64,000 bases of DNA from Streptomyces sp. ICBB 8177 (GTDB lineage Bacteria; Actinomycetota; Actinomycetes; Streptomycetales; Streptomycetaceae), in assembly GCF_003144095.1 (NCBI RefSeq), contig NZ_NSKH01000024.1:134455-198454 (forward strand), written 5' to 3'. The position numbers and the translations under genes were made by a program. Below are positions 1 to 64,000 of this stretch, piece after piece. The notes beneath the pieces are model-generated. The model was not told the origin of the DNA and did not search any database. It worked only from the letters and a program-made list of their open reading frames with translations. The stretch's first letter is position 1; each line of letters begins with the position of its first letter.

Positions 1-205
1 GTACCCAACGCCCGCCGCGCGCACCGGCATTGTCACCGGTACGTGGGCGAGTCCCGCAGCAGGCGTGCCCGCCGCGTGGACGGGGCCCGCCCGAGCGACG
101 GCTTCGGGCGGCCCGTCGAGGTCTCCCGGCTGGACGGCCGCCGGCCGGCCCGCTCGGGACGCGCGCTGCCGGCGTGAAGGACCGCGCCGCTCGCGGCCCG
201 GCGGC
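1..205. other. leading intergenic stretch, no gene seen
   Basis: Two hundred bases downstream of the first minus-strand hydrolase gene. Open frames exist on both strands, but they are arginine/proline/alanine-rich readings typical of shadow frames in GC-rich DNA. I see no ribosome binding site, domain or convincing terminator here. Confidence 0.5.
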
Positions 206-1090
206 TCACCAGCCCTCGGTGAGCCTCCGCGCCACCACCTCGGCCCCGGTGCCCATCAGGATCGTGTAGTGATTGGCTCCCGGAACCAGTTCGGTACGCA
301 GTCCCGGAGCCCTCTCGCGCCACGCGGCGACCAGTTCCTGCGGAAGCATCCCGGGCGCCTCGCCGAACATGCCGAGTGGCGCGTAGGCCAACAGGGCGTC
401 CACCGCTAGCCGTTGGAGGTCCTCGCCGAGCGAGGCCGCCGACGCGAGCAGGTCCCGGCCGTCGACGCGGACCGCCTCCGGCCGCACCCGGGACCTCAAC
501 CGCCCTTCGGGACCGGTCAGATCGGCGCGGACGTACGCCTCGACGTCGCCGTTCCAGTGCGGCCCCAGCGCGGGGTGGGCCCGGAAGAACTCCACGTAGG
601 CGTCCGGACTCTCGTACGTCATCCCTAGCCGTGCGATCGCCGGGCCGAGGGAGGCGTCGAGCAGCGCGTCGAGGTCGGCACCCGCCGGGACCGGCAGCGG
701 GAGCCCGCCGTCCACCAGCAGGACGCGGTCGAAGAGTTCGGGGCGAGCGGCGGCGGCGCGCACGGCCGCGTAGGCGCCCATGGAGTGCCCGGTCAGCGTG
801 ACGGGGGCGCCGCCGCCCAGATGCCGCGCCGCCGCGCACAGGTCCTCGGCGTGCCGCGCCAGCCCGTAGGGCCCGGGCTCCCCGGCGCTGCCGCCCCGGC
901 CGCGCAGGTCGACGGCGACCAGGGTCCAGTCGGCGGGCAGCAGGCGGGCCACGGCGCGGAAGGCGAGCGCCGAGCCGGTGATGCCGTGCGCCGCGAGCGC
1001 GATCCGCGGTCCGTCACCGAACCGCAGGGCGTGCAGACGGCCGTCCCCGACCGGGATCGACGACTCCGCGGGCTGCTCCACCACGGCCAT
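206..1090 (-). CDS. alpha/beta-fold hydrolase
   Basis: A 294-residue alpha/beta hydrolase. The N-terminal strand region is followed by AAHGITGSA, the oxyanion-hole HG motif, and then the nucleophile elbow GHSMGAYAA. The catalytic His is probably in PGANHYTI near the C-terminus. The ATG at 1090 was chosen because it has a strong GGAGGAG ribosome binding site about five bases upstream; an in-frame extension to 1159 is possible but lacks one. It is divergent from the aldo/keto reductase, with only about 120 bp between their starts, so the promoters must overlap. The substrate cannot be inferred; esterase- or lactonase-like activity is the usual guess for the family. Confidence 0.85.
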   Translation of the reverse strand: MAVVEQPAESSIPVGDGRLHALRFGDGPRIALAAHGITGSALAFRAVARLLPADWTLVAVDLRGRGGSAGEPGPYGLARHAEDLCAAARHLGGGAPVTLTGHSMGAYAAVRAAAARPELFDRVLLVDGGLPLPVPAGADLDALLDASLGPAIARLGMTYESPDAYVEFFRAHPALGPHWNGDVEAYVRADLTGPEGRLRSRVRPEAVRVDGRDLLASAASLGEDLQRLAVDALLAYAPLGMFGEAPGMLPQELVAAWRERAPGLRTELVPGANHYTILMGTGAEVVARRLTEGW

Positions 1091-1212
1091 GGCTCTCCTC
1101 CCGTACGCCTCCGGCCACCCGGACCCCCGGGCGTCCCGGCAACCCCGGCGGCCGGACACCCGGGCGCCGCTGACGACCCGACCTCGGTCGGCTCGTTCTA
1201 GATTGAACCACC

Positions 1213-2217
1213 ATGGAATACCGTCACCTCGGCCGCAGCGGCCTGGTCATCAGCGAGATCGCCTACGGAAACTGGCTCACCCACGGCTCCCAGGTGGAGG
1301 AGGACGCCGCGACCGCGTGCGTGCGCGCGGCGCTCGACGCCGGGATCACCAGCTTCGACACCGCCGACGTCTACGCCGGCACCCGCGCCGAATCCGTCCT
1401 CGGCCGCGCCCTGAAGGGCGAACGCCGCGAAGGGCTGGAGATCTTCACCAAGGTCTTCTGGCCGACCGGCCCCGGCCACAACGACCGCGGCCTGTCGCGC
1501 AAGCACATCATGGAGTCCATCGACAACTCGCTGCGCCGCCTCCAGACCGACCACGTCGACCTCTACCAGGCGCACCGCTTCGACCTGTCGACCCCGCTGG
1601 AGGAGACGATGGAGGCCTTCGCCGACGTGGTGCGGGCCGGCAAGGCGCACTACATCGGGGTCTCCGAGTGGACCGCCGACCAGATCCGGCGGGCGCACGC
1701 CCTCGCCCGCGAGCTGCGGGTGCCCCTGGTCTCCAGCCAGCCGCAGTACTCCATGCTGTACCGGGTCATCGAGTCCGAAGTGGTCCCCGCGTGCGAGGAG
1801 TTGGGCATCGGTCAGATCGTCTGGTCGCCGATCGCGCAGGGCGTGCTCACCGGCAAGTACCAGCCGGGCAAGCAGCCGCCCGCCGGATCGCGCGCCACCG
1901 ACGACAAGGGCGGCGCCGACATGATCGGCCGCTTCCTGCGCGACGAGGTGCTCGAACGCGTGGCGCGGCTGCGCCCGCTGGCCGAAGAGACGGGCCTGTC
2001 GCTCGCCCAGCTGGCGGTCGCCTGGGTGCTGCGGCAGCCGGGTGTCTGCGCCGCGATCGTCGGCGCCTCCCGGCCCGAGCAGGTGACGGAGAACGCGAAG
2101 GCTGCGGGCGTGCGGCTGGACGCGGAGCTGCTGAAGCGGATCGACGAGATCATCGCGCCGGTCGCGGTCACCGATCCGCTCAAGACCCACGAGATGACTC
2201 CGCCCCGCCGCCTTTGA
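1213..2217 (+). CDS. aldo/keto reductase family protein
   Basis: A 334-residue NADPH-dependent aldo/keto reductase of the voltage-gated K+ channel beta-subunit/YghZ-like branch. It begins MEYRHLGRSGLVISEIAYGN. The family tetrad is visible: Asp in SFDTADVYA (about residue 50), Lys in EIFTKVFW (about 80) and His in YQAHRFD (about 120). A C-terminal cofactor loop is seen at AIVGASRPEQV. Length is normal for the family. It is transcribed away from the hydrolase at 206-1090 and followed by a strong hairpin. The physiological substrate is unknown. Confidence 0.9.
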   Translation: MEYRHLGRSGLVISEIAYGNWLTHGSQVEEDAATACVRAALDAGITSFDTADVYAGTRAESVLGRALKGERREGLEIFTKVFWPTGPGHNDRGLSRKHIMESIDNSLRRLQTDHVDLYQAHRFDLSTPLEETMEAFADVVRAGKAHYIGVSEWTADQIRRAHALARELRVPLVSSQPQYSMLYRVIESEVVPACEELGIGQIVWSPIAQGVLTGKYQPGKQPPAGSRATDDKGGADMIGRFLRDEVLERVARLRPLAEETGLSLAQLAVAWVLRQPGVCAAIVGASRPEQVTENAKAAGVRLDAELLKRIDEIIAPVAVTDPLKTHEMTPPRRL

Positions 2218-2233
2218 GCCTGCCCGCGGGAGC

Positions 2234-2267
2234 CGGGCGGCCGGACGCGAGGGCGCCCGGCCGCCCG
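2234..2267 (+). terminator. hairpin after aldo/keto reductase gene
   Basis: Perfect 11-bp inverted repeat (CGGGCGGCCGG / CCGGCCGCCCG) with a 12-base loop, starting 17 bases after the stop codon. There is no U-tract, which is normal for Streptomyces terminators. Confidence 0.6.
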
Positions 2268-2372
2268 CCCGGGGGACGGAGTCGCGCGGCGCCCTGGGAG
2301 CGGGCTTAAGCTGTACGCGGCCCTTGGGGCCTGTGTACCGGATTGCCCGCCCGCGGTCGGGAGTGTGCTGAC

Positions 2373-3158
2373 GTGACCGGAATGCCGAAGGAGTGCGTGC
2401 CGGGGGCTCCCTGCTGGGTGAGCCTGATGGCGCGCGACCTCGACGCGGCCACGGGCTTTTACGGCCCGCTGTTCGGCTGGCACTTCGAGCCCGGGCCGGA
2501 GCGCTGGGGGCCTTATCTGCGGGTGCACTCCGGTGACTGGGAGGTCGCGGGCATCGGCGCGGTGGCGGCCCGCTGGGAGCTGCCGGTCGCGTGGACCACC
2601 TACTTCGGTACCGACAACGCCGACCGCACCGCCGACGCGATCCGCGAGCGGGGCGGGACGGTGGCGGTGGGGCCGCTGGAGTTCGACGCCGGCCGGCTGG
2701 CGCTGGCCGCCGATCCGGCGGGCGCCTCGTTCGGCGTCTGGGAGGGCGCGCAGGGCCGCCCGCAGCGCTCCCAGCCCATAGGCGCCCCGGTCTGGATCCA
2801 GTTGCGCACCCGTGACGCCTTCGCCTCCGCGCTCTTCTACGGAGGCGTGTTCGCGTGGGACGACGCCGATCCCCAGCGGTACGAGGTGGTCTGGGAGCAC
2901 GACCGGGTCGTGCTGCGGGTCGACGGGCACAGCGTCGCCGCGTTGTCCGGCGGCGGCACGGAGGCGGCGGCCGACCCCCGGGTGCGGCCTCGGTGGCACG
3001 TGTACTTCTCGGTCCAGGACGTGGACGCCACGGTGGAACTCGCCGCCAAACTCGGCGGCGAGATCACCGGTGAGCCGGAGAACTCCGCCTACGGCCGGGT
3101 CGCGGGGCTGCGCGACCCGGAGGGCGGGCTGTTCTCCCTGATCAGCGGGCACTACTGA
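2373..3158 (+). CDS. VOC family (glyoxalase/bleomycin-resistance fold) protein
   Basis: A 261-residue protein with two tandem VOC modules. The first (about residues 12-125) begins CWVSLMARDLDAATGFYGPLFGW; the second (about 130-255) begins PVWIQLRTRDAFASALFYGGVFAW. This two-domain form is common in Streptomyces and is usually annotated as a hydroxylase or glyoxalase-like protein without proven function. The GTG at 2373 has GGGAG nine bases upstream; a TTG at 2343 and an ATG at 2382 are alternatives. The next gene is convergent, with its stop at 3205. Confidence 0.8.
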   Translation: MTGMPKECVPGAPCWVSLMARDLDAATGFYGPLFGWHFEPGPERWGPYLRVHSGDWEVAGIGAVAARWELPVAWTTYFGTDNADRTADAIRERGGTVAVGPLEFDAGRLALAADPAGASFGVWEGAQGRPQRSQPIGAPVWIQLRTRDAFASALFYGGVFAWDDADPQRYEVVWEHDRVVLRVDGHSVAALSGGGTEAAADPRVRPRWHVYFSVQDVDATVELAAKLGGEITGEPENSAYGRVAGLRDPEGGLFSLISGHY

Positions 3159-3204
3159 GGCGTGGACGGCCGCACGCGGCGGGGTGCCGCGCCGCGGCCG
3201 GGCC

Positions 3205-3966
3205 TCATACCGGGAAGTAGCTGGTGAAGGCGCTCTTGCCGACCGCGAAGACTCCGCTGAACGGCTGGTTGAGCTGCTGGATGAGCAGGATCAGGAAGAC
3301 CATGAACCCGCCGAGCACCATCGCCATCACCAGATGGCTCCCACTGCGCTGAACCCCGAAGACGAACATGAACGCGAGCGTGAGGATGCCGCCGACGAAC
3401 ATGCCCGCCCACAGCACGTCCGACAGGCTGCTCTGCGCGTCGCTCGCACGGCCCCTGCGGGCCTGGTCCAGCGTGGAGAGCTGGGAGATGGCCTCCTGCC
3501 CGGCGTTCTGCTGGGCGGACGTGGCGTTGGCGGCCGGCGCCGTCTCGTAGGTGTCGCGCAGCTTGTCCAGCAACTGCCACCCGGCGGGCCCGAGTGACTC
3601 GTGCTTGGCCATCCGGGGCCACTCGACGGCGGTCACCTGGTGGGCGTAGGCGTTGACGGTGGTGCGGATCTCCTGCTGGCCGGCGGGCGGCAGGGCGTCG
3701 CTGAGCAGGTAGACCTGGTGCAACGCGCCGGCCTCGGTGGAGATGTCGGACTCTGCGCTGGAGTGGGTGTCCCACACCGAGACCAGGGCCAGGCCCAGGA
3801 CGAGCGCGTAGATCACGCCGACCATCATCGAGATGTACTCGGCGACGTCGTCACTCGGCTCGTCGTCCGCCTTGAGCGGGAAGAAGCGGTGCTTGAGGAC
3901 GACGCAGACGGCGGCCACCAGGGCGCCGCCCGCGACGATCGCTACGGTGCTGAGCAGATGGGACAA
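3205..3966 (-). CDS. DUF4239-like membrane protein
   Basis: About 253 residues. A N-terminal membrane segment is seen at HLLSTVAIVAGGALVAAVCVVL, a second at YISMMVGVIYALVLGLALVSVW, a soluble middle rich in Gln/Ala/Ser, and two C-terminal helices (LWAGMFVGGILTLAFMFVF and a following hydrophobic stretch ending LLIQQL). This matches the bestrophin-like DUF4239 layout. The TTG at 3966 was chosen because GAGGAG lies five bases upstream; a GTG at 3987 is in frame. It sits 58 bp downstream of the proline-rich membrane protein and is probably cotranscribed with it. Function unknown. Confidence 0.75.
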   Translation of the reverse strand: MSHLLSTVAIVAGGALVAAVCVVLKHRFFPLKADDEPSDDVAEYISMMVGVIYALVLGLALVSVWDTHSSAESDISTEAGALHQVYLLSDALPPAGQQEIRTTVNAYAHQVTAVEWPRMAKHESLGPAGWQLLDKLRDTYETAPAANATSAQQNAGQEAISQLSTLDQARRGRASDAQSSLSDVLWAGMFVGGILTLAFMFVFGVQRSGSHLVMAMVLGGFMVFLILLIQQLNQPFSGVFAVGKSAFTSYFPV

Positions 3967-4024
3967 GGGTTCTCCTCGGGAGATCACCGGTGGCCGAGGT
4001 GGCGGCCGCCGGCGGGGTGGACGA

Positions 4025-4882
4025 TCACCGGGAACGGGACATCGCGCGGGCGCCCGCGGCGACGGCGGCCACGGCGGCCGGAAGCAGGACGAGGAAGAGC
4101 GCGGCGGGCGTGCTCATCCCGCCCCCTGCGGGACTTTGCGCCTGCGGCGTCATCCGCAGGTACGCCGTGCGCGCCGTCGGCGTGGGCCTGGGCGTCGGAG
4201 GCGCGGCTGGCTTCGGCACCGGGAGGGCGACCAGGCGCGGCGCGGGCGTCGGCGCGGGGCTCGGCGGCGGCATGTGCGGCGCGGGCCTGGGCGGCGCGGG
4301 CCTGGGCGGCGCGACCGGCCGCGGCCGGGGTGTCGGCCGCGGCGCGGGCGGGACGGGCCTGCGGCAGTCGTGGTCGGCAAGCCCGGTCAGCCGCCGCAGC
4401 TCCGAGGCGTCGCCCCGGGTGCGCACGACGGCTTCGGCGCCACCCACGTCGACCACGAGCAACGGTGCGCACGCCACCCGGCGCACGGCGACCTCGCAGC
4501 CAAGCGGTCCGCCGTGGACGGCGACGGCGAACCCGATGCCGTGCGGGCAGCGCACCGCTGCCCGGGCCGCCGCGAGTCCCGGCAGCCGGAACCTGGCGTC
4601 CCCGCGCGGCATCCCGCCGTACGGGAACCCGTCATGCGGTGCGGCCTGGCCACGGCGGGACGCGGGCGTGCGCACCGCGCTCCCGTGTGCGACCCGCGGC
4701 GCCGGGCCGTGCCGGGGCATCGCGGGCATCCGGGTCGGCAGCCCGCTCATCCTGGGCATGCGCGGCATCGGCACGGGCGAGCCGCCGCCGGGCCAGCCGA
4801 GCGCCGCGCCCGCGGTCCCGGCCGCCAGCACGATGACGCAGCCCAGCAGCAGCGCCGGTGCCCCCCGGATCAACAGTCGCAC
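4025..4882 (-). CDS. proline-rich membrane protein, unknown function
   Basis: Unrecognised protein of about 285 residues. After a basic N-terminus there is a hydrophobic anchor (ALLLGCVIVLAAGTAGAALG), a Met/Pro/Arg-rich stretch, a small central region with spaced cysteines (RCPHGIGF, GCEVAV, VACAPLLVV, HDCRRP), a long proline-rich linker (PRPTPRPRP and similar repeats) and a C-terminal transmembrane helix (PAALFLVLLPAAVAAVAAGA). The four cysteines could form disulfides outside the cell. The start is uncertain: GTG at 4882 fits the anchor, and the frame stays open to 5071, but codon use there is poorer. Probably an operon with the DUF4239 gene. Confidence 0.5.
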   Translation of the reverse strand: MRLLIRGAPALLLGCVIVLAAGTAGAALGWPGGGSPVPMPRMPRMSGLPTRMPAMPRHGPAPRVAHGSAVRTPASRRGQAAPHDGFPYGGMPRGDARFRLPGLAAARAAVRCPHGIGFAVAVHGGPLGCEVAVRRVACAPLLVVDVGGAEAVVRTRGDASELRRLTGLADHDCRRPVPPAPRPTPRPRPVAPPRPAPPRPAPHMPPPSPAPTPAPRLVALPVPKPAAPPTPRPTPTARTAYLRMTPQAQSPAGGGMSTPAALFLVLLPAAVAAVAAGARAMSRSR

Positions 4883-5280
4883 CGCCCGTCCGCGGCGCCT
4901 GCCGGGTGCCGGAAGGCGCCGACGGCGTTCGTTCCACGACCGCGCGGGACCACCCGGTCGTCGTGAGGCATGACTCGGCCAGCGCACAGCGGCACCGCCC
5001 CCTCCTGCGTGCTCCCTGTGGGCACGCCGGTCACCACGGCGTGCCGCTCCCCCGGGGCGCGGCGTCCGCACCGACGCGGTCCGGCCCCCTGTGCCGCAGC
5101 CTGTCCCGGGACGTGCCGGCGCACGCCGACACGCCGGGGGAGTTCATGCGATAGGCGGACGAGGGCGGCCGGGAGGTTTGCGGGACGCGCGAGCGGGTGC
5201 GGAGCAGGTGGCGGGGGCGGGCGGGCCGGAACCCGGCGCCGGGGGCAGCGGGCCGGGACCCGGCCTCGGGGCGCAGGTGG

Positions 5281-5478
5281 CTAGCGCGCGTCGTCGGCGA
5301 CCGGCCAGGGAGCCTGCCCGGCCAGTTCCGCCCACTCCACGTCGTCACGAGCCGGGACGCTCCGCCCAGCCAGGACCCAACCTTGGGCCAGCGCTTCGTA
5401 GATGGGCGCGTCAGGGATGCGCGGAATCGATTCTTCCCGCTTCCTGAGCGGCCTCCAGTACATCGTCATGGTGGTCAT
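5281..5478 (-). CDS. small conserved-looking hypothetical protein
   Basis: A 65-residue ORF reading MTTMTMYWRPLRKREESIPR, then IPDAPIYEALAQGWVLAGRS and an acidic C-terminus. Small Streptomyces proteins with an IPDAPIYxxL core are familiar to me, but I know no function for them. Three closely spaced ATGs (5478, 5469, 5463) could start translation and none has a strong ribosome binding site. The frame remains open upstream to 5673, but that part looks non-coding. Confidence 0.45.
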   Translation of the reverse strand: MTTMTMYWRPLRKREESIPRIPDAPIYEALAQGWVLAGRSVPARDDVEWAELAGQAPWPVADDAR

Positions 5479-5733
5479 GCACCAACAACGCCGGGGCCCG
5501 GAGCGGGTCACACGAGGCCCCGCGCGTTCACCCGCTCCGGGGGCCCGGCTCACGTCTGTTCGACCCCGCTCACACCACCCGGCGACCTCCGCCGCGCCTA
5601 TTACAAGACAGTGACATAGCAGGCCGCAACGATTTTCCTGTGTGCGCCGTCTAACCACCTGAGACCGCGCCAATCAGCCCGGATGAGCGGATAACGGCGC
5701 GAACCATGAAGTTCTCAGTGAAAAGGACTCGAC

Positions 5734-6141
5734 ATGATCGTCACCAAGCGGAACTCGCTGCGTCTGGCCGCCGTCGGTGCGATGGGCGCCGTCACCCTCG
5801 CGCTGGCCGGCACCACGGCGATGGCCGCGACTCCCGCCGCGCACCACCAGGCGGCCGTCACCGCGGCCCGCGCGTCGCTCACCGCCAAGCCCTCGGTCAC
5901 CACCGTGAAGGCCTGGCAGCAGTTCCGGGTGACCGGCACCGCCACCGGCCTCAAGGCGGGCAGCAAGGTGACCCTCCAGCAGGTCCAGCACGGCAAGTGG
6001 GTCACCCTGCCGGCCAGCACCACCGTGACCCGCTCCGGCGCCTACTCGCTCCGCGTCGAGCTGGGTCTGAAGGGCAAGAACCAGCTGCGCATGGTCAGCG
6101 GAAGCACCGTCTCCGCGGTCTTCGACGTCACCGTGCGCTGA
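5734..6141 (+). CDS. small secreted protein with Ig-like fold prediction
   Basis: A 135-residue secreted protein. It has a Sec signal peptide: basic MIVTKRNSLR, a hydrophobic core LAAVGAMGAVTLALAGTTAM and a likely AMAA cleavage site near residue 32. The mature part has alternating beta strands (SVTTVKAWQQFRVTGTATGL, GSKVTLQQVQHGKWVTLPAS) and ends with a strand FDVTVR. This resembles a single Ig-like or carbohydrate-binding-like beta sandwich. AAAGGA lies upstream of the ATG. A strong hairpin follows. Likely exported and possibly wall-associated; no enzymatic motif is seen. Confidence 0.75.
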   Translation: MIVTKRNSLRLAAVGAMGAVTLALAGTTAMAATPAAHHQAAVTAARASLTAKPSVTTVKAWQQFRVTGTATGLKAGSKVTLQQVQHGKWVTLPASTTVTRSGAYSLRVELGLKGKNQLRMVSGSTVSAVFDVTVR

Positions 6142-6163
6142 CGGCCTCACGCCCCACTCCACC

Positions 6164-6197
6164 CGGATGCCCCGGCGACCGCCCGCCGGGGCATCCG
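6164..6197 (+). terminator. strong terminator hairpin
   Basis: Perfect 14-bp inverted repeat (CGGATGCCCCGGCG / CGCCGGGGCATCCG) with a six-base loop, 22 bases after the stop of the secreted-protein gene. Confidence 0.8.
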
Positions 6198-6336
6198 CGC
6201 GCCCGTCCCCGCCCGCACACCCGGCGCGCGGGCCCGCGTGAACGTCCGCCCGTACGCATACGTACGACATGCGCCGGGCGGCGCCGCGTGCCAGCCTGGT
6301 GGCGCCCGTAGCGTTGAGTTCTCAGGAGGTACGGAC

Positions 6337-6528
6337 ATGGCTGCCGGGGACGACCTCAAGCGCGACGAGTTCAAGCGCAAGGCCAAGGAGATGGCGGAGA
6401 AGGCCCGGGCGGCGGCCCAGCGCGAGAAGGCGCGGGGCGGCGGTACGACCGGGGAGCGGGCCGAGGGCGGCGGCACTGGCACCGCACGGCGCGACGACGC
6501 CCGGGAGAGCGGATCGGGACGGCGGTAG
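6337..6528 (+). CDS. small charged hypothetical protein
   Basis: A 63-residue, highly charged protein beginning MAAGDDLKRDEFKRKAKEMA. The first half should form an amphipathic alpha helix; the second half is Gly/Arg/Asp-rich and probably disordered. The start is well supported by AGGAGG eight bases upstream. It has no recognisable domain. It is convergent with the hpnH-like gene downstream. Confidence 0.6.
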   Translation: MAAGDDLKRDEFKRKAKEMAEKARAAAQREKARGGGTTGERAEGGGTGTARRDDARESGSGRR

Positions 6529-6707
6529 CTGCGCGGGGCCGTCCGGGCCCGTCGCCGGGGCGGCGGGGAGTGGCGCTCCCCCGCCGTCGCCGACGGTGGT
6601 CAGGGCCCGGCCGGTGCGGGTGGGGCGGGTGCCCCGCGCGGCTGCGGCCTCGCCGCGCCTCCCACCACCTGGCCGGGCGGTCGGGGAAGATCGTGGAGAA
6701 CCGGGGG

Positions 6708-7712
6708 TCAGTGCGCCGTGACGGCCCGCAGCGACTCCTTCAGGGAGCCCATCGTGGCCAGTACGGCCGTCGGCTCGTAGCCGCAGTGCGCCATGCAGTT
6801 GTCGCACCGCGGGTCCTTGCCCCGGCCGTACTTGTCCCAGTCGGTCTCCTCCAGCAGCTCCTGGTAGGTCTCCGCGTACCCGTCGGACATCAGGTAGCAG
6901 GGCCGCTGCCAGCCGAACAGGGAGTACGACGGGATCGCCCAGGGGGTGCACTCGAAGTCCGTGCGCCCTTCGAGGAAGTCCAGGTACAGCTCGGAGTGGT
7001 TCAGTCGCCACTTGCGGCGGCGCCCTTCGCCGAACGCCTTGCGGAACAGCTGGCGGGTCTGTTCCACGCCGAGGAAGCGGTCCTGGTCGGGCGCCTTCTC
7101 GTACGCGTAGCCCGGGGAGATCTCCATCCGGTCGACCTTCAGCTCGTCGTTGAGGTAGTCCAGCACCTCGATGACGTCCTGCGGGCTGTCGTTGTTGAAG
7201 AACGTCGAGTTGGTGTAGACGGCGAAACCCGCCGCCTTGGCCTGCCGGATGGCCTCGATCGCCTGGTCGAAGACGCCTTCCTTGCTCACCGACTCGTCGT
7301 GCCGCTCGCGCAGTCCGTCGATGTGCACCATCCAGGCGAAGTTGCGGTGCGGGCGGAACTTGTGGAGGTGCTTGGGCAGCAGCACCGCGTTGGTGCACAG
7401 CACGACGAACTTGCCGCGGGAGAGCAGCTCCCGGGTCATCACGTCGATCTGGGGATGCATCAGCGGCTCGCCACCGGCCAGCGACACCATCGGGGCGCCG
7501 CACTCCTCCACGGCTCCGATCACCTGCGCCACCGGCATCCGCTTCTTCAGCACTCCGGCGGGGTGCTGGATCTTGCCGCAGCCGTTGCACTTGAGATTGC
7601 AGGCGAAGAGCGGTTCCACCTCGACGATGAGCGGGAACTTCTCCCGGCGCAGCAGCTTCTGCTTGACCAGATAGGTGCCCATCTTGACGGTGAGGTTGAG
7701 CGGGAGTCCCAT
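6708..7712 (-). CDS. hpnH: HpnH-like radical SAM protein (adenosyl-hopene transferase family)
   Basis: A 334-residue radical SAM enzyme. The cluster motif CNLKCNGC lies at about residues 37-44, followed by SLAGGEPLMHPQ and the C-terminal cysteines CDNCMAHCGYEPT. Length, the start MGLPLNLTVKMGTYLVKQKL and these motifs match HpnH, which adds a 5'-deoxyadenosyl group to diploptene in C35 hopanoid synthesis at the membrane. The start has GGAG five bases upstream. Unlike typical hopanoid clusters, no squalene-hopene cyclase or other hpn gene is next to it here. It is divergent from a TetR regulator with a palindromic operator between them. Confidence 0.85.
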   Translation of the reverse strand: MGLPLNLTVKMGTYLVKQKLLRREKFPLIVEVEPLFACNLKCNGCGKIQHPAGVLKKRMPVAQVIGAVEECGAPMVSLAGGEPLMHPQIDVMTRELLSRGKFVVLCTNAVLLPKHLHKFRPHRNFAWMVHIDGLRERHDESVSKEGVFDQAIEAIRQAKAAGFAVYTNSTFFNNDSPQDVIEVLDYLNDELKVDRMEISPGYAYEKAPDQDRFLGVEQTRQLFRKAFGEGRRRKWRLNHSELYLDFLEGRTDFECTPWAIPSYSLFGWQRPCYLMSDGYAETYQELLEETDWDKYGRGKDPRCDNCMAHCGYEPTAVLATMGSLKESLRAVTAH

Positions 7713-7799
7713 CGCGTCTCCGTTCCCGAGCCGCCGCGGGCTCTGGCCGGTGCGGCGGGGACCGGTGGTGCGAAGGCCGATCCCCTCTACCCCTACCAA

Positions 7800-7814
7800 C
7801 ATACAGTCTGTATG
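7800..7814. promoter_or_regulatory. TetR-type palindromic operator between hpnH and tetR
   Basis: CATACAG-T-CTGTATG is a perfect 7-1-7 palindrome centred in the divergent intergenic region. It overlaps the upstream in-frame ATG of the regulator gene (7812), which argues that the true start is the ATG at 7830. Its size and position are typical of a TetR-family dimer site repressing both divergent genes. Confidence 0.7.
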
Positions 7815-7829
7815 GAACAGGATGTACGT

Positions 7830-8480
7830 ATGAAGGGACCCCGATTCCCCGGCGGGCGGGCCAGCCGCCGCACCGAGCACGTCACCGACACCCGGCGCGC
7901 CCTGATGGAGGCGGCCAGGACGCTGTTCGCCGAGCGCGGGTACGCGGCGACCGGCACGGAGGACATCGTGGGGGCCGCCCGGGTGACGCGGGGTGCGCTC
8001 TACCACCACTTCCGCGACAAGGCGGACCTGTTCCGCGCGGTCATGGCGGAGTGCGCGCAGGAGATGGCGGAGCGACTGGTCGAGCAGGAGACCCGCAGGG
8101 CCGAGGCGCATCCCGGTGACGCCTGGCAGCTGCTGCGCAGCGGGTTCCAGTCGTTCCTGGACGCGTGCACGGACGCCGACTTCCAGCGGATCGTGCTCAT
8201 CGAGGGGCCGGCCGTGCTGGGGCACAGTGCCTGGGACGCGCTGGTGGAGCAGCACGGCTACCTGCTGCTCGCGGAGGCGCTCACAGAGTCGATCCAGGAG
8301 GGCCGGATCGAGGACCTGCCGGTGGCGCCGCTGACCCGCATGCTGGCCGCGCTGATCTCCGAGGCCAGCTTGTACATCGCGCGCTCCGAGGACACCGCCC
8401 GGGCCCGTGAGGAGGCCGGGCTGGTCCTGGACCGCATGCTGGCGGGCCTGGCCAGCCCGGCCGTCGCCAGCGGCGCGTGA
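7830..8480 (+). CDS. TetR/AcrR family transcriptional regulator
   Basis: A 216-residue TetR-family repressor. The N-terminal helix-turn-helix is clear: RRALMEAARTLFAERGYAAT, then DIVGAARVTRGALYHHFRDK, about residues 22-70. A ligand-binding helical domain follows. The ATG at 7830 has AGGA upstream; an alternative ATG at 7812 lies inside the operator palindrome. The gene is divergent from the hpnH-like gene and probably controls it and itself. The ligand is unknown. Confidence 0.85.
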   Translation: MKGPRFPGGRASRRTEHVTDTRRALMEAARTLFAERGYAATGTEDIVGAARVTRGALYHHFRDKADLFRAVMAECAQEMAERLVEQETRRAEAHPGDAWQLLRSGFQSFLDACTDADFQRIVLIEGPAVLGHSAWDALVEQHGYLLLAEALTESIQEGRIEDLPVAPLTRMLAALISEASLYIARSEDTARAREEAGLVLDRMLAGLASPAVASGA

Positions 8481-8507
8481 GCGCGGGACGCTCCGGCCGC
8501 GGGCGCG

Positions 8508-9776
8508 TCAGGCGGGCCAGGGCGGCGCGGCGGCGTCCGCGGGCGCGGCTCGGACACCGGGGCGGTACTTCGGGATGCGCACGGTGATCCTCATGCCCGC
8601 GCCCGGCGCGGTCTCCATGACCAGGCCGTACGCGGCGCCGTAGGTCTGGCGCAGCCGCTCGTCGACGTTGGCCAGGCCGATGCCGGTGCGGGGGCCGCCG
8701 TCGCCGCGCAGGACCGCGCGCAGCCGGACCGGGTCCATGCCCGCGCCGTCGTCCTCGATCACCACGCGCGCCTGGGCGCCCTCGTCGGCGGCGGTGATGG
8801 TGACGCGGCCGTGGTCGGCTCGGCCCTCGACGCCGTGCTTGACGGCGTTCTCCACGAGGGGTTGCAGGCACAGGAAGGGCAGCGCGACGGGCAGCACCTC
8901 CGGCGCGATCCGCAGCGTCACCGCGAGCCGGTCGCCGAAGCGGGCGCGTACCAGGGCCAAGTACCGCTCGATGGAGTGAAGTTCCTCCGCGAGTGTGGTG
9001 AAGTCGCCGCTGGAGCGGAACGAGTACCTCGTGAAGTCGGCGAATTCCAGCAGGAGTTCGCGGGCCCGTTCCGGGTCGGTCCGGACGAAGGAGGCGATGG
9101 CGGCCAGCGAGTTGAAGATGAAGTGCGGGGAGATCTGCGCCCGCAGCGCTCGCGTCTCGGCGTTGCGCAGCCGCGTGCGCAACGCGTCGAGCCCGGCCAG
9201 TTCCAGCCGCGCCGAACACCATCGGGCCGCCTCGGCGACGTCCGGCGCGATGTCGGCCGCGTCCGCACGGACGTGGACGGCCAGCGCGCCGAGCACCCTG
9301 CCCTCCACCACGAGCGGGGCCGCGACGACCCGGAGCACGGCGCCGTAGGCGTCACCGTCCCGGTGGTCCCCGGTGCCGGTGTGGCGGCCCCGCCCACCTG
9401 GGGCCGGTGCCGGTGCCGGTGCCGTGGTCACCGTGCGACCTTCGTCCAGCGCCCGGCGGACGTGCCGCATCACCTCGGCGCGCCGGCCCTCGTCCGGGCC
9501 GTCCCACGCCAGCACGGCGTGCGTGTCGGTGAGGCAGACGGCGACGGCGTCCAGCGCGGGCCGCAGCGCGCGCACCGCCTTGCGTGCCGCCGCCTCCCCC
9601 AGGCCGTTCCGCAACGGTTCACTGGCCGCCGCCGCCACGCAGCCCACCGCGGACCTGCCCGCCTGACGCCGCGGCTCCCCCGCCCCCGCCAGCCGGCCCA
9701 GCACCGCGCCCAGGACGGCGGCGCCCCCGCAGACGAGCGCGCAGACGGCGAGTGGGACCCCCGCCTGGCCGCTCAC
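8508..9776 (-). CDS. LytS-type sensor histidine kinase
   Basis: A 422-residue kinase. It has a short N-terminal membrane segment (VPLAVCALVCGGAAVLGAVLG), a GAF-like sensory region (about residues 60-200) and a His_kinase domain. The phosphoacceptor sits in QISPHFIFNSLAAIASF, followed by ATP-binding motifs LVENAVKHG, EDDGAGMD and GIGLANVDERL. The GTG start overlaps the stop of the SSS symporter gene by four bases, so translation is coupled. Operon order LytTR regulator - DUF485-like protein - symporter - kinase, divergent from an acetate permease and acetyl-CoA synthetase, suggests sensing of acetate or a related carboxylate. Confidence 0.85.
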   Translation of the reverse strand: MSGQAGVPLAVCALVCGGAAVLGAVLGRLAGAGEPRRQAGRSAVGCVAAAASEPLRNGLGEAAARKAVRALRPALDAVAVCLTDTHAVLAWDGPDEGRRAEVMRHVRRALDEGRTVTTAPAPAPAPGGRGRHTGTGDHRDGDAYGAVLRVVAAPLVVEGRVLGALAVHVRADAADIAPDVAEAARWCSARLELAGLDALRTRLRNAETRALRAQISPHFIFNSLAAIASFVRTDPERARELLLEFADFTRYSFRSSGDFTTLAEELHSIERYLALVRARFGDRLAVTLRIAPEVLPVALPFLCLQPLVENAVKHGVEGRADHGRVTITAADEGAQARVVIEDDGAGMDPVRLRAVLRGDGGPRTGIGLANVDERLRQTYGAAYGLVMETAPGAGMRITVRIPKYRPGVRAAPADAAAPPWPA

Positions 9777-11299
9777 CGGCCCGCCCGGCGCCACGGACGC
9801 GGGACGCCCGCCGGTCCGCGGGGCGTCGGCAGCACGGGCTCCGGGCCGTGCAGCCGGTGCATGGCAGCCGTGGTGCCGGGCGGGATCGCGCGGCGGGTGG
9901 CGAGCGAGACCGCGGTCATGGTGGCGAAGCCCGCCGGGACCGACCAGAGCGCGGGCCACGCCATCAGGGCCTGCGGCCAGCCGTGGCGGGGCCACCCGGC
10001 GATCGTGGCGGCGACCGCGCCCAGCGCGAGGCCGCCGCCCGCCAGCATGCCCGCGGCGGCGCCCGGCGGGGTCAGCCCGCGCCACCAGATGCCCAGCAGC
10101 AGCAGGGGGCAGAACGACGAGGCGGCCACCGCGAAGGCCAGCCCGACCGTGTCGGCCACCGGCGGACCGGCCGCCGAAAGGGTGAGCGCGGCCGGCACGG
10201 CCATCGCGAGCAGCACGGCCCAGCGGAACGACCGCGCCCCGACCGAGGGCAGCACGTCCTGGGCCAGCACCCCCGCCGTCGAGACGGTCAGCCCGCTGGA
10301 GGTCGACAGGAAGGCCGCGAACGCCCCGCCGACCAGGAGCGCCCCCAGCAGTTCTCCCCCGGTGCCCCCGATCATGCGCTGCGGCAGCACGAGCACCGCC
10401 GCGTCCGGGTCCCCGGTGGCGGCCAGGTCGGGCGCGTAGACCCGGGCCAGCGCGCCGTACAGCGGCGGCAGCAGGTAGAAGGCGCCGACCAGGACGAGGA
10501 CCACCAGGGTGGTGCGGCGGGCGGCGCGGCCGTGCGGGCTGGTGTAGAAGCGCACGACGACGTGCGGCAGGCCCATCGCGCCGAGGAAGGTGGCGAGGAT
10601 CAGCCCGTAGGTGGCGTACAGGGGATGGGGCCCGGTGCCGCCGCCGGTGACCGCCGCGTGGACGGCGGCCGGTGCGCCGGGGCTGCCGTCGCCGTGCCAG
10701 ACCAGCAGCAGGAAGACGACGGGCACCAGCAGCGCGGTCAGCTTCAGCCAGTACTGGAACGCCTGGACGAGGGTGACGCTGCGCATGCCGCCCGCGGCCA
10801 CGTTGGCGGCGACCACGAGCGACACCACGGCTCCACCGGCCCAGCGCGGCGCCCCGGTCGCCGTGCGCAACGCCAGCCCCGCGCCCTGGAGTTGGGGCAG
10901 CAGGTACAGCCAGCCGATCCCGACGACCAGGACCGCGGCGATCCGGCGCACCGCCACCGACTCCAGCCGGTCCTGCGCGAAGTCCGGCAGGGTGTAAGCG
11001 CCCGACCTGCGCAGCGGGGCCGCAACGAAGACCAGGAGCACGAGGTATCCGGCCGTGTAGCCGACCGGGTACCAGAGCATGTCCGCGCCGTGCGCCAGGA
11101 CCAGGCCCGCGATGCCCAGGAAGGACGCGGCGGACAGGTACTCGCCGCTGATGGCCGCCGCGTTGAGTCCGGGCCGCACGGTGCGGGACGCGACGTAGAA
11201 GTCGTCGGTGGTGCGCGAGACGCGCAGGCCGAGGGCGCCGATCAGCACGGTGGCCAGCGCCACCAGGGCGACCGCCACGACGCCGTACGCGCCGCTCAC
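9773..11299 (-). CDS. SSS family sodium/solute symporter (ActP-like)
   Basis: A 508-residue polytopic transporter with about 13 hydrophobic segments. The signature around GEYLSAASFLGIAGLVLAHG is typical of the acetate/monocarboxylate (ActP) branch of the sodium:solute symporter family. The GTG start overlaps the preceding DUF485-like gene by four bases, and its stop overlaps the kinase start. Its place beside acetate permease and acs genes makes uptake of acetate, pyruvate or propionate the best guess. Coupling of a transporter to a LytS kinase also suggests a role in sensing. Confidence 0.85.
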   Translation of the reverse strand: MSGAYGVVAVALVALATVLIGALGLRVSRTTDDFYVASRTVRPGLNAAAISGEYLSAASFLGIAGLVLAHGADMLWYPVGYTAGYLVLLVFVAAPLRRSGAYTLPDFAQDRLESVAVRRIAAVLVVGIGWLYLLPQLQGAGLALRTATGAPRWAGGAVVSLVVAANVAAGGMRSVTLVQAFQYWLKLTALLVPVVFLLLVWHGDGSPGAPAAVHAAVTGGGTGPHPLYATYGLILATFLGAMGLPHVVVRFYTSPHGRAARRTTLVVLVLVGAFYLLPPLYGALARVYAPDLAATGDPDAAVLVLPQRMIGGTGGELLGALLVGGAFAAFLSTSSGLTVSTAGVLAQDVLPSVGARSFRWAVLLAMAVPAALTLSAAGPPVADTVGLAFAVAASSFCPLLLLGIWWRGLTPPGAAAGMLAGGGLALGAVAATIAGWPRHGWPQALMAWPALWSVPAGFATMTAVSLATRRAIPPGTTAAMHRLHGPEPVLPTPRGPAGVPRPWRRAGR

Positions 11300-11712
11300 C
11301 GTGGACCGCCGTCACCGTCGAGGCGCGGGGTCAGGCGCCCCGGCGGGCAGCGATCGGCTTGGTGCCGGGCCTCGTTGGCCTCGGCCCGGGCGACGTACCA
11401 GCGGCCGATGAGGTACATCAGCGGATAGCCCACGACGCCCAGCAGCGGCCAGGTCAGGGCCACACCGCCGATCCGGGCCCGGGAGACGGCCGGTACCCGG
11501 TCCAGCAGCAGGGGCAGCGTGCCGAGCGGCACCGCGAGGGCGGCCGCGGCGGTCAGGGCGGTGCGCAACTGCGCCCGCACCAGGGCACGCAGACGCGCGT
11601 CGTCCGGCGCGGACGGCCCGGCGTCCGTCCGCCCCGCCGCACCCGGGAGACCGTACGACGGCTCGCCACGGCCGCCGGTGACCACCTCCCGCCGCGCCGG
11701 GCCGCCCGTCAA
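11296..11712 (-). CDS. DUF485-like small membrane protein
   Basis: About 138 residues. A basic, disordered N-terminus is followed by two membrane helices (TALTAAAALAVPLGTLPLLL and VALTWPLLGVVGYPLMYLIG), then RWYVARAEANE. This is the layout of DUF485/YjcH-like partners of ActP symporters, which lie immediately upstream of the symporter gene as here. The proposed TTG start at 11712 overlaps the regulator stop (TTGA); a later start cannot be excluded. It ends with a four-base overlap into the symporter gene. Confidence 0.6.
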   Translation of the reverse strand: MTGGPARREVVTGGRGEPSYGLPGAAGRTDAGPSAPDDARLRALVRAQLRTALTAAAALAVPLGTLPLLLDRVPAVSRARIGGVALTWPLLGVVGYPLMYLIGRWYVARAEANEARHQADRCPPGRLTPRLDGDGGPR

Positions 11713-12626
11713 CTGCCGCCCCGCACGCGGTGTCCCGCGCCGCCGCGCACCAGCAGGTCGCGCAGCTCGCGGGCGTGGCGGCGGCTCACCGACAGCCGTT
11801 CGCCGCCCACCCTCACGCTCATGTTGCCGCCGTCCGTGCGCAGTTCGTCGATGGCCCACAGCGCCACCAGATAGCGGCGGTGCACCCGGACGAACCCGCG
11901 CTCGCGCCACCGCTCCTCCAGCGCGGACAGCGCGACACGCACCAGGTGGCCGCCCGTGCCGCCGACCGTGTGCAGCCGAGCGTAGTCGCCGTGCGCCTCC
12001 GCGTACGTCACTTCGCCGGGGCGCACGAAGCGGGTGACGCCGCCGAGTTCGACCGGGATCACCTCGTCCGCGGGGGCGCCGCGGGCCGTCACCGGTGTGC
12101 CGTGCACCAATTCGTCGACCCTGCGCACGGCCTCCGCGAGACGTTCGCGGCGGACCGGCTTGAGCAGGTAGTCGACCGCCTCCAGGTCGAAGGCCCGTAC
12201 GGCGAACTCCTCGTGGGCGGTGACGAAGACGATCAGCGGCGGCCGGGCGAAGCGCCCCAGCAGCCGGGCCAGGTCAAGGCCGCCGAGGCCCGGCAGCCGG
12301 ATGTCGAGGAAGACCGCGTCGAACGCCCCCGGCCCGTCCGCTCCGCCGCCCTCCGCTCCGCCACCGTACGCGCCCCCTGCGCACGCCCTGTCCCCGTACG
12401 CGCCGCCGCCCGCGCCGGCCGCGTGGCTCCCGTGCCGCGTGCCGCCGGTGGACCCGTACGGATCCGGACCGCCGAAGCCGTCGCCCGGGGCGCGGCCGAG
12501 TCGGCGCAGCACGTCGGTGGCGTCGGTCGCGCCGTCGGCCCGGGCGATCCGCGGGTCCGCGCGCAGCAGATAGAGCAGTTCCCCGAGCGCGGGAACCTCG
12601 TCGTCCACGGCCAGCACGCGCAGCAT
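11709..12626 (-). CDS. LytTR-family response regulator with glycine-rich insert
   Basis: A 305-residue response regulator. The receiver begins MLRVLAVDDEVPALGELLYL; the phospho-acceptor Asp is in AVFLDIRLPGLGG, with VTAHEEFAV and the Lys of YLLKPVRRERL. Between the second helix and the third strand lies a Gly/Ala-rich insert of about 50 residues, unusual in a receiver. The C-terminal LytTR DNA-binding domain (about residues 195-295) contains RVHRRYLVAL. It is the first gene of the symporter-kinase operon. Two LytTR-like boxes upstream suggest it regulates itself and the divergent acetate genes. Confidence 0.85.
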   Translation of the reverse strand: MLRVLAVDDEVPALGELLYLLRADPRIARADGATDATDVLRRLGRAPGDGFGGPDPYGSTGGTRHGSHAAGAGGGAYGDRACAGGAYGGGAEGGGADGPGAFDAVFLDIRLPGLGGLDLARLLGRFARPPLIVFVTAHEEFAVRAFDLEAVDYLLKPVRRERLAEAVRRVDELVHGTPVTARGAPADEVIPVELGGVTRFVRPGEVTYAEAHGDYARLHTVGGTGGHLVRVALSALEERWRERGFVRVHRRYLVALWAIDELRTDGGNMSVRVGGERLSVSRRHARELRDLLVRGGAGHRVRGGS

Positions 12627-12723
12627 GGCGCCGGAGTCTAATTGAGCCGCCGCTGTGCCGGAGGGGGCCCACCGCGTGCGTCAACCACCCGTACCGCGTC
12701 TTCACTCCTGTCGGTGTGTCAGG

Positions 12724-12753
12724 ACCGTTCGCCGCACCGGAGTGACCGTTCGG
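12724..12753. promoter_or_regulatory. pair of LytTR-like direct repeats
   Basis: ACCGTTCGC at 12724 and ACCGTTCGG at 12745 are direct repeats exactly 21 bp apart, two helical turns. They fit the known LytTR half-site pattern [TA][AC][CA]GTTN[AG][TG] almost perfectly. They lie about 100 bp before the response regulator start and 245 bp before the acetate permease start. Confidence 0.55.
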
Positions 12754-12997
12754 CGACGCCCGGTGGCGGGTCCCCTCGTTGCCCGTGTGTCGCGTTCCTA
12801 GCGTGACCGCCGGGCGCCGCTGTCCACGCGGGGGCCCGCGGTTCCGCGGCGGCGGCGCGACCCGTACGCCGTCCGGCCCGCGCCCGCGCGCACGCCCGCT
12901 CGTGAGCAGCCGTGACACCGCGCGTCCGTGGATCGCGACGACCTGAACCCGACGACCCCCGACGAGCCGAAGTTCCCGACGAGACAGGAGGCCAGCC

Positions 12998-13630
12998 ATG
13001 GCCGGTACCGTTCCGCCCGCCGTTCCCGAGACCCCGTCGAGCCCGCCGCCCGCGGCGACCACCGGGACCGGCATCGCCGATCCGGCGGCGCTGGGTCTGG
13101 GCGCGTTCGCCACCACCACGTTCGTCCTGAGCTTCTTCAACGCCAACCTCATGAGCGCCACGCTCGCGGCCGTCGTGCTGCCGCTGGCGCTGACCTTCGG
13201 GGGGTTGGCCCAACTGCTGGCCGGCATGTGGGAGTTCCGCAACCGCAACACCTTCGGCGCGACCGCCTTCACCTCCTACGGCGCGTTCTGGCTGTCGTAC
13301 GCGTTCTTCGCCCGGTACGTGGCGCCGACGCTGCCGCTGGCCACCGCGCACGAGGCGACCGGCCTGTACCTGCTGGTCTGGGGAATCTTCACGCTGTACA
13401 TGACGGTCGCGGCGATGCGTGTCAACGGGGCCGTGCTCGGGGTCTTCGTGGCGCTGACGGTGACGTACATCCTCCTGGCGGCGGGCGAGTTCGCGCAGTC
13501 GCCCAACCTGGCCAAGGCCGGCGGCTGGGTCGGGCTGATCACCGCGGTCATCGCCTGGTACGCGTCGTTCGCCGTCGTGACGAACTCGACGTGGAAGCGT
13601 TCTGTGGTGCCCACCTGGCCGTTGTCCTGA
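12998..13630 (+). CDS. GPR1/FUN34/YaaH family acetate permease
   Basis: A 210-residue membrane protein of the acetate/succinate permease family, with six hydrophobic segments after a proline-rich N-terminus. Family features are [40 protein letters not shown] (close to the usual GGLxQxxAG motif) and the helix around FFARY. GGAGG lies upstream of the ATG. It is followed 60 bp later by acetyl-CoA synthetase, so uptake and activation of acetate are probably coexpressed. The upstream stretch (12627-12997) holds the LytTR-like repeats and otherwise nothing I recognise. Confidence 0.9.
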
Positions 13631-13692
13631 AGCCCGCAGCACCGACCGGCGGTACCCGACCGCACAGCACGAACCAGTCCCCAGGAGTGATG

Positions 13693-15654
<1,962 letters not shown>

Positions 15655-15706
15655 CGCCCAGGCCGCGACACGACGGCCCGCGCCAACGCGCCAACGCGAC
15701 GAGATG

Positions 15707-15739
15707 AGGGGTGTCCGGCGACCGCGCCGGGGCACCCCT
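15707..15739 (+). terminator. hairpin after acsA
   Basis: Nearly perfect stem: AGGGGTG-T-CCGGCG pairs with CGCCGG-GG-CACCCCT around a four-base loop, 52 bases after the acsA stop. The rest of the 327-bp gap before nhaA shows no gene. Confidence 0.7.
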
Positions 15740-15981
15740 CGCTCGTACCTGCCGTGCCAGGCCGCGCCGGACGCCCCGCGTCCGTTCCAGCCGCGCCGGG
15801 CCGCGCCCGGGCCCCCTCACCCGTTCCCTCGCCGGACAGGGGACGCCCTCACCCGTTCCGGTTAAGCTGGGGGCGCCGCGTCAAGGTCGCGGCAGAGTTT
15901 CGACGGTGCGCCGGGAAGTCTGGTCGGCACGGCGTACGCGACCCCGCGTACGCCCGGTGACAGACCTGGAGGCCGACCCTC

Positions 15982-17421
15982 GTGACGCAGTCCCACCGAC
16001 GTTCCGTCTTCCTCGGCCTCCTGCCGTTGCCCGAGCGGAACTTCGTGGCGGACGCGTTGCGCACCGAGACGGTCGGCGGGGTGCTGCTGCTGGTCGCGGC
16101 CGTGCTGGCGCTGGTCCTCGCCAACACCCCGCTCAGCCACGGCTACGACACCGTGCGGGACTTCGCCTTCGGGCCCGCCGCGTTGCACCTGCACCTGAGC
16201 GTCGCGGCCTGGGCCACCGACGGATTGCTCACCCTCTTCTTCTTCGTCGCCGGGATCGAGCTGAAGCGCGAGCTGGTGGCGGGCGAGTTGCGGGAGCCGT
16301 CCGCCGCCGCGCTGCCGGTCGTGGCAGCCGTCTGCGGCATGGTGACGCCCGCGCTGGTCTACCTCGTCGTCAACGCAACGAGCGGCGGCGACCTGAAAGG
16401 GTGGGCGGTGCCGACCGCCACCGACATCGCGTTCGCGCTGGCGGTGCTGGCCGTGATCGGGACCGCGTTGCCGTCGTCGCTGCGGGCGTTCCTGCTGACG
16501 CTGGCCGTGGTGGACGACCTGCTCGCCATCCTGATCATCGCGGTCTTCTACACCTCCACGATCCACTTTCCCGCGCTGGGCCTGGCCGTCGCCGGCCTGG
16601 TGGTCTTCTGGGTGCTGCTGCGCAGGCGGGTGCGCGGGTGGTACGTGTACGTGCCGCTGGCGCTGGTGATCTGGGCGGCGATGCACGCGAGCGGTATGCA
16701 CTCCACGATCGCCGGCGTCGCGATGGGCCTGATGTTGCGCTGCGACGTGCCGGCGACGGGCCACGGCAGCGCGGAAGGGTCAGGCCCGGGCCCCCTGGCC
16801 AAGACGCCGCCGTCGCAGGCCGAGCGTGTCGAGCACCTGGTACGGCCGTTGTCGGCGGGGGTGGCCGTGCCGTTGTTCGCGGTGTTCGCCGCCGGGGTGT
16901 CGCTGTCCGGCGGCGCGCTGCGCGGGGTCTTCACCAGCCCGGAGACGCTCGGCGTGGTCCTCGGGCTGGTCGTCGGCAAGGCGGTCGGCATCTTCGGCGG
17001 CTCGTGGCTGGCGGCCCGCTTCACCAGGGCGGAGCTGAACCCGGAGCTGGCGTGGGCGGACGTGTTCGCCGTGGCGTGCCTCGCCGGGATCGGCTTCACC
17101 GTCTCGCTGCTCATCGGTGAACTCGCCTTCCCCGGCGATCCGGTGCTGGCCGCGGAGGTCAAGGCCGCGGTGCTGGTCGGCTCGGTGATAGCGGCCACCG
17201 TGGCCTGCGTCCTGCTGAAGCTGCGCAACGCCAGGTACCGCGGGCTGTGCGCGGAGGAGGAGCGCGACGACGACGAGGACGGCATCCCCGACGTCTACGT
17301 GAGCGACCGCCCGGAGTACCACCTGCGGATGGCCGAAGTGCTGGAGGCGAAGGCCGCCGAGCACCGCCGCCTCGCAGAACTGGCCGGGCGCGTGACGAAC
17401 GGGGACGATGGTCCGGCATGA
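15982..17421 (+). CDS. nhaA: Na+/H+ antiporter NhaA
   Basis: A 479-residue inner-membrane antiporter with the NhaA helix pattern. Conserved signatures include FFFVAGIELKRELV, the ion-site region PTATDIAFALAVLAVIG and LAVVDDLLAILIIAVFY with its adjacent aspartates. A charged C-terminal tail (ERDDDEDGIPD onward) extends beyond the E. coli length, as is common in actinobacteria. The GTG start is preceded by GGAGG. Expected function is sodium export and pH homeostasis. Confidence 0.95.
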   Translation: MTQSHRRSVFLGLLPLPERNFVADALRTETVGGVLLLVAAVLALVLANTPLSHGYDTVRDFAFGPAALHLHLSVAAWATDGLLTLFFFVAGIELKRELVAGELREPSAAALPVVAAVCGMVTPALVYLVVNATSGGDLKGWAVPTATDIAFALAVLAVIGTALPSSLRAFLLTLAVVDDLLAILIIAVFYTSTIHFPALGLAVAGLVVFWVLLRRRVRGWYVYVPLALVIWAAMHASGMHSTIAGVAMGLMLRCDVPATGHGSAEGSGPGPLAKTPPSQAERVEHLVRPLSAGVAVPLFAVFAAGVSLSGGALRGVFTSPETLGVVLGLVVGKAVGIFGGSWLAARFTRAELNPELAWADVFAVACLAGIGFTVSLLIGELAFPGDPVLAAEVKAAVLVGSVIAATVACVLLKLRNARYRGLCAEEERDDDEDGIPDVYVSDRPEYHLRMAEVLEAKAAEHRRLAELAGRVTNGDDGPA

Positions 17422-17491
17422 TCGATGCATCGATGCGGGGAGAGCGGGGAGACCCGTGCCGCGGGAACCGACAACACGACGGAGGGACGCG

Positions 17492-17968
17492 ATGAGCGCA
17501 TCCGACCAGGCCGACGAGCGGAGCCTCGGCCAGCTGGTCGCGGCGGCGACGGCGGAGATGTCCGCACTCGTCCATGACGAGATCGCGCTCGCCAAGGCCG
17601 AACTGCGGCAGGACGTCAAGCGGGCCGGCATCGGCGGCGGCGCGGGAGCCGCCGCGGGCGTGCTCGGGATGTTCTCCCTGCCGATGTTCTGCTTCGCGGC
17701 GGCGTACGGGATCCACAACCTCGGGCTGGGCCTGGCCTGGTCGTTCCTGATCGTCGGCGGTGCCCTCGTGCTCCTGGTCGGGCTGCTGTCGCTCTTCGCG
17801 GTCTCCAAGTTCAAGAAGGTCAAGCCGCCGGAGAAGTCGATCTCCTCGGTCAAGCAGACCGCGGCGGCGCTGCAGAGCGTCAAGCCGCACCCCCGTGAGG
17901 TCGGTTCCGCTGAGCACCCGCAGCTGACCGTTACGCCCACGGGCGCGACCGTCGAACGCAGCGCCTGA
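17492..17968 (+). CDS. phage-holin-superfamily-like membrane protein
   Basis: A 158-residue protein with the PF07332-type layout: an N-terminal amphipathic helix (LGQLVAAATAEMSALVHDEI then ALAKAELRQDVKRAG), two transmembrane helices separated by a short turn, and a lysine/proline-rich tail. This family is called putative phage holin superfamily III but is chromosomal and widespread in actinobacteria; nothing nearby suggests a phage. The ATG has GGAGGGA upstream. It lies 70 bp after nhaA and may be cotranscribed. Confidence 0.75.
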   Translation: MSASDQADERSLGQLVAAATAEMSALVHDEIALAKAELRQDVKRAGIGGGAGAAAGVLGMFSLPMFCFAAAYGIHNLGLGLAWSFLIVGGALVLLVGLLSLFAVSKFKKVKPPEKSISSVKQTAAALQSVKPHPREVGSAEHPQLTVTPTGATVERSA

Positions 17969-18038
17969 CCGGCCGGAGGCCGACGAGACCGACCGGAGGA
18001 GGACGCGCCGTCGCGCCAGATGTGACACGCTCTGCGGC

Positions 18039-18959
18039 ATGACGGTGGCTGACTCAACAGGCGTACGCGTCGACGGCCCGTGGACGCACCGCGAGGTCGC
18101 GGCCAACGGTGCCCGCTTCCACATCGCCGAGATGGGTGACGGCCCGCTGGTGCTGCTGGTGCACGGCTTCCCGCAGTTCTGGTGGGCGTGGCGGCACCAG
18201 CTCGTCGCGCTCGCCGACGCCGGGTTCCGCGCGGTCGCCATGGACCTGCGCGGCGTGGGGGGCAGCGACCGCACCCCGCGCGGTTACGACCCGGGGAACC
18301 TGGCGCTGGACGTGACCGGGGTGATCCGTTCGCTGGGCGAGCCGGACGCCGCGCTCGTCGGGCACGACCTGGGCGGCTACCTCGCGTGGACGGCGGCCGT
18401 GATGCGGCCGAAGCTGGTGCGGCGGCTCGCGGTGTGCTCGATGCCGCATCCGCGCCGGTGGCGGTCCGCGATGCTGGCCGACTTCCGGCAGTCCGCCGAC
18501 AGTTCGTACATCTGGGGGTTCCAGCGGCCCTGGCTGCCCGAGCGGCGGCTGGTGGCGGACGACGCGGCGCTGGTCGGGCGGCTGGTCCAGGAGTGGTCGG
18601 GGCCGAAGCCGCTGGACGAGGAGGCGGTGGAGACGTACCGCAGGGCGATGCTGATCCCGTCCACCGCGCACTGCTCGATCGAGCCGTACCGGTGGCTGGT
18701 GCGGTCGATGGCGCGCCCGGACGGCGTGCAGTTCTACCGTCGGATGAAACGACCGGTGCGGGTGCCGACGCTGCATCTGCACGGTTCGCTGGACCCGGTG
18801 TCGCGGACCCGCAGTGCGGCCGGTTCCGGGGAGTACGTGGAGGCGCCCTACCGCTGGCGGCTCTTCGACGGGCTGGGCCACTTCCCGCACGAGGAGGACC
18901 CGGTGGCCTTCTCGACGGAGCTGGTCAACTGGCTGAAGGACCCCGAGCCGGACCGCTGA
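18039..18959 (+). CDS. alpha/beta hydrolase, epoxide-hydrolase-like
   Basis: A 306-residue alpha/beta hydrolase. The oxyanion motif VHGFPQFWWAWRHQL and nucleophile elbow LVGHDLGGYLAW place an Asp as nucleophile, as in epoxide hydrolases and haloalkane dehalogenases. The catalytic His lies in GLGHFPHEEDP. There is no clear ribosome binding site before the ATG, so the mRNA may be leaderless. Substrate unknown. Confidence 0.85.
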   Translation: MTVADSTGVRVDGPWTHREVAANGARFHIAEMGDGPLVLLVHGFPQFWWAWRHQLVALADAGFRAVAMDLRGVGGSDRTPRGYDPGNLALDVTGVIRSLGEPDAALVGHDLGGYLAWTAAVMRPKLVRRLAVCSMPHPRRWRSAMLADFRQSADSSYIWGFQRPWLPERRLVADDAALVGRLVQEWSGPKPLDEEAVETYRRAMLIPSTAHCSIEPYRWLVRSMARPDGVQFYRRMKRPVRVPTLHLHGSLDPVSRTRSAAGSGEYVEAPYRWRLFDGLGHFPHEEDPVAFSTELVNWLKDPEPDR

Positions 18960-19077
18960 GACGACCCGGGCACCCGCTCGTACGACTGTCTGACGATACG
19001 CCACATGCCGCGCGCATAGGCCAATTGGCCCAGCGGGAGGCGGTTATCGACCATCAGGCCCGGGCACGTAGCTCGGT

Positions 19078-19260
19078 ATGGGCTGGACGCACGACTACCG
19101 TGACGTATCACGCAACCACCCCGGCACCGCCGCCTCGGGACGCCCCGCGCCTCCCGCGGCCCTGGCCGGCCGGGAGCAGTTGCTGCCGCTGCCGCGCATC
19201 CTGCGCCGCCGGGCGCGCTGGGTCGGCGCCCGTCTGCGGCACACCGCCCGCACCCCTTGA
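19078..19260 (+). CDS. possible small basic peptide gene
   Basis: A 60-residue ORF beginning MGWTHDYRDVSRN and ending in a basic stretch, LPLPRILRRRARWVGARLRH. The C-terminal half could form an amphipathic helix. Ribosome binding is weak and I recognise no family, so this may be chance. The surrounding gap (18960-19371) otherwise holds the repeat and terminator described next. Confidence 0.3.
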   Translation: MGWTHDYRDVSRNHPGTAASGRPAPPAALAGREQLLPLPRILRRRARWVGARLRHTARTP

Positions 19261-19284
19261 CCAAGGCGCTCCCCCGAAGCGCGG

Positions 19285-19371
19285 ACCGCTGAAGGGCGCA
19301 GTCCTGGGGACAACCCTGGAGGGCGCAGCCCGCGGGGGACAGCCCTGGAGGGCGCAGCCCCGGCTGCGCCC
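19285..19371. repeat. iterated GGGCGCAGCCC-type repeats
   Basis: The string CTGGAGGGCGCAGCCC occurs twice, preceded by a diverged copy (AAGGGCGCAGTCCTGGGGAC), and is followed by an inverted copy. Similar GC-rich iterated modules are common in Streptomyces gene gaps. Confidence 0.6.
19350..19371 (-). terminator. terminator hairpin after MarP-like gene
   Basis: Perfect 10-bp inverted repeat GGGCGCAGCC / GGCTGCGCCC with a two-base spacer, directly against the stop codon of the minus-strand protease gene. It is built from the last repeat unit and probably serves both convergent genes. Confidence 0.65.
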
Positions 19372-20574
19372 CTAGAGCGCGCAGCCCTGGGTGTCGACCT
19401 GCCTGCTCGCCGTCCTGCCCGCCGTGATGTCCGAACGCACCTCGTGGGCGGTGAGCGCGTAGCCGGTCGAGTCGTCGTCCAGGGACTTGGCGAACACGAC
19501 GCCGTAGACGCGGCCGTCCGGGGTGAGCAGCGGCCCGCCGGAGTTGCCCTGGCGGACGACGGTGTAGAGCGAGTAGACGTCACGGCTGACGTTGCCGCGC
19601 CGGTAGATGTCCGGGCCGTGCGCCTGGATGCGGGCGCGCACCCTGGCCGCCTGGACGTTGTAGCCGCCGTTCTCGGGGAAGCCCGCGACGATGGCACCGT
19701 CGCCGGTGTGCGCGGGCGACATGTCGAACTTCAGCGTGGGCGCGTCGAGTGACGGCACGTCGAGCACGGCGATGTCGCGCTGCCAGTCGTACAACACGAC
19801 CTTGGCCGGATACAGCCTGCCCTCGCCGCCGATCTGCACGGTGGGGGCGCTGACCCCGCCGACCACGTGCGCGTTGGTCATGATGTGGTGCGGCGAGAAG
19901 ACGAAGCCCGAGCCCTCGATCACCTTGCCGCAACCGGGCGCGGTCCCGACCACCTTGACGATGCTGCGGCGTGCCCGAGTCGCCGTCGCGCTGTTCGCGA
20001 GCGCCGGGTCGGGTGCCGGGACCGAGGTGATCGGCTCGGTGGAGAACGGGGTGAAGACCTGCGGGAAGCCGTTCTGCGCGAGGACGGAGGAGAAGTCGGC
20101 GAACCACATGTCGGCGCGCTCGGGGATCATCTGGGAGACGCCGGTCAGCACCTTCGAGGCGCGCACCTCACGGCCGATGGTCGGCAGCGCGGTGCCCGCC
20201 AGCGCCGAGCCGATCAGCCAGGCGACCAGCAGCATCGCCAGCACGTTGACCAGCGCGCCGCCGGTCGCGTCGACGGCCCGGGCGGGCGACCAGGTGATGC
20301 GGGTGCGCAGCTTGTTGCCCAGATGGGTGGTGAACGCCTGGCCCACCGAGGCGCACACGATGACTATCACCACGGCGGCGATGGCGGAGGCGGTGCCCGG
20401 CTCGGTGCCGGTGCCCATCACCTGGTCCCACAGCATGGGCAGCACGTAGATGGCGATCAGACCGCCGCCCAGGAACCCCAGTACCGACAGGATGCCGACG
20501 ACGAAGCCCTGCCGGTACCCGATCACGGCGAACCACACAGCGGCGAGCGACAACAGGACGTCCAGCGCGTTCAC
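19372..20574 (-). CDS. MarP-like membrane serine protease (CvpA + trypsin-like)
   Basis: A 400-residue protein. The N-terminal CvpA-type membrane region (about residues 1-140, four hydrophobic helices) is followed by a chymotrypsin-like protease domain. The catalytic triad is visible: His in MTNAHVVGG, Asp in QRDIAVLDV and Ser in QGNSGGPL. This is the architecture of mycobacterial MarP, a periplasmic-facing protease needed for acid and oxidative stress resistance. The NUDIX gene lies 12 bp upstream, so these probably form one operon with nth. Confidence 0.9.
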   Translation of the reverse strand: MNALDVLLSLAAVWFAVIGYRQGFVVGILSVLGFLGGGLIAIYVLPMLWDQVMGTGTEPGTASAIAAVVIVIVCASVGQAFTTHLGNKLRTRITWSPARAVDATGGALVNVLAMLLVAWLIGSALAGTALPTIGREVRASKVLTGVSQMIPERADMWFADFSSVLAQNGFPQVFTPFSTEPITSVPAPDPALANSATATRARRSIVKVVGTAPGCGKVIEGSGFVFSPHHIMTNAHVVGGVSAPTVQIGGEGRLYPAKVVLYDWQRDIAVLDVPSLDAPTLKFDMSPAHTGDGAIVAGFPENGGYNVQAARVRARIQAHGPDIYRRGNVSRDVYSLYTVVRQGNSGGPLLTPDGRVYGVVFAKSLDDDSTGYALTAHEVRSDITAGRTASRQVDTQGCAL

Positions 20575-20586
20575 CGGAACACCGTC

Positions 20587-21264
20587 TCACGCGTTGGCGC
20601 TCAGAGGGACTTCCTTACCCCGGTCCCAGGGCTGTTCCCAGCCGGAGAAGTGCAGGATACGGTCGATCAACCCGGCTGTGAACCCCCAGACCAGGACATC
20701 GCAGACAGCGAACGCGGGCCCCCGGAAGCCGCTCGGATGTGTGACCGTCGTACGGTTCGCCGGGTCGGCCAGGTCCGACAGCGGAACGGTGAACACCCGT
20801 GCCGTCTCCGCCGGATCGACCGCCCGCACCGGGGTCCGCTCCCGCCACCAGCCGAGCACCGGCGTCACCACGAAACGGCTCACCGGGATGTACAGCCGGG
20901 GCAGTACGCCGAAGACCTGCACGCCCGCCGGGTCGAGGCCGGTCTCCTCGTGCGCCTCGCGCAACGCCGCCCGCACCGGGCCCTCGCCCTCCGGGTCGCC
21001 GTCCCCCGGGTCCAGCGCGCCACCGGGGAACGACGGCTGCCCGGCGTGCGAACGCAGGGAGCCTGCGCGTTCCAGCAACAGCAGCTCGGGCCCGCGCTCC
21101 CCCTCGCCCTCACCGAACAGCACGAGGACGGCGGACTGCCGGCCCCCGCCGTCCGGCGGCAGGAAGCGGCTCAGCTGTTCCGGGCGCACCGAGGCGGCCG
21201 CGTCGACCAGGGGGGCCAGCCACGACGGCAGCCCGGTGACGTCCGTACCCGGCGCGCCCGTCAC
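20587..21264 (-). CDS. CoA pyrophosphatase-like NUDIX hydrolase
   Basis: A 225-residue NUDIX protein. The Nudix box is [20 protein letters not shown] followed by REAHEETGL, and upstream is the CoA-pyrophosphatase-type motif [11 protein letters not shown]. The expected reaction is hydrolysis of CoA or related dinucleotides to 4'-phosphopantetheine and 3',5'-ADP. The GTG start overlaps the nth stop by four bases (GTGA). Confidence 0.88.
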
Positions 21265-22508
21265 TCCTGCCCCTGCGGGGACTGCCCCGGCGAGGACTGG
21301 CCCAGCGGGGGCGCCGGCGGGCCGGGAAACCCGGCCGGGGGCTTCAGGCGCTGGCCCGGGGCGCCCGCCAGCTCGTACTTCAGCAGCTTCCGGGCCTTGT
21401 CCGGGTCCGTCTCGCCCTCCCCGTACGACGGGCACAGCGGCGCGACCACGCAGGCACCGCAGGCGGGCTTGCGGGAGTGGCAGACGCGGCGGCCGTGGAA
21501 GATCAGCCGGTGCGAGAGCATCGTCCACTCGGACTCGGGGAAGAGCGAGGCGACGTCCTGCTCGACCTTCTCGGGCTCCTGGGAGTCGGTCCACCCGAAG
21601 CGGCGGGCGAGCCGCCCGAAGTGGGTGTCGACCGTCAGCCCCGGGACCCCGAACGCGTTCCCCAGCACCACGTTCGCCGTCTTCCGCCCCACGCCTGGCA
21701 GCGTGACCAGGTCCTCCATCCGGCCCGGCACCTCACCGTCGAACCGGTCGCGCAGCGCGGCGGACAACCCCAGCACGGCCTTGGCCTTCGCCCGGAAGAA
21801 CCCGGTCGGGCGCAGGATCTGCTCCAGCTCCTCGGGGTCGGCGGCGGCCATGTCCTCGGGCGTGGGGTACTTCGCGAAGAGCGCGGGGGTCGTCTGGTTG
21901 ACGCGCAGGTCGGTCGTCTGGGCGGACAGCACGGTGGCGACCAGGAGCTGGAAGGGGTTCTCGAAGTCCAGCTCCGGGTGGGCGTACGGGTAGGCGTCCG
22001 CCAGCTCCCGGTTGATCCGGCGCGCCCGGCGCACCAGCGCGACCCGGGACTCGGGCTTGCGGGACGTCGCGGCGGGGGCGGGCGCCTTTCCGGCGGGCGC
22101 GGGCTTCTTGGCCGAGGCCTTCTTGGCGGCGGTCTTCTTGGCGGCGGGGGCCGTCTTCTTGGCCGAGGCCTTTTCGGCGGGGGCCTTCTTGGCCGCGGGG
22201 GCCGTCTTCTTGGCCGAGGCCTTTTCGGCGGGGGCCTTCTTGGCCGCCGGGACCGTCTTCTTGGCTGAGGCGGTGTTCTTGGCCGCGGCCTTCTTGGCGG
22301 GGGCCGCCTTCTTGGCGGGGGCCGCCTTCTCGGCGGGCGCCGTGTCCTTGGCCACCGCCTTGGCGGATGCGGCCTTCCTGGCCGCCGCCGGGCGCTTCGC
22401 GGGCGCCTTCTTCGGGGCTTGTTCGCTCACAGCGGAATCCGGGGCGGCGGTCACCCGTTCGGACCCGCCACCCTGCCGCTTCTTCTGCGCACTTGGGCTA
22501 TCAGGCAC
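21261..22508 (-). CDS. nth: endonuclease III with histone-H1-like N-terminal tail
   Basis: A 415-residue DNA glycosylase/AP lyase. The catalytic core (about residues 155-375) has the helix-hairpin-helix [13 protein letters not shown] with the active Lys, the Asp in TVDTHFGRL, and the [4Fe-4S] cysteines in [17 protein letters not shown]. Ahead of it is a tail of about 150 residues made of Ala/Lys/Pro repeats ([20 protein letters not shown] type) resembling histone H1 or HU C-terminal tails. E. coli Nth is only 211 residues. The start is uncertain: GTG at 22508 is used, with GGAGG 13 bases upstream; later GTGs are possible. Confidence 0.92.
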
Positions 22509-22633
22509 CCGGCCAGCCTAAGCCTCCGCACCGACAACCACGGTGGACGACAGCCGTTCGGCCCGGATCAGGGCCGTCGTCCGGCCGGGATTGCGACCCC
22601 CGCGCACGCGGGCACCCCGTCATAGGTCACACT

Positions 22634-22649
22634 TGTGATCGATAGCACT
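22634..22649. promoter_or_regulatory. possible Crp site upstream of crp
   Basis: TGTGA-TCGATA-GCACT keeps the GTG-N8-CAC spacing of Crp operators; the left half is perfect and the right half is weak. An overlapping TCACA-CT-TGTGA palindrome starts a few bases earlier. It lies about 65 bp before the crp start codon, in the nth/crp divergent region. Confidence 0.4.
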
Positions 22650-22712
22650 GTTTTACCTTCCGGCATGATGGGGACTGCCAACCGGACGGTGAAGTCAACA
22701 AGGAGAGACCTC

Positions 22713-23387
22713 GTGGACGACGTTCTGCGGCGCGCACCGCTCTTCGCGGCGCTCGACGACGAGCAGGCCGCTGAGCTGCGCGCCTCCATGACGGAGGTCA
22801 CGCTCGCGCGTGGCGACTCGCTCTTCCACGAAGGCGACCCGGGCGACCGGCTCTACGTGGTCACCGAGGGCAAGGTGAAGCTGCACCGCACCTCGCCCGA
22901 CGGGCGCGAGAACATGCTCGCGGTGCTGGGCCCCGCCGAGATGATCGGCGAGCTGTCCCTCTTCGACCCGGGCCCGCGCACCGCCACGGCGACCGCGCTG
23001 ACCGAGGTCAAGCTGCTGGGCCTGGGCCACGGCGACCTCCAGCCGTGGATGAACGCCCGCCCCGAGGTCGCCGTCGCGCTGCTGCGGGCCATCGCCCGGC
23101 GCCTGCGGCGTACCAACGACAACATGTCCGACCTGGTCTTCTCGGACGTCCCCGGGCGCGTGGCCAAGGCGCTGCTCGACCTGTCGCGGCGGTTCGGCGT
23201 GCAGTCCGACGAGGGCATCCACGTCGTGCACGACCTGACGCAGGAGGAGCTGGCGCAGCTCGTCGGCGCGTCGCGCGAGACGGTGAACAAGGCGCTGGCG
23301 GACTTCGCGGGGCGCGGGTGGCTGCGGCTGGAGGCGCGGGCGGTCATCCTGCTGGACGTGGAGCGGCTGGCCAAGCGGTCGCGGTAG
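22713..23387 (+). CDS. crp: Crp/Fnr family regulator (cAMP receptor protein)
   Basis: A 224-residue regulator. The N-terminal cyclic-nucleotide-binding domain has EGDPGDRLYVVTEGKVKLHR and the phosphate-binding GELSLFDPGPRTATATAL. The C-terminal winged helix contains the recognition helix QEELAQLVGASRETVNKAL. No iron-sulfur cysteines are present, so it is Crp- rather than Fnr-like. The position next to nth matches Streptomyces Crp, which controls germination and secondary metabolism. AGGAGAG precedes the GTG start. Confidence 0.92.
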   Translation: MDDVLRRAPLFAALDDEQAAELRASMTEVTLARGDSLFHEGDPGDRLYVVTEGKVKLHRTSPDGRENMLAVLGPAEMIGELSLFDPGPRTATATALTEVKLLGLGHGDLQPWMNARPEVAVALLRAIARRLRRTNDNMSDLVFSDVPGRVAKALLDLSRRFGVQSDEGIHVVHDLTQEELAQLVGASRETVNKALADFAGRGWLRLEARAVILLDVERLAKRSR

Positions 23388-23960
23388 CCCTTCGGGTTCT
23401 TGTGGGCGGGTGTGGCTGGGGTGGGTTCGTTTTCCCCCCACCCACCCGCCCTTTCTCATGGGGGCTCCGCCCCCAAACCCCTGCGGGGGCTCCGCCCCCT
23501 GCACCCCTGTGGGCGATCCGCGCACACCCCTGGAGGCTCTGCCCCCTGCACCCCCTGCCGGCTATCGCCGCCCGCTCCGGCAAGGGAGATCAGCCCGAGC
23601 ACCCGCGGGGGACCCGCCCTCTGCGCCCTGTGGGCGATCCGCGCACACGCCTGGGGCTCCGTTCTCCGGCGCTCCTGTGGGGGATCCGCGTCCGCCCCGG
23701 GAGGCGCCGCTCCTTCACCTCTGCCGACGATCCGCCACCTGCCCGGCGGAAGGCTCCGCCCGCACCCTGCGGGGGCTCGCCCTGCGCCTCTGTCGGCACT
23801 CCCGACGTCCCCGCTGGCAATCGCCGCAGACCTCAGCGGGGAGGCGCCGTCCCCTGCCGTCGGCGCGGGCCCGCCTCTCCGGAGGACCGCCACGCGCCCC
23901 GGCCGAAGGCTCCGCCTCACGCCCCCGGGGAAAGAACAGCCCCCGGCGCGAACACCCGCC
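23388..23960. repeat. 573-bp gene-free stretch of GGGGCTCCGCCCC-type repeats
   Basis: This gap consists of repeated GC-rich modules: GGGGGCTCCGCCCCCTGCA and variants, GTGGGCGATCCGCGCACACC repeated at 23511 and 23631, and CTGCACCCCCTG-like spacers. Many units form short hairpins. Frames run open on both strands but read as low-complexity Pro/Arg/Gly. I see no gene; terminator-like hairpins for the convergent crp and MBL genes are presumably included. Confidence 0.7.
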
Positions 23961-24785
23961 TCAGATCAGGCCGTGCTCGCGGAGGTAGTCCAGTTGGGCC
24001 CGGACGGAGAGTTCCGCTGCCGGCCACAGGGTGCGGTCCACGTCCGCGTAGACCTGGGAGACGACCGCCTGGGCGGTCGTGTGGCCCTCCTCCACCGCCG
24101 TCTCGACCTGGGCCAGGCGGTTGGCGCGGTGGGCCAGGTAGAACTCGACCGCCCCCCTGGCGTCCGTGAGCACCGGGCCGTGGCCGGGGAGGATCTTTTC
24201 GACGCCGCCCTCCACCGTCAGCCTCTGGAGTGCGCGCAACGAGTCCAGGTAGTCGCCGAGCCGGCCGTCCGGGTGCGCGACGACCGTCGTACCGCGCCCC
24301 AGCACCGTGTCCCCGGTCAGCACCGCCGCGTCCGCCGGGATCTCGAAGCACAGGGAGTCCGCCGTGTGGCCCGGCGTGGCGACGACTCGCAGTTCCAGGC
24401 CGCCCACCGTGATCCCCTCACCGGCCGTCAGCCCCTCCTCCCCCAGCCGCAGCGCCGGGTCCAGCGCCCGTACCCGGGTTCCGGTCAGCTCGGCGAAGCG
24501 GGCCGCGCCCTCCGCGTGGTCGGGGTGCCCGTGGGTCAGCAGCGTCAGGCCGATCCGCTGGCCGGCGGCCTCCGCGGTCGCGATGACGTGGCGCAGATGG
24601 CCCTCGTCGAGCGGACCGGGGTCCACGACCACCGCGACCCCGGAACCGGGCTCCGACAGCAGCCAGGTGTTCGTCCCGTCCAGCGTCATCGCCGACGGGT
24701 TGGGGGCCAGCACGCAGACCGCGCGTTCGGTGGCGGGCCCGCCGATCGTGGGCCGGGGGGCGCCGGGGGGTATCGCGGCCGTCAT
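23961..24785 (-). CDS. MBL-fold metallo-hydrolase
   Basis: A 274-residue metallo-beta-lactamase-fold enzyme of the glyoxalase-II/LACTB2-like type. The metal motif THGHPDHAEGA (HxHxDH) is intact, followed by ATPGHTADSL, LTGDTVLGRG and LPGHGP. The C-terminal segment HRANRLAQVE is typical of this branch. The ATG at 24785 has GAGGAG seven bases upstream; the adjacent GTG at 24788 is also possible. The gene directly follows the NUDIX gene, overlapping its stop. Confidence 0.88.
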   Translation of the reverse strand: MTAAIPPGAPRPTIGGPATERAVCVLAPNPSAMTLDGTNTWLLSEPGSGVAVVVDPGPLDEGHLRHVIATAEAAGQRIGLTLLTHGHPDHAEGAARFAELTGTRVRALDPALRLGEEGLTAGEGITVGGLELRVVATPGHTADSLCFEIPADAAVLTGDTVLGRGTTVVAHPDGRLGDYLDSLRALQRLTVEGGVEKILPGHGPVLTDARGAVEFYLAHRANRLAQVETAVEEGHTTAQAVVSQVYADVDRTLWPAAELSVRAQLDYLREHGLI

Positions 24786-25729
24786 CACTCGGCTCCTCGT
24801 CGCGTCACGGAACCGCCGTCTGCGGCGGGGTGTTCGTCCCCGGGCACGCCGTCACCGCCGCCGACCGCCTTCGCCGGCACGTGCTTGGTGAACTCGTCGT
24901 GGCCCGGCCAGGTCAGCTCGACCTCGCCGTCGACCAGCCGGGCCCGGGCCAGCACCGGCGTCAGGTCCCGTTGGCCCGACGCGGCGGCCGCCTCGGCCAC
25001 CGTCGCGTACGGCAGCAGCGAGCGCAGGGTGGCGACGGTCGGCGGCATCATCAGCAACTCCGCCCGGTCGTAGCCCTCGACGGCGTCCCGGGGGAACATC
25101 CACGCGGTGCGGTCGGCCTCGCCGGACACGTCACGGGTGCGCTGGCCCTCGGGCAGCGCGGCGACGAAGAACCAGGTGTCGTAACGCCGTTCCTCGAACT
25201 CCGGCGTGATCCAGCGCGCCCAGGGAGCCAGCAGGTCCGAGCGCAGCACCAGTCCGCGCCGGGCCAGCACGTCGGCGAACGACGCCTCGCGGGCGACCAG
25301 CGCGCGGCGGTCCGCCTCCCACGCGTCGTCGGTGGTGTCCGCCACCACCGTCGAGCCGTCCGGCCCGGCGAGCAGGACCCCGGCCTCCTCGAACATCTCG
25401 CGGACCGCGGCGCACACGATGGCCTGGGCCACCCGCTCCTCGACGCCGAGCCGCGCCGCCCACTCGGCCAGCGGCGGGCCCACCCAGCCCAGCGGCCGTT
25501 CGTCGCGCGGGTCGACGCCGCCGCCCGGATACGCGTACGCGCCCCCGGCGAAGGCCATGGAGGCGCGTCGGCGCAGCATGTGGACCTGCGGGCCGCGAGG
25601 GGCGTCGCGCAGCAGCAGGACGGTCGCCGCCCGCCTCGGTTCGACCGGGGTCAGCCGGCCCTCGGCGTGGGCCCTGATCCGGTCGGGCCAGGAGGCCGGG
25701 AACCACTGTCCACCACGCGTCATGGTCAT
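24785..25729 (-). CDS. NUDIX hydrolase
   Basis: A 314-residue NUDIX protein of the NUDT19/RNase-D-associated type: the Nudix region is interrupted, with GGAYAYPGGGVDPRDE and, well after it, CAAVREMFEEAGVLL. Residues 33-60 carry ATVLLLRDAPRGPQVHMLRR. This split Nudix box is usual in the actinobacterial homologues next to an MBL-fold gene. It is translationally coupled to the downstream metallo-hydrolase. Substrate uncertain, possibly acyl-CoA. Confidence 0.85.
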   Translation of the reverse strand: MTMTRGGQWFPASWPDRIRAHAEGRLTPVEPRRAATVLLLRDAPRGPQVHMLRRRASMAFAGGAYAYPGGGVDPRDERPLGWVGPPLAEWAARLGVEERVAQAIVCAAVREMFEEAGVLLAGPDGSTVVADTTDDAWEADRRALVAREASFADVLARRGLVLRSDLLAPWARWITPEFEERRYDTWFFVAALPEGQRTRDVSGEADRTAWMFPRDAVEGYDRAELLMMPPTVATLRSLLPYATVAEAAAASGQRDLTPVLARARLVDGEVELTWPGHDEFTKHVPAKAVGGGDGVPGDEHPAADGGSVTRRGAE

Positions 25730-25876
25730 GCCCGGATGGTATCCCCCCGTACATCAGTACGGCCCGGATCGCACCACGGCCCTGACGACAGCACGGTACG
25801 GGTCGCAGTACGGCCCGGGCCGCCGGCGGGGGCTCCGCCGCGGGCCCGGGCCGTCCCGGTGCGTTCGCGAGTCCGG

Positions 25877-26341
25877 TCAGGCCTTCAGCTCGACCTGGAT
25901 CTCCACCTCGACCGGCGCGTCCAGCGGCAGTACGGCGACTCCCACCGCGGACCGCGCGTGCACGCCGGCGTCGCCGAGGGCCGCGCCCAGCAGCTCGCTC
26001 GCGCCGTTGATCACACCGGGCTGGCCGGTGAAGTCGCTCGCCGAGGCGACGAAGCCGACGACCTTGACGACCCGGGCGATCCGGTCGAGGTCACCGACGA
26101 CGGACTTGACGGCGGCCAGCGCGTTCAGCGCACAGGTGGCGGCCAGTTCCTTGGCCTCCTCCGCGGTCACCTCGGCGCCCACCTTGCCGGTGACCGACAG
26201 CTTGCCGTCCACCAGCGGCAACTGGCCCGCGGTGTAGACGTAGGAGCCGGACTGGACGGCGGGCTGGTAGGCGGCGAGCGGCGGGACGACTTCCGGCAGG
26301 CGCAGCCCCATCGCCTCCAGCTTCTCCTCGAGCGCGCTCAC
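25877..26341 (-). CDS. RidA (YjgF/YER057c/UK114) family protein
   Basis: A 154-residue RidA-like protein with GSYVYTAGQLPLVDGKLSVT and a C-terminal VEVEIQVELKA strand. Family members deaminate reactive enamine/imine intermediates, but the conserved Arg of true RidA is not obvious near the C-terminus, so this may be another subfamily. The GTG start overlaps the stop of the DUF4177 gene by four bases. Confidence 0.82.
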   Translation of the reverse strand: MSALEEKLEAMGLRLPEVVPPLAAYQPAVQSGSYVYTAGQLPLVDGKLSVTGKVGAEVTAEEAKELAATCALNALAAVKSVVGDLDRIARVVKVVGFVASASDFTGQPGVINGASELLGAALGDAGVHARSAVGVAVLPLDAPVEVEIQVELKA

Positions 26342-26499
26342 GCCTGCTTCTCCCGCTTGAGGTAGGCCACCAGCTGCTCGGGGTTGTTGGGGCCGGGGAC
26401 GACCTGGACGAGCTCCCAGCCGTCCTCGCCCCAGGTGTCCAGAATCTGCTTGGTGGCGTGCACCAGAAGCGGCACGGTCGCGTATTCCCACTTGGTCAT
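26338..26499 (-). CDS. DUF4177-like small protein
   Basis: A 53-residue protein beginning MTKWEYATVPLLVHATKQIL, then DTWGEDGWELVQVVPGPNNP. The WEY and GEDGWELV pattern is the DUF4177 signature; the family is widely conserved in actinobacteria with no known function. It is coupled by a GTGA overlap to the RidA-like gene and divergent from the first ArsA-like ATPase. Confidence 0.75.
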   Translation of the reverse strand: MTKWEYATVPLLVHATKQILDTWGEDGWELVQVVPGPNNPEQLVAYLKREKQA

Positions 26500-26683
26500 G
26501 GCTGCGACTGTAGTACCTGGCCACCCCCGGCACCCGCGCCTGGCCCCCGGCACAGTGCGCCCGGCACGGGCCCCGGCGCGAGGGGGCGCACTCGTCCCGC
26601 GCGCGGGCGCTCGTTCCCTCGCGTGCGCGCACGCGCGCCCACCCCATGCGTAGACGCGACCACGACTGGTTAGGCTCGGTGGA

Positions 26684-27694
26684 GTGAGCGCCCAGCAGCA
26701 CGCCGCACCGGACCCGACGCGGCTCCACATCGTCACGGGCAAGGGCGGGACCGGTAAGACGACGGTCGCCGCCGCGCTCGCGCTCGCCCTCGCCGCCGAG
26801 GGACGCCGCACCCTGCTGGTCGAGGTGGAGGGCCGCGGCGGCATCGCCCAGCTCTTCGAGACCGAGCCGCTCCCCTACGAGGAACGCCGGATCGCGATCG
26901 TGCCCGGCGGGGGCGAGGTGCACGCGCTCGCGATCGACCCCGAACTGGCGCTCCTGGACTACCTGGAGATGTTCTACAAGCTGGGCCGGGCGGGCCGCGC
27001 CCTGAAGAAGCTGGGCGCCATCGACTTCGCCACGACCATCGCCCCCGGCCTGCGCGATGTCCTGCTGACCGGCAAGGCCTGCGAGGCGGTGCGCCGCAAG
27101 GACAAGGCCGGCTGGCGGGTGTACGACGCGGTCGTGATGGACGCGCCGCCCACCGGCCGCATCACCCGCTTCCTCAACGTCAACGACGAGGTCGCCGGGC
27201 TCGCGCGCTTCGGCCCGATATACAACCAGGCGCAGGCGGTGATGCGGGTGCTGAAGTCCCCGGAGACCGCGGTGCACCTGGTGACGCTGCTGGAGGAGAT
27301 GCCGGTCCAGGAGACCGTGGACGGCGTCGCCGAACTGCGCGCCGCCGGGCTGCCGGTGGGCGCCGTCGTCGTCAACATGCTGCGTCCGGTCGTGCTGGAC
27401 GACGAGGCGGTGCGGGCGGTCGCCGAGGACCGCCGCGCCGACGTCGCCAAGGCGCTGTCGCAGGCGGGTCTCGGCGGTGCCCGGCGCGGCGGTCACGCGG
27501 AACGCCTGGTGGACCCGCTGCTGGAACAGGCCCGCGAGCACGCCGAACGGGTGGTGCTGGAACGGCGCGGGCGCGCCGAGATCGGCGGCCTCGGCCTGCC
27601 GGTCCACGAACTCGGCCTGCTCGGCGACGGCGTCGACCTGGGCGGCCTGTACCGGCTCGCGGAGAGCCTGCGCGCGCAGGGGGTCCGTGGATGA
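26684..27694 (+). CDS. ArsA-like ATPase 1
   Basis: A 336-residue deviant-Walker-A ATPase of the ArsA/GET3 class. The P-loop is GKGGTGKTTVAAALALALA, with switch motifs VMDAPPTGRITRFL. The arsenite-binding cysteines of true ArsA are absent. It is the first of a tandem pair that in Streptomyces lies just before wblA. The GTG start has GGTGGA adjacent. Role unknown; possibly a paired heterodimer with the next gene. Confidence 0.85.
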   Translation: MSAQQHAAPDPTRLHIVTGKGGTGKTTVAAALALALAAEGRRTLLVEVEGRGGIAQLFETEPLPYEERRIAIVPGGGEVHALAIDPELALLDYLEMFYKLGRAGRALKKLGAIDFATTIAPGLRDVLLTGKACEAVRRKDKAGWRVYDAVVMDAPPTGRITRFLNVNDEVAGLARFGPIYNQAQAVMRVLKSPETAVHLVTLLEEMPVQETVDGVAELRAAGLPVGAVVVNMLRPVVLDDEAVRAVAEDRRADVAKALSQAGLGGARRGGHAERLVDPLLEQAREHAERVVLERRGRAEIGGLGLPVHELGLLGDGVDLGGLYRLAESLRAQGVRG

Positions 27695-27788
27695 GCGGCG
27701 GCACGACGCGAGGAGTCCGCGGGATGAGCTGGGCACCGGCGAGCGGAGCACGCGGGACGGACGCGTTGCCGACGAGCGGAGCACGGGA

Positions 27789-29144
27789 ATGAGTTGGCAG
27801 CCACCGGCGCTCGACGTCGACGCCCTGCTGGACGATCCGGACACCCGGATCGTCGTCTGCTGCGGTTCCGGCGGCGTCGGCAAGACGACGACCGCCGCCG
27901 CGCTCGGCCTGCGCGCGGCGGAACGCGGCCGGGCCGCCGTGGTGCTCACCATCGACCCGGCGCGGCGGCTGGCGCAGTCGATGGGCCTCACCGAGCTGGA
28001 CAACACCCCGCGCCGGGTCCCGGGCATCGACGAGTCGGCGGGCGGCAGGCTCGACGCGATGATGCTGGACATGAAGCGGACGTTCGACGACGTCGTGCTG
28101 GCCAACGCCGATCCGGAGCGCGCCCGGGCGATCCTGGAGAACCCCTTCTACCAGTCGCTGTCGGCCGGCTTCGCGGGCACGCAGGAGTACATGGCCATGG
28201 AGAAGCTTGGCCAGCTGCGGGCGCGCGACGAGTGGGACCTGATCGTCGTCGACACCCCGCCGAGCCGGTCGGCGCTGGACTTCCTGGACGCGCCCAAGCG
28301 GCTGGGGTCGTTCCTGGACGGACGGTTCATCAAGCTGCTGATGGCGCCGGCCAAGGCGGGCGGCCGGGCCGGGATGATGTTCCTGAACGCGGGGATGTCG
28401 ATGATGACGGGCGCCCTCAACAAGGTGGTGGGCGCCCATCTGCTCAAGGACGTGCAGACCTTCGTGGCCGCGATGGACACGATGTTCGGCGGCTTCCGCA
28501 AGCGGGCCGACGCGACCTACCGGCTGCTCCAGACACCGGGCACCGCGTTCCTGGTGGTCGCGGCGCCCGAACGGGACGCGCTGCGCGAGGCGTCGTACTT
28601 CGTGGAACGGCTCGCGGCCGAACGCATGCCGCTCGCCGGCCTGGTGCTCAACCGGGTGCACGGCAGCGAGGCCGCCCGGCTCACCGCGGAACGCGCCCTG
28701 GCGGCGGCGGAGGCCCTGGAGGAGATGGCGGAGGAGGAGCTGCCCGATGCCGTGGAGCACGTGGACGATGCCGTGGACCCCGTGACCGTTGCCGAGGGAA
28801 GCGGGACGGACGCAAGGGAGACATCGGGCACTTCAGACGTATCGGACGGGGAGGGTGTCACAGTACCGCAACAGCCTTCCGCCGACGCCGAGTCGACTTC
28901 CGCGTACGACCCGGAGCCGGGAGCGGACCTGCCCGCGGAGCTGCTCGCCGCCGGTCTGCTGCGGTTGCACGCCGAACGCATGCAGGTGGTCGCCCGCGAG
29001 CGCCGCACCCGCGAGCGCTTCGCGTCGGTCCACCCGGACGTGGCCGTCGCCGAGGTGGCCGCGCTCCCCGGCGACGTGCACGACCTGGACGGCCTGCGCG
29101 AGGTGGGCGAGCGGCTGGCGAACGGTCAGCCCACGGCCGCGTAG
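27789..29144 (+). CDS. ArsA-like ATPase 2 with acidic insert
   Basis: A 451-residue paralogue with P-loop CGSGGVGKTTTAAALGLRAA, IDPARRLAQSMG and VDTPPSRSALDFLD. Between the ATPase core and a C-terminal helical segment lies a low-complexity acidic/Ser/Thr region (about residues 310-385, starting near EEMAEEELPDAVEHVDD). The ATG at 27789 was chosen over GTG 27687 because the conserved region starts shortly after it. The 3' end overlaps the convergent wblA gene by 19 bases. Confidence 0.85.
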   Translation: MSWQPPALDVDALLDDPDTRIVVCCGSGGVGKTTTAAALGLRAAERGRAAVVLTIDPARRLAQSMGLTELDNTPRRVPGIDESAGGRLDAMMLDMKRTFDDVVLANADPERARAILENPFYQSLSAGFAGTQEYMAMEKLGQLRARDEWDLIVVDTPPSRSALDFLDAPKRLGSFLDGRFIKLLMAPAKAGGRAGMMFLNAGMSMMTGALNKVVGAHLLKDVQTFVAAMDTMFGGFRKRADATYRLLQTPGTAFLVVAAPERDALREASYFVERLAAERMPLAGLVLNRVHGSEAARLTAERALAAAEALEEMAEEELPDAVEHVDDAVDPVTVAEGSGTDARETSGTSDVSDGEGVTVPQQPSADAESTSAYDPEPGADLPAELLAAGLLRLHAERMQVVARERRTRERFASVHPDVAVAEVAALPGDVHDLDGLREVGERLANGQPTAA

Positions 29145-29461
29145 TCCTCTTCGTCCTCGAGGTCCGCGGTGAGCAGGCCCATGCCGCGTTCGTACTCGTG
29201 CCGCGCGGTCTCCAGCAGCCTCCGCCAGGAGGTGACCGTGGGCCTGCGGCGCAGCAGTGCCCTGCGCTCGCGCTCCGTCATCCCGCCCCAGACGCCGAAC
29301 TCGACACGGTTGTCGAGGGCGTCGGCCAGGCACTCGGTCCGCACCGGGCATCCGGTGCACACCGCCTTGGCCCTGTTCTGCGCCGCCCCCTGGACGAAGA
29401 GTTCGTCCGGATCAGTGGTGCGGCACGCTGCCTGCGCACTCCAGTCGGTAACCCAGCTCAT
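29126..29461 (-). CDS. wblA: WhiB-like regulator WblA
   Basis: A 111-residue WhiB-family protein. Four cysteines that would bind a [4Fe-4S] cluster are in AACRTT and VCTGCPVRTEC; the GVWGGMTERERRALLRRRP motif and basic tail follow. The sequence beginning MSWVTDWSAQAACRTTDPDE and the position between the ArsA-like pair and the penicillin-binding protein identify it as WblA, a pleiotropic repressor of antibiotic production that promotes sporulation. An in-frame ATG at 29518 would add 19 residues; the shorter form matches known WblA. Confidence 0.93.
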   Translation of the reverse strand: MSWVTDWSAQAACRTTDPDELFVQGAAQNRAKAVCTGCPVRTECLADALDNRVEFGVWGGMTERERRALLRRRPTVTSWRRLLETARHEYERGMGLLTADLEDEEDYAAVG

Positions 29462-29869
29462 GCTGGCGCCGTCCTCTCCCGAATCGGGGCTCCCCCACGG
29501 CGGCAGCGGCATATTCACCGCCGCCAGTTGAGGACGTTACGGAAGGCGAGCACCGCACAACAGCCCTTTCAGGCCCAATCTTGGATGGTCCGAATGGACT
29601 ATGCGTGCGCGGCAGATCACCCAACGGAGTGACCAGGGTTCATAGCTGACACTCAGGACATCTCGCCGGTCATTTTCCGGTATATTCCGGACAGTTGGGA
29701 CGTATTGCTGACCGAGACCTCTGGCATATGCCAGGAATCAGGACAGCTCTCATCACCCACAAGAGTGAATAACGAGGGCAGAGGACGGCCTGGGGGAGGC
29801 TCATGCGATTCACAGACTAGGCGAACAGGTGGCCGCACGTCCTCAGAATCGCCACGTAGGCTGCCCTCC
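29462..29869. promoter_or_regulatory. wblA / penicillin-binding protein divergent control region
   Basis: A 408-bp gap, AT-richer than its surroundings. It holds CTGGCATATGCCAG, a perfect 14-bp palindrome at 29721-29734 whose halves resemble the AdpA core TGGC, and TCCGG-N6-CCGGA at 29676-29691. TCACCCAACGGAGTGA lies near 29618. These are candidate operators only; no gene is seen. Confidence 0.45.
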
Positions 29870-32131
29870 ATGGGTTACATGCGTTCGGGCGGGGGCCGGC
29901 CGTCGCGACCGACGGCCCGGCACGTGGCGAAGTTCCTCGGTGTCAGCGTGCTGGCGGGAGTGGTGATGGCGGGCATCGCGCTGCCCGCGACCGGCGCCCT
30001 GGGGCTGACCGCCAAGGGCACCGCGCAGCAGTTCAACGATCTGCCGGGCGAGTTGAAGCGCCCGCCGCTGAGCCAGGCCTCGCACATCCTGGACGCCAAC
30101 GGCGACCTCATCGCCACCGTCTACTCCCGCGACCGCACGGTCGTGCCGCTGAACCAGATCAACCCGGTGATGCAGAAGGCCATCGTCGCCATCGAGGACT
30201 CGCGCTTCTGGCAGCACGGCCCAATCGACCCCAAGGGCATCCTGCGGGCGCTCGGCACCAACGCCCAGGACGGCGGCGTCGCCCAGGGCGCGTCCACGCT
30301 GACCCAGCAGTACGTCAAGAACGTCTTCATCGAGGAGGCGGGCGACGACCCCAAGGCGGTCGCCGAGGCCACCCAGCAGACCATCGGCCGCAAGATCAAG
30401 GAACTGAAGTACGCGATCCAGATCGAGAAGGAGCTGGGCAAGAAGCAGATCCTGAACAACTACCTGAACATCACCTTCTTCGGTGAGCAGGCGTACGGGA
30501 TCGAGGCCGCCTCCGAGCGCTACTTCTCCACCCACGCGGCCGACCTGAGCCTGGACCAGTCCGCGCTGCTGGCCGGGCTCGTGCAGTCGCCCACCGGATA
30601 CGACCCGCTGGAGCACCCCAAGGCGGCCACCGACCGGCGCAACACCGTGCTGATGCGCATGGCCCAGCTCGGCGACATCAGCAACGCGCAGGCGAAGGCC
30701 GCCGAGGCCCAGCCCCTCGGCCTCAAGCCCAGCACCCCGAAGAACGGCTGCATCACCGCCGTCATGGGAGCCGGCTTCTTCTGCGACTACGTGCGCGAGC
30801 AGTTCCTCAACGATCCGGCCTTCGGCTCCACCGCCCAGGCCCGCGCCAAGCGCTGGGAGACCGGCGGCATGACGATCCGCACGACGCTGGACCCGAAGGC
30901 GCAGCAGGCCGTGCAGGCGTCCATCACCAAGCACGTCTACAAGTCCGACCCGGTCGCCACCGCCGTCACCCTCGTCCAGCCCGGCACCGGCAAGATCCTC
31001 GCGATGGGGCAGTCGCGGCCGTACGGCTTCGACACCGACGAGACGCAGATCAACTACAGCGTCAACCAGACCATGGGCGGCGGCATGGGCTTCCAGTCCG
31101 GCTCGACGTTCAAGCCGATCACCGCGGCGGCGGCCATCGACAGCGGCACCGACCCCAACACCGTCGAGCCCGCGCCGTACTCGATGTCGTACCCCAGCTC
31201 GGTCAGCACCTGCGGCAAGCCCTGGGTCAACAGTGGTGGCGAATCGCTGACGAACGAGTCCAAGTCCGAGGTCGGCCCGATGAACATGAAGAAGGCGATG
31301 GCCCTGTCGGTCAACACCTACTTCGTCCAGCTCATCGGTCAGGTCGGCATCTGCCCGGTGACCCAGATGGCCTCCAAGCTGGGCGTGACGCAGTCCAACG
31401 GCGACGCCCTCCAGCAGGTCCCGTCCGTCACGCTCGGCACCCAGCTGGTCTCGCCGCTGACCATGGCCTCGGCCTACGCGACCTTCGCCAACCACGGCGT
31501 CTACTGCTCGCCGACCGCCATCGAGTCGATCACCGACGCCTCCGGCAAGTCGATCCCGGTGCCCGCCACCTCCTGCAGGCAGGCCATGTCGGCGAACACC
31601 GCGGCCACCATCAACACCCTGCTCAAGGGCGTGGTCGAAGACGGCACCGGTACGCTCGCCGGCCTCAAGGACCGTGACAGCGCGGGCAAGACCGGTACGA
31701 CGGACGGCCTGAAGAACGCGTGGTTCGTCGGCTACACCTCGGACATGGCCGGCGCGGTCTGGGTCGGCGACCCCACGGGCAACCGCGACATGTACAACAT
31801 CACCATCGGCGGCGTCTTCCACGCCCAGGTGATGGGTGCCGACACCCCGGGCCCGATCTGGCACGACGCGGTGAGCGGCGCCCTGGCGGGCACCTCGTCG
31901 CCCCCGCTGTCCACGGTCCAGCTCTCCGGTGACAACAACGGGGACAACGGCGGCAACGGTTCGAACACCGGCGACCAGACGCAGAACCCGCCGAGCGGCA
32001 ACGGCAACGGCGGCAACCACAAGGGTCACAAGAAGCACGACCCGAACCCGTTCCCGTCCGGCTTCATCGGCGGCGGTGACAACGGCGGCGACAACGGTGA
32101 CGGGGGCGACGGCGGCGGCATCTTCCCGTAG
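29870..32131 (+). CDS. class A penicillin-binding protein
   Basis: A 753-residue bifunctional peptidoglycan synthase. It has a short cytoplasmic N-terminus and one membrane helix (FLGVSVLAGVVMAGIALPA). The GT51 glycosyltransferase motifs are AIVAIEDSRFWQHGPIDPKG and QGASTLTQQYVKNVF. The transpeptidase domain has SGSTFKPI (SxxK), SVNTYF (SxN) and KTGTTDG (KTG). The C-terminus is a Gly/Asn/Asp/His-rich disordered tail outside the cell. The ATG at 29870 was chosen to give a short basic cytoplasmic end; an ATG at 29879 is alternative. It is divergent from wblA. Confidence 0.93.
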   Translation: MGYMRSGGGRPSRPTARHVAKFLGVSVLAGVVMAGIALPATGALGLTAKGTAQQFNDLPGELKRPPLSQASHILDANGDLIATVYSRDRTVVPLNQINPVMQKAIVAIEDSRFWQHGPIDPKGILRALGTNAQDGGVAQGASTLTQQYVKNVFIEEAGDDPKAVAEATQQTIGRKIKELKYAIQIEKELGKKQILNNYLNITFFGEQAYGIEAASERYFSTHAADLSLDQSALLAGLVQSPTGYDPLEHPKAATDRRNTVLMRMAQLGDISNAQAKAAEAQPLGLKPSTPKNGCITAVMGAGFFCDYVREQFLNDPAFGSTAQARAKRWETGGMTIRTTLDPKAQQAVQASITKHVYKSDPVATAVTLVQPGTGKILAMGQSRPYGFDTDETQINYSVNQTMGGGMGFQSGSTFKPITAAAAIDSGTDPNTVEPAPYSMSYPSSVSTCGKPWVNSGGESLTNESKSEVGPMNMKKAMALSVNTYFVQLIGQVGICPVTQMASKLGVTQSNGDALQQVPSVTLGTQLVSPLTMASAYATFANHGVYCSPTAIESITDASGKSIPVPATSCRQAMSANTAATINTLLKGVVEDGTGTLAGLKDRDSAGKTGTTDGLKNAWFVGYTSDMAGAVWVGDPTGNRDMYNITIGGVFHAQVMGADTPGPIWHDAVSGALAGTSSPPLSTVQLSGDNNGDNGGNGSNTGDQTQNPPSGNGNGGNHKGHKKHDPNPFPSGFIGGGDNGGDNGDGGDGGGIFP

Positions 32132-32163
32132 ACCGACCGGGGCCGCCGAGGGGTGGCCCGGAC

Positions 32164-32210
32164 ACGACAGCGCGCGGTGCGAAGGCGTTCTTCGCACCGC
32201 GCGCTGTCGT
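32164..32210 (+). terminator. 21-bp-stem terminator hairpin
   Basis: Perfect 21-bp stem (ACGACAGCGCGCGGTGCGAAG and its complement) with loop GCGTT, 33 bases after the penicillin-binding protein stop. It is between convergent genes and probably works in both directions. Confidence 0.85.
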
Positions 32211-32299
32211 CGTCCCGCGGCGACCGGGGCCGGCCGTCGGTTGCATCGGCCGTCGCAGAGGTGGCCGGGGGCCAGGCGCTCGAGGAGAGGTGACCGGGG

Positions 32300-32770
32300 T
32301 CAGGAGCCCGCGAGCTGGCGCTTGACCTCTGCCGCCACACGGCCGCCTTCCGCGCGGCCGGCGATCCTCGGGTTGGCGATCTTCATGACCGCGCCCATCG
32401 CCCGCGGTCCCTCCGCCCCGCCGGCCGTCGCCTCGCGCACCGCGTCGGCGACGATCGCGGACAGCTCCTCGTCGGAGAGTTGCTTCGGCAGATACTCGGC
32501 GAGCACCTCGCCCTCGGCCCGCTCCCGCTCCGCCTGGTCCGCGCGACCGCCCTGGGCGAACGCCTCCGCCGCCTCCCGGCGCTTCTTCGCCTCGCGGGCG
32601 ATCACCTTCAGCACCTCGTCGTCGGACAGCTCGCGGGCGGACTTGCCCGCGACCTCCTCGGTGGTGACGGCCGACAGCGTCAGGCGCAGCGTGGACGAGC
32701 GCAGCTCGTCGCGGCCCTTGATGGCAGCGGTGAGGTCCTCCTGGAGGCGCTGCTTGAGCGTGGTGGTCAT
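32300..32770 (-). CDS. GatB/YqeY domain-containing protein
   Basis: A 156-residue YqeY-like protein, mostly helical: MTTTLKQRLQEDLTAAIKGR, then RSSTLRLTLSAV, YLPKQLSDEELSAIV and AMGAVMKI. The family resembles the C-terminal tRNA-binding region of GatB, but its own role is unproven. It is divergent from the metallophosphoesterase gene, with about 80 bp between starts. Confidence 0.85.
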   Translation of the reverse strand: MTTTLKQRLQEDLTAAIKGRDELRSSTLRLTLSAVTTEEVAGKSARELSDDEVLKVIAREAKKRREAAEAFAQGGRADQAERERAEGEVLAEYLPKQLSDEELSAIVADAVREATAGGAEGPRAMGAVMKIANPRIAGRAEGGRVAAEVKRQLAGS

Positions 32771-32849
32771 AGTCGCGAGTCTGCCACGTGGACGCCGGGG
32801 CGAGCGTCATGATTTCTTGCCCACACGGCGGTCTGCGACCATGGGGCGC

Positions 32850-33779
32850 ATGCGCGCTCGTTATGGGATCCCGCTGGGAATCACGGCTGTCGGCGCGGCC
32901 GGTGTGGCGTACGCCGCCGGCTTCGAGGTTCGCTCCTTCCGGCTGCGCCGGGTCGAGGTGCCGGTGCTGAAGCCGGGGGCGCGCCCGTTGCGCGTGCTCC
33001 AGGTGTCCGACGTCCACATGGTGCGAGGCCAGGACAAGAAGCGACGCTGGTTGCAGTCGCTGGCCGGGCTGCGCCCCGACTTCGTGATCAACACCGGCGA
33101 CAACCTCTCCGACCCCGAGGCCGTCCCCGACGTGCTGGACGCGCTCGGCCCGCTGCTGGAGTTCCCCGGCGCGTACGTCTTCGGTTCGAACGACTACTAC
33201 GGGCCCAAGCTACGCAACCCGGCCCGCTACCTGGTGGAGAAGGCGCGGGGGCAGCACGGCCTGAACGGCAACGCCCCCGCCCGCGGCGTGATCCACAACC
33301 CGTGGGAGGACCTGCGCGACGCGTTCGACATGGCGGGCTGGACCGGCCTGAACAACGCCCGCGGCCGTCTGAAGCTCTCCGACGGCACGGAGATCGCGCT
33401 GACCGGGCTGGACGACCCGCACATCAAGCGGGACCGGTACGGGATGGTCTCCGGCGGGCCGTCGAGTGACGCGGATCTCAGTCTGGCCGTCGTCCACGCC
33501 CCGTACCTGCGCGTGCTGGACGCCTTCGCGGCGGACGGCTACCCGCTGATCCTGGCCGGCCACACCCACGGCGGCCAGCTGTGCGTCCCCTTCTACGGCG
33601 CCCTGGTCACCAACTGCGACCTGGACACCCGCCGGGTGAAGGGCCTGTCCACGCACCGCGCGGGCGGCCACCACGCCCACCTCCACGTCTCCGCGGGCTG
33701 CGGCACGAACCGCTACACCCCGGTCCGCTTCGCCTGCCCCCCGGAAGCCACGCTGCTCACCCTGACCCCGCGCCGGTAA
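32850..33779 (+). CDS. membrane-anchored metallophosphoesterase
   Basis: A 309-residue calcineurin-like phosphoesterase with a N-terminal hydrophobic segment (YGIPLGITAVGAAGVAYAAG). Metal-binding motifs are QVSDVHM, NTGDNLSD, GSNDYY, VVHAPYL and AGHTHGGQ. This is the YkuE/YaeI-like branch, often acting on lipid A or nucleotide substrates. The ATG at 32850 is used; an ATG nine bases upstream is possible. The last chromosomal gene before tRNA-Pro. Confidence 0.88.
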   Translation: MRARYGIPLGITAVGAAGVAYAAGFEVRSFRLRRVEVPVLKPGARPLRVLQVSDVHMVRGQDKKRRWLQSLAGLRPDFVINTGDNLSDPEAVPDVLDALGPLLEFPGAYVFGSNDYYGPKLRNPARYLVEKARGQHGLNGNAPARGVIHNPWEDLRDAFDMAGWTGLNNARGRLKLSDGTEIALTGLDDPHIKRDRYGMVSGGPSSDADLSLAVVHAPYLRVLDAFAADGYPLILAGHTHGGQLCVPFYGALVTNCDLDTRRVKGLSTHRAGGHHAHLHVSAGCGTNRYTPVRFACPPEATLLTLTPRR

Positions 33780-33828
33780 CCGGATTTCGCCTCAGCTCCC
33801 CGGTCCGCTAGAGTATTCCTCGTTGCAC

Positions 33829-33902
33829 CGGGGTGTGGCGCAGCTTGGCAGCGCGCTTCGTTCGGGACGAAGAGGCCGTGGGTTCAAATCCCGCCACCCC
33901 GA
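33829..33902 (+). tRNA. tRNA-Pro (CGG anticodon)
   Basis: A 74-base tRNA with a complete cloverleaf: acceptor CGGGGTG/CACCCCG, D-stem GCGC/GCGC, anticodon stem CTTCG/CGAAG with loop TTCGGGA (anticodon CGG), T-stem GTGGG/CCCGC with TTCAAAT. CCA is not encoded. The 3' half is the left attachment site of the genomic island, and the gene is left intact by the insertion. Confidence 0.95.
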
Positions 33903-33903
33903 C
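33861..33903 (+). repeat. attL, left copy of tRNA-Pro 3' end
   Basis: Forty-three bases, from the first T of the anticodon loop (TTCGGGACGAAG...) through the discriminator and one base beyond, are repeated exactly at 61451-61493. Similarity continues past the core (GTGAAACACC and ATCAGGG in both). This is the classic crossover region of a tyrosine-recombinase element in a tRNA gene. Confidence 0.9.
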
Positions 33904-33918
33904 TGGTGAAACACCTAA

Positions 33919-33956
33919 TCAGGGGCCTGATCCGCGAGAGCGGGTCGGGCCCCTGA
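33919..33956 (+). terminator. element-side terminator after tRNA-Pro
   Basis: A 17-bp stem with two G-T wobbles and loop GAGA begins 17 bases after the tRNA. By the logic of integration this hairpin came with the island and replaces the original one now found at 61508-61545. Confidence 0.7.
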
Positions 33957-33975
33957 GTCGTTCCGGGGCCAATCT

Positions 33976-34022
33976 TGGGAGCCGTTTGGGAGCCGACTTC
34001 GGGATGCGGCTCCCAAACGGCT
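33976..34022. repeat. arm-type TGGGAGCC repeats near attL
   Basis: TGGGAGCC occurs at 33976 and 33987 (11-bp period), and inverted at 34008. The pair AGCCGTTTGGGAGCC / GGCTCCCAAACGGCT forms a perfect 15-bp inverted repeat around 13 bases. A matching TGGGAGCC pair with the same period lies near attR. These look like integrase arm sites; alternatively they form a hairpin of other use. The rest of the gap up to 34163 shows no gene. Confidence 0.5.
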
Positions 34023-34163
34023 GCCCCCAGGCCCACCTGGCTCCTGCTGGGCACGACTTGTCAATCACACCAGGACCCGTGCTCCCGCAAGCCAGGTCGT
34101 CGCCTGTTACGTACCGGCAAGCTCCCAGCACGCCGAGCTGCTCGCAGGCTAGGGTCACACGTC

Positions 34164-35153
34164 ATGGAGATCAGAAGCGAGCAACAGCTGAATCCGGTGG
34201 CCGATGAGGTCTCGGCGATCACGGCTGTAGTACGTCCCATCCTCCTGGGGATCCTCTACTCCCTCAAGGCCGAGGTCGTCGCCGAGATAGGCGAGCGAGC
34301 CGACGTTAAGTTGATGATGTTGCCGCGGCTCCGCCGTCCCGGAGACGGCGACACCGGGATCTGTTTCGAGTACGCAGCACACGACGCGGTGAGTCGCGGA
34401 GAGGACCGCGTCCTTGAGCGCGTCGAAGACGCGCTCAAGCTGTGCAAGGTTCCCGGTGGGGGCGTGAGCTCGATCCTCTTCGGAGCAGAAAAGGCTGGAT
34501 CTCAGCAGCTCATTGACACCGCGAGCGAGCTGCTGACCAACGACTCTTCTCTCTTGTCAGGCACACGCGGGCGCCCCGTGAAGCTGAAGCGGCACCTGAA
34601 CGCTGCGGCTGCGGCGTTCAGGAAGAAGGGGGCAGGCACTGGATTGCCACAAAGCATCAGCGGCCTCTGGCGGGCGGACCTCTTCTTGGGCTCGAACAGC
34701 GATTACTGGGTGGCGACAACCGTGAAGATCAACCCCTCGGGCCTCCGCGGGGACAAGGGGCTCCGGATCGGGATCGTGCCCGCATCTCAGGGGAAGTCCG
34801 ACAAGATCTACGTGGACGACCACCGGAGTCTCGTGGTTTGCCCACTCCCCTACGACGGCAGCTTCGTCGAGACCTTCTACATGGCCTGGGAGGTCGTCAT
34901 GGCATTCCTCGCCGCCGACGCGCAGCTTCCGAAGGAGGCGGCGCTGCCCAGGCCCGCGGCACGTACTGTCGCGCGCTACCTTGCCGATCGTCGTGACTAC
35001 CCAGTTCTCGACGTCGTTGAGGCTCTTGCAGTACTCGCCCAGCCTGGCCTCCTGCAAACCCAGAGCGCTGCCGCCGACCTCGTGCGCTCTGGCGGAACGT
35101 CCGCCGATGTGATCACTTCGGCAGTCCTTGCACCGAGCCCGACGTTCCTCTGA
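34164..35153 (+). CDS. unknown accessory protein
   Basis: A 329-residue protein I do not recognise. It starts MEIRSEQQLNPVADEVSAIT and appears to be a mixed alpha/beta cytoplasmic protein. The segment WRADLFLGSNSDYWVATTVK, an Asp followed by a strand ending in T-V-K, vaguely recalls a PD-(D/E)xK nuclease core but lacks the acidic second residue, so I make no functional claim. Codon use is less GC-biased than in chromosomal neighbours, fitting recent acquisition. It stands alone between attL and the insertion sequence, where defence genes are common. Confidence 0.7.
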   Translation: MEIRSEQQLNPVADEVSAITAVVRPILLGILYSLKAEVVAEIGERADVKLMMLPRLRRPGDGDTGICFEYAAHDAVSRGEDRVLERVEDALKLCKVPGGGVSSILFGAEKAGSQQLIDTASELLTNDSSLLSGTRGRPVKLKRHLNAAAAAFRKKGAGTGLPQSISGLWRADLFLGSNSDYWVATTVKINPSGLRGDKGLRIGIVPASQGKSDKIYVDDHRSLVVCPLPYDGSFVETFYMAWEVVMAFLAADAQLPKEAALPRPAARTVARYLADRRDYPVLDVVEALAVLAQPGLLQTQSAAADLVRSGGTSADVITSAVLAPSPTFL

Positions 35154-35390
35154 TCTTTCCAGCGCCCGGAGCATGTAGTTACAACACGCCCCGGACGCTC
35201 GCAATCATGCCTATACACCCATGAGTCGCCCCTGCAGCAGGGCATCCAACGTACGTACTGGTGATGTCGGGCGCATGGCCAAGCGCGCGTCGAGCGCCGA
35301 CTCCCATTGCTCAGTCAGCCCGAGCTTGAGGCGCTGGGGACTGTAAATCGTTTGGCCCTGTCTCCCTTTCGGTGGTGACGGAGCGTGCCG

Positions 35391-36923
35391 CTATCCGAGG
35401 AGGATGCGGTGGCGAAGCAGGGTGAAGCCTGCTCGTCCGTGCATCTGGCGCGCGATCCGTTTGGTCTTGGTGTTGACGCCCTCGGTGGGGCCGTTGCTGT
35501 AGGGAAGTGTGAGGGCGGCGTTTACGGCGTCGCGGTCTCGTTCCAGCCCTCGGGTGAAGGCATGCAGGTGGGGCAGGTCGGCGCCGCGGACCTGGACGAT
35601 CCAGCACGAGAGTGCGTCGGCGTTGTCGGCGTGCGGTGCAAGGAGCGGTGTGAAGTCGCGTGTGCTTGCGGCTAGTTGAGTCATCTCGGGGCAGGCGGCG
35701 GTGAGTTTGGCCAGGAGTTCGTGTTGCTCGGCCTTGAGGTTGTCGGGTCTGGTCAGCAGCATTCGGGCGAGCCTGCGCGGGGAGATGTGGCTGCGGTCGG
35801 CGTCCGCGCGGCCTTGGTTGATGTACTTGTGCAAGAGGTTCAGGCAGCCCGTGAAGCCGAGGGCTTTGATCTCTTCGAAGAGGTGCTGGACGGGGACGCC
35901 TGGATCCTCGGCCCGGCGTTTGCGCAGGCGCTCGCGGTAGGGGTCGACGAGGCTGGCGCGGTACTTGGGGACGCGGAGCATGCGCTCGGGCCGTTCGGCG
36001 CGGGCATAGCGTTTGACGGTGTTCAGGGCCAGTTCCAGGCGGCGGGCGCATTCGAGCAGGCCGACGCCCTGGTCGAGTAGGTCGTGGACCTGGTGCCAGC
36101 GTTCCAGGGTGGTCTGGGCGCGGGGTCCGTCGTAGATCGGCGCGTGCAGTACGGTGGCCCAGCAGGCGCTGTGCGCCTTGACCTCGCTCAGAGCGGCTTC
36201 GCACAGGTTGTGCCACAGATGCCACCGATCACCGACTTGCGTCGCGCGGGGCAGGGCGCGGCGGATGGCCTCGGCGTAGGTCGCGGAGCCGTCGCGGCAC
36301 ACGATCTCGATGTCCGGATGCTTGCGCAGCCATGCTTCCAGGGTGTCGGCCGTGCGGTCGGGCAGCACGTCGATCCTCTCGTGGGTCTCGGCATCGATGA
36401 TCACGGTGGCGTAGCGGTGCCGCCGGCGCAGCGCGAAGTCGTCGACGCCGATCACGCGGGGTGCCCGCCCAGTGGGCAGCGGGATCCGCAGCAGGGTGCG
36501 AAGAGCCGTGTGACGCGAGACGCCCGCCGCGAGTATCGCCAGCAGACGTGCCCCCGCCCGGCCCGCTAACTCCTTGACCACTGCCTTGACGTGCCTGGTC
36601 AGGCGGGTCGTACGCCGCTGGTATCGGTCCAGCACTCCGGGCACCTGTTCGCGGAAGGTGTGCAGGCAGCCGTGCGTGGGACACACCAGACGCCGAACCC
36701 GCACACGGACCACCACCCGTCGTTCATCGACCGGCAGGTCCGCGACGGTCCGCCAGTGATAGCCGTGCACGCGTTCCGACGAGGCCCCGCACACCGGGCA
36801 AACCGCGGTGTCCAGCGAAGTCCGTGCCCGCACCAAGATCCGCTCACCTTCGTCGGCCACATCCTCGATGACCAGCGGGGACAGGCCCGAAAAGACAGCC
36901 GACACAAGCTCGTTGACATCCAT
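35391..36923 (-). CDS. ISL3 family transposase
   Basis: A 510-residue transposase. The N-terminal zinc-finger-like region has CPVCGASSERVHGYHWR and CPTHGCLHTF. A helix-turn-helix follows, then the DDE domain: IGVDDFALRRRHRYATVII, WHLWHNL and the C-terminal SNGPTEGVNTKTKRIARQMH, which holds the Glu. The gene is full length and appears intact. The ATG at 36923 lies inside the loop of an inverted repeat (36911-36939) that may restrain expression. Confidence 0.92.
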   Translation of the reverse strand: MDVNELVSAVFSGLSPLVIEDVADEGERILVRARTSLDTAVCPVCGASSERVHGYHWRTVADLPVDERRVVVRVRVRRLVCPTHGCLHTFREQVPGVLDRYQRRTTRLTRHVKAVVKELAGRAGARLLAILAAGVSRHTALRTLLRIPLPTGRAPRVIGVDDFALRRRHRYATVIIDAETHERIDVLPDRTADTLEAWLRKHPDIEIVCRDGSATYAEAIRRALPRATQVGDRWHLWHNLCEAALSEVKAHSACWATVLHAPIYDGPRAQTTLERWHQVHDLLDQGVGLLECARRLELALNTVKRYARAERPERMLRVPKYRASLVDPYRERLRKRRAEDPGVPVQHLFEEIKALGFTGCLNLLHKYINQGRADADRSHISPRRLARMLLTRPDNLKAEQHELLAKLTAACPEMTQLAASTRDFTPLLAPHADNADALSCWIVQVRGADLPHLHAFTRGLERDRDAVNAALTLPYSNGPTEGVNTKTKRIARQMHGRAGFTLLRHRILLG

Positions 36924-36939
36924 CACACGAATGTCAACG
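36911..36939 (-). promoter_or_regulatory. inverted repeat enclosing the transposase start codon
   Basis: CGTTGACAT and ATGTCAACG form a perfect 9-bp inverted repeat around 11 bases that contain the ATG (36923) and an upstream GTG. In mRNA it would hide the start codon; in DNA it could be a repressor site. Confidence 0.5.
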
Positions 36940-36992
36940 ACCTACCACGACGCTCCGTCACCACCGAAAGCGAGACAGGGCCGCTCGTTTGA

Positions 36993-37397
36993 CAGACCCG
37001 TACCCGCCTCGAAGAACTCGAACGAGTCCAGGCGTACGCTTTCTCCGCCGCGACCTTCCAGGTCTCCGGCAGGAACATCGTCGTCACCAACCCGCTCCGA
37101 ATCCCGGGCCGCAGGGCCAGCGACGTGGCCCACGAGCTCTCCCACCTCGTCCTGAAGCATGACCTCACCGAGATCCGCGAAGTCAATGGCATGCCCTTCA
37201 GGACCTGCCGCCCCGACGAGGAAGAACAAGCCACTGCCTTTGGCGGAACACTCATGCTTCCCCGCCCCCTGCTGCTCGGCGCAGTCCGCCGCCAGTGGGG
37301 GCCAGCGCAGATCGCCGAGCACTACGGAGTGACCGAAGAGATGGCCCGATACCGGTACAACACCACTGGGGTGGCCAAACAGGTCCGAGGCCGCTGA
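36993..37397 (+). pseudogene. ImmA/IrrE-type metallopeptidase, 5' truncated
   Basis: The frame is open from just beyond the right end of the insertion sequence, reading RLEELERVQAYAFSAATFQV and continuing to a HELSH zinc motif (HExxH) and a C-terminal helix, YGVTEEMARYRYNTTGVAKQ. Homologues have more N-terminal sequence, here replaced by the insertion sequence, and a TGA lies directly at the junction. The first ATG (37152) or GTG (37125) would start within or after the active-site helix. Such peptidases usually cleave a partner repressor of a mobile element. Not expected to be functional. Confidence 0.75.
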
Positions 37398-37607
37398 CGG
37401 CGCCGGAGGTAGGCGCTGTCAGTCTGCCGCTTGCCGCCGGGACGTGGCGCGGGAGCAGGCAAGTACTTCGGTTCGCGGACTCTGCGCATGTCGGGCCGCC
37501 GCCAGCACTGAATGACGCACGCGTACGAGCGTGTGACGGTACGTCGATACGCGATCACCGACCTTCTCGACGACCTTGCGGGAGCATCTGCCGCATCGGC
37601 ACCTTCG

Positions 37608-38090
37608 TCAGGTCTGACCGCCTCGGTTAGCCATCACAGCCGAAGCCTCGGCCAGCACCACCCAGGCCGCCTTGGTCCCGCAGTTCGTGACCTGAAACCC
37701 CCACTGTCCCTGGGTCAGCTCGTTCACGATGTGCAGGCCCCGTCCGCGCTCAGTGTGCAGCCCGCTCACTGCCTCCGACGCGGTGGCTTCCGGCGAGGAC
37801 ACGGCAGCCAGGTAGAGGTCCGTAGGGAGAAGAGGATTCCCGTCGTGGATCTCGCAGATGTATCTTCCGGCAACAGAGCGAAGGTGTACCTCGTACGGGC
37901 CGCGCGCGTGCTCGTGCGCGTTCGCCACGAGCTCCGAGACGGCCAGGACTCCGTCGCTGATGACGTCTCCTGACAGGCCCAGATCCTTGAGGACACGTCG
38001 CAGAACCGCGCGGGCTTCGCCGGTCGGGTTGATGGTGTGGTCGGTCCAGCGGTACACGAGGCCGAGAGCGGCGGACGGCGCGCTGATCAT
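37608..38090 (-). CDS. HATPase_c anti-sigma-factor-like protein
   Basis: A 160-residue single-domain GHKL ATPase of the RsbW/SpoIIAB type that is very common in Streptomyces. The N-box is VLAVSELVANAHEHARGPYE, with EIHDGNPLL and GRGLHIVNEL. GGAGG lies 11 bases before the ATG at 38090. It may bind a sigma or anti-anti-sigma factor, but none is encoded nearby. About 210 bp before it (37398-37607) hold no gene I can support. Confidence 0.82.
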   Translation of the reverse strand: MISAPSAALGLVYRWTDHTINPTGEARAVLRRVLKDLGLSGDVISDGVLAVSELVANAHEHARGPYEVHLRSVAGRYICEIHDGNPLLPTDLYLAAVSSPEATASEAVSGLHTERGRGLHIVNELTQGQWGFQVTNCGTKAAWVVLAEASAVMANRGGQT

Positions 38091-38307
38091 CGGGCGGCGG
38101 ACCTCCTGTGGGTGACGTCGGTGGCCGTCTCCCGGAGCTGCAACGTGGTCGCGGAAGCGCGTCAGGCACGCCGCTGAGAGGCGTACGGCCGCAGGAAGCA
38201 CCCCGGCTTCGGGCGCGCGACCCCGGGAGGATCGTGGCTCAGGCACCAGCCATGAGACCGGTCGCGAGTCACGCACTCAACGATGGCCGCCGGTGCCCCT
38301 GATGCTC

Positions 38308-38323
38308 ATGGGCGTTTATGAGC
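38308..38323 (-). promoter_or_regulatory. operator-like motif, copy 1
   Basis: On the minus strand this reads GCTCATAAACGCCCAT, matching 14 of 16 bases of GCTCATAAACACTCAT upstream of the biosynthetic operon. It has CTCAT and CCCAT half-sites one helical turn apart. It lies about 95 bp before the nucleotidyltransferase start in the 327-bp gap 38091-38417, which otherwise contains no gene I can support. Confidence 0.55.
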
Positions 38324-38417
38324 GCGAGGGCCAGCGAGCGAAGAGGCACTCCAGCGAGACCGCCGACCCGCCGTCGGCCTGCGCTTCCGCCCGTCTGGTC
38401 ACTGGGAGTATGGGCGG

Positions 38418-39041
38418 GTGAGTGCTGACGTGTTGGGACGCTGGGTGCCGGATCGCCCCGAGGATGTGGCCATGGTCTTCGCCAAGGCGGACTTCCCGTG
38501 GTGGATCGCCGGTGGCTACGCGATCGAACTCGCGGTCGGCCGCGAGCTGCGTGCACACGGCGATCTCGACGTCCTCGTCCTCCGGCGTGACCAGGCCCTC
38601 GTACATGAACTGCTGGCCGACTGGGACCTGTACGTGGCGGATCCGCCTGGCCAGGGGGAGTTGCGACCGTGGCGTCCTGGAGAGGTCCTTCGACCGCCGC
38701 TCCACGACATCTGGTGCCGCCGCACATCCAAGGCGCCCTGGTCGGTGCAGCTCATGCTGGACGAGGCCGAGGGAACCCAGTGGGTCTCGCGGCGCACCCC
38801 GGAGATCCGGCTCCCGATCGACATGCTCGGGCGGACGAGCAAGGCCGGCATCCCATATCTCGCGCCCGAAGTGCAGCTCTTCTACAAGGCCAAGACGACC
38901 CGGGACAAGGACGAGACCGACTTCGAAGCGGTACTGCCGCTGCTCGACGCTCCGGCACGCGCCTGGCTGACGGACGCGATCAAGGTGATCGCGCCCGGCC
39001 ACCCCTGGATTCGCCGGCTCCTGCCGGTCAGCCAAACGTAA
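38418..39041 (+). CDS. nucleotidyltransferase-fold protein
   Basis: A 207-residue protein of the NTP-transferase superfamily, resembling the aminoglycoside nucleotidyltransferase-like AadA/LinB group. The active-site pattern WWIAGGYAIELAVGRELRAH with GDLDVLVLRRD (about residues 28-57) gives the GG helix and the DxD metal pair. The GTG start has GGGAG nine bases upstream. The upstream operator-like motif shared with the biosynthetic operon suggests coregulation. It could modify a small molecule or confer self-resistance; substrate unknown. Confidence 0.75.
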   Translation: MSADVLGRWVPDRPEDVAMVFAKADFPWWIAGGYAIELAVGRELRAHGDLDVLVLRRDQALVHELLADWDLYVADPPGQGELRPWRPGEVLRPPLHDIWCRRTSKAPWSVQLMLDEAEGTQWVSRRTPEIRLPIDMLGRTSKAGIPYLAPEVQLFYKAKTTRDKDETDFEAVLPLLDAPARAWLTDAIKVIAPGHPWIRRLLPVSQT

Positions 39042-39486
39042 GCAGCGGAACGTCGTAGAGGTCGGGGTTCCGGGGCCGGGTCATGGTGGGCGACGTGACT
39101 TCCACGATCAGCAGCTCGCTGAGGAACTGGACCTTGGCGCTGAGAAGATGGCTCGTCCTGCCGTCGGCCGACTGGGCCTTCAGACCGGCGGAGACGTGGA
39201 TGTGCGGGAGTATTCCGCCGGTGGCGGGGTCCTGGGCGAGGGTGCCGGCGCCGAACGCCTCGACGTTGGTTACGTACGCCTTCGCCCAGACCGGTGCGTC
39301 CGGGTCCGCGAGCTTCTCGCAAGCACCCACGATCTCGGCCTCCGCGAAGGCTCCGATGAACGAGGGGATGTAGCCCTGCCGGACGCCGTTGTCCCGGCAG
39401 AAGGTGGACAGCGCCTCAAAGAAGTCCTCCCCGTGGTCGAAGGTGACGCCGAAGGTACGGCCGACGGTCAGCTCGTGAGCACGCAT
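39028..39486 (-). CDS. PPC (DUF296) domain protein
   Basis: A 152-residue single-domain PPC protein, seen in plants (AT-hook proteins) and prokaryotes. It contains HGEDFFEALSTFCRDNGVRQ, PSFIGAFAEAEIVGA and the conserved LPHIHVSAGL. Prokaryotic members form trimers; their function is not established. AGGAG lies upstream of the ATG. It follows the asparaginase by 28 bp and is probably in the same transcript. Its 3' end overlaps the convergent nucleotidyltransferase gene by 14 bases. Confidence 0.82.
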   Translation of the reverse strand: MRAHELTVGRTFGVTFDHGEDFFEALSTFCRDNGVRQGYIPSFIGAFAEAEIVGACEKLADPDAPVWAKAYVTNVEAFGAGTLAQDPATGGILPHIHVSAGLKAQSADGRTSHLLSAKVQFLSELLIVEVTSPTMTRPRNPDLYDVPLLTFG

Positions 39487-39514
39487 GTGGCGGGAGTCTC
39501 CTGATGAGGTGGGA

Positions 39515-40516
39515 TCAGCGGGCGGAGGCGGTGGTGAAGGTCTCGCGGACCGTCGCTCCGTCGGCGCCCTGGGCGAGCAGAGCGTGCAGGAGGAGCCGCG
39601 CCTGATACGGGCCGAGGTCTCCAGCGCTGATGAGCCCACGGCCGAGGAGGTCCTTCTCGGAGCCGGCGAAGCCGTACGTGTCGGACAGGACGGGCCCATT
39701 GCCGATGCGGGAGGCGAGGACCACGGGGATACGGGACGCGAGCTTGGTGAGCCCTTCGACGAGACGCTCCGGGACGTGGCCGACACCGAAGGCCGCGACC
39801 ACGAGTCCGTCGCAGTTGCCGTCCCACAGGTCGAGCAGGGTGCCGTCGTCGCCGAGGGTGACGGTGTAGAGCCCGACGCGCGCCCCACGGTCGGGGGTGC
39901 CGACTAGCGGTCCGCGGGACGGCAGGCCGCCCACCATCCGCACCCGGTTCTCCGCGATCCGCGCGATCGGGCCGCTTGCTGGTGAGGTGAAGGCGGCGGG
40001 GCTGGTGGTGTGGGACTTGCGGACGGTCCGGGCCGAGTGGATCTCGTCGCCGAGTACGACGAGGCAGCCGACTCCGCTGAGTCCAGGGTCGGCGGCGGCC
40101 AGGACGGCGGCATGGAGGTTGGCCGGGCCGTCGGCGCCGGACAGAGTGGGGTTGCGCATCGCGCCGGTGACGACAACCGGCTGTTCGTGGCCGTGGTAGA
40201 GGTCGAGGAGGAAGGCGGTCTCCTCGATGGTGTCGGTGCCCTGCGTGATGACGACGCCGTTGACCTCTCCGGTCTCCAGCTCCGCCGCGATCTCGGCCGA
40301 CAGTGCGGTGAGGTCCTCGAAGGTCAGGGAGGCGCCGGGCAAACGTCGGAAGTCTCGCACCTTGAGACCGATGCCACTCGTGGCCAACGCGGGTACTGCA
40401 GCGAGGAGTTCGTGGGCCGAAAGCGCCGGTACGACGCCTCCGGTGGTGGGATCCGTGGTCATGGCGATCGTGCCGCCGAGGGAAAAGACCGCCACGTTCC
40501 TGACCGACTCCGTCAT
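39515..40516 (-). CDS. L-asparaginase-family protein
   Basis: A 333-residue asparaginase/glutaminase. The first catalytic Thr is in [10 protein letters not shown] (about residue 15) and the second in [15 protein letters not shown] (about residue 95). Subunit-interface residues SGADGPANL are present. There is no signal peptide, so it is cytoplasmic. GGGGA precedes the ATG at 40516. It lies between a XRE regulator and a PPC protein on the minus strand. The link with the adjacent peptide-modifying cluster could mean processing of an Asn/Asp side chain or of a free amide; this is only inference. Confidence 0.88.
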
Positions 40517-40574
40517 TCCCCTGCTCCCCTGTCCGGACGCCGCCAAGCGCTGCCTCACGAGTGGTTCAGGCAGG

Positions 40575-42137
40575 CTATCGGGTCGGCGCCGTCCGGGTAC
40601 GCGGAATGATCACCATCTGCTCGGCCACGAACCGGCAGGCGGCCTCCAGCCCTTCGAGGCCGAGCAACCGGCTGCGCGGCCGGGCAAGCCGCTCCGTACC
40701 GGCCGCCGACAACTGTGCGCACCGGCGACCGAGCCAGGAGGCGTCGAGGCCGAGGTACTCCGCCGTTGCCGCAAGGCGCTGCCCTGCCTGCTCGGCCGCC
40801 GTGGCCGAGTGTTGGCTGACGTGGCCCGTGACATCGGCGAACGTCCGCAGGGCTCCCGGCCGCGCGGTGACCGCGAGGCGAGACGCCCCCTCGGTTCGTA
40901 CCCATGAGGCGATAACAGCCCGGCGCCCGTGGGAGAGCGCGAAGCCGTCGGTGTAAGCGAAGCCTCCGTCGTCGGTCACCCAGGTACGGATGCCGAAGGA
41001 CTCCATGAGCGCGATGGCGAGGAAGAGCAGAACGCGCTCGTACGCGGGCGAGGAGGCGACAGCAGTCTCGGGGACGCAGAACCCCCGGCCGCTGGTACCG
41101 CCCGGACTCCGGGGTGCCAATCGTTCGAGGTAGCGGTATTTGTGCCGAAACAACAGCCACGTGGCAGCCTCTTCACCGCGCTGCTCCCTGGTCCAGAAGA
41201 CGGGCGCGTCGCCCAGGTGGTCACGGTGGCCCAGGATGTACCGGGCGGCGGTCTCCGAGCCGATCAGCATCCGGGAGACTTCCGTCAGGCTCTGGTCGGA
41301 GGCAACTGGCGAGCCTGGGGAAACGGTGAGCGACGCCAGCGATGTGTACAGGGCTTGGTCGTCGCCGAGAAGTGCCGCCTCGAAGCCGGACACGGCCCAG
41401 AGGATGCCGTAGGTCAGATCGTCCAGTTCGTACGCGGCGGGGATGTCGACCGGAGTGGAGGCGGTAGCGCGTATGCCGCTCGACCGGGCGTCGGCGACGA
41501 ACTGCCGGACCGCCCCGTCCACCGTGCGGTTCGCGACGACGAGCGCGCGCATCGGCATGGCGCGCCAGGCATCCAGCTCCGGGCGGGAGTCGAGCCTCAG
41601 GCTGTCCCCGAGGAAGGAGGCCGCGGGAAGGGTCAACACAGGAAGCGCTGTCGTCGGGACGGACCGGCCGGCAGGTAACAGAAGCTGGCCCGGCCCTTCG
41701 GACAGCGTCGCGTACCCACGGGCTCCGGTACCCGCCGTTCCCGGTCGGCCCGTGGAGTCCGGGATGTGCGGATCGGCCGTGGGCAGGAGCCCGAGCAGCT
41801 CCTCCGGGATTCCGAGCGCATCGGTCCACTGGACGAACTGCCGTCGGTCACGGATCTGTTTGAGCCCTCGTTCCAGTCTGCTGACCTCGGCCTGGTCGAT
41901 GCTGACCATCCGCGCCACGCCGGCCTGGGAGAGGCCCGTGTGCTTCCTGAACAGCTTGACGACGGTGCCGAGTTCCCATGCAGCCACGGCTCGCCGGACC
42001 GTCGGATCACGCCAGAAGGCCGGGTCGGCCCGTCGGGTGGCCGGCCCGTCCTGGCACGAGGCGCATCGTGTACCGGCATTGAAGCGGCTGAGAAGGGCAC
42101 CGCAGCGCGTACACCGCCGCTGTCCGCTGTCGACCAT
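40575..42137 (-). CDS. XRE-family regulator with N-terminal zinc ribbon
   Basis: A 520-residue regulator. Cys9/Cys12 (RCTRCGAL) and Cys25/Cys28 (RCASC) form a zinc ribbon. A XRE helix-turn-helix follows at about residues 57-100 ([20 protein letters not shown] then VSRLERG). A large C-terminal region with no motif I know may be a sensory domain. The ATG at 42137 has AGGGAG ten bases upstream; ATG 42146 and GTG 42167 are in frame. It is divergent from the biosynthetic operon and is its likely pathway-specific regulator. Confidence 0.8.
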
Positions 42138-42189
42138 GGTCGGCATTCTCCCTCGCTCTGTGATCACCCGGGCACGTTCCGCTGATGGG

Positions 42190-42205
42190 GCTCATAAACA
42201 CTCAT
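42190..42205 (+). promoter_or_regulatory. operator-like motif, copy 2
   Basis: GCTCATAAACACTCAT lies in the divergent region between the XRE regulator and the biosynthetic operon. The CTCAT half-sites are direct repeats spaced 10 bp. A near-identical copy is at 38308-38323. It is well placed to control both divergent transcripts. Confidence 0.6.
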
Positions 42206-42293
42206 AGGCGTGGGCCTTCGTGGCGGCCATCGTGGTGGAGCACCGCCGACCGGAGCCGCGTGCCGCGACTCCCCGGACGTGAGGATCCGACCT

Positions 42294-43055
42294 GTGACCT
42301 CCTTGACCCTGCCACCCCGGCCTCCCGGTTCCCCGCCGCTCGCCCATGCCTGGCAGACGCTGGCGGACGGGCTGCTGACCCAGCGGCTCCATCTTCATCT
42401 CGACGAATGGCGGGCTGCTGTCGCCGAGGAGAAGGCGCTGCCGGACGTGCCGGGCGCCGATGTCTCCGTGCTGGCCCGACGCCCGTCGCCGCTGCCAGCA
42501 AGCGGCGAGTCCGCGATGGCGCTGCTGGGGGACGCCGGGCTCGGCTTCTGGTGGGAGCTGCCCCAGCGGCACGGAACGGAGTCGCGGAACCAGCGCGGGG
42601 AACTTCACCGCGCCGCAGACACCGCTGCCCAGAATCTCCTCGTCGAGCAGTCCGGGGCGTCCTGGTCCGACGCTGTGATCGCCGTCAGCGGCGCCGCCGC
42701 GTGGTGGGTGGGCTTCTTCGCGGTCATCCGCCACCGCGGGGTGCACCACCTCACGCTGGAGCCGCACCCGAGCCCGGTCCATGAGCAGGCCCTGGGCACC
42801 GCCGTGAGCGTCGTGGCCCACGGCATGGCCACGCGGGTGCTGGAGACAGCGCTGCGCGACTCCGCCGACGACCCGGCCCTCCGCGCCGCGTACTGCCGGG
42901 CCATCGAGGCCGGCATCTGCGCCGAGCCCGAGCTGCCCCGCCTCATCGACGAGTTGGCGGAGCTGCGGCTGGTGGACCTGGTATCCACCGCGGCCCGCTG
43001 GCGGGGCCGCTTCACCAAGTACGCCGGCGGCACGGGGGCAGGGCAGGTCGAATGA
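42294..43055 (+). CDS. unknown protein, first gene of biosynthetic operon
   Basis: A 253-residue, mainly helical protein that I do not recognise. A central stretch, SDAVIAVSGAAAWWVGFFAV, is hydrophobic but is probably a buried helix. The N-terminus is proline-rich. The GTG at 42294 has AGGA eight bases upstream; an earlier GTG at 42279 is possible. Its stop overlaps the ATG of the kinase-like gene (ATGA), so it is translated together with the modifying enzymes. It could be a structural or peptide-binding partner. Confidence 0.7.
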   Translation: MTSLTLPPRPPGSPPLAHAWQTLADGLLTQRLHLHLDEWRAAVAEEKALPDVPGADVSVLARRPSPLPASGESAMALLGDAGLGFWWELPQRHGTESRNQRGELHRAADTAAQNLLVEQSGASWSDAVIAVSGAAAWWVGFFAVIRHRGVHHLTLEPHPSPVHEQALGTAVSVVAHGMATRVLETALRDSADDPALRAAYCRAIEAGICAEPELPRLIDELAELRLVDLVSTAARWRGRFTKYAGGTGAGQVE

Positions 43056-43738
43056 AACACCGCTATCCGTTCATCGTCATCGAGGGGCTCGACGGCACCG
43101 GCAAGACGACGCTACGCAAGGGCCTGTTCCGGCTCTGGGAGGGGCTCTACGGCGTCACCCCGCTGTGCGTGCTCACCACCAACTTCCTCGCGGCCGACCA
43201 GGCCGCCGCCATCGTCACCGGCAAGTACCAGCCGAACGCCGGGAACCGTGACGCCTACCTGTCCGCGATCGCGGCGGACAAGCGGGCCACGCTGGATCGC
43301 CTCGTGCTCCCTCAGCGACCGGCCCGGCCCGTGATCGCGGATCGCTGGCTGCTCAGCGAGCTGGCCTTCTTCGCCGTGAAGCACCGCATGAGGGCGTCGG
43401 AGACGTACGAGACGCTGGCCGCGCACCTCACCGCGGCCCCCGATCTCACGCTCGTCCTGGACCTGGAGACCGACGCCTCGATGAGCCGGGCACAGGCCCG
43501 CCAGGGAGACGCCGTCCGAGCCGACTGGGACGTGCACGACGTCCAGAGCCGGGTTCGGGAGACCTATGAGGCCGTGGTCACGAAGCCCGACCAGTTCCCG
43601 CTCCTCGGCGACGTGGTCCGCCTGGATGCCCGCCGCCCCCGGTCCGAGGTGCTGCTCTCCGCCTGGGACGTACTGCGCGATCGACAGCTGGTACCGCCCA
43701 TCGGCGCCCACGCGGAAGGAGGAGAGACCTGTGACTGA
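43052..43738 (+). CDS. dTMP-kinase-like P-loop kinase
   Basis: A 228-residue thymidylate-kinase-like protein. The P-loop is FIVIEGLDGTGKTTLRKGLF (about residues 7-26), with the DRW motif VIADRWLLSELAFF and a lid region LDLETDASMSRAQARQGD. The protein is diverged from true Tmk and the gene sits in a specialised operon, so a phosphorylated small molecule is a better guess than dTMP. It overlaps its neighbours on both sides (4 bp and 8 bp). Confidence 0.82.
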   Translation: MKHRYPFIVIEGLDGTGKTTLRKGLFRLWEGLYGVTPLCVLTTNFLAADQAAAIVTGKYQPNAGNRDAYLSAIAADKRATLDRLVLPQRPARPVIADRWLLSELAFFAVKHRMRASETYETLAAHLTAAPDLTLVLDLETDASMSRAQARQGDAVRADWDVHDVQSRVRETYEAVVTKPDQFPLLGDVVRLDARRPRSEVLLSAWDVLRDRQLVPPIGAHAEGGETCD

Positions 43739-44600
43739 CGGCACGAAGGCGAGGCGTCTGCGCGAGGCCCTCGACGACAGCGAGCGGAAGCACCCGCTCC
43801 TGGCGATCGGTGCGGTGAACGCGCTCGCCGCGCACGTCGCGGCGGAGGCGGGCTTCGACGCCCTGTGGGTGAGCGGTCTGGAGGTGTCCGCGGCCTCCGG
43901 GCTGCCGGACGCCAACGTTCTGGGCCCCCGGGACCTGTCCGACGTGGTCGCCTCGCTCGGCCGTGTCACCGAACTGCCTGTCATCGTGGACATCGACAAC
44001 GCGGGCGGCTCGGGGCGCACGGCGGAGCGGTTCGCGTACGACCTGATGCGCGCCGGAGCCGCGGCAGTGTGTGTCGAGGACAGCGCGTACCCCAAGTGCA
44101 ACAGCTTCGCGGCCCACCGTGCCCAGGGCCTCGCCGACCGGGACCTGCTGTGCGAGCAGGTGGGGCGCATACGGAAGACCGCCGGTGACGGCCTCGTGGT
44201 CGTGGCCCGCACCGAGGCCCTGATCGCCGGCGAGGACATGACCACGGCGATCGCCCGCGCCGAGGCGTACGCCGACGCCGGAGCGGATGCGATCCTCATC
44301 CACTCCAAGGACGCCACCGGTGACCAGGCGCGGGCCATCGGACGCGCGTGGAACCACGGCGTACCGCTGGTCAGCGTGCCCACGGCGTTCCCCGACCTGA
44401 GCGCCGCCAAGCTCGGCGAGGCCGGCTTCCGCCTCTGCATCTACGCGAACCAACTCAGCCGTGCCGCCCTCGCGGGTATGCGCACCGCCGCCCTTCAGTT
44501 CCGGCGCGGAGGGAGTTTCCGCTCCACCGTCGCGGGGTCCCTCGCGGAGGTCGGCGACCTGATGCGCGTCGGCGAACCGGAGGCGCTGTCGTGCCTCTGA
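43731..44600 (+). CDS. PEP mutase / isocitrate lyase superfamily enzyme
   Basis: A 289-residue (beta/alpha)8 enzyme. Metal-site region VIVDIDNAGG and DALWVSGLEVSAASGLPDAN are like PEP mutase. The key motif reads EDSAYPKCNS (residues 116-125): the acidic pair and final NS of phosphonate-forming PepM (EDKx5NS) are kept, but the Lys is Ser. It may make phosphonopyruvate, or hydrolyse or cleave a related 2-oxo or 2-hydroxy acid. GGAGGAGAG precedes the GTG start. It overlaps both neighbours. Confidence 0.85.
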   Translation: MTDGTKARRLREALDDSERKHPLLAIGAVNALAAHVAAEAGFDALWVSGLEVSAASGLPDANVLGPRDLSDVVASLGRVTELPVIVDIDNAGGSGRTAERFAYDLMRAGAAAVCVEDSAYPKCNSFAAHRAQGLADRDLLCEQVGRIRKTAGDGLVVVARTEALIAGEDMTTAIARAEAYADAGADAILIHSKDATGDQARAIGRAWNHGVPLVSVPTAFPDLSAAKLGEAGFRLCIYANQLSRAALAGMRTAALQFRRGGSFRSTVAGSLAEVGDLMRVGEPEALSCL

Positions 44601-45061
44601 CGCCCGAGCTGCCTCGGATCAGTGTCTCCGTGAAGGCGGCAATCGTGCGCGACGGCGCCATCCTGCTCCTGTCATACGACGACGAGGCCGGGTTCCACTA
44701 CAACCTCCCGGGCGGCAAGGCCCAGGTCGGCGAGGACCTCCGCCAGGCCGTGAACCGCAAGGTCGCGCAGGAGACCGGCCTGCATGTCGTGGCCCGGCGT
44801 CTGCTGTGTGTCGTCGAGTACGTCCCCGAGTCGTGGCAGGGCGAGTTCGGGGACGTACAGAAGGTTCAGGTCAACTTCCTCGCCGAGCAGGTGGACGACG
44901 CCGAGCCGCGTATGCCGGAACCGCCGGACCCCATCCAGGTGGGCTTCGAGTGGGTTCCGCTGGAACGTCTGGGCGACGTGTACCTGCTGCCCCGGATCAA
45001 CCGCCCGCTGTCGGCGGCGTTGAGCGGGAAGCTCGCCGACCCCTTCGTGGACAGGTGGTGA
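44591..45061 (+). CDS. NUDIX-fold protein with degenerate Nudix box
   Basis: A 156-residue NUDIX-domain protein. The Nudix box reads GGKAQVGEDLRQAVNR then KVAQETGL: compared with GX5EX7REUXEEXGU, the first Glu of REU is Lys and the first of the EE pair is Gln. Two metal ligands are thus altered, so it may bind rather than hydrolyse a nucleotide, or use other residues. The GTG start overlaps the end of the preceding gene by ten bases. Confidence 0.8.
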   Translation: MPLTPELPRISVSVKAAIVRDGAILLLSYDDEAGFHYNLPGGKAQVGEDLRQAVNRKVAQETGLHVVARRLLCVVEYVPESWQGEFGDVQKVQVNFLAEQVDDAEPRMPEPPDPIQVGFEWVPLERLGDVYLLPRINRPLSAALSGKLADPFVDRW

Positions 45062-45066
45062 CCTTC

Positions 45067-45732
45067 ATGGATCCAACGCTGAAGGATCTGCAGGAGTGGC
45101 TACTGCGGGAGCACTCAGGGACGGTCTGTGCCGACCGGCTCCACGTGATCGCCGCCGAGCTCGCCGACATGTCCGCCGGCGGCGTGCCGGGCGCCGTGGT
45201 CGAACTCGGCTGCTACAGGGGCGCGATGGCCCTCTGGATCCGTAGCGTGCTCGACTCGCTGGGCGACCGCGAGCGCCAGATCCACGTCTACGACTCCTTC
45301 CAGGGCATGCCCGCGCCCGGCGCCGAGGACTCGGACCACCTGGCGGCGGGCGAGCTCCGGTCATCCCCGGACGACGTGCGCGCCACGCACGCGGCCTGGG
45401 GCAAGCCGGCGCCGGTCATCCATCCGGGGTGGTTCGACGAGACCCTTCCCAAGGAGCTGCCCGACGAGATCGCGTTCGCCTACCTGGACGGCGACTTCTA
45501 CGACTCGACCCTCACGGGACTCACGCACTGCGTCACCCGCCTGGTGGCGACGGGGGTGCTGCTCGTCGACGACTACGCGGACACGGCGGTCAATCCACGA
45601 GCCTGGGACGGGCTCCCCGGGGTGAAGCGCGCCTGCGACGCGTACTTCGGCGCGCCGTCGCCCGTGACCGTCGTCGTGGGCGAGGGTGATCTGGCCTTCG
45701 GCCGGTACGAGAAGCCGGGGTCCCTCGGATGA
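45067..45732 (+). CDS. TylF/MycF-like methyltransferase family protein
   Basis: A 221-residue class I SAM-dependent methyltransferase related to macrocin O-methyltransferase TylF. It shows VVELGCYRGAMALWIRSVLD, HVYDSFQGMPAPGAEDSD, AFAYLDGDFYDSTL and LVDDYADTAVNPRAW, the last carrying Asp residues that bind Mg2+ in the family. These enzymes usually methylate sugar hydroxyls; here the acceptor is unknown. GTG 45058 (overlapping the preceding stop) is an alternative start. Confidence 0.85.
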   Translation: MDPTLKDLQEWLLREHSGTVCADRLHVIAAELADMSAGGVPGAVVELGCYRGAMALWIRSVLDSLGDRERQIHVYDSFQGMPAPGAEDSDHLAAGELRSSPDDVRATHAAWGKPAPVIHPGWFDETLPKELPDEIAFAYLDGDFYDSTLTGLTHCVTRLVATGVLLVDDYADTAVNPRAWDGLPGVKRACDAYFGAPSPVTVVVGEGDLAFGRYEKPGSLG

Positions 45733-46652
45733 GCGCAGTCCTCGTGGTGCGCGGAGCGGCGGATGCGGGTGCGATCCGCCGCGCGCTGCCAGCCGTCCCC
45801 GTGCACGATTTGCTGGACCTGAACTGGCCTCTGCCAGCCGACGCGGCCGTGGTCGTCCTGCGTTCCGGTGTCCGACTCGGCGAGCGGGAGCTCGACGCAC
45901 TGCCTCGCCTGCGGCACGTCGTACGGACCGGCTCCGGCATCGACCACATCGACGTGAGCGCCCTCCAGCGTCGTGGGATCACGCTGCACCGCAACGCCGA
46001 CGCCGGCGCAGCCGCTGTGGGCGAGTGGGTCCTCGCCGCTGCCCTCGCCCTGGCCCGGCGGATTCCCCTGGGTCAGCACGCGCTCATGCTCGGCCGCCAC
46101 GAGAAGGAGGCGTGCATGGGTGTCTCACTCGGCACCCTGGCCGCAGGCGTCTGGGGCGCGGGCCCGGTGGGGCTGGCCGCCGGCCGGGCCCTCGCCCCAC
46201 GTGTGGCACGCACGGCCTACGCCGCATGGCCGTCGAATCCCCCCGGTCTGCGGGTGGTGTCGCAAGCGGCGCTCATGGAGCAGTCGCAGGTGCACGTGGT
46301 CGCCCTGCCACTGCGTGCCACGACCCGGCAATTCATCAGCGAGGAATTCCTGGCACGCGTCGCTCCGCAGCAGCCCCTGCTGATCTGCGCCGGGCGGCTG
46401 GAGACTCTCGATGTCTCCGCCTGTCTGCGGGCGTTGGCGGACGGCGGACTCTCGGGCCTCGCACTCGACCCGGTCGAGCGGGAGCACCTACCGCTCCTCA
46501 CCGGCTCCACGGTGCCGCTCAACCTCCTGGCCTCGCCCCACATCGGCGCCCAGCGGTCCGACGTGCGCGGAACGCTCGACCGATGGGCCGTCGATCTCCT
46601 CAGGGAGATCACCGCCGACGACGAGATCCTCATCGAAGGAGGCCGCCGGTGA
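45729..46652 (+). CDS. D-isomer 2-hydroxyacid dehydrogenase-like protein
   Basis: A 307-residue dehydrogenase-like protein. The substrate-side region has VVLRSGVRLGERELDALPRL and RTGSGIDHIDV. The Rossmann glycine region reads GVWGAGPVGLAAGRAL. The catalytic Arg/Glu/His of the family are probably in ICAGRLETLD, LDPVERE and ASPHIGAQ. In this operon the natural idea is reduction of the 2-oxo acid made by the PEP-mutase-like enzyme, such as phosphonopyruvate to phosphonolactate. Four-base overlaps join it to both neighbours. Confidence 0.82.
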   Translation: MSAVLVVRGAADAGAIRRALPAVPVHDLLDLNWPLPADAAVVVLRSGVRLGERELDALPRLRHVVRTGSGIDHIDVSALQRRGITLHRNADAGAAAVGEWVLAAALALARRIPLGQHALMLGRHEKEACMGVSLGTLAAGVWGAGPVGLAAGRALAPRVARTAYAAWPSNPPGLRVVSQAALMEQSQVHVVALPLRATTRQFISEEFLARVAPQQPLLICAGRLETLDVSACLRALADGGLSGLALDPVEREHLPLLTGSTVPLNLLASPHIGAQRSDVRGTLDRWAVDLLREITADDEILIEGGRR

Positions 46653-47515
46653 ACCCATCAGCACAGCTGCGCCGGGAGATCGCTGACGGAGTCGCCCGGG
46701 AGCTGCTCGTCTCCGGCCTGGCTCATGAGGTCTGGCTGGAGGGAGCGCTCGCTTGCGGCTTCGCCCACGCGGCCAGCGACATCGACCTGCGCGCCATCGT
46801 GTACGGCGACCCTCCGGTGTGGGAGTCGCGCATCGTGGACGGCGTCCGTGTCGACCTCCAGGCGGCGGCGCCGCAGCAGGCGGAGGAACTCCGACACCTG
46901 CTCCGCTCCTTCGACGTCCGCCGCGATGACCTCGGATCGTTTCGCCGAGTACGCGCCTCGATGCACGACCTCATGTGTCTGCGCACCGCTCTCTCGTACG
47001 GCTCCGGACGCTGGGACCCGGTGCTCGATGCCGGGGAGCGCCAGGGCTACCGACGCTGGTCGGTCGCCGACCAAGCGGAGGTCGCGGCGAGCCTCGCCGA
47101 GGACCTCACCGGCCTCGTCGAAGACGGCCTGGCCGAACCCGCCCGCGTCGTGTGCCGGAAGCTGGAGACCTGCGTCACCGCGCTCGAGTGCGCGGCGGCT
47201 GGTCATCCGGTCCTGGGCGACAAGTGGCTGCCGCTGCTTGCTGGCGCTCCGTTCGATCCGCCGATCGAGCCGGCCCACACAGAGACGTGGGAGTGGTTCC
47301 GCCCCGTTCAGCGACGCGTGGCCAGAGCGCTCCTGGGCTGCTGGCCCGTCGACGACCAGCTGCAGAAACCTCCCAACCTGGTTGCCCCTGACGCCGGCTG
47401 GCTACCCCAGCGGTACGCCGACGGGTGGTTCCTGCGCCGCGGCGACGTCCACATCCCCATCACCGGCGGACAACTTCTCGGGTGGCTGTCCACGGTCTCC
47501 ACCGATGGCGCGTAG
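46649..47515 (+). CDS. nucleotidyltransferase-like protein
   Basis: A 288-residue protein with the minimal nucleotidyltransferase signature VWLEGALACGFAHAASDIDL (about residues 28-47) giving the DxD pair, then a helical C-terminal half. It differs from the island's other nucleotidyltransferase (38418-39041). It may attach a nucleotide to a hydroxyl or phosphonate of the pathway intermediate. The GTG start overlaps the dehydrogenase stop (GTGA). Confidence 0.78.
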   Translation: MNPSAQLRREIADGVARELLVSGLAHEVWLEGALACGFAHAASDIDLRAIVYGDPPVWESRIVDGVRVDLQAAAPQQAEELRHLLRSFDVRRDDLGSFRRVRASMHDLMCLRTALSYGSGRWDPVLDAGERQGYRRWSVADQAEVAASLAEDLTGLVEDGLAEPARVVCRKLETCVTALECAAAGHPVLGDKWLPLLAGAPFDPPIEPAHTETWEWFRPVQRRVARALLGCWPVDDQLQKPPNLVAPDAGWLPQRYADGWFLRRGDVHIPITGGQLLGWLSTVSTDGA

Positions 47516-47545
47516 ACCACGCCTCTCCTCCTCAGGAGTCCTCTG

Positions 47546-49405
47546 ATGCCCGTCACCCGCACCGCCCCCATCGACCTGGAGAGTCTCTACGCCCCGCTGT
47601 CGAGCACCGGGCCGGACACGGCTGTCTCCGTCATCCTCAAGCTCCGCGGGGAGACCTGCGACATCGACTGCCTGTACTGCTTCGAGAAGCGCAAGGAGTC
47701 ACCGGGCGGCGCCCGGATCAGCGCGACACAGGTCCACCGCCTCGGTTCGATCTTCTCCGGGCGTCCCCTCAGCGTCGAACTCCACGGCGGCGAGCCCCTG
47801 ACCGCCGGCCGGGAACGGATCGCGGAGATCCTGGACGCGCTCGCCACACAGCCGAACGTCATCCGCGTGAGCCTCCAGACCAACGGCCTCCAACTCGACG
47901 ACTCCTGGCTGGACCTGTTCGAGCGGCACTACCCGGAACTGGAGATCGGCATCTCCCTCGACGGGGACGCGCTGGGGAACTCGTGGCGAGTGGGCTACGA
48001 CGGCCGCCCCACCTACCCGCGAGTGGTCGAAGCCATGAAGCTCCTCGGCCGTCGGGAACGCCGCGTCGGCGTCATCTGCGCCGTCACCCCGTACGTCCTC
48101 GGCCGGGCCTCCGAGGTCATGGAGCACCTCGCATCCTTTCCCGCCGTGACGACGGTCAGTCTTGTGCCGTGCTTCGACGCGGCGGTCACCCAGTCGACCT
48201 CAGTGGTCGGATCTCGTGCGCCGACCAGTCGGGCACTCCAGCGAAGGGCCATCGGCCCCACCGGCCCGGCCTGGGCCGTCACGCCTCGTCAATACGCCGA
48301 CTTCGTGTTGGAGGCCGCCCACCACTGGGTCGCCGACGGCGTGTTCCGCCGCGTCAAGCTGGAGCCCGTCGTGTCCGTCATCCGCCGCCTGAAGGGTCTG
48401 GGGACCCGTTCCTGTCACTTCTCCGATTTGAAGTGCGACCATGTCCTCACCCTCTATCCCGATGACCGCCTGGGAAGCTGTGACGAGCTGCCCTGGCCGC
48501 AGGCCGGCCTCGCCTCCCTCGGCGACATCCACACCGAGGCGGACGTGGCCAGCGCCCAGGGCGGCTCTGCCTTGCTCCAGCAGGCACGCTCCCTGGTCAC
48601 GAAGTGCACGACCTGCGACTACCGCGACACCTGCGGCGCAGGCTGCCCGGCGGTCCGGGTCCGCTTCGCCGCCGCAGGCGACGAAGACGCGTACTGCGAC
48701 CACCGCATGCGCCTGATCGACGGCGTCGCCGCCCTCCTCGCCCAGCCAGACCTTCCGCCCGGTGCCGCATGCTCCCGGTTGCGCTGGCGTCCCGTCCGCC
48801 CCAACAACATGCACCACGTCACCGCCTTCCTGGCTCGCTGGGACGACCCCACCGCCCCCCGCTCGCCCGCGCGTCTCCAGGTCAGTGCCAACGGGAACAT
48901 CAACACGGTCGGCCTCCCTGGCGTGCACGAGGCAGACGATCTCGACCCCCACCATCCCCAGTGGTACGAGGGCATCGAGCCCGGCATCCGCCCGGTCGTC
49001 GACGCGCTCACCTCAGGCTGGAACACCGTCACCTATGACAGCTGCCAGGGCCACGCCTACGCCGACCTCCACGGAGCCGAGCCCCGGTTCCTCTCGGTCG
49101 GCATCCTGCCGCGCGACCGCGCCGAGTACGCGCGTACAGCGGCGCGCCTGTGCCATGCCGCCAGCCGAGCCGAGTCCTCCCTGCCCGGGGCGTGTTCGCT
49201 GGTCCTCGGTCGCGGCGAACTCACGTGCCGCACCACCGGCCGGGTGTATCCGACGCTCGACCTCTATCTCGTGTCCACTGCCGGCACCACGTCGGCCGAG
49301 TACTTCGAGGACCTCGCCCAAGCGGTGCACGTACTCACGGTGGCCCTGGCCGAAGCCGCCTCTGCCCCGCCCTCCACCTCCTGCGCGTGCGGAGGCGGGC
49401 AATGA
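47546..49405 (+). CDS. radical SAM/SPASM peptide-modifying protein with extra C-terminal domain
   Basis: A 619-residue radical SAM enzyme. The SAM-cluster motif CDIDCLYC is at residues 38-45, with ELHGGEPLTAG. A SPASM region at about residues 290-395 has CHFSDLKCDH, GSCDELPW, CTTCDYRDTCGAGC and YCDHRM, enough for auxiliary [4Fe-4S] clusters. Beyond it is a region of about 210 residues (starting near RPNNMHHVTAFLARWDDP, with WNTVTYDSCQGHAY and a CACGGGQ end) that I cannot assign. AGGAG is seven bases from the ATG. SPASM enzymes of this sort usually crosslink or rearrange ribosomal peptides. Confidence 0.9.
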   Translation: MPVTRTAPIDLESLYAPLSSTGPDTAVSVILKLRGETCDIDCLYCFEKRKESPGGARISATQVHRLGSIFSGRPLSVELHGGEPLTAGRERIAEILDALATQPNVIRVSLQTNGLQLDDSWLDLFERHYPELEIGISLDGDALGNSWRVGYDGRPTYPRVVEAMKLLGRRERRVGVICAVTPYVLGRASEVMEHLASFPAVTTVSLVPCFDAAVTQSTSVVGSRAPTSRALQRRAIGPTGPAWAVTPRQYADFVLEAAHHWVADGVFRRVKLEPVVSVIRRLKGLGTRSCHFSDLKCDHVLTLYPDDRLGSCDELPWPQAGLASLGDIHTEADVASAQGGSALLQQARSLVTKCTTCDYRDTCGAGCPAVRVRFAAAGDEDAYCDHRMRLIDGVAALLAQPDLPPGAACSRLRWRPVRPNNMHHVTAFLARWDDPTAPRSPARLQVSANGNINTVGLPGVHEADDLDPHHPQWYEGIEPGIRPVVDALTSGWNTVTYDSCQGHAYADLHGAEPRFLSVGILPRDRAEYARTAARLCHAASRAESSLPGACSLVLGRGELTCRTTGRVYPTLDLYLVSTAGTTSAEYFEDLAQAVHVLTVALAEAASAPPSTSCACGGGQ

Positions 49406-50121
49406 TCCACATCGCCGAGACTCTGTCCATCCGTACTGTGGAGGGCTTCCTCAAGCCGGACGAGATCGAGCGACTCAACCTCGTCATGGACGACACACTC
49501 GGCTCCCTCGGGCGCGACTGGTACGGCACGGCCCGCCGCACCACCATTCACGAGATCCCCGGTCACTCCCCCGCCGAGGCGCAGGACGTCTACGAGCCGG
49601 CCGGCCGGATCGAGATGACCGAGATCCCGTACGAGGCGACCGCCCTCCTCGACCAGGCCCTGAAGCTCCACGTGGCCGCGATCACGCGCACGCTGCCGTC
49701 GGTCACCGGCCACCGGCCGTGGATCTACCTCGAATACGGGGCCGGCCAATACATCACCGCGCATGCCGACGGTATCGCCCCCGATCCCCTCACCCGTCCC
49801 CGCCAGATCGCCGCCGCGACGGTCACGCTCACGGACATCCACGACACCGGCGACGCGTTCTACGTGGAGACCACGGGCAGCGACGCCGTCTGGACCGCCG
49901 ACGAGGCGCCGACCGAGGCGGGTTACGCCCAGGGGATGCGTTTCGCACACGACGGGACGGACATGTCCTCCCGCTGGTTCCGCACCATGCCCCGCACCCG
50001 ATGGAGCGTCGCACCCGCTCCCGGCACGCTCGTGGTCTTCGGCAGCCAGCTCGTCCACGGCACCGAACCTGTCCGCGCTGGCCGCGTTCGCAAGTTCCTC
50101 ACGCTCCTCGTCTCCGAGTAG
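49402..50121 (+). CDS. 2OG-Fe(II) oxygenase family protein
   Basis: A 239-residue prolyl-4-hydroxylase-like oxygenase. The iron ligands are His121 and Asp123 in ITAHADG and His219 in LVHGTEPVRAGRVRKF, where the following Arg would bind 2-oxoglutarate. The core strand GTLVVFGSQLVHG is typical. Its ATG overlaps the radical SAM gene stop (ATGA). It probably hydroxylates the peptide at 50212-50373 or the attached small molecule. Confidence 0.87.
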   Translation: MIHIAETLSIRTVEGFLKPDEIERLNLVMDDTLGSLGRDWYGTARRTTIHEIPGHSPAEAQDVYEPAGRIEMTEIPYEATALLDQALKLHVAAITRTLPSVTGHRPWIYLEYGAGQYITAHADGIAPDPLTRPRQIAAATVTLTDIHDTGDAFYVETTGSDAVWTADEAPTEAGYAQGMRFAHDGTDMSSRWFRTMPRTRWSVAPAPGTLVVFGSQLVHGTEPVRAGRVRKFLTLLVSE

Positions 50122-50211
50122 GAAGCTTCGCCGCCATGACCGGCCCCCGCGGCCCGCCCCGCAGCGCCCTCCCCCCGACTCACGGCCCCGACCCAGAGGA
50201 GACAGCGAGCA

Positions 50212-50373
50212 GTGGCAGAAGACAAGACGTTCGACGAGTTCCTGGAGGCGGTCGCCTCCCTGCGCGACAGCGACCCCGTGCGCACCACCGCGCACACCTC
50301 CAACGCGGCCACCGAGACCTGGCTGGCCACCACGGTGCAGCACGACGCCGCTGAGCCCACCACCGAGTCCTGA
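50212..50373 (+). CDS. precursor-like peptide (53 residues)
   Basis: A 53-residue peptide gene between the two oxygenase genes. It starts at a GTG with AGGAG about ten bases upstream. It begins MAEDKTFDEFLEAVASLRDS, an acidic amphipathic helix typical of a RiPP leader, and continues as a Thr/Ala-rich tail that includes TETWLATTVQHDAAEPTTES. The only Trp is in TWLATT. There is no Cys, and no FxSxx ending as in Fxs systems. The position and small size make it the likely substrate or carrier peptide of the operon. Confidence 0.72.
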   Translation: MAEDKTFDEFLEAVASLRDSDPVRTTAHTSNAATETWLATTVQHDAAEPTTES

Positions 50374-50430
50374 CCCGCCACGGGGCCGGGCCCGTCCCGG
50401 TCCGGCCCCGTTCCACCCCCGGAGCCCCAG

Positions 50431-51321
50431 ATGAGCGCTCTCTCCCCGGAAGCCCCGGTCGCCCTCGATGGCATCACCGACCACCAGCGCCTACAGACCA
50501 GCCGTATCGCCTCCGTACTCGGCAACCGCCTCGGCTCATCCGCCCTCGACTACGTCGTGGGCCACCACCTACTCGAAGGCGCCGAACACGCGGCGCGCGC
50601 CCGGCACGGGGATCGCCTCGCCTGGTACCGCCGTACGACGGTACGAGACCTGACCCACCTGTCAGCCGGCCCACACCTCGTGCTCAGCCCGTGTCCCGCA
50701 GACCTGCTCCGCTCAGAGATCTCCGAAACCGCGTATTACCTCATCGGCCCCGACACCAACCCTGCCCCACCCGAGGCCCTCGGCCTCGTTGGTGCCGCGA
50801 TCGCCTCCGCGACCGAGCACGGCTTCGGGACCCTGCTCACCCAGCACGCCCCCGTCGTCTGCCTGCTCAACCATCGCCGACTCGACGAGACTCTCCACAG
50901 TTGGGCCCTCACCCGCCTCCCGGGCACCGTCTTCACCGACTACACCGCCCAACCCGAGGTCCTGGCCCGTGACCTGATCCACGAGGCCGCCCACAACTGG
51001 CTCAACGACGCCCTGGCCGCGTACGACGTGAGCCTCCCCGCCGACGTCACCTTCTTCTCACCCTGGCGGGGAACTCCTCGTCCCGTCTACGGCTTCCTTC
51101 ACGCCTGCTGGGCCTTCTCCCTCACCGTGATGTACGTACGGAAAGCACGGCGCAGCGCCACAGGCGCCGTCGCACCCTTCCTCGACGCCTTCCTGCGCCA
51201 GCAGGCGGCCCAGTTCGCTGCCACGGCCGAGTGCTTGGATCAGGCCCTCGCGTACGTGCCGACAAACGAAATCCGTGAACGCATCGGCCGAGCAGTCGGC
51301 GAGGTCGTGGGTCCCGCATAG
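50431..51321 (+). CDS. HExxH-motif peptide beta-hydroxylase candidate
   Basis: A 296-residue protein with DLIHEAAHNWLNDAL, placing HEAAH at residues 184-188. It resembles the HEXXH putative peptide-modification proteins now described as 2-oxoglutarate-dependent peptide beta-hydroxylases, which are encoded next to RiPP precursors. N- and C-terminal parts are helical. It follows the small peptide gene by 57 bp and closes the operon. A few bases later a truncated gltX copy runs the other way. Confidence 0.82.
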   Translation: MSALSPEAPVALDGITDHQRLQTSRIASVLGNRLGSSALDYVVGHHLLEGAEHAARARHGDRLAWYRRTTVRDLTHLSAGPHLVLSPCPADLLRSEISETAYYLIGPDTNPAPPEALGLVGAAIASATEHGFGTLLTQHAPVVCLLNHRRLDETLHSWALTRLPGTVFTDYTAQPEVLARDLIHEAAHNWLNDALAAYDVSLPADVTFFSPWRGTPRPVYGFLHACWAFSLTVMYVRKARRSATGAVAPFLDAFLRQQAAQFAATAECLDQALAYVPTNEIRERIGRAVGEVVGPA

Positions 51322-51381
51322 CAACAGCCTGAGTTCGGTGGGGCTGGGGCAACCTCCTGGCGCAGGTCGCCTGACCAGCGG

Positions 51382-51990
51382 CTAAGCCTGCGCGGCCAGC
51401 TTCTTGCTGGCGGCGTCAAGACGGACCAACACGCGGTCCCGGCCAAGCAGTTCCATGGACTCGAACAGCGGGAGTCCGATCGTCCGGCCGGTGACCGCGA
51501 CCCGAAGGGGCGCCTGGGCCTTGCCCAGCTTCAGCCCGTGCTTCTCGCCGACGGCGAGCAGGACGGCCTTCAGGTCGTCCGCCTTCCAGTCCGCGACGCC
51601 GGCCAGCTCGGCGGGGGCGTCCGACAGGATGTCGCCGGCACCTGCCTTCATCGCCTTGTTCCACGACACCTCGTCCTCGACCGGCTCATCGAGGAAAAGG
51701 AAGTCCACATAGCTGGTGATCTCGGAAAGCAGCGCCAGCCGGGTCTGGGCCGGGGAAGCCGCCGCCTCGAAGACGTCCTTGTCGAACGCCTCTGGCCGCC
51801 ACGGCGCGTAGGGGGCCACGAGCCACGGCGCGCAGGCGGCGGACTGCTCCGGTGACAGGGCGCGGATGTACTCGCCGTTGAACGCAGTCAGCTTCTTCAC
51901 GTCGAAGAAGGCCGGCGCTGTGTTCACGTCCTCGATCCGGAAGAGCTGCTCCAGCTCCTCGTACGGCCTGATCTCCCGGTCCTTCCCTAT
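51382..51990 (-). pseudogene. gltX: gltX fragment (C-terminal part of glutamyl-tRNA synthetase)
   Basis: About 200 codons matching only the anticodon-binding end of glutamyl-tRNA synthetase. It begins near [20 protein letters not shown] and continues through [20 protein letters not shown] to [20 protein letters not shown] and [20 protein letters not shown]. The catalytic Rossmann domain with HIGH and KMSKS motifs is missing. The upstream end joins directly to the remains of a GIY-YIG endonuclease. A start at 51927 would give a 181-residue product of doubtful use. Confidence 0.8.
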
Positions 51991-52354
51991 TGCCGAAGCT
52001 GTTGCTGTTCCACGGGATCTCGCCCAGGTCCTTGCGGTGGTTGATGAGCAACTGCTCCGGCGCCAGGGCCGAGAAGTCCTCCGCCACGTAGAGACAGGAG
52101 AAGGTCATGCCATTCGGCGTGATCCCACGCCGGCCCGCAGTCTTCTTGAGGTGCTGTCGAAGTCGCATCGTTAGGGACTTCTCGGCCTTCCCCACGTAGA
52201 CGAAATTGTCGTGCAGGTAGAGCTGGTAGACACTGGGGCGCTACAACAGCTGCTTGATCCTCACGTCACTCAGGGGGGCCCTGGTCAGCTTGGCGAGATC
52301 CGTCGCGAGCTGATCGCCGAGTGCCTTCGGGTGAAGGTTCGGTGGAATGTCGAC
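51990..52354 (-). pseudogene. Eco29kI-like GIY-YIG restriction endonuclease remnant
   Basis: The minus strand reads NLHPKALGDQLATDLAKL, then [46 protein letters not shown] and SFGN, close to the GIY-YIG endonuclease Eco29kI (VY/YVG core, then Arg, Glu and Asn active-site region). A TAG at 52241-52243 interrupts it just before the GIY core, and the C-terminus is lost at the junction with the gltX fragment. The neighbouring C5 methyltransferase was presumably its partner. No start codon could be identified. Confidence 0.7.
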
Positions 52355-52516
52355 TCCTCCGGCCCCCTGCTGTCGCCGTCATGGCCCCCGTGGCCCTCCT
52401 CGTGCTTCTGCCGCTGTGGAGCGTACGACCTCACACGAGTTTCTGCGGCGCATGGGTCGCAATGAGCACTACTCCGCGGTATGGTTCTGGCTGCACTGAA
52501 CTGCTAGGAGTGGAAA

Positions 52517-53866
52517 ATGCAACGGACGTCGGTGGAGCTCTTCGCGGGCGGGGGCGGGCTGGTCCAAGCCAGCACGAACACCGGCTTCCGGCACCTGCTG
52601 CTGAACGAGTTCGCGAAGAGGGCGTGCGAGACGCTTGAGGGCAATCGCTTCGAGGCGTTTCCGGCGGACGTCGATTCCGATGTGCTGGCCAAGTGGCTGG
52701 ACCAGATCGATGAGCAACGCGCGGAGGGCCTCGAAGCCGCAGGCGCCGTTGAGCGACCCCTGTACCCTCCCCTGGTCACCGGCGACGTCCGAGGGTTGGA
52801 CATGCGCTTCCTCAGGGATCGAGATGTTGACCTTCTGGCCGGCGGGCCACCATGCCAACCGTTCAGCCTTGGTGGAGTCGCGAAGGGTGACGAGGACGAG
52901 CGGAACATGTTCCCGGAGATGTTCCGGGCGGTTCGTGAGATCCGTCCCAAGGCCGTCATCTGTGAGAACGTCCGTGGGCTCCTTCGTCCGTCCTTCAATC
53001 CCTACTTCGAGTACATCAAGCGCGAGCTGTCCCTTCCGTTCGTGAAGCGCCGAAAGGGTGCCACGTGGCAGAAGCACGACCACGCGTTGCGGGAGCGGCT
53101 CGACGCGAAGGACACCGATCCGGCGGAGACCTACGAGGTCACGCAACACGCCGTGAACGCCGCCGACTACGGGGTGCCGCAGATCCGCAACCGGGTGATC
53201 CTTCTGGCGTTCCGCGCTGACCTGGGCGTGGACCCGGATCTGGTCAAGCGCGCTGTCGCGCGCACCCACTCCCATGCGGCCCTCGCGCGGACGATCCTCG
53301 ATGGCTCCTACTGGGACCGCCACAAGCAGGCAGGCGCCAAGATTCCGAAGCGCGTCATCGATCTGGTGACCTCGCGCTACGCGAACGAGCAGCTGTCGTT
53401 CGAGAGCGGGGATGAGGAGCTCCAGCCATGGCTCACCCTTCGAGACGCGGTAATGGGGCTCCCCAAGATCAACACCAGCATGTTGGACAAGACGACGGAA
53501 CAGGGCGGATTCCCCGACCACATCGGGTGGCCCGGAGCCAGGATCTACGACGGGCACACGCCCAACGAACTCGACCGACCGGCCAAGACCGTCAAGGCCG
53601 GGGTGCACGGTGTGCCCGGTGGCGAGTCGGTCATGCAGCTCGACAACTTGGTGCGTGACGAGAAGACCGGCCAGTTGCGCCCCGAGCACCGCTACATGAC
53701 CGTGCGCGAGACTGCCCGGGTCATGACATTCGGCGATGACTGGAGCATGGCGGGCCCGCGTGGTGAACGCATGAGGCAGCTGGGCAACGCGGTTCCCGTG
53801 AAGCTGGGCGAGGTGTTCACCAGCGCAGTCGCGAAAGCCCTCGACGACGCGGAACGGCGCTCATGA
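52517..53866 (+). CDS. DNA (cytosine-5) methyltransferase
   Basis: A 449-residue C5-MTase. Motif I is SVELFAGGGGL, motif IV is AGGPPCQPFSLGG with the catalytic Cys113, motif VI is ICENVRG, and motif VIII is QIRNRVILL. Motifs IX and X are in the C-terminal QLGNAVPVKLGE. A large variable region carries the target recognition domain. AGGAG precedes the ATG. The linked Eco29kI-like remnant suggests a CCGCGG-like target, but this is inference. Its stop overlaps the Vsr-like gene (ATGA). Confidence 0.92.
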   Translation: MQRTSVELFAGGGGLVQASTNTGFRHLLLNEFAKRACETLEGNRFEAFPADVDSDVLAKWLDQIDEQRAEGLEAAGAVERPLYPPLVTGDVRGLDMRFLRDRDVDLLAGGPPCQPFSLGGVAKGDEDERNMFPEMFRAVREIRPKAVICENVRGLLRPSFNPYFEYIKRELSLPFVKRRKGATWQKHDHALRERLDAKDTDPAETYEVTQHAVNAADYGVPQIRNRVILLAFRADLGVDPDLVKRAVARTHSHAALARTILDGSYWDRHKQAGAKIPKRVIDLVTSRYANEQLSFESGDEELQPWLTLRDAVMGLPKINTSMLDKTTEQGGFPDHIGWPGARIYDGHTPNELDRPAKTVKAGVHGVPGGESVMQLDNLVRDEKTGQLRPEHRYMTVRETARVMTFGDDWSMAGPRGERMRQLGNAVPVKLGEVFTSAVAKALDDAERRS

Positions 53867-54660
53867 ACGACGCCGCCGAATCCCGGCAAATGGGCTGGAG
53901 GGACAAGCCGCCGCCCGAGAGGGCCTGGCGGGGACGGCAGGGACGGACGAGGAAGGCGATCGTCGCCGAACAGGATCGTGCCGCGGGTGGTCGGGAGGGC
54001 CGCTATGTCAAGCGCAAAGACGGCGACTACGCGCTGGCCTCGATCACGCTGAAATTGTTGCCCAGGACTCGTCGGATCAGGGCCTATCTCCGCTGGTCGG
54101 AGGACGGGCGTTCGCCCGCCCTGTATGTCGGGGAAGTGGAGCACCTGACGCGTGCGGCGAATCTCGAACAGGCTTGGCGGATCGCCAAGGACCGGGGATT
54201 GGTTGGAGAGCGTCCTCTCCCGGAAGGGTCGTGGGCTTCATCCCCTGCCACGCGGTCAACAATGCGCGGGAACCGAGGCCGCGACACGGCACCGGAACTA
54301 CGTATCCGCTCACTGCTGCACCGCGAGGGTCTGCGCTACCGAGTATCGGCGCGGCCGCTTCCCGGGGTGCGGCGAACCGCCGACCTCGTCTTCACCCGCG
54401 CCCGTGTCGCCGTCTTCGTGGACGGGTGCTTCTGGCACGGGTGCCCCGATCACTGCCGCCCAGCACGCACGAACAGTGACTTCTGGCGCGCCAAGATCGA
54501 CGCAAACCGGGCCAGGGATGCCCAGACCGACCAGTTCCTGGCAGAGGCGGGATGGCGCGCCATCAGAATTTGGGAGCACGAGGATCCCGTACAAGCGGCG
54601 GGCCGGGTCGCCGCGGCCGTTCGCGACTTTGCGGCACGGAGTGATCACAACGTTCCGTGA
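53863..54660 (+). CDS. Vsr-like endonuclease with extra N-terminal domain
   Basis: A 265-residue protein. The C-terminal half (about residues 128-255) is very-short-patch-repair endonuclease: RSTMRGNRGRDTAPELRIRS, RRTADLVFTRARVAVFVDGC, FWHGCPDHCRP, DFWRAKIDANRARD and RIWEHE. The N-terminal 125 residues form an unassigned domain with a beta-rich part (YALASITLKLLPRTRRIRAY). Vsr cuts beside T:G mismatches from deaminated 5-methylcytosine; here it is coupled to a C5-MTase and a MORC ATPase. Confidence 0.88.
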   Translation: MNDAAESRQMGWRDKPPPERAWRGRQGRTRKAIVAEQDRAAGGREGRYVKRKDGDYALASITLKLLPRTRRIRAYLRWSEDGRSPALYVGEVEHLTRAANLEQAWRIAKDRGLVGERPLPEGSWASSPATRSTMRGNRGRDTAPELRIRSLLHREGLRYRVSARPLPGVRRTADLVFTRARVAVFVDGCFWHGCPDHCRPARTNSDFWRAKIDANRARDAQTDQFLAEAGWRAIRIWEHEDPVQAAGRVAAAVRDFAARSDHNVP

Positions 54661-54833
54661 TTCAGAAGATCGTCGATGGCGTCGGAGGCCCGGCGCAGGA
54701 CGATACGCCCGTCGCCGTCGCTGAACGCGAGCAAGTCGTCCCCAACGTTGATGCCGGCCTCGGCCAACAGCCCCAACGGTAGTTCGACGCGTCCATCGGG
54801 CTCTACGGATACCTCGGCGGGTTCACGGATCAC
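54645..54833 (-). CDS. AbrB/SpoVT-like small DNA-binding protein
   Basis: A 62-residue product from the GTG at 54833 (GGGAG nine bases upstream). The swapped-hairpin core reads AEVSVEPDGRVELPLGLLAE then AGINVGDDLLAF and GRIVLRRASD, typical of AbrB/MazE-type domains. The frame is open to a TTG at 54947. It lies opposite to the defence operon, overlapping the end of the Vsr-like gene, and could repress the downstream promoter or be half of an antitoxin pair. Confidence 0.6.
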   Translation of the reverse strand: MIREPAEVSVEPDGRVELPLGLLAEAGINVGDDLLAFSDGDGRIVLRRASDAIDDLLNHGTL

Positions 54834-55104
54834 GGGAGGAGTCTCCCAAGGACCGCCGGCGTCTGCCACCGACGCTGCGGATCGTCGGGGGACCTTGCGA
54901 TTGCGACGGTTGGCGACTGGATCCCGCAACGTGCCGTAGACCCTCAAGTGGATGGAGTGGCAGGGAACTTACCGCCGATTGTCAGTGGCGCCCTCTACCC
55001 TCTTCATCACGCGTACGGCTCTACCCGAGCCGCGCGCCGAAACGCTGCCCGCGGCAGGGCTTCCTTCGGCGTGCCCACGCGAGACGAGGACAGGGGGTCC
55101 ACCT

Positions 55105-57480
55105 ATGAAGATCACTCCTTCCGCGCGTGTGCTGCGCATGCTCGGTGAGATCGAGTTCGACGAGTGGCAGTGCATCGCGGAGCTGATCGACAACGCCTTC
55201 GACGACTTCACGGAGATCCATCGATCCGGGACCCCCTGGGCAGGCGGGTATCGCGTCAGCGTCGAGCTCCCCGACTCCGCGCAGGGCCAGCTCGTGATCA
55301 CCGACACCGGTCGCGGCATGACGTACGACCGGCTGGAGCGGGCCGTGCGGGCCGGCTGGTCGGGTAACGACATGCACGACAAGCTCGGCCTCTTCGGCAT
55401 GGGGTTCAACGTCTCGACGGCGCGGCTCGGCAAGCGCACGCGCGTCCTCACCACGCGCCAGGGCGACACCGAGTGGATCGGTGTGGAGATCGACCTGGAC
55501 CGCATCGGGGACGACTTCGAGGCCGAGGACATCACGGAGCCGAAGGCCGATCCCAACGAGCACGGCACGCGTATCGTCATCAGCCGCCTGCATCCCACGC
55601 GCGCTCGATGGCTGCAGAAGAACGGCTCGGCCCTGCGTAACATCCTGGGACAGGTCTACTCCTGGATCTTCCTGAACCGTCCGTTCGAGCTGTGGGTCGG
55701 CGGCTTCCAGGTGAAGCCTGTCCGGCACTGCCGTTGGGGAGACGACCGCTCGGTCCTCTACAACAACAAGGAGCGCATTCCCGCCTACATCGAGATCGAC
55801 CAGAAGCTGGAGAACGGTCTCGCCTGTGGTGACTGCGGACAGTGGCAGCTCACTGATCGCGACGCCTGCGAGGACTGCGGGAGCGATCGGCTCACCGTTC
55901 GTGAGCGCCGGGTGCACGGGTGGCTCGGCATCCAGCGTTACATGCACAAGCACGATTATGGAATCGACTTCCTGCGCAACGGCCGCAAGATCCTCCGCTG
56001 GGACAAGCAGCTGTTCACCTGGCGCAACCCTGACGGAGCGGTGGGCAACGAGGAGCCGGAGTATCCGGTGGACCTCGCCCACCAGGGTGGCCGCATCATC
56101 GGGGAGATCCACCTCGACCACGTCCCGGTCACGTACCAGAAGGACGCCTTCGAGTACGGCGACCGCAGCTGGCGCTCGGCCGTCGAGATCGTAAGGGGGG
56201 TCGCGCCGCTGCTGCCCCAGCGCGCGGCGAACCTTGAGTACGAGGAGAACACCAGCCCGCTCGCGCTCCTCTTCAAGGGATACCGTCGCAACGACGCCGG
56301 TCTGCGGTACCTGGTCCCGGGAGACGGCCGCAAGCCGATCCACGACGACACCCGTCGGTGGGGACATGAGTTCCACCGGGGCAACCCCGACTACCAGACC
56401 GATGAGCGCTGGTGGCAGGCGGTCGTGGACCACGAGGCGACCAAGAGCAGGGGCAAGAACGCGAAGGCGGCCGCCGTCACCCCGGGAAAGCCCGACGAGG
56501 CGGCCGTGATGGAGGCGCTTGGTTTCGACGGCGCGGAGATCGGCAGTCCGAGTTCCCCCGCGACCGATCCGGACGAGACGAAGCCCGGTGCCCAGGCGCA
56601 GCCCCCGAAGGACGGCGAGTCCGCTCCCGCCGCGCCGACCCCGGAGAAGCGTAAGGAGACGCGGCAGGAACGCGTCACGCGCTACATGGAGAACTCGACC
56701 ACCTATCCGTCCCTGAGCCGTTCCTTCGGCCACCCGCGCGTCGGCTTCGTCGAGGTCGAGGCGCGTCGGCTCACGGTGGGAAGCCTGACCGACGAGAACC
56801 TCCACCCCACTCCCGTCCTGCTGGACCAGCGCGGCGGCAACACTCTCGTGGCATTCCTCGACCTCGAGCATCCGATCTTCCAGAGGTTCGGAGCGGACCC
56901 GGCGGATCTGCTGCTCGCGGAGATCGCCGTGCTGCTCAGGGTGCAGACGAGTTCGGAGTGGAGCCACTCGGAGCTCATCGCGGCGATCCGGGCGGAGTCG
57001 CTGCCCGCCAGCGCTCTGGATGCCGAGATGATCAGTGCCGAGGCCAAGGAACTGCTGGCTGAGGTCCGTCGCCGGATGGCGTCCGAGCTGGACCGCGCCG
57101 GCGAGCCGGAGAAGGCGTTTCAGTTTCTCTCGCCCGATGAACTCACCCACACCGAGCACACCATGATCGCCAACGGCAAGGTCACCCGTACGACCGACCT
57201 CGGTGCGAGCGGTGAGTTCCTGCTGCATGTGCCCGCCCTTTTCCTGGTTCGTCTCGTCGAGTCGCTGCCGTCGCTGTTCATGGACAACCGCGTCTTCCAG
57301 GGTGTCTACGAGGGTGTCGCCTCCGCGTCCGCGCGGCGGCTCAGCCTCGCGCGCACGGTCGGTTACCTCTCCGATGTCGCGACGCAGGCGACCTACGCCG
57401 GGGCCAGCCTTCCGGACCAGCTGCTGCGGACGAGGCTGAGTATTCGTCTGCTGGCCGACGACCTCGCGGAGGAGAAGTGA
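55105..57480 (+). CDS. MORC/MutL-like GHKL ATPase of a restriction-type system
   Basis: A 791-residue protein. The GHKL ATPase domain has the N-box CIAELIDNAFDDF, DTGRGMTYDR and GLFGMGFNVSTARLG. An S5-like domain follows, with a zinc-knuckle pair CGDCGQW and CEDCGSDRL (about residues 238-260), then a charged linker (about 450-525) and a helical C-terminal region. Bacterial MORC homologues encoded with C5-MTases and Vsr are thought to remodel or loop DNA. AGGGGG lies eight bases before the ATG at 55105. The stop overlaps the helicase start (GTGA). Confidence 0.88.
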   Translation: MKITPSARVLRMLGEIEFDEWQCIAELIDNAFDDFTEIHRSGTPWAGGYRVSVELPDSAQGQLVITDTGRGMTYDRLERAVRAGWSGNDMHDKLGLFGMGFNVSTARLGKRTRVLTTRQGDTEWIGVEIDLDRIGDDFEAEDITEPKADPNEHGTRIVISRLHPTRARWLQKNGSALRNILGQVYSWIFLNRPFELWVGGFQVKPVRHCRWGDDRSVLYNNKERIPAYIEIDQKLENGLACGDCGQWQLTDRDACEDCGSDRLTVRERRVHGWLGIQRYMHKHDYGIDFLRNGRKILRWDKQLFTWRNPDGAVGNEEPEYPVDLAHQGGRIIGEIHLDHVPVTYQKDAFEYGDRSWRSAVEIVRGVAPLLPQRAANLEYEENTSPLALLFKGYRRNDAGLRYLVPGDGRKPIHDDTRRWGHEFHRGNPDYQTDERWWQAVVDHEATKSRGKNAKAAAVTPGKPDEAAVMEALGFDGAEIGSPSSPATDPDETKPGAQAQPPKDGESAPAAPTPEKRKETRQERVTRYMENSTTYPSLSRSFGHPRVGFVEVEARRLTVGSLTDENLHPTPVLLDQRGGNTLVAFLDLEHPIFQRFGADPADLLLAEIAVLLRVQTSSEWSHSELIAAIRAESLPASALDAEMISAEAKELLAEVRRRMASELDRAGEPEKAFQFLSPDELTHTEHTMIANGKVTRTTDLGASGEFLLHVPALFLVRLVESLPSLFMDNRVFQGVYEGVASASARRLSLARTVGYLSDVATQATYAGASLPDQLLRTRLSIRLLADDLAEEK

Positions 57481-59147
57481 GCGCCGTCTTCCTCTCGGCG
57501 GACGAGTTGCTGAGGGGAGGGCCAGCGGGTCTCACGCATGCCGTCGAACGGGCCCTCTGGTACCTCGGCTTCAACGACGTGCGTGTCATCGACGGCGCCG
57601 GCGACCAGGGCGCGGATCTCTTGGCGGTACGCGGTCGGGAGCAGTGGGTCTTCCAGTGCAAGTGGAAGGCTGGAGGGAAGGTCGACCGGAGCGGTGTCGA
57701 CGACCTTGAGCGCGCGCGTACGCGCTACCGCGCGGACAAGGCCATCCTGGTCACCAACACCGACATCAACGCGGCGGCGGAGGCCCGCCGCGTGGCGCTC
57801 AACGGAGTCGGCGTGCCGATCACCGTCTGGCACGGGGCGACCCTGCGGTCGATCGGGGACCGCATGCCCGAGACCGTTCCCGCGAAGTACGCCCTGCGCC
57901 CGTACCAGGCCGAGGCGGCGGACGCGGTGGTCCGGGACCTCGACGCCAACAGCACCGCGCTGCTCGTCCTCGCGACGGGTCTGGGGAAGACGGTGGTGGG
58001 CGGGGAGATCATCAGCCGTCACCTCAAGACCAATCCGAACGCCAGGATTCTCGTCGTCGCGCACATGAAGGACCTCGTCGCGCAGCTCGAGAAGGCGATG
58101 TGGCGGCACATCCCCAAGTACGTTCCCACGCGCCTGCTCACGGGAGAAAGCCGACCCGAAAGCCTCGACGGAGTCGTGGTCGGAACGGTCGAGTCCGTTC
58201 TCAGTGCCGTACGCGTGGGCTACCGACCCGACCTCATCATGATCGATGAGACGCATCACGTGGCCGAGACCGGCAGGTTTGCGGAATTGCTCGACCTGTG
58301 TGGGAATGCTGAGCAGTTCGGCGTGACGGCGACACCCTGGCGCGGCGACAAGTTCGACATCACCTCCCGCTTCGGATATCCGAGCTTCAAGATGGGCATC
58401 GCGGAGGGTATGGCCGCCGGCTTCCTCTCCGCTGTCGACTACCGGCTGTACGTCGACAACGTCGACTGGAACGTCGTCCGGGACGCCAGCGTGCACGGTC
58501 AGTCGATCAAGGACCTCAACAAGTCCCTGTTCCTGCCGCAGCGCGACGAGGAGATCATCGAGCACTTCCGTGAGGCGTGGCGGACCACGACGGAACCGAG
58601 GGCCATCGTCTTCTGTCAGACCATCGAGCACGCCGAGCACATGGCCCGGTTGTTCGCCTCGTCCGACGCGGCGTGGGCCAACGCGTCCTTCCTGCACAGC
58701 GCACTCCCGCGGCAGCGACGCCAGGTCCTGCTGAACGAGTTCCGGCTCGGCCGGGTGCCGGTGATCACGTGTGTCGATGTCTTCAACGAGGGTGTCGACG
58801 TCCCGGACGTGAACCTCATCGCCTTCCTGCGGGTCACACACAGCCGGCGGATCTTCGTCCAGCAACTCGGCCGCGGACTCCGACTCAGCCCTGGCAAGGA
58901 GGCCCTGAGGGTCCTCGACTTCGTGACCGACATCCGCAGGGTGGCGGCGACCTTGGACCTCCGGCGATCGCTGGAGGCCCAGGAGAGCGAGCACCTGCGC
59001 GTACGAATGCCGCACGCCTCCCGTATCCAATTCAGCGACGAGACCGTCGGGTCGCTGATGGACCACTGGATCCAGGACGCGGCGGACCTTGAGACCAAGG
59101 CGGACGAGGTTCGCCTTCAGTTCCCTCTGACGACTGGAATCGAATGA
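57477..59147 (+). CDS. Mrr-like nuclease / SF2 helicase fusion
   Basis: A 556-residue protein. The N-terminal 110 residues are a restriction-endonuclease-like domain with GDQGADLLAVRGREQWVFQC, giving the D...QxK catalytic pattern of Mrr. A superfamily 2 helicase follows: motif I ATGLGKT, motif II DETHH, motif III TATPWRG, and motif VI QQLGRGLR. It is coupled to the MORC gene upstream and to the next gene by four-base overlaps. It probably translocates on and cuts unmodified or invading DNA. Confidence 0.9.
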   Translation: MSAVFLSADELLRGGPAGLTHAVERALWYLGFNDVRVIDGAGDQGADLLAVRGREQWVFQCKWKAGGKVDRSGVDDLERARTRYRADKAILVTNTDINAAAEARRVALNGVGVPITVWHGATLRSIGDRMPETVPAKYALRPYQAEAADAVVRDLDANSTALLVLATGLGKTVVGGEIISRHLKTNPNARILVVAHMKDLVAQLEKAMWRHIPKYVPTRLLTGESRPESLDGVVVGTVESVLSAVRVGYRPDLIMIDETHHVAETGRFAELLDLCGNAEQFGVTATPWRGDKFDITSRFGYPSFKMGIAEGMAAGFLSAVDYRLYVDNVDWNVVRDASVHGQSIKDLNKSLFLPQRDEEIIEHFREAWRTTTEPRAIVFCQTIEHAEHMARLFASSDAAWANASFLHSALPRQRRQVLLNEFRLGRVPVITCVDVFNEGVDVPDVNLIAFLRVTHSRRIFVQQLGRGLRLSPGKEALRVLDFVTDIRRVAATLDLRRSLEAQESEHLRVRMPHASRIQFSDETVGSLMDHWIQDAADLETKADEVRLQFPLTTGIE

Positions 59148-59743
59148 CCAAGTACGCGATCCCCTCGGACCTGGAAGAAGAGGTCGTGCGTCTCCTCTAC
59201 AGGCGGGCCGCCGACCTCAACTGGACCTATCTCACGGACACCGAGCGCACCCGTCACTATCAGGCGTGGACCTCCGACCCCGAGGTGGGAGGACGGCTCC
59301 TCCCGTTCATCGGGAAGCCGGAGAACGTCCGGCCGTGGCTCAAGGACAGGCCCATGAAGGAGTACATCCGGGCGACTTACGGGGTGGGCAAGTGGGCTCC
59401 GCTCGTGGTCAAGCCGGCCACTCCGGTCAGCGCTCTCGTCGACAAGGCCCTCGGTCACGGCTGGAACGTCGACCTTGAGACGCTCGACATCAAGCCGCTT
59501 TGCGTGACGATTCGCCACGAGGAGGACGAGGAGATGGAGCGGCGCTTCGCCTGGGCGCCCATGCGCGACTTCAAGCATCTCGCGTGGGCGGCCATCGCGT
59601 CGCAGGCCGGCGGCGACCCCCTGCCGTGGGTCATCTGCACGGTGGACTCATTCGTTCGGAAGATCACCCCGGAGCAGAAGGCGACCAACGAGCGGATCGC
59701 GAAGCGGCTTGGTCTGATCAGCGCGCACGTCACCGATGGCTGA
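59144..59743 (+). CDS. unknown protein of the MORC/Vsr cluster
   Basis: A 199-residue protein starting MTKYAIPSDLEEEVVRLLYR with RAADLNWTYLTDTERTRHYQ. No family recognised. It looks globular and mixed alpha/beta, with a conserved-looking WAPMRDFKHLAWAAIASQAG. The ATG overlaps the helicase stop, so it is a fixed part of the operon, and could be a specificity or adaptor subunit. Confidence 0.72.
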   Translation: MTKYAIPSDLEEEVVRLLYRRAADLNWTYLTDTERTRHYQAWTSDPEVGGRLLPFIGKPENVRPWLKDRPMKEYIRATYGVGKWAPLVVKPATPVSALVDKALGHGWNVDLETLDIKPLCVTIRHEEDEEMERRFAWAPMRDFKHLAWAAIASQAGGDPLPWVICTVDSFVRKITPEQKATNERIAKRLGLISAHVTDG

Positions 59744-59756
59744 ACGGGGCTCCGCC

Positions 59757-61124
59757 ATGACGAGGGACGACGACTGGCTTCAAGCTGCTTTCGGTGCGCT
59801 TCCTGCCCGGTCACGTCGCATGATCGAGGATCGCGCCGACGGGAAGACCCTCGGAAGTATCGGGCAGGAGCATGAGGTGAGCCGCGAACGGGTCCGCCAG
59901 TTGCTCCTGAAGGCGCAGGAGCATCTCTGTCTTGTCGCCGACGCCTTCGTGGATGACTGGCGTGATCGGCTCACCACCCTCACCGAGCGCTCGGCCGTGC
60001 CCCAGTCCGAGGTGTCGGCGTTGTTGGGCGTACGTGACCAGGTGGCCGTGGAGCCTCTTGTCGAAGCGGTCGGGGCTGAGCACCCATTGACGTGGGCTGG
60101 TCGTCTGCGCGGCTGGTGGACCCGCAGCCCTGGCGCACTGGAAGTGCTGATTCGGCGAGGAGTGGAGGAGGCGCCGCTGCGTGGGGAGGACGTAGCGGTG
60201 ACCTTCGCGGCTGCCGGAGTACCGGACGAGGTCCCCTTGCTGGATCTGCTCGGACATCCGGATAGCCCTCTGGTGCCTGGCTTCGGGGGAACTTGGCTGC
60301 GCCGTCGCGCCCGCGGAAGGGACGCGGCCTACCTCTTCCTCCTGGCGAATGGCGAACCCTGCCGCGCGGAGGAGTTGCTGGCGCCGACTGGGATCAGGCG
60401 GAAGTCCGCTGTCGCCGAGGCGCTCAGGCGGGACGAGAGGTTCGTGCAGCTCCGTCTGGAGGGTAAGTGGGCGCTGGCCGAATGGCCTCACCTGAATGTC
60501 ACTCCGTACCCGAACGCCATGGAGGCCCTCGTCGCTGTGCTGACCGAACTGGGGCCGCTACCCAAGGACGCACTCTTCGTGAAGGTCGGCGAGCGCTACC
60601 CGGTGACCCTGTGGCGCCTGCACCAATGCCTGCTGGACGACAGGGTGGGCATCACGGAGGATGGCTTGATCGAGCTGGTCGCGCGAGGTGCTACCCCAAT
60701 CGAGGAGAGCGAGCCGGCACGGCCGGCGAGGATGGCCGTCGATCCTGCGGGAAACGTCTTCGGCGTCCGACTCACGGTGGACAAGGACATCCTTCGGGGT
60801 AGCGGCGTCGTCGTCAGCAGCTGGCTCACATGGCAGCTCGGAATGCGACAGGCCCCTATGGTCAGGACCTTCTCCATCGCCGGTCACCCCACACCGATCG
60901 TCCTCAAGCGGGCGACGAGCGCGGCCCAGATCTCCAGCCTGCGGGTGCTGGTGAAGGAGAACGGAATGGTGGGCGGCTGCGAATTCGTCCTCTTCCTCCG
61001 CACGGACGACTCGACGGCCCGCATCGAGCACGCGTGCACCCAACACATCTGCCCTGCGGCGATCGGGTCTGCCAGGACAGATGTGAGACCGCCGGGCGAC
61101 TCCGCTCTTGAGCTGTCGCCGTAG
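59757..61124 (+). CDS. sigma-region-4-like HTH protein of the defence cluster
   Basis: A 455-residue protein. The first 60 residues resemble sigma-70 region 4: FGALPARSRRMIEDRADGKT then LGSIGQEHEVSRERVRQLLL. No region 2 is present, so it is not a complete sigma factor. The middle has winged-helix-like repeats (LLANGEPCRAEELLAPTGIR; LGPLPKDALFVKVGERYP). The C-terminal domain is unassigned. ATG 59757 is used; ATG 59736 is in frame and overlaps the preceding stop. It could be a DNA-sensing or transcriptional partner of the system. Confidence 0.75.
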   Translation: MTRDDDWLQAAFGALPARSRRMIEDRADGKTLGSIGQEHEVSRERVRQLLLKAQEHLCLVADAFVDDWRDRLTTLTERSAVPQSEVSALLGVRDQVAVEPLVEAVGAEHPLTWAGRLRGWWTRSPGALEVLIRRGVEEAPLRGEDVAVTFAAAGVPDEVPLLDLLGHPDSPLVPGFGGTWLRRRARGRDAAYLFLLANGEPCRAEELLAPTGIRRKSAVAEALRRDERFVQLRLEGKWALAEWPHLNVTPYPNAMEALVAVLTELGPLPKDALFVKVGERYPVTLWRLHQCLLDDRVGITEDGLIELVARGATPIEESEPARPARMAVDPAGNVFGVRLTVDKDILRGSGVVVSSWLTWQLGMRQAPMVRTFSIAGHPTPIVLKRATSAAQISSLRVLVKENGMVGGCEFVLFLRTDDSTARIEHACTQHICPAAIGSARTDVRPPGDSALELSP

Positions 61125-61325
61125 GAGTTCGGTGAACCCCTGACGAGGGGCCGCATGGGGCAACGGGAGAAACGATGTTGGCGGCCGTGCGGGTTAGGCT
61201 CTTCCTCTCGGGAGCCCGGGGGGTCGGGCTCCGCTGCAACAGGCTGTCAAACGTCCAGCGAGTTAGCGGACAGGATGGCACGGACCGGGTCTGGCTGGCA
61301 CTGAGGCAGTCGACGGGACTCACCC

Positions 61326-61344
61326 TGGGAGCCATCTGGGAGCC
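61326..61344. repeat. arm-type TGGGAGCC pair near attR
   Basis: TGGGAGCC at 61326 and 61337, the same 11-bp period as the pair near attL. The surrounding 61125-61450 stretch contains no gene I can support. Confidence 0.5.
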
Positions 61345-61450
61345 GACCCGCTCCCCCGAGCCCCCTCTAAGCCACGTGGCACCAACCGATGCCACCCTTC
61401 CGACCTGCGGAAACGCCATCGAAGCTGGCAGGCTCACCAACCGAACCTCA

Positions 61451-61493
61451 TTCGGGACGAAGAGGCCGTGGGTTCAAATCCCGCCACCCCGAC
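61451..61493 (+). repeat. attR, right copy of tRNA-Pro 3' end
   Basis: Exact 43-bp copy of 33861-33903. Only the 3' part of the tRNA is present and the bases before it (CCGAACCTCA) do not match a tRNA, so this is not a second gene. Sequence to its right should be the original downstream flank of the tRNA. Confidence 0.9.
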
Positions 61494-61507
61494 CAGTGAA
61501 ACACCGC

Positions 61508-61545
61508 ATCAGGGCCACATACCCACGTGGGTATGTGGCCCTGAT
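61508..61545 (+). terminator. displaced native tRNA-Pro terminator
   Basis: Perfect 38-bp palindrome (19-bp arms ATCAGGGCCACATACCCAC and its complement, no spacer), starting 14 bases after the tRNA-end copy. Confidence 0.75.
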
Positions 61546-61634
61546 CCGTTCTGCGTGACCCATGGAGTGACGACCCAACCACCGGCCGACCCCGACGATC
61601 TCCTCGATGGATCGGGGGAGCTCCCGCGGGAGAC

Positions 61635-62030
61635 TCACGAGGCCCAGAACGCGTCCTCGGCTTCCTGATCAGCCTGGTACTCCCGGAACTCGACGGCCCG
61701 TCCGCCGACCACACGCCACACATGGACCTCCGATGCGGACCAGGACTCACCGTGCCGCTCGGCTGACACCTTGCTGAGGACGACGACGCGTTCCCCGGCG
61801 GCGAGGATCTCCTCGGCTTCGACCTTGAGGGTCCCGCCGGAGAGCTCCTGGCAGAGGCCGAAGAACTTCAGGACCTCGTCAGGGCCGTGATAGTCGCCGG
61901 ACAAGGGGCTCCGGCCAGGGACGTGCCAGGTGATGTCGGAGTCGAAGACCTGCAGGACGGCCGACAGGTCACCCGCAGCGAAGGCGCGATACCCCTCGCC
62001 GATCAGTTCCGCGTTCGATGGGGTCTGCAT
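61635..62030 (-). CDS. SnoaL-like / NTF2-fold protein
   Basis: A 131-residue protein of the SnoaL-like ketosteroid-isomerase fold: AELIGEGYRAFAAGDLSAVL, then FDSDITWHVPGRSPLSGDYH and a C-terminal strand VHVWRVVGGRAVEFREYQAD. Such proteins bind small hydrophobic ligands or act as isomerases. GAGGA precedes the ATG. It follows a hydrolase in the same direction by about 110 bp. Confidence 0.85.
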   Translation of the reverse strand: MQTPSNAELIGEGYRAFAAGDLSAVLQVFDSDITWHVPGRSPLSGDYHGPDEVLKFFGLCQELSGGTLKVEAEEILAAGERVVVLSKVSAERHGESWSASEVHVWRVVGGRAVEFREYQADQEAEDAFWAS

Positions 62031-62141
62031 GGTGGTTCCTCGCCTTTCAGCGTCTGGATGTCAGGTGGCCTTCAAACCCACGCGGGGAGGCGCGACGACG
62101 GCCGCCCCGCGGACGGGACGGAGTCCCGCGAGGTGCCCACG

Positions 62142-62921
62142 TCAGGCAGACTGCTCGCAGCGCTCGACGAACGTGTGGAGTCTCTCGGCGAACCGTTCGG
62201 GATGGACGAGGTGGACGAAATGCCCCTCGCCGAGCCAGGTCTCGTATTCCGCATCCGGGAGCCGTTCGAGCCGTGCGCGTTCTCCGTCGGTTACGGGCCG
62301 TCCGAAGACGGCGAGGCACGGGGCCTCGATGCCGCGCGTCGCGCCGTCGATCCACGCCTGCAGGTCGGCCGGTTCGGTGTCCAGGACCCGGGCCCAGTAG
62401 CCGAGCACCACGTCCTGCCGGACCTCGTGGGTGGCCAGCACCAGAGCGCGGGTCGGCTCCGGAATGCGATCGAGCCCGAGGCTGTCCTCGAACTTCCGCC
62501 ACACCTGCTCGAAGGCCGGCCCACGCAGCATCGGCGCGATCTGATGGAGCATCTGCGCGAACGGGAGAACCTCGGTCGCCTGGTCGACCATGACCACACC
62601 TCGCACGGGATGGGCGGAGGCGTAGAGCGCCGCGAGACCAGCCGACATGGAGTGGCCCACGACGACAGGGCGCTCGACGCTCAGCGAGTCCAGCAGCCGG
62701 TGGAGCTGGTGAGCGACGTCTTCCAGGTCCGTGGGCTCGCCCCCACTGTCGCCGTGGGCCGGCAGGTCGACCGCGATGCTGGTGACCGCACCGTCCAGTC
62801 GCTGGGTGATCGGACGCCAGGTGCGGCGATCGAAGGTGAGCCCGTGCAGAAAGACGACCGGCGTGCCGCTTCCCTCCATGTCGTAGGCCAAGCTGGGCGC
62901 CGGGGCATTCGCGGTTGCCAT
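62142..62921 (-). CDS. alpha/beta hydrolase
   Basis: A 259-residue alpha/beta hydrolase: VVFLHGLTFDRRTW (oxyanion loop), VVGHSMSAGLAALYA (Ser nucleophile) and GEGHFVHLVHPERFAE (catalytic His). GGAGG lies eight bases from the ATG. It may form a unit with the downstream SnoaL-like gene. Substrate unknown. Confidence 0.87.
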   Translation of the reverse strand: MATANAPAPSLAYDMEGSGTPVVFLHGLTFDRRTWRPITQRLDGAVTSIAVDLPAHGDSGGEPTDLEDVAHQLHRLLDSLSVERPVVVGHSMSAGLAALYASAHPVRGVVMVDQATEVLPFAQMLHQIAPMLRGPAFEQVWRKFEDSLGLDRIPEPTRALVLATHEVRQDVVLGYWARVLDTEPADLQAWIDGATRGIEAPCLAVFGRPVTDGERARLERLPDAEYETWLGEGHFVHLVHPERFAERLHTFVERCEQSA

Positions 62922-63249
62922 GGGCGCACCTCCTTGGAGAGGGTCCGCTACAGCAACAAGGTAACGCGGTTGCCCAGTGGGCGCCGCTGGTCTCAGTGAA
63001 CAACCGTTCCGGGAATGTGGTGCCGCCGCGTCGAGTCGGTCGCCTGCCCCGCACGCGTCAGCGTCACCGAGAACGACCGTTCACCGGCTGACGTCCCAGC
63101 CGACACGGGCCGGGTGCGCCGACCCTCACCGCCGCGCACGTTCGGTCCCCGTGGGATGCGGCGGCCGGGATGTCGGCGCACGCTGTAGGCAGTTTCCCAC
63201 CGCGGACCTCACAGGACCGACGGGTTCCCATGAAGGAGGGGAGATCGCC

Positions 63250-63546
63250 GTGCGCACCCTGATGACCGTTCAGATCGACTCGGCAGCCGGAAGCCGCGCC
63301 GTCGAATCCGGCGCGATGCAGCAGACCCTGGAACACCTGGTGCAGCAGATTGAGCCCGAGGCGGCCTTCTTCTCCCCGGTCGACGGCTTGCGAACCGCCT
63401 TCTTCCTCTTCGACCTCAAGGACCCCTCCGACCTTCCCCGTCTGGTGGAACCAGCCTTCCGCGACTTCAACGCCCGGGTGCACCTCACGCCAGCGATGAA
63501 TCTCGACGACCTCAGGGCCGGCATGCAGAAGCTCGGGAAGGCCTAG
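63250..63546 (+). CDS. small conserved hypothetical protein
   Basis: A 98-residue protein beginning MRTLMTVQIDSAAGSRAVES, with EPEAAFFSPVDGLRTAFFLF and PAMNLDDLRAGMQKLG. The pattern suggests a dimeric alpha/beta-barrel-like fold, as in GYD- or muconolactone-isomerase-like proteins, but I cannot name the family. GGAGGGGAG precedes the GTG start. The gap 62922-63249 upstream holds no other gene I can support. Confidence 0.72.
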   Translation: MRTLMTVQIDSAAGSRAVESGAMQQTLEHLVQQIEPEAAFFSPVDGLRTAFFLFDLKDPSDLPRLVEPAFRDFNARVHLTPAMNLDDLRAGMQKLGKA

Positions 63547-63753
63547 CTTCGCGAACGGTTCGTCCGGATGACATCGAGTCGGCGGGTGGCCGTGTCCGGG
63601 GGACGAGGCCCGCGAGCGTGCCAATCCGTCAGGGGGTCCGGCGGTCCGGTTGAAGCGGTGACCGACGGAATCGGCGGACGACATGCCGCTGTGACGTGGC
63701 GCGAGGCCATGGTGATCGTGGCGGCGGCCCACCAACCGCCGTACAACTGTCGG

Positions 63754-64000
63754 ATGCCACCGAACGCCCTGCGCCTCCGCTACCGCGCCGCTTGCGCCGC
63801 CGTGCCCACCTACCCGGAGATCGGCGCCACCCGGTCGGCCTCACTGCCGCCGGGCTACGCGTGGCTCCGGCGCCGCGTCCACCTCGGTCACGGGGTCGCG
63901 GTGCTGGAGCGCGCCGGGGCGTACGTGCTCGGATGGGGCACCCAGTTGGGCTCGGGGTTCGGGGTCCACCCGCCGCCTGCCCGGGTCGCGGCCGGGGCGA
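63754..64000 (+). CDS. DUF1990-like protein, cut by window end
   Basis: An open frame without stop to the end of the window. It reads MPPNALRLRYRAACAAVPTY, then PEIGATRSASLPPGYAWLRR, VHLGHGVAVLERAGAYVLGW and GFGVHPP. The YPEIGATR-LPPGY-GxG...LGW pattern is the start of a DUF1990 protein, a family of about 160-200 residues without known function. No strong ribosome binding site is seen. Confidence 0.6.
   Translation, partial: MPPNALRLRYRAACAAVPTYPEIGATRSASLPPGYAWLRRRVHLGHGVAVLERAGAYVLGWGTQLGSGFGVHPPPARVAAGA

Follow-up and report, generated by a model that had tools for sequence, protein, structure and literature searches.

Among the RiPP systems described so far, triceptides that carry His motifs are among the closest to the locus reported here. 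In PMC11002830, HaaB joins His C2 to the C-beta of Ala, YhhB joins His C2 to the C-beta of Arg, and MscB links Phe C4 to the C-beta of Ser. PMC12636437 describes beta-hydroxylation of Asp and His by HExxH enzymes once the cyclophane has been formed, and backbone cleavage by PflC/PosC as well. We have analysed a window of Streptomyces sp. ICBB 8177 (by which we mean the whole stretch of 64,000 nucleotides) that encodes a 53-residue peptide together with three candidate maturation enzymes of known kinds: a radical SAM, an HExxH and a 2OG protein. As in the His-motif triceptides (HaaB/ScaB on His-Ala-Ala, YhhB joining His to Arg; PMC11002830), a precursor with an aromatic-x-x triad is encoded next to a radical SAM protein of the SPASM type, and in our locus the triad begins with His. 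In contrast to those systems, the present triad is His-Thr-Ser and a second, Trp-x-(Ala/Ser/Thr), may follow it; the maturase falls below the curated family cut-offs, and the core sits in mid-peptide ahead of a near-neutral tail. With ChlA/ChlB/ChlH (PMC12636437), the locus shares the pairing of a radical SAM with an aKG-HExxH enzyme for one precursor, the latter belonging here to TIGR04267, and a fold match to ChlB (Z 31). It differs from the ChlA/ChlB/ChlH system in that the enzymes are separate genes, that the HExxH protein reaches only E 0.46 to ChlH, that the radical SAM protein has an extra C-terminal domain, and that 2OG, TylF and kinase genes are present in addition. The HTS triad also recalls the F-x-S triad of FxSxx-COOH peptides (FxsA/FxsB), with His for Phe, and FxsB is the best cyclophane-maturase model among the matches listed; however, the FxsB cut-off is not reached and no precursor family is matched, and because the peptide ends in PTTES rather than FxSxx and has no NCBIfam match at E 1, we have rejected membership of this class. 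As for the original suggestion that the chemistry may be new, the maturation enzymes belong to known kinds, and literature searches have pointed to no HxS or Wx(A/S/T) substrate and no gene set so rich in kinases, which is weak evidence of absence. The locus defines a precursor family outside Pfam, NCBIfam and PADLOC (the libraries run) with a sharply bounded core, so that the substrate sites of three metalloenzymes become directly testable in a small laboratory system.

The peptide gene (50212-50373, + strand) runs from a GTG start to a TGA stop, its full product being VAEDKTFDEFLEAVASLRDSDPVRTTAHTSNAATETWLATTVQHDAAEPTTES, and is preceded by the ribosome-binding site AGAGGAG (50195-50201, +) with a spacer of 10 bases to the GTG; comparable purine-rich stretches lie 5' of the homologues. 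Codon usage marks the frame as coding (a home-made gene finder based on codon log-ratios scores it at 30.4), and its GC3 is 0.94. The 2OG oxygenase gene (49402-50121) precedes it, and the HExxH gene (50431-51321) follows. Frame, start codon, ribosome-binding site and flanking genes thus agree with the original prediction, which had proposed a RiPP-like precursor with an acidic, leader-like half and had hinged on a conserved ORF at the same place in related clusters. Homologues have indeed been found: about 35 loci, almost all of them from Streptomycetaceae, have one next to these enzymes. Of these, 19 of the 20 named-genome loci found via the 2OG protein carry one, and in the twentieth the contig stops 26 bases past the 2OG match. 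The frame at 50212-50373 is a genuine gene under selection. No match has been obtained in NCBIfam (E 1), Pfam (E 0.1) or PADLOC (E 0.001), and consequently the peptide falls outside the FxSxx-COOH, lasso and Cys-rich precursors listed there, in line with the lack of such features pointed out before. Two details have had to be corrected. The peptide contains two His residues, H28 and H44, and not only the one in QHD, which is H44 and is replaced by Pro in 13 of the 17 close orthologues; and the gene is not missed by annotation in the two annotated relatives seen, S. clavifer (WP_330321467.1) and K. cathayae (WP_153471719.1), where it is labelled as a hypothetical protein.

Nei-Gojobori differences have been computed over the 136 pairings of 17 distinct orthologues, which were chosen for closeness, with divergent homologues excluded. 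The leader, residues 2-22 (50215-50277, +), which contains FDEFLEAVASLR, has a dN/dS of 0.22 and varies in amino acid at 7 of 21 codons. It is followed by a constrained core, V23-A39 (50278-50328, +), with the sequence VRTTAHTSNAATETWLA and a dN/dS of 0.06, and by a near-neutral tail of residues 40-53 (50329-50370, +) with a dN/dS of 1.52; the stretch after the Trp position measures 8-20 residues in the homologues. The boundary at residue 39 was chosen after viewing the alignment, and an earlier cut at W37 has given 0.22 for the leader, 0.09 for the core and 1.29 for the tail. Synonymous change is low in residues 23-39 too (pS 0.05), which leaves few events behind the ratio for this stretch. 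How differently core and tail vary in amino acids is independent of this ratio, and it is the difference between 1 of 17 and 13 of 14 varying codons that delimits the core. The modified part of the peptide is hence most likely the conserved middle stretch and not the tail. The opposite had been proposed originally, with a core from TWLATT onwards that included QHD; everything beyond residue 39 evolves near-neutrally, for which reason the tail has been rejected as core, and the stretch that is constrained had not been highlighted. The suggested alignment of homologous clusters does reveal a conserved leader and a variable tail, as envisaged, but the conclusion that the tail would then be the core is not supported: the likely core is part of what is conserved, so that the rule would mis-assign it, and the usual equation of a variable tail with the core can fail. 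Purifying selection of this strength would fit a binding partner too, i.e., a small protein that stays unmodified and serves the enzymes as a regulatory or structural component. Conserved core residues adjoining radical SAM and HExxH peptide hydroxylase genes are the usual layout of RiPP precursors, and the conserved His, Ser and Trp with the near-neutral tail behind them follow this layout, which makes an unmodified partner highly improbable.

Two triads lie inside the constrained core, H28-T29-S30 (50293-50301, +) and W37-L38-A39 (50320-50328, +). Across 16 divergent homologues, whose rows are related so that the counts are not independent, T26, H28 and S30 are invariant, position 29 holds Thr in 14 homologues and Ser in the other 2, and W37 is kept in 15, the most distant (L076) having Met; the spacing between His and Trp is fixed. 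Residue 39 is Ala, Ser or Thr in 14 of the 16 (Arg in L075, Gln in L076); in columns 38 and 40-45, these three amino acids account for 1-9 of the 16. As a matter of sequence pattern, a triceptide triad is therefore present as H-(T/S)-S throughout and as Trp with A/S/T two residues on in 15 and 14 of 16, respectively, and the conservation of H28, S30, W37 and residue 39 lets HTS and WLA resemble aromatic-x-x motifs of three-residue cyclophanes. We take the peptide for a genuine RiPP precursor that is very likely worked on by the radical SAM and aKG-HExxH enzymes. That it is, more specifically, a cyclophane-type precursor, with a core crosslinked by the radical SAM enzyme and hydroxylated by the HExxH and 2OG enzymes and with leader and tail outside the core, appears to us the probable reading, with a good deal of room left for others. 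In its favour we count the constrained core with its conserved triads, the radical SAM and HExxH genes of every distinct cluster viewed, the coincidence of the peptide and this HExxH family in 3 genomes of the class sample, the ChlB and TIGR04267 matches, the correlation of HTS peptides with the 2OG gene, the hairpin behind the peptide gene, and the precedents cited above.

The radical SAM gene, absent from the original prediction, is located two genes upstream of the peptide (47546-49405, +), overlaps the start of the 2OG gene by four bases, and encodes a radical SAM/SPASM peptide maturase of 619 residues. The protein matches PF04055 (34.7 bits, cut-off 29.5) and the SPASM model TIGR04085 (28.4 bits, cut-off 27) and keeps C38, C42 and C45 as well as the later Cys of the SPASM region; such a gene stands in the precursor operon in 17 of 17 distinct clusters. 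Its extra C-terminal domain (48746-49402, about residues 400-610) stays below every Pfam cut-off and is hardly covered by the fold list of the whole model; the motif YDSCxGH occurs in the 17 long forms aligned, and L075 and L076 have a short protein devoid of both domain and motif. Among the 25 of 47 NCBIfam matches listed, the cyclophane-maturase models are all below cut-off, with FxsB (96.8 of 370 bits) ahead of YhhB (92.8 of 445) and AmcB (86.9 of 425). The best NCBIfam match is the sulfatase maturase model TIGR03942, and as its cut-off is likewise unmet (123.5 of 349.45 bits), membership of the anaerobic sulfatase maturases has been rejected. The predicted structure (mean pLDDT 80) matches the sulfatase maturase fold with Z 32.2 (rmsd 2.9, 340 aligned) and the cyclophane synthase ChlB with Z 31.1 (rmsd 3.1, 340 aligned), a tie given a margin of about 1, and the best solved structure by sequence profile is ChlB (E 8.6e-28). 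This tie and the sub-cut-off maturase, along with the missing Trp of L076, the Arg and Gln at residue 39 of L075 and L076, the faint match to ChlH and an operon in the window in which neither protease nor exporter is seen, speak against a cyclophane. A RiPP precursor on whose core the radical SAM enzyme performs other chemistry, such as Ser/Thr oxidation of the sulfatase-maturase kind, epimerisation or an H28-W37 crosslink, with no three-residue cyclophane, is the most serious alternative, if an unlikely one. Sulfatase maturase as best NCBIfam match and tied fold match (Z 32), the invariance of S30 and T26, and the fixed His-Trp spacing, which would also suit a direct link between the two, argue for it. 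Against it stand the position of ChlB as best sequence match among solved structures, the suitable third residue in the triads at both conserved aromatic positions, and the precedent (PMC12636437) of a cyclophane peptide with an aKG-HExxH partner.

The HExxH gene (50431-51321, +) encodes an aKG-HExxH-type peptide beta-hydroxylase of 296 residues that belongs to TIGR04267 (66 bits, cut-off 40) and has H184, E185 and H188 invariant in 15 of 15 rows; the E value of 0.46 to ChlH has been obtained against PDB sequences. The 2OG-Fe(II) oxygenase (49402-50121, +; 239 residues) just passes PF13640 (27.2 bits, cut-off 27) and finds no match among PDB sequences at E 1. Its gene is present in all 14 genomes with an HTS peptide and absent genome-wide, at E 1e-20, from all 3 with an HSS peptide (G025, G068, G142), a correlation that probably rests on few evolutionary events. 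More distant 2OG homologues, with about 33-38% identity over the protein, have been followed at 12 of 13 places in 7 genomes, and BLAST at E 1e-6 has detected no gene of the cluster around these 12 places, neither radical SAM nor HExxH nor any other, the exception being one weak match to a beta-lactamase-fold protein (31%, L096); frames nearby that match the HxS-peptide pattern have been taken for chance. In Streptomyces sp. I6 (L048:10001-10715), the 2OG gene matches in separate pieces, through a frame break or an assembly error, and the peptide and HExxH genes are whole.

For the cyclophane reading, which we continue to prefer, we infer the following course. Residues 2-22 would fold into a helix, serve as the leader through which the maturases are recruited, and later be removed. 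The radical SAM/SPASM enzyme would then introduce a C-C crosslink inside H28-T29-S30, from an imidazole carbon to the Ser C-beta, as modelled on HaaB (His-Ala-Ala) and MscB (Phe with Ser); W37-L38-A39 may receive another. For these sites we claim moderate confidence. Once crosslinked, the core would be beta-hydroxylated by the aKG-HExxH enzyme, and a further hydroxyl or methoxyl group could come from the 2OG enzyme, assisted by the TylF methyltransferase in clusters that have one, for which Thr29 is the best candidate because the HTS genomes have the 2OG gene and the HSS genomes do not. The tail past residue 39 may be trimmed or kept as an inert follower.

The peptide gene forms part of eleven consecutive genes on the same strand (42294-51321), 7 of whose 10 junctions overlap by a few bases, and all eleven recur in the same order in L046, L047, L078 and L080. 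Viewed widely, 18 loci have been compared (the window, L004, L046, L047, L049, L050 and L070-L081), of which L047 and L079 are the same contig, leaving 17 distinct clusters; the L081 locus and the G142 match coincide. As matches to the 2OG protein or the peptide served to choose the loci (for L081, a match to the radical SAM protein), the peptide and 2OG counts arise partly by construction, and those of kinase and HExxH genes do not. The radical SAM, HExxH and thymidylate-kinase-like genes each occur in 17 of 17 distinct clusters, the 2OG gene in 14, the TylF gene in 9 and the PEP-mutase-family gene in 8, and the accessory sets vary from cluster to cluster. The annotated plasmid L081 bears the whole cluster except for 2OG and TylF, and some other clusters encode a beta-lactamase-fold protein.

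Upstream, the operon begins with a conserved protein (42294-43055, +) that matches neither Pfam (E 1) nor NCBIfam (E 0.1) and is found in 18 of the 20 loci located through the 2OG protein. The thymidylate-kinase-like P-loop kinase follows (43052-43738, +; PF02223); its group has been defined by single-linkage BLAST clustering, in L081 by annotation (dTMP kinase), and the clade B member of L072 passes PF02223. PEP mutases have the motif EDKxxxxxNS. The PEP mutase/isocitrate lyase family protein of the window (43731-44600, +; PF13714) reads EDSxYPKxNS, as do all 8 rows (7 distinct), and reaches 199.7 bits of the 319.55 demanded by TIGR02320; we have therefore not classed it as a PEP mutase, and it represents a distinct subfamily. 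A phosphonate pathway formed by this protein with the dehydrogenase and the nucleotidyltransferase named below has been lowered in rank because EDK reads EDS in every row. The Nudix protein (44591-45061, +; PF00293) has an altered box: the canonical form is REUxEExG, and here (RKVxxETG) it is changed at usually catalytic positions, all 8 rows (7 distinct) having RKV and, ahead of ETG, either Q or D. L076 encodes a fusion of a Nudix domain with a protein kinase domain. A TylF-type O-methyltransferase (45055-45732, +; PF05711, scanned from the longer frame 44806-45732), a D-2-hydroxyacid dehydrogenase family protein (45729-46652, +; PF02826, PF00389) and a nucleotidyltransferase-fold, ANT-like protein (46649-47515, +) complete the upstream part. 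The last has kept an SDxDL motif throughout the 8 rows compared (7 distinct), and its model (pLDDT 88) finds ANT(4') and HalB in Foldseek at low TM-scores of about 0.2-0.5, which would indicate a shared fold at most. An anti-phage defence operon has been considered and rejected: the PADLOC scan of 10 proteins (TylF and regulator left out) has given only weak matches to generic folds, the best being PDC-M51B for the kinase (E 1.9e-12). A divergent HTH_31 regulator (40575-41987, -) lies beside the cluster. It adjoins an L-asparaginase gene (39515-40516, -), which is found beside the cluster in 18 of the 20 2OG-found loci at 67-98% identity.

This wealth of small-molecule enzymes, in an operon of the window in which neither exporter nor protease has been seen, would suit a scaffold or cofactor precursor like that of PQQ or mycofactocin, whose core is turned into one small molecule and finished by the kinase, nucleotidyltransferase, Nudix, dehydrogenase and methyltransferase proteins. 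The nearly invariant, non-diversifying core and the kinase-like gene of every distinct cluster point the same way. Yet the clusters are sporadic (17 of 394 family genomes), unlike a housekeeping cofactor, their accessory sets vary, and exporter genes near some of them (ABC in L075, MFS in L049 and L081) suit a secreted product, so that we hold a cofactor precursor to be improbable. Returning to the cyclophane RiPP, it is conceivable, although we doubt it, that its crosslinked and hydroxylated HTS...WxA core is phosphorylated or nucleotidylated by the thymidylate-kinase-like protein together with the ANT-like nucleotidyltransferase, or a protein kinase, and the Nudix protein. The product would then be a macrocyclic peptide decorated with nucleotide or phosphate, the decorating enzymes serving tailoring or self-protection, and kinase and nucleotidyltransferase activity on the peptide would widen RiPP tailoring chemistry.

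With respect to distribution, a 14-row peptide profile has matched 18 of 394 Streptomycetaceae genomes, the own genome included, of which 17 have been accepted; the match in G211 sits inside an open frame of 539 residues and has been put down to chance. In a class sample of 394 genomes, the same profile has found 3, one of them (G403) from another family, and a 16-row profile has recovered 1 of 3 genomes of that family, G403 itself. In 396 genomes of the phylum, the 16-row profile has yielded nothing convincing besides the own genome, four marginal matches (E 0.003-0.009) being treated as noise. An HExxH profile has picked out the same 3 genomes of the class sample as the peptide profile, 2 of them by construction because the window protein and L076 (G403) were among its rows; the family has not been found in the other genomes of this sample. 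The own genome has one peptide copy, one TIGR04267 protein and one match to the radical SAM protein (E 1e-10). A second short DNA match (83% identity, E 9e-4) has also been noted there.

Between the peptide and HExxH genes, a strong RNA hairpin is predicted (50382-50409, +; z -2.55), and 14 other loci across clades have hairpins of mostly different sequence at the corresponding position. In 12 of these 14 the z value is -2.4 or below; L049 has -1.58, and the hairpin of L050 (-0.25) is no better than shuffles. The element is possibly an attenuator or mRNA stabiliser, and may favour the peptide over the downstream enzyme. Downstream of the operon, a truncated remnant of glutamyl-tRNA synthetase (51430-51987, -) is 89% identical to residues 256-442 of the L074 gltX and lacks the N-terminal half. 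Beyond it lies a restriction-type island (52517-61124) with a cytosine methylase, Vsr, an HATPase and a ResIII/Mrr helicase-nuclease. Five genes of the island have been compared with those of L032 and L036 and show 97-100% identity, a level above the about 79-94% identity of the RiPP genes of L036 to those of the window, and this difference in sequence identity suggests that the island has been exchanged recently.
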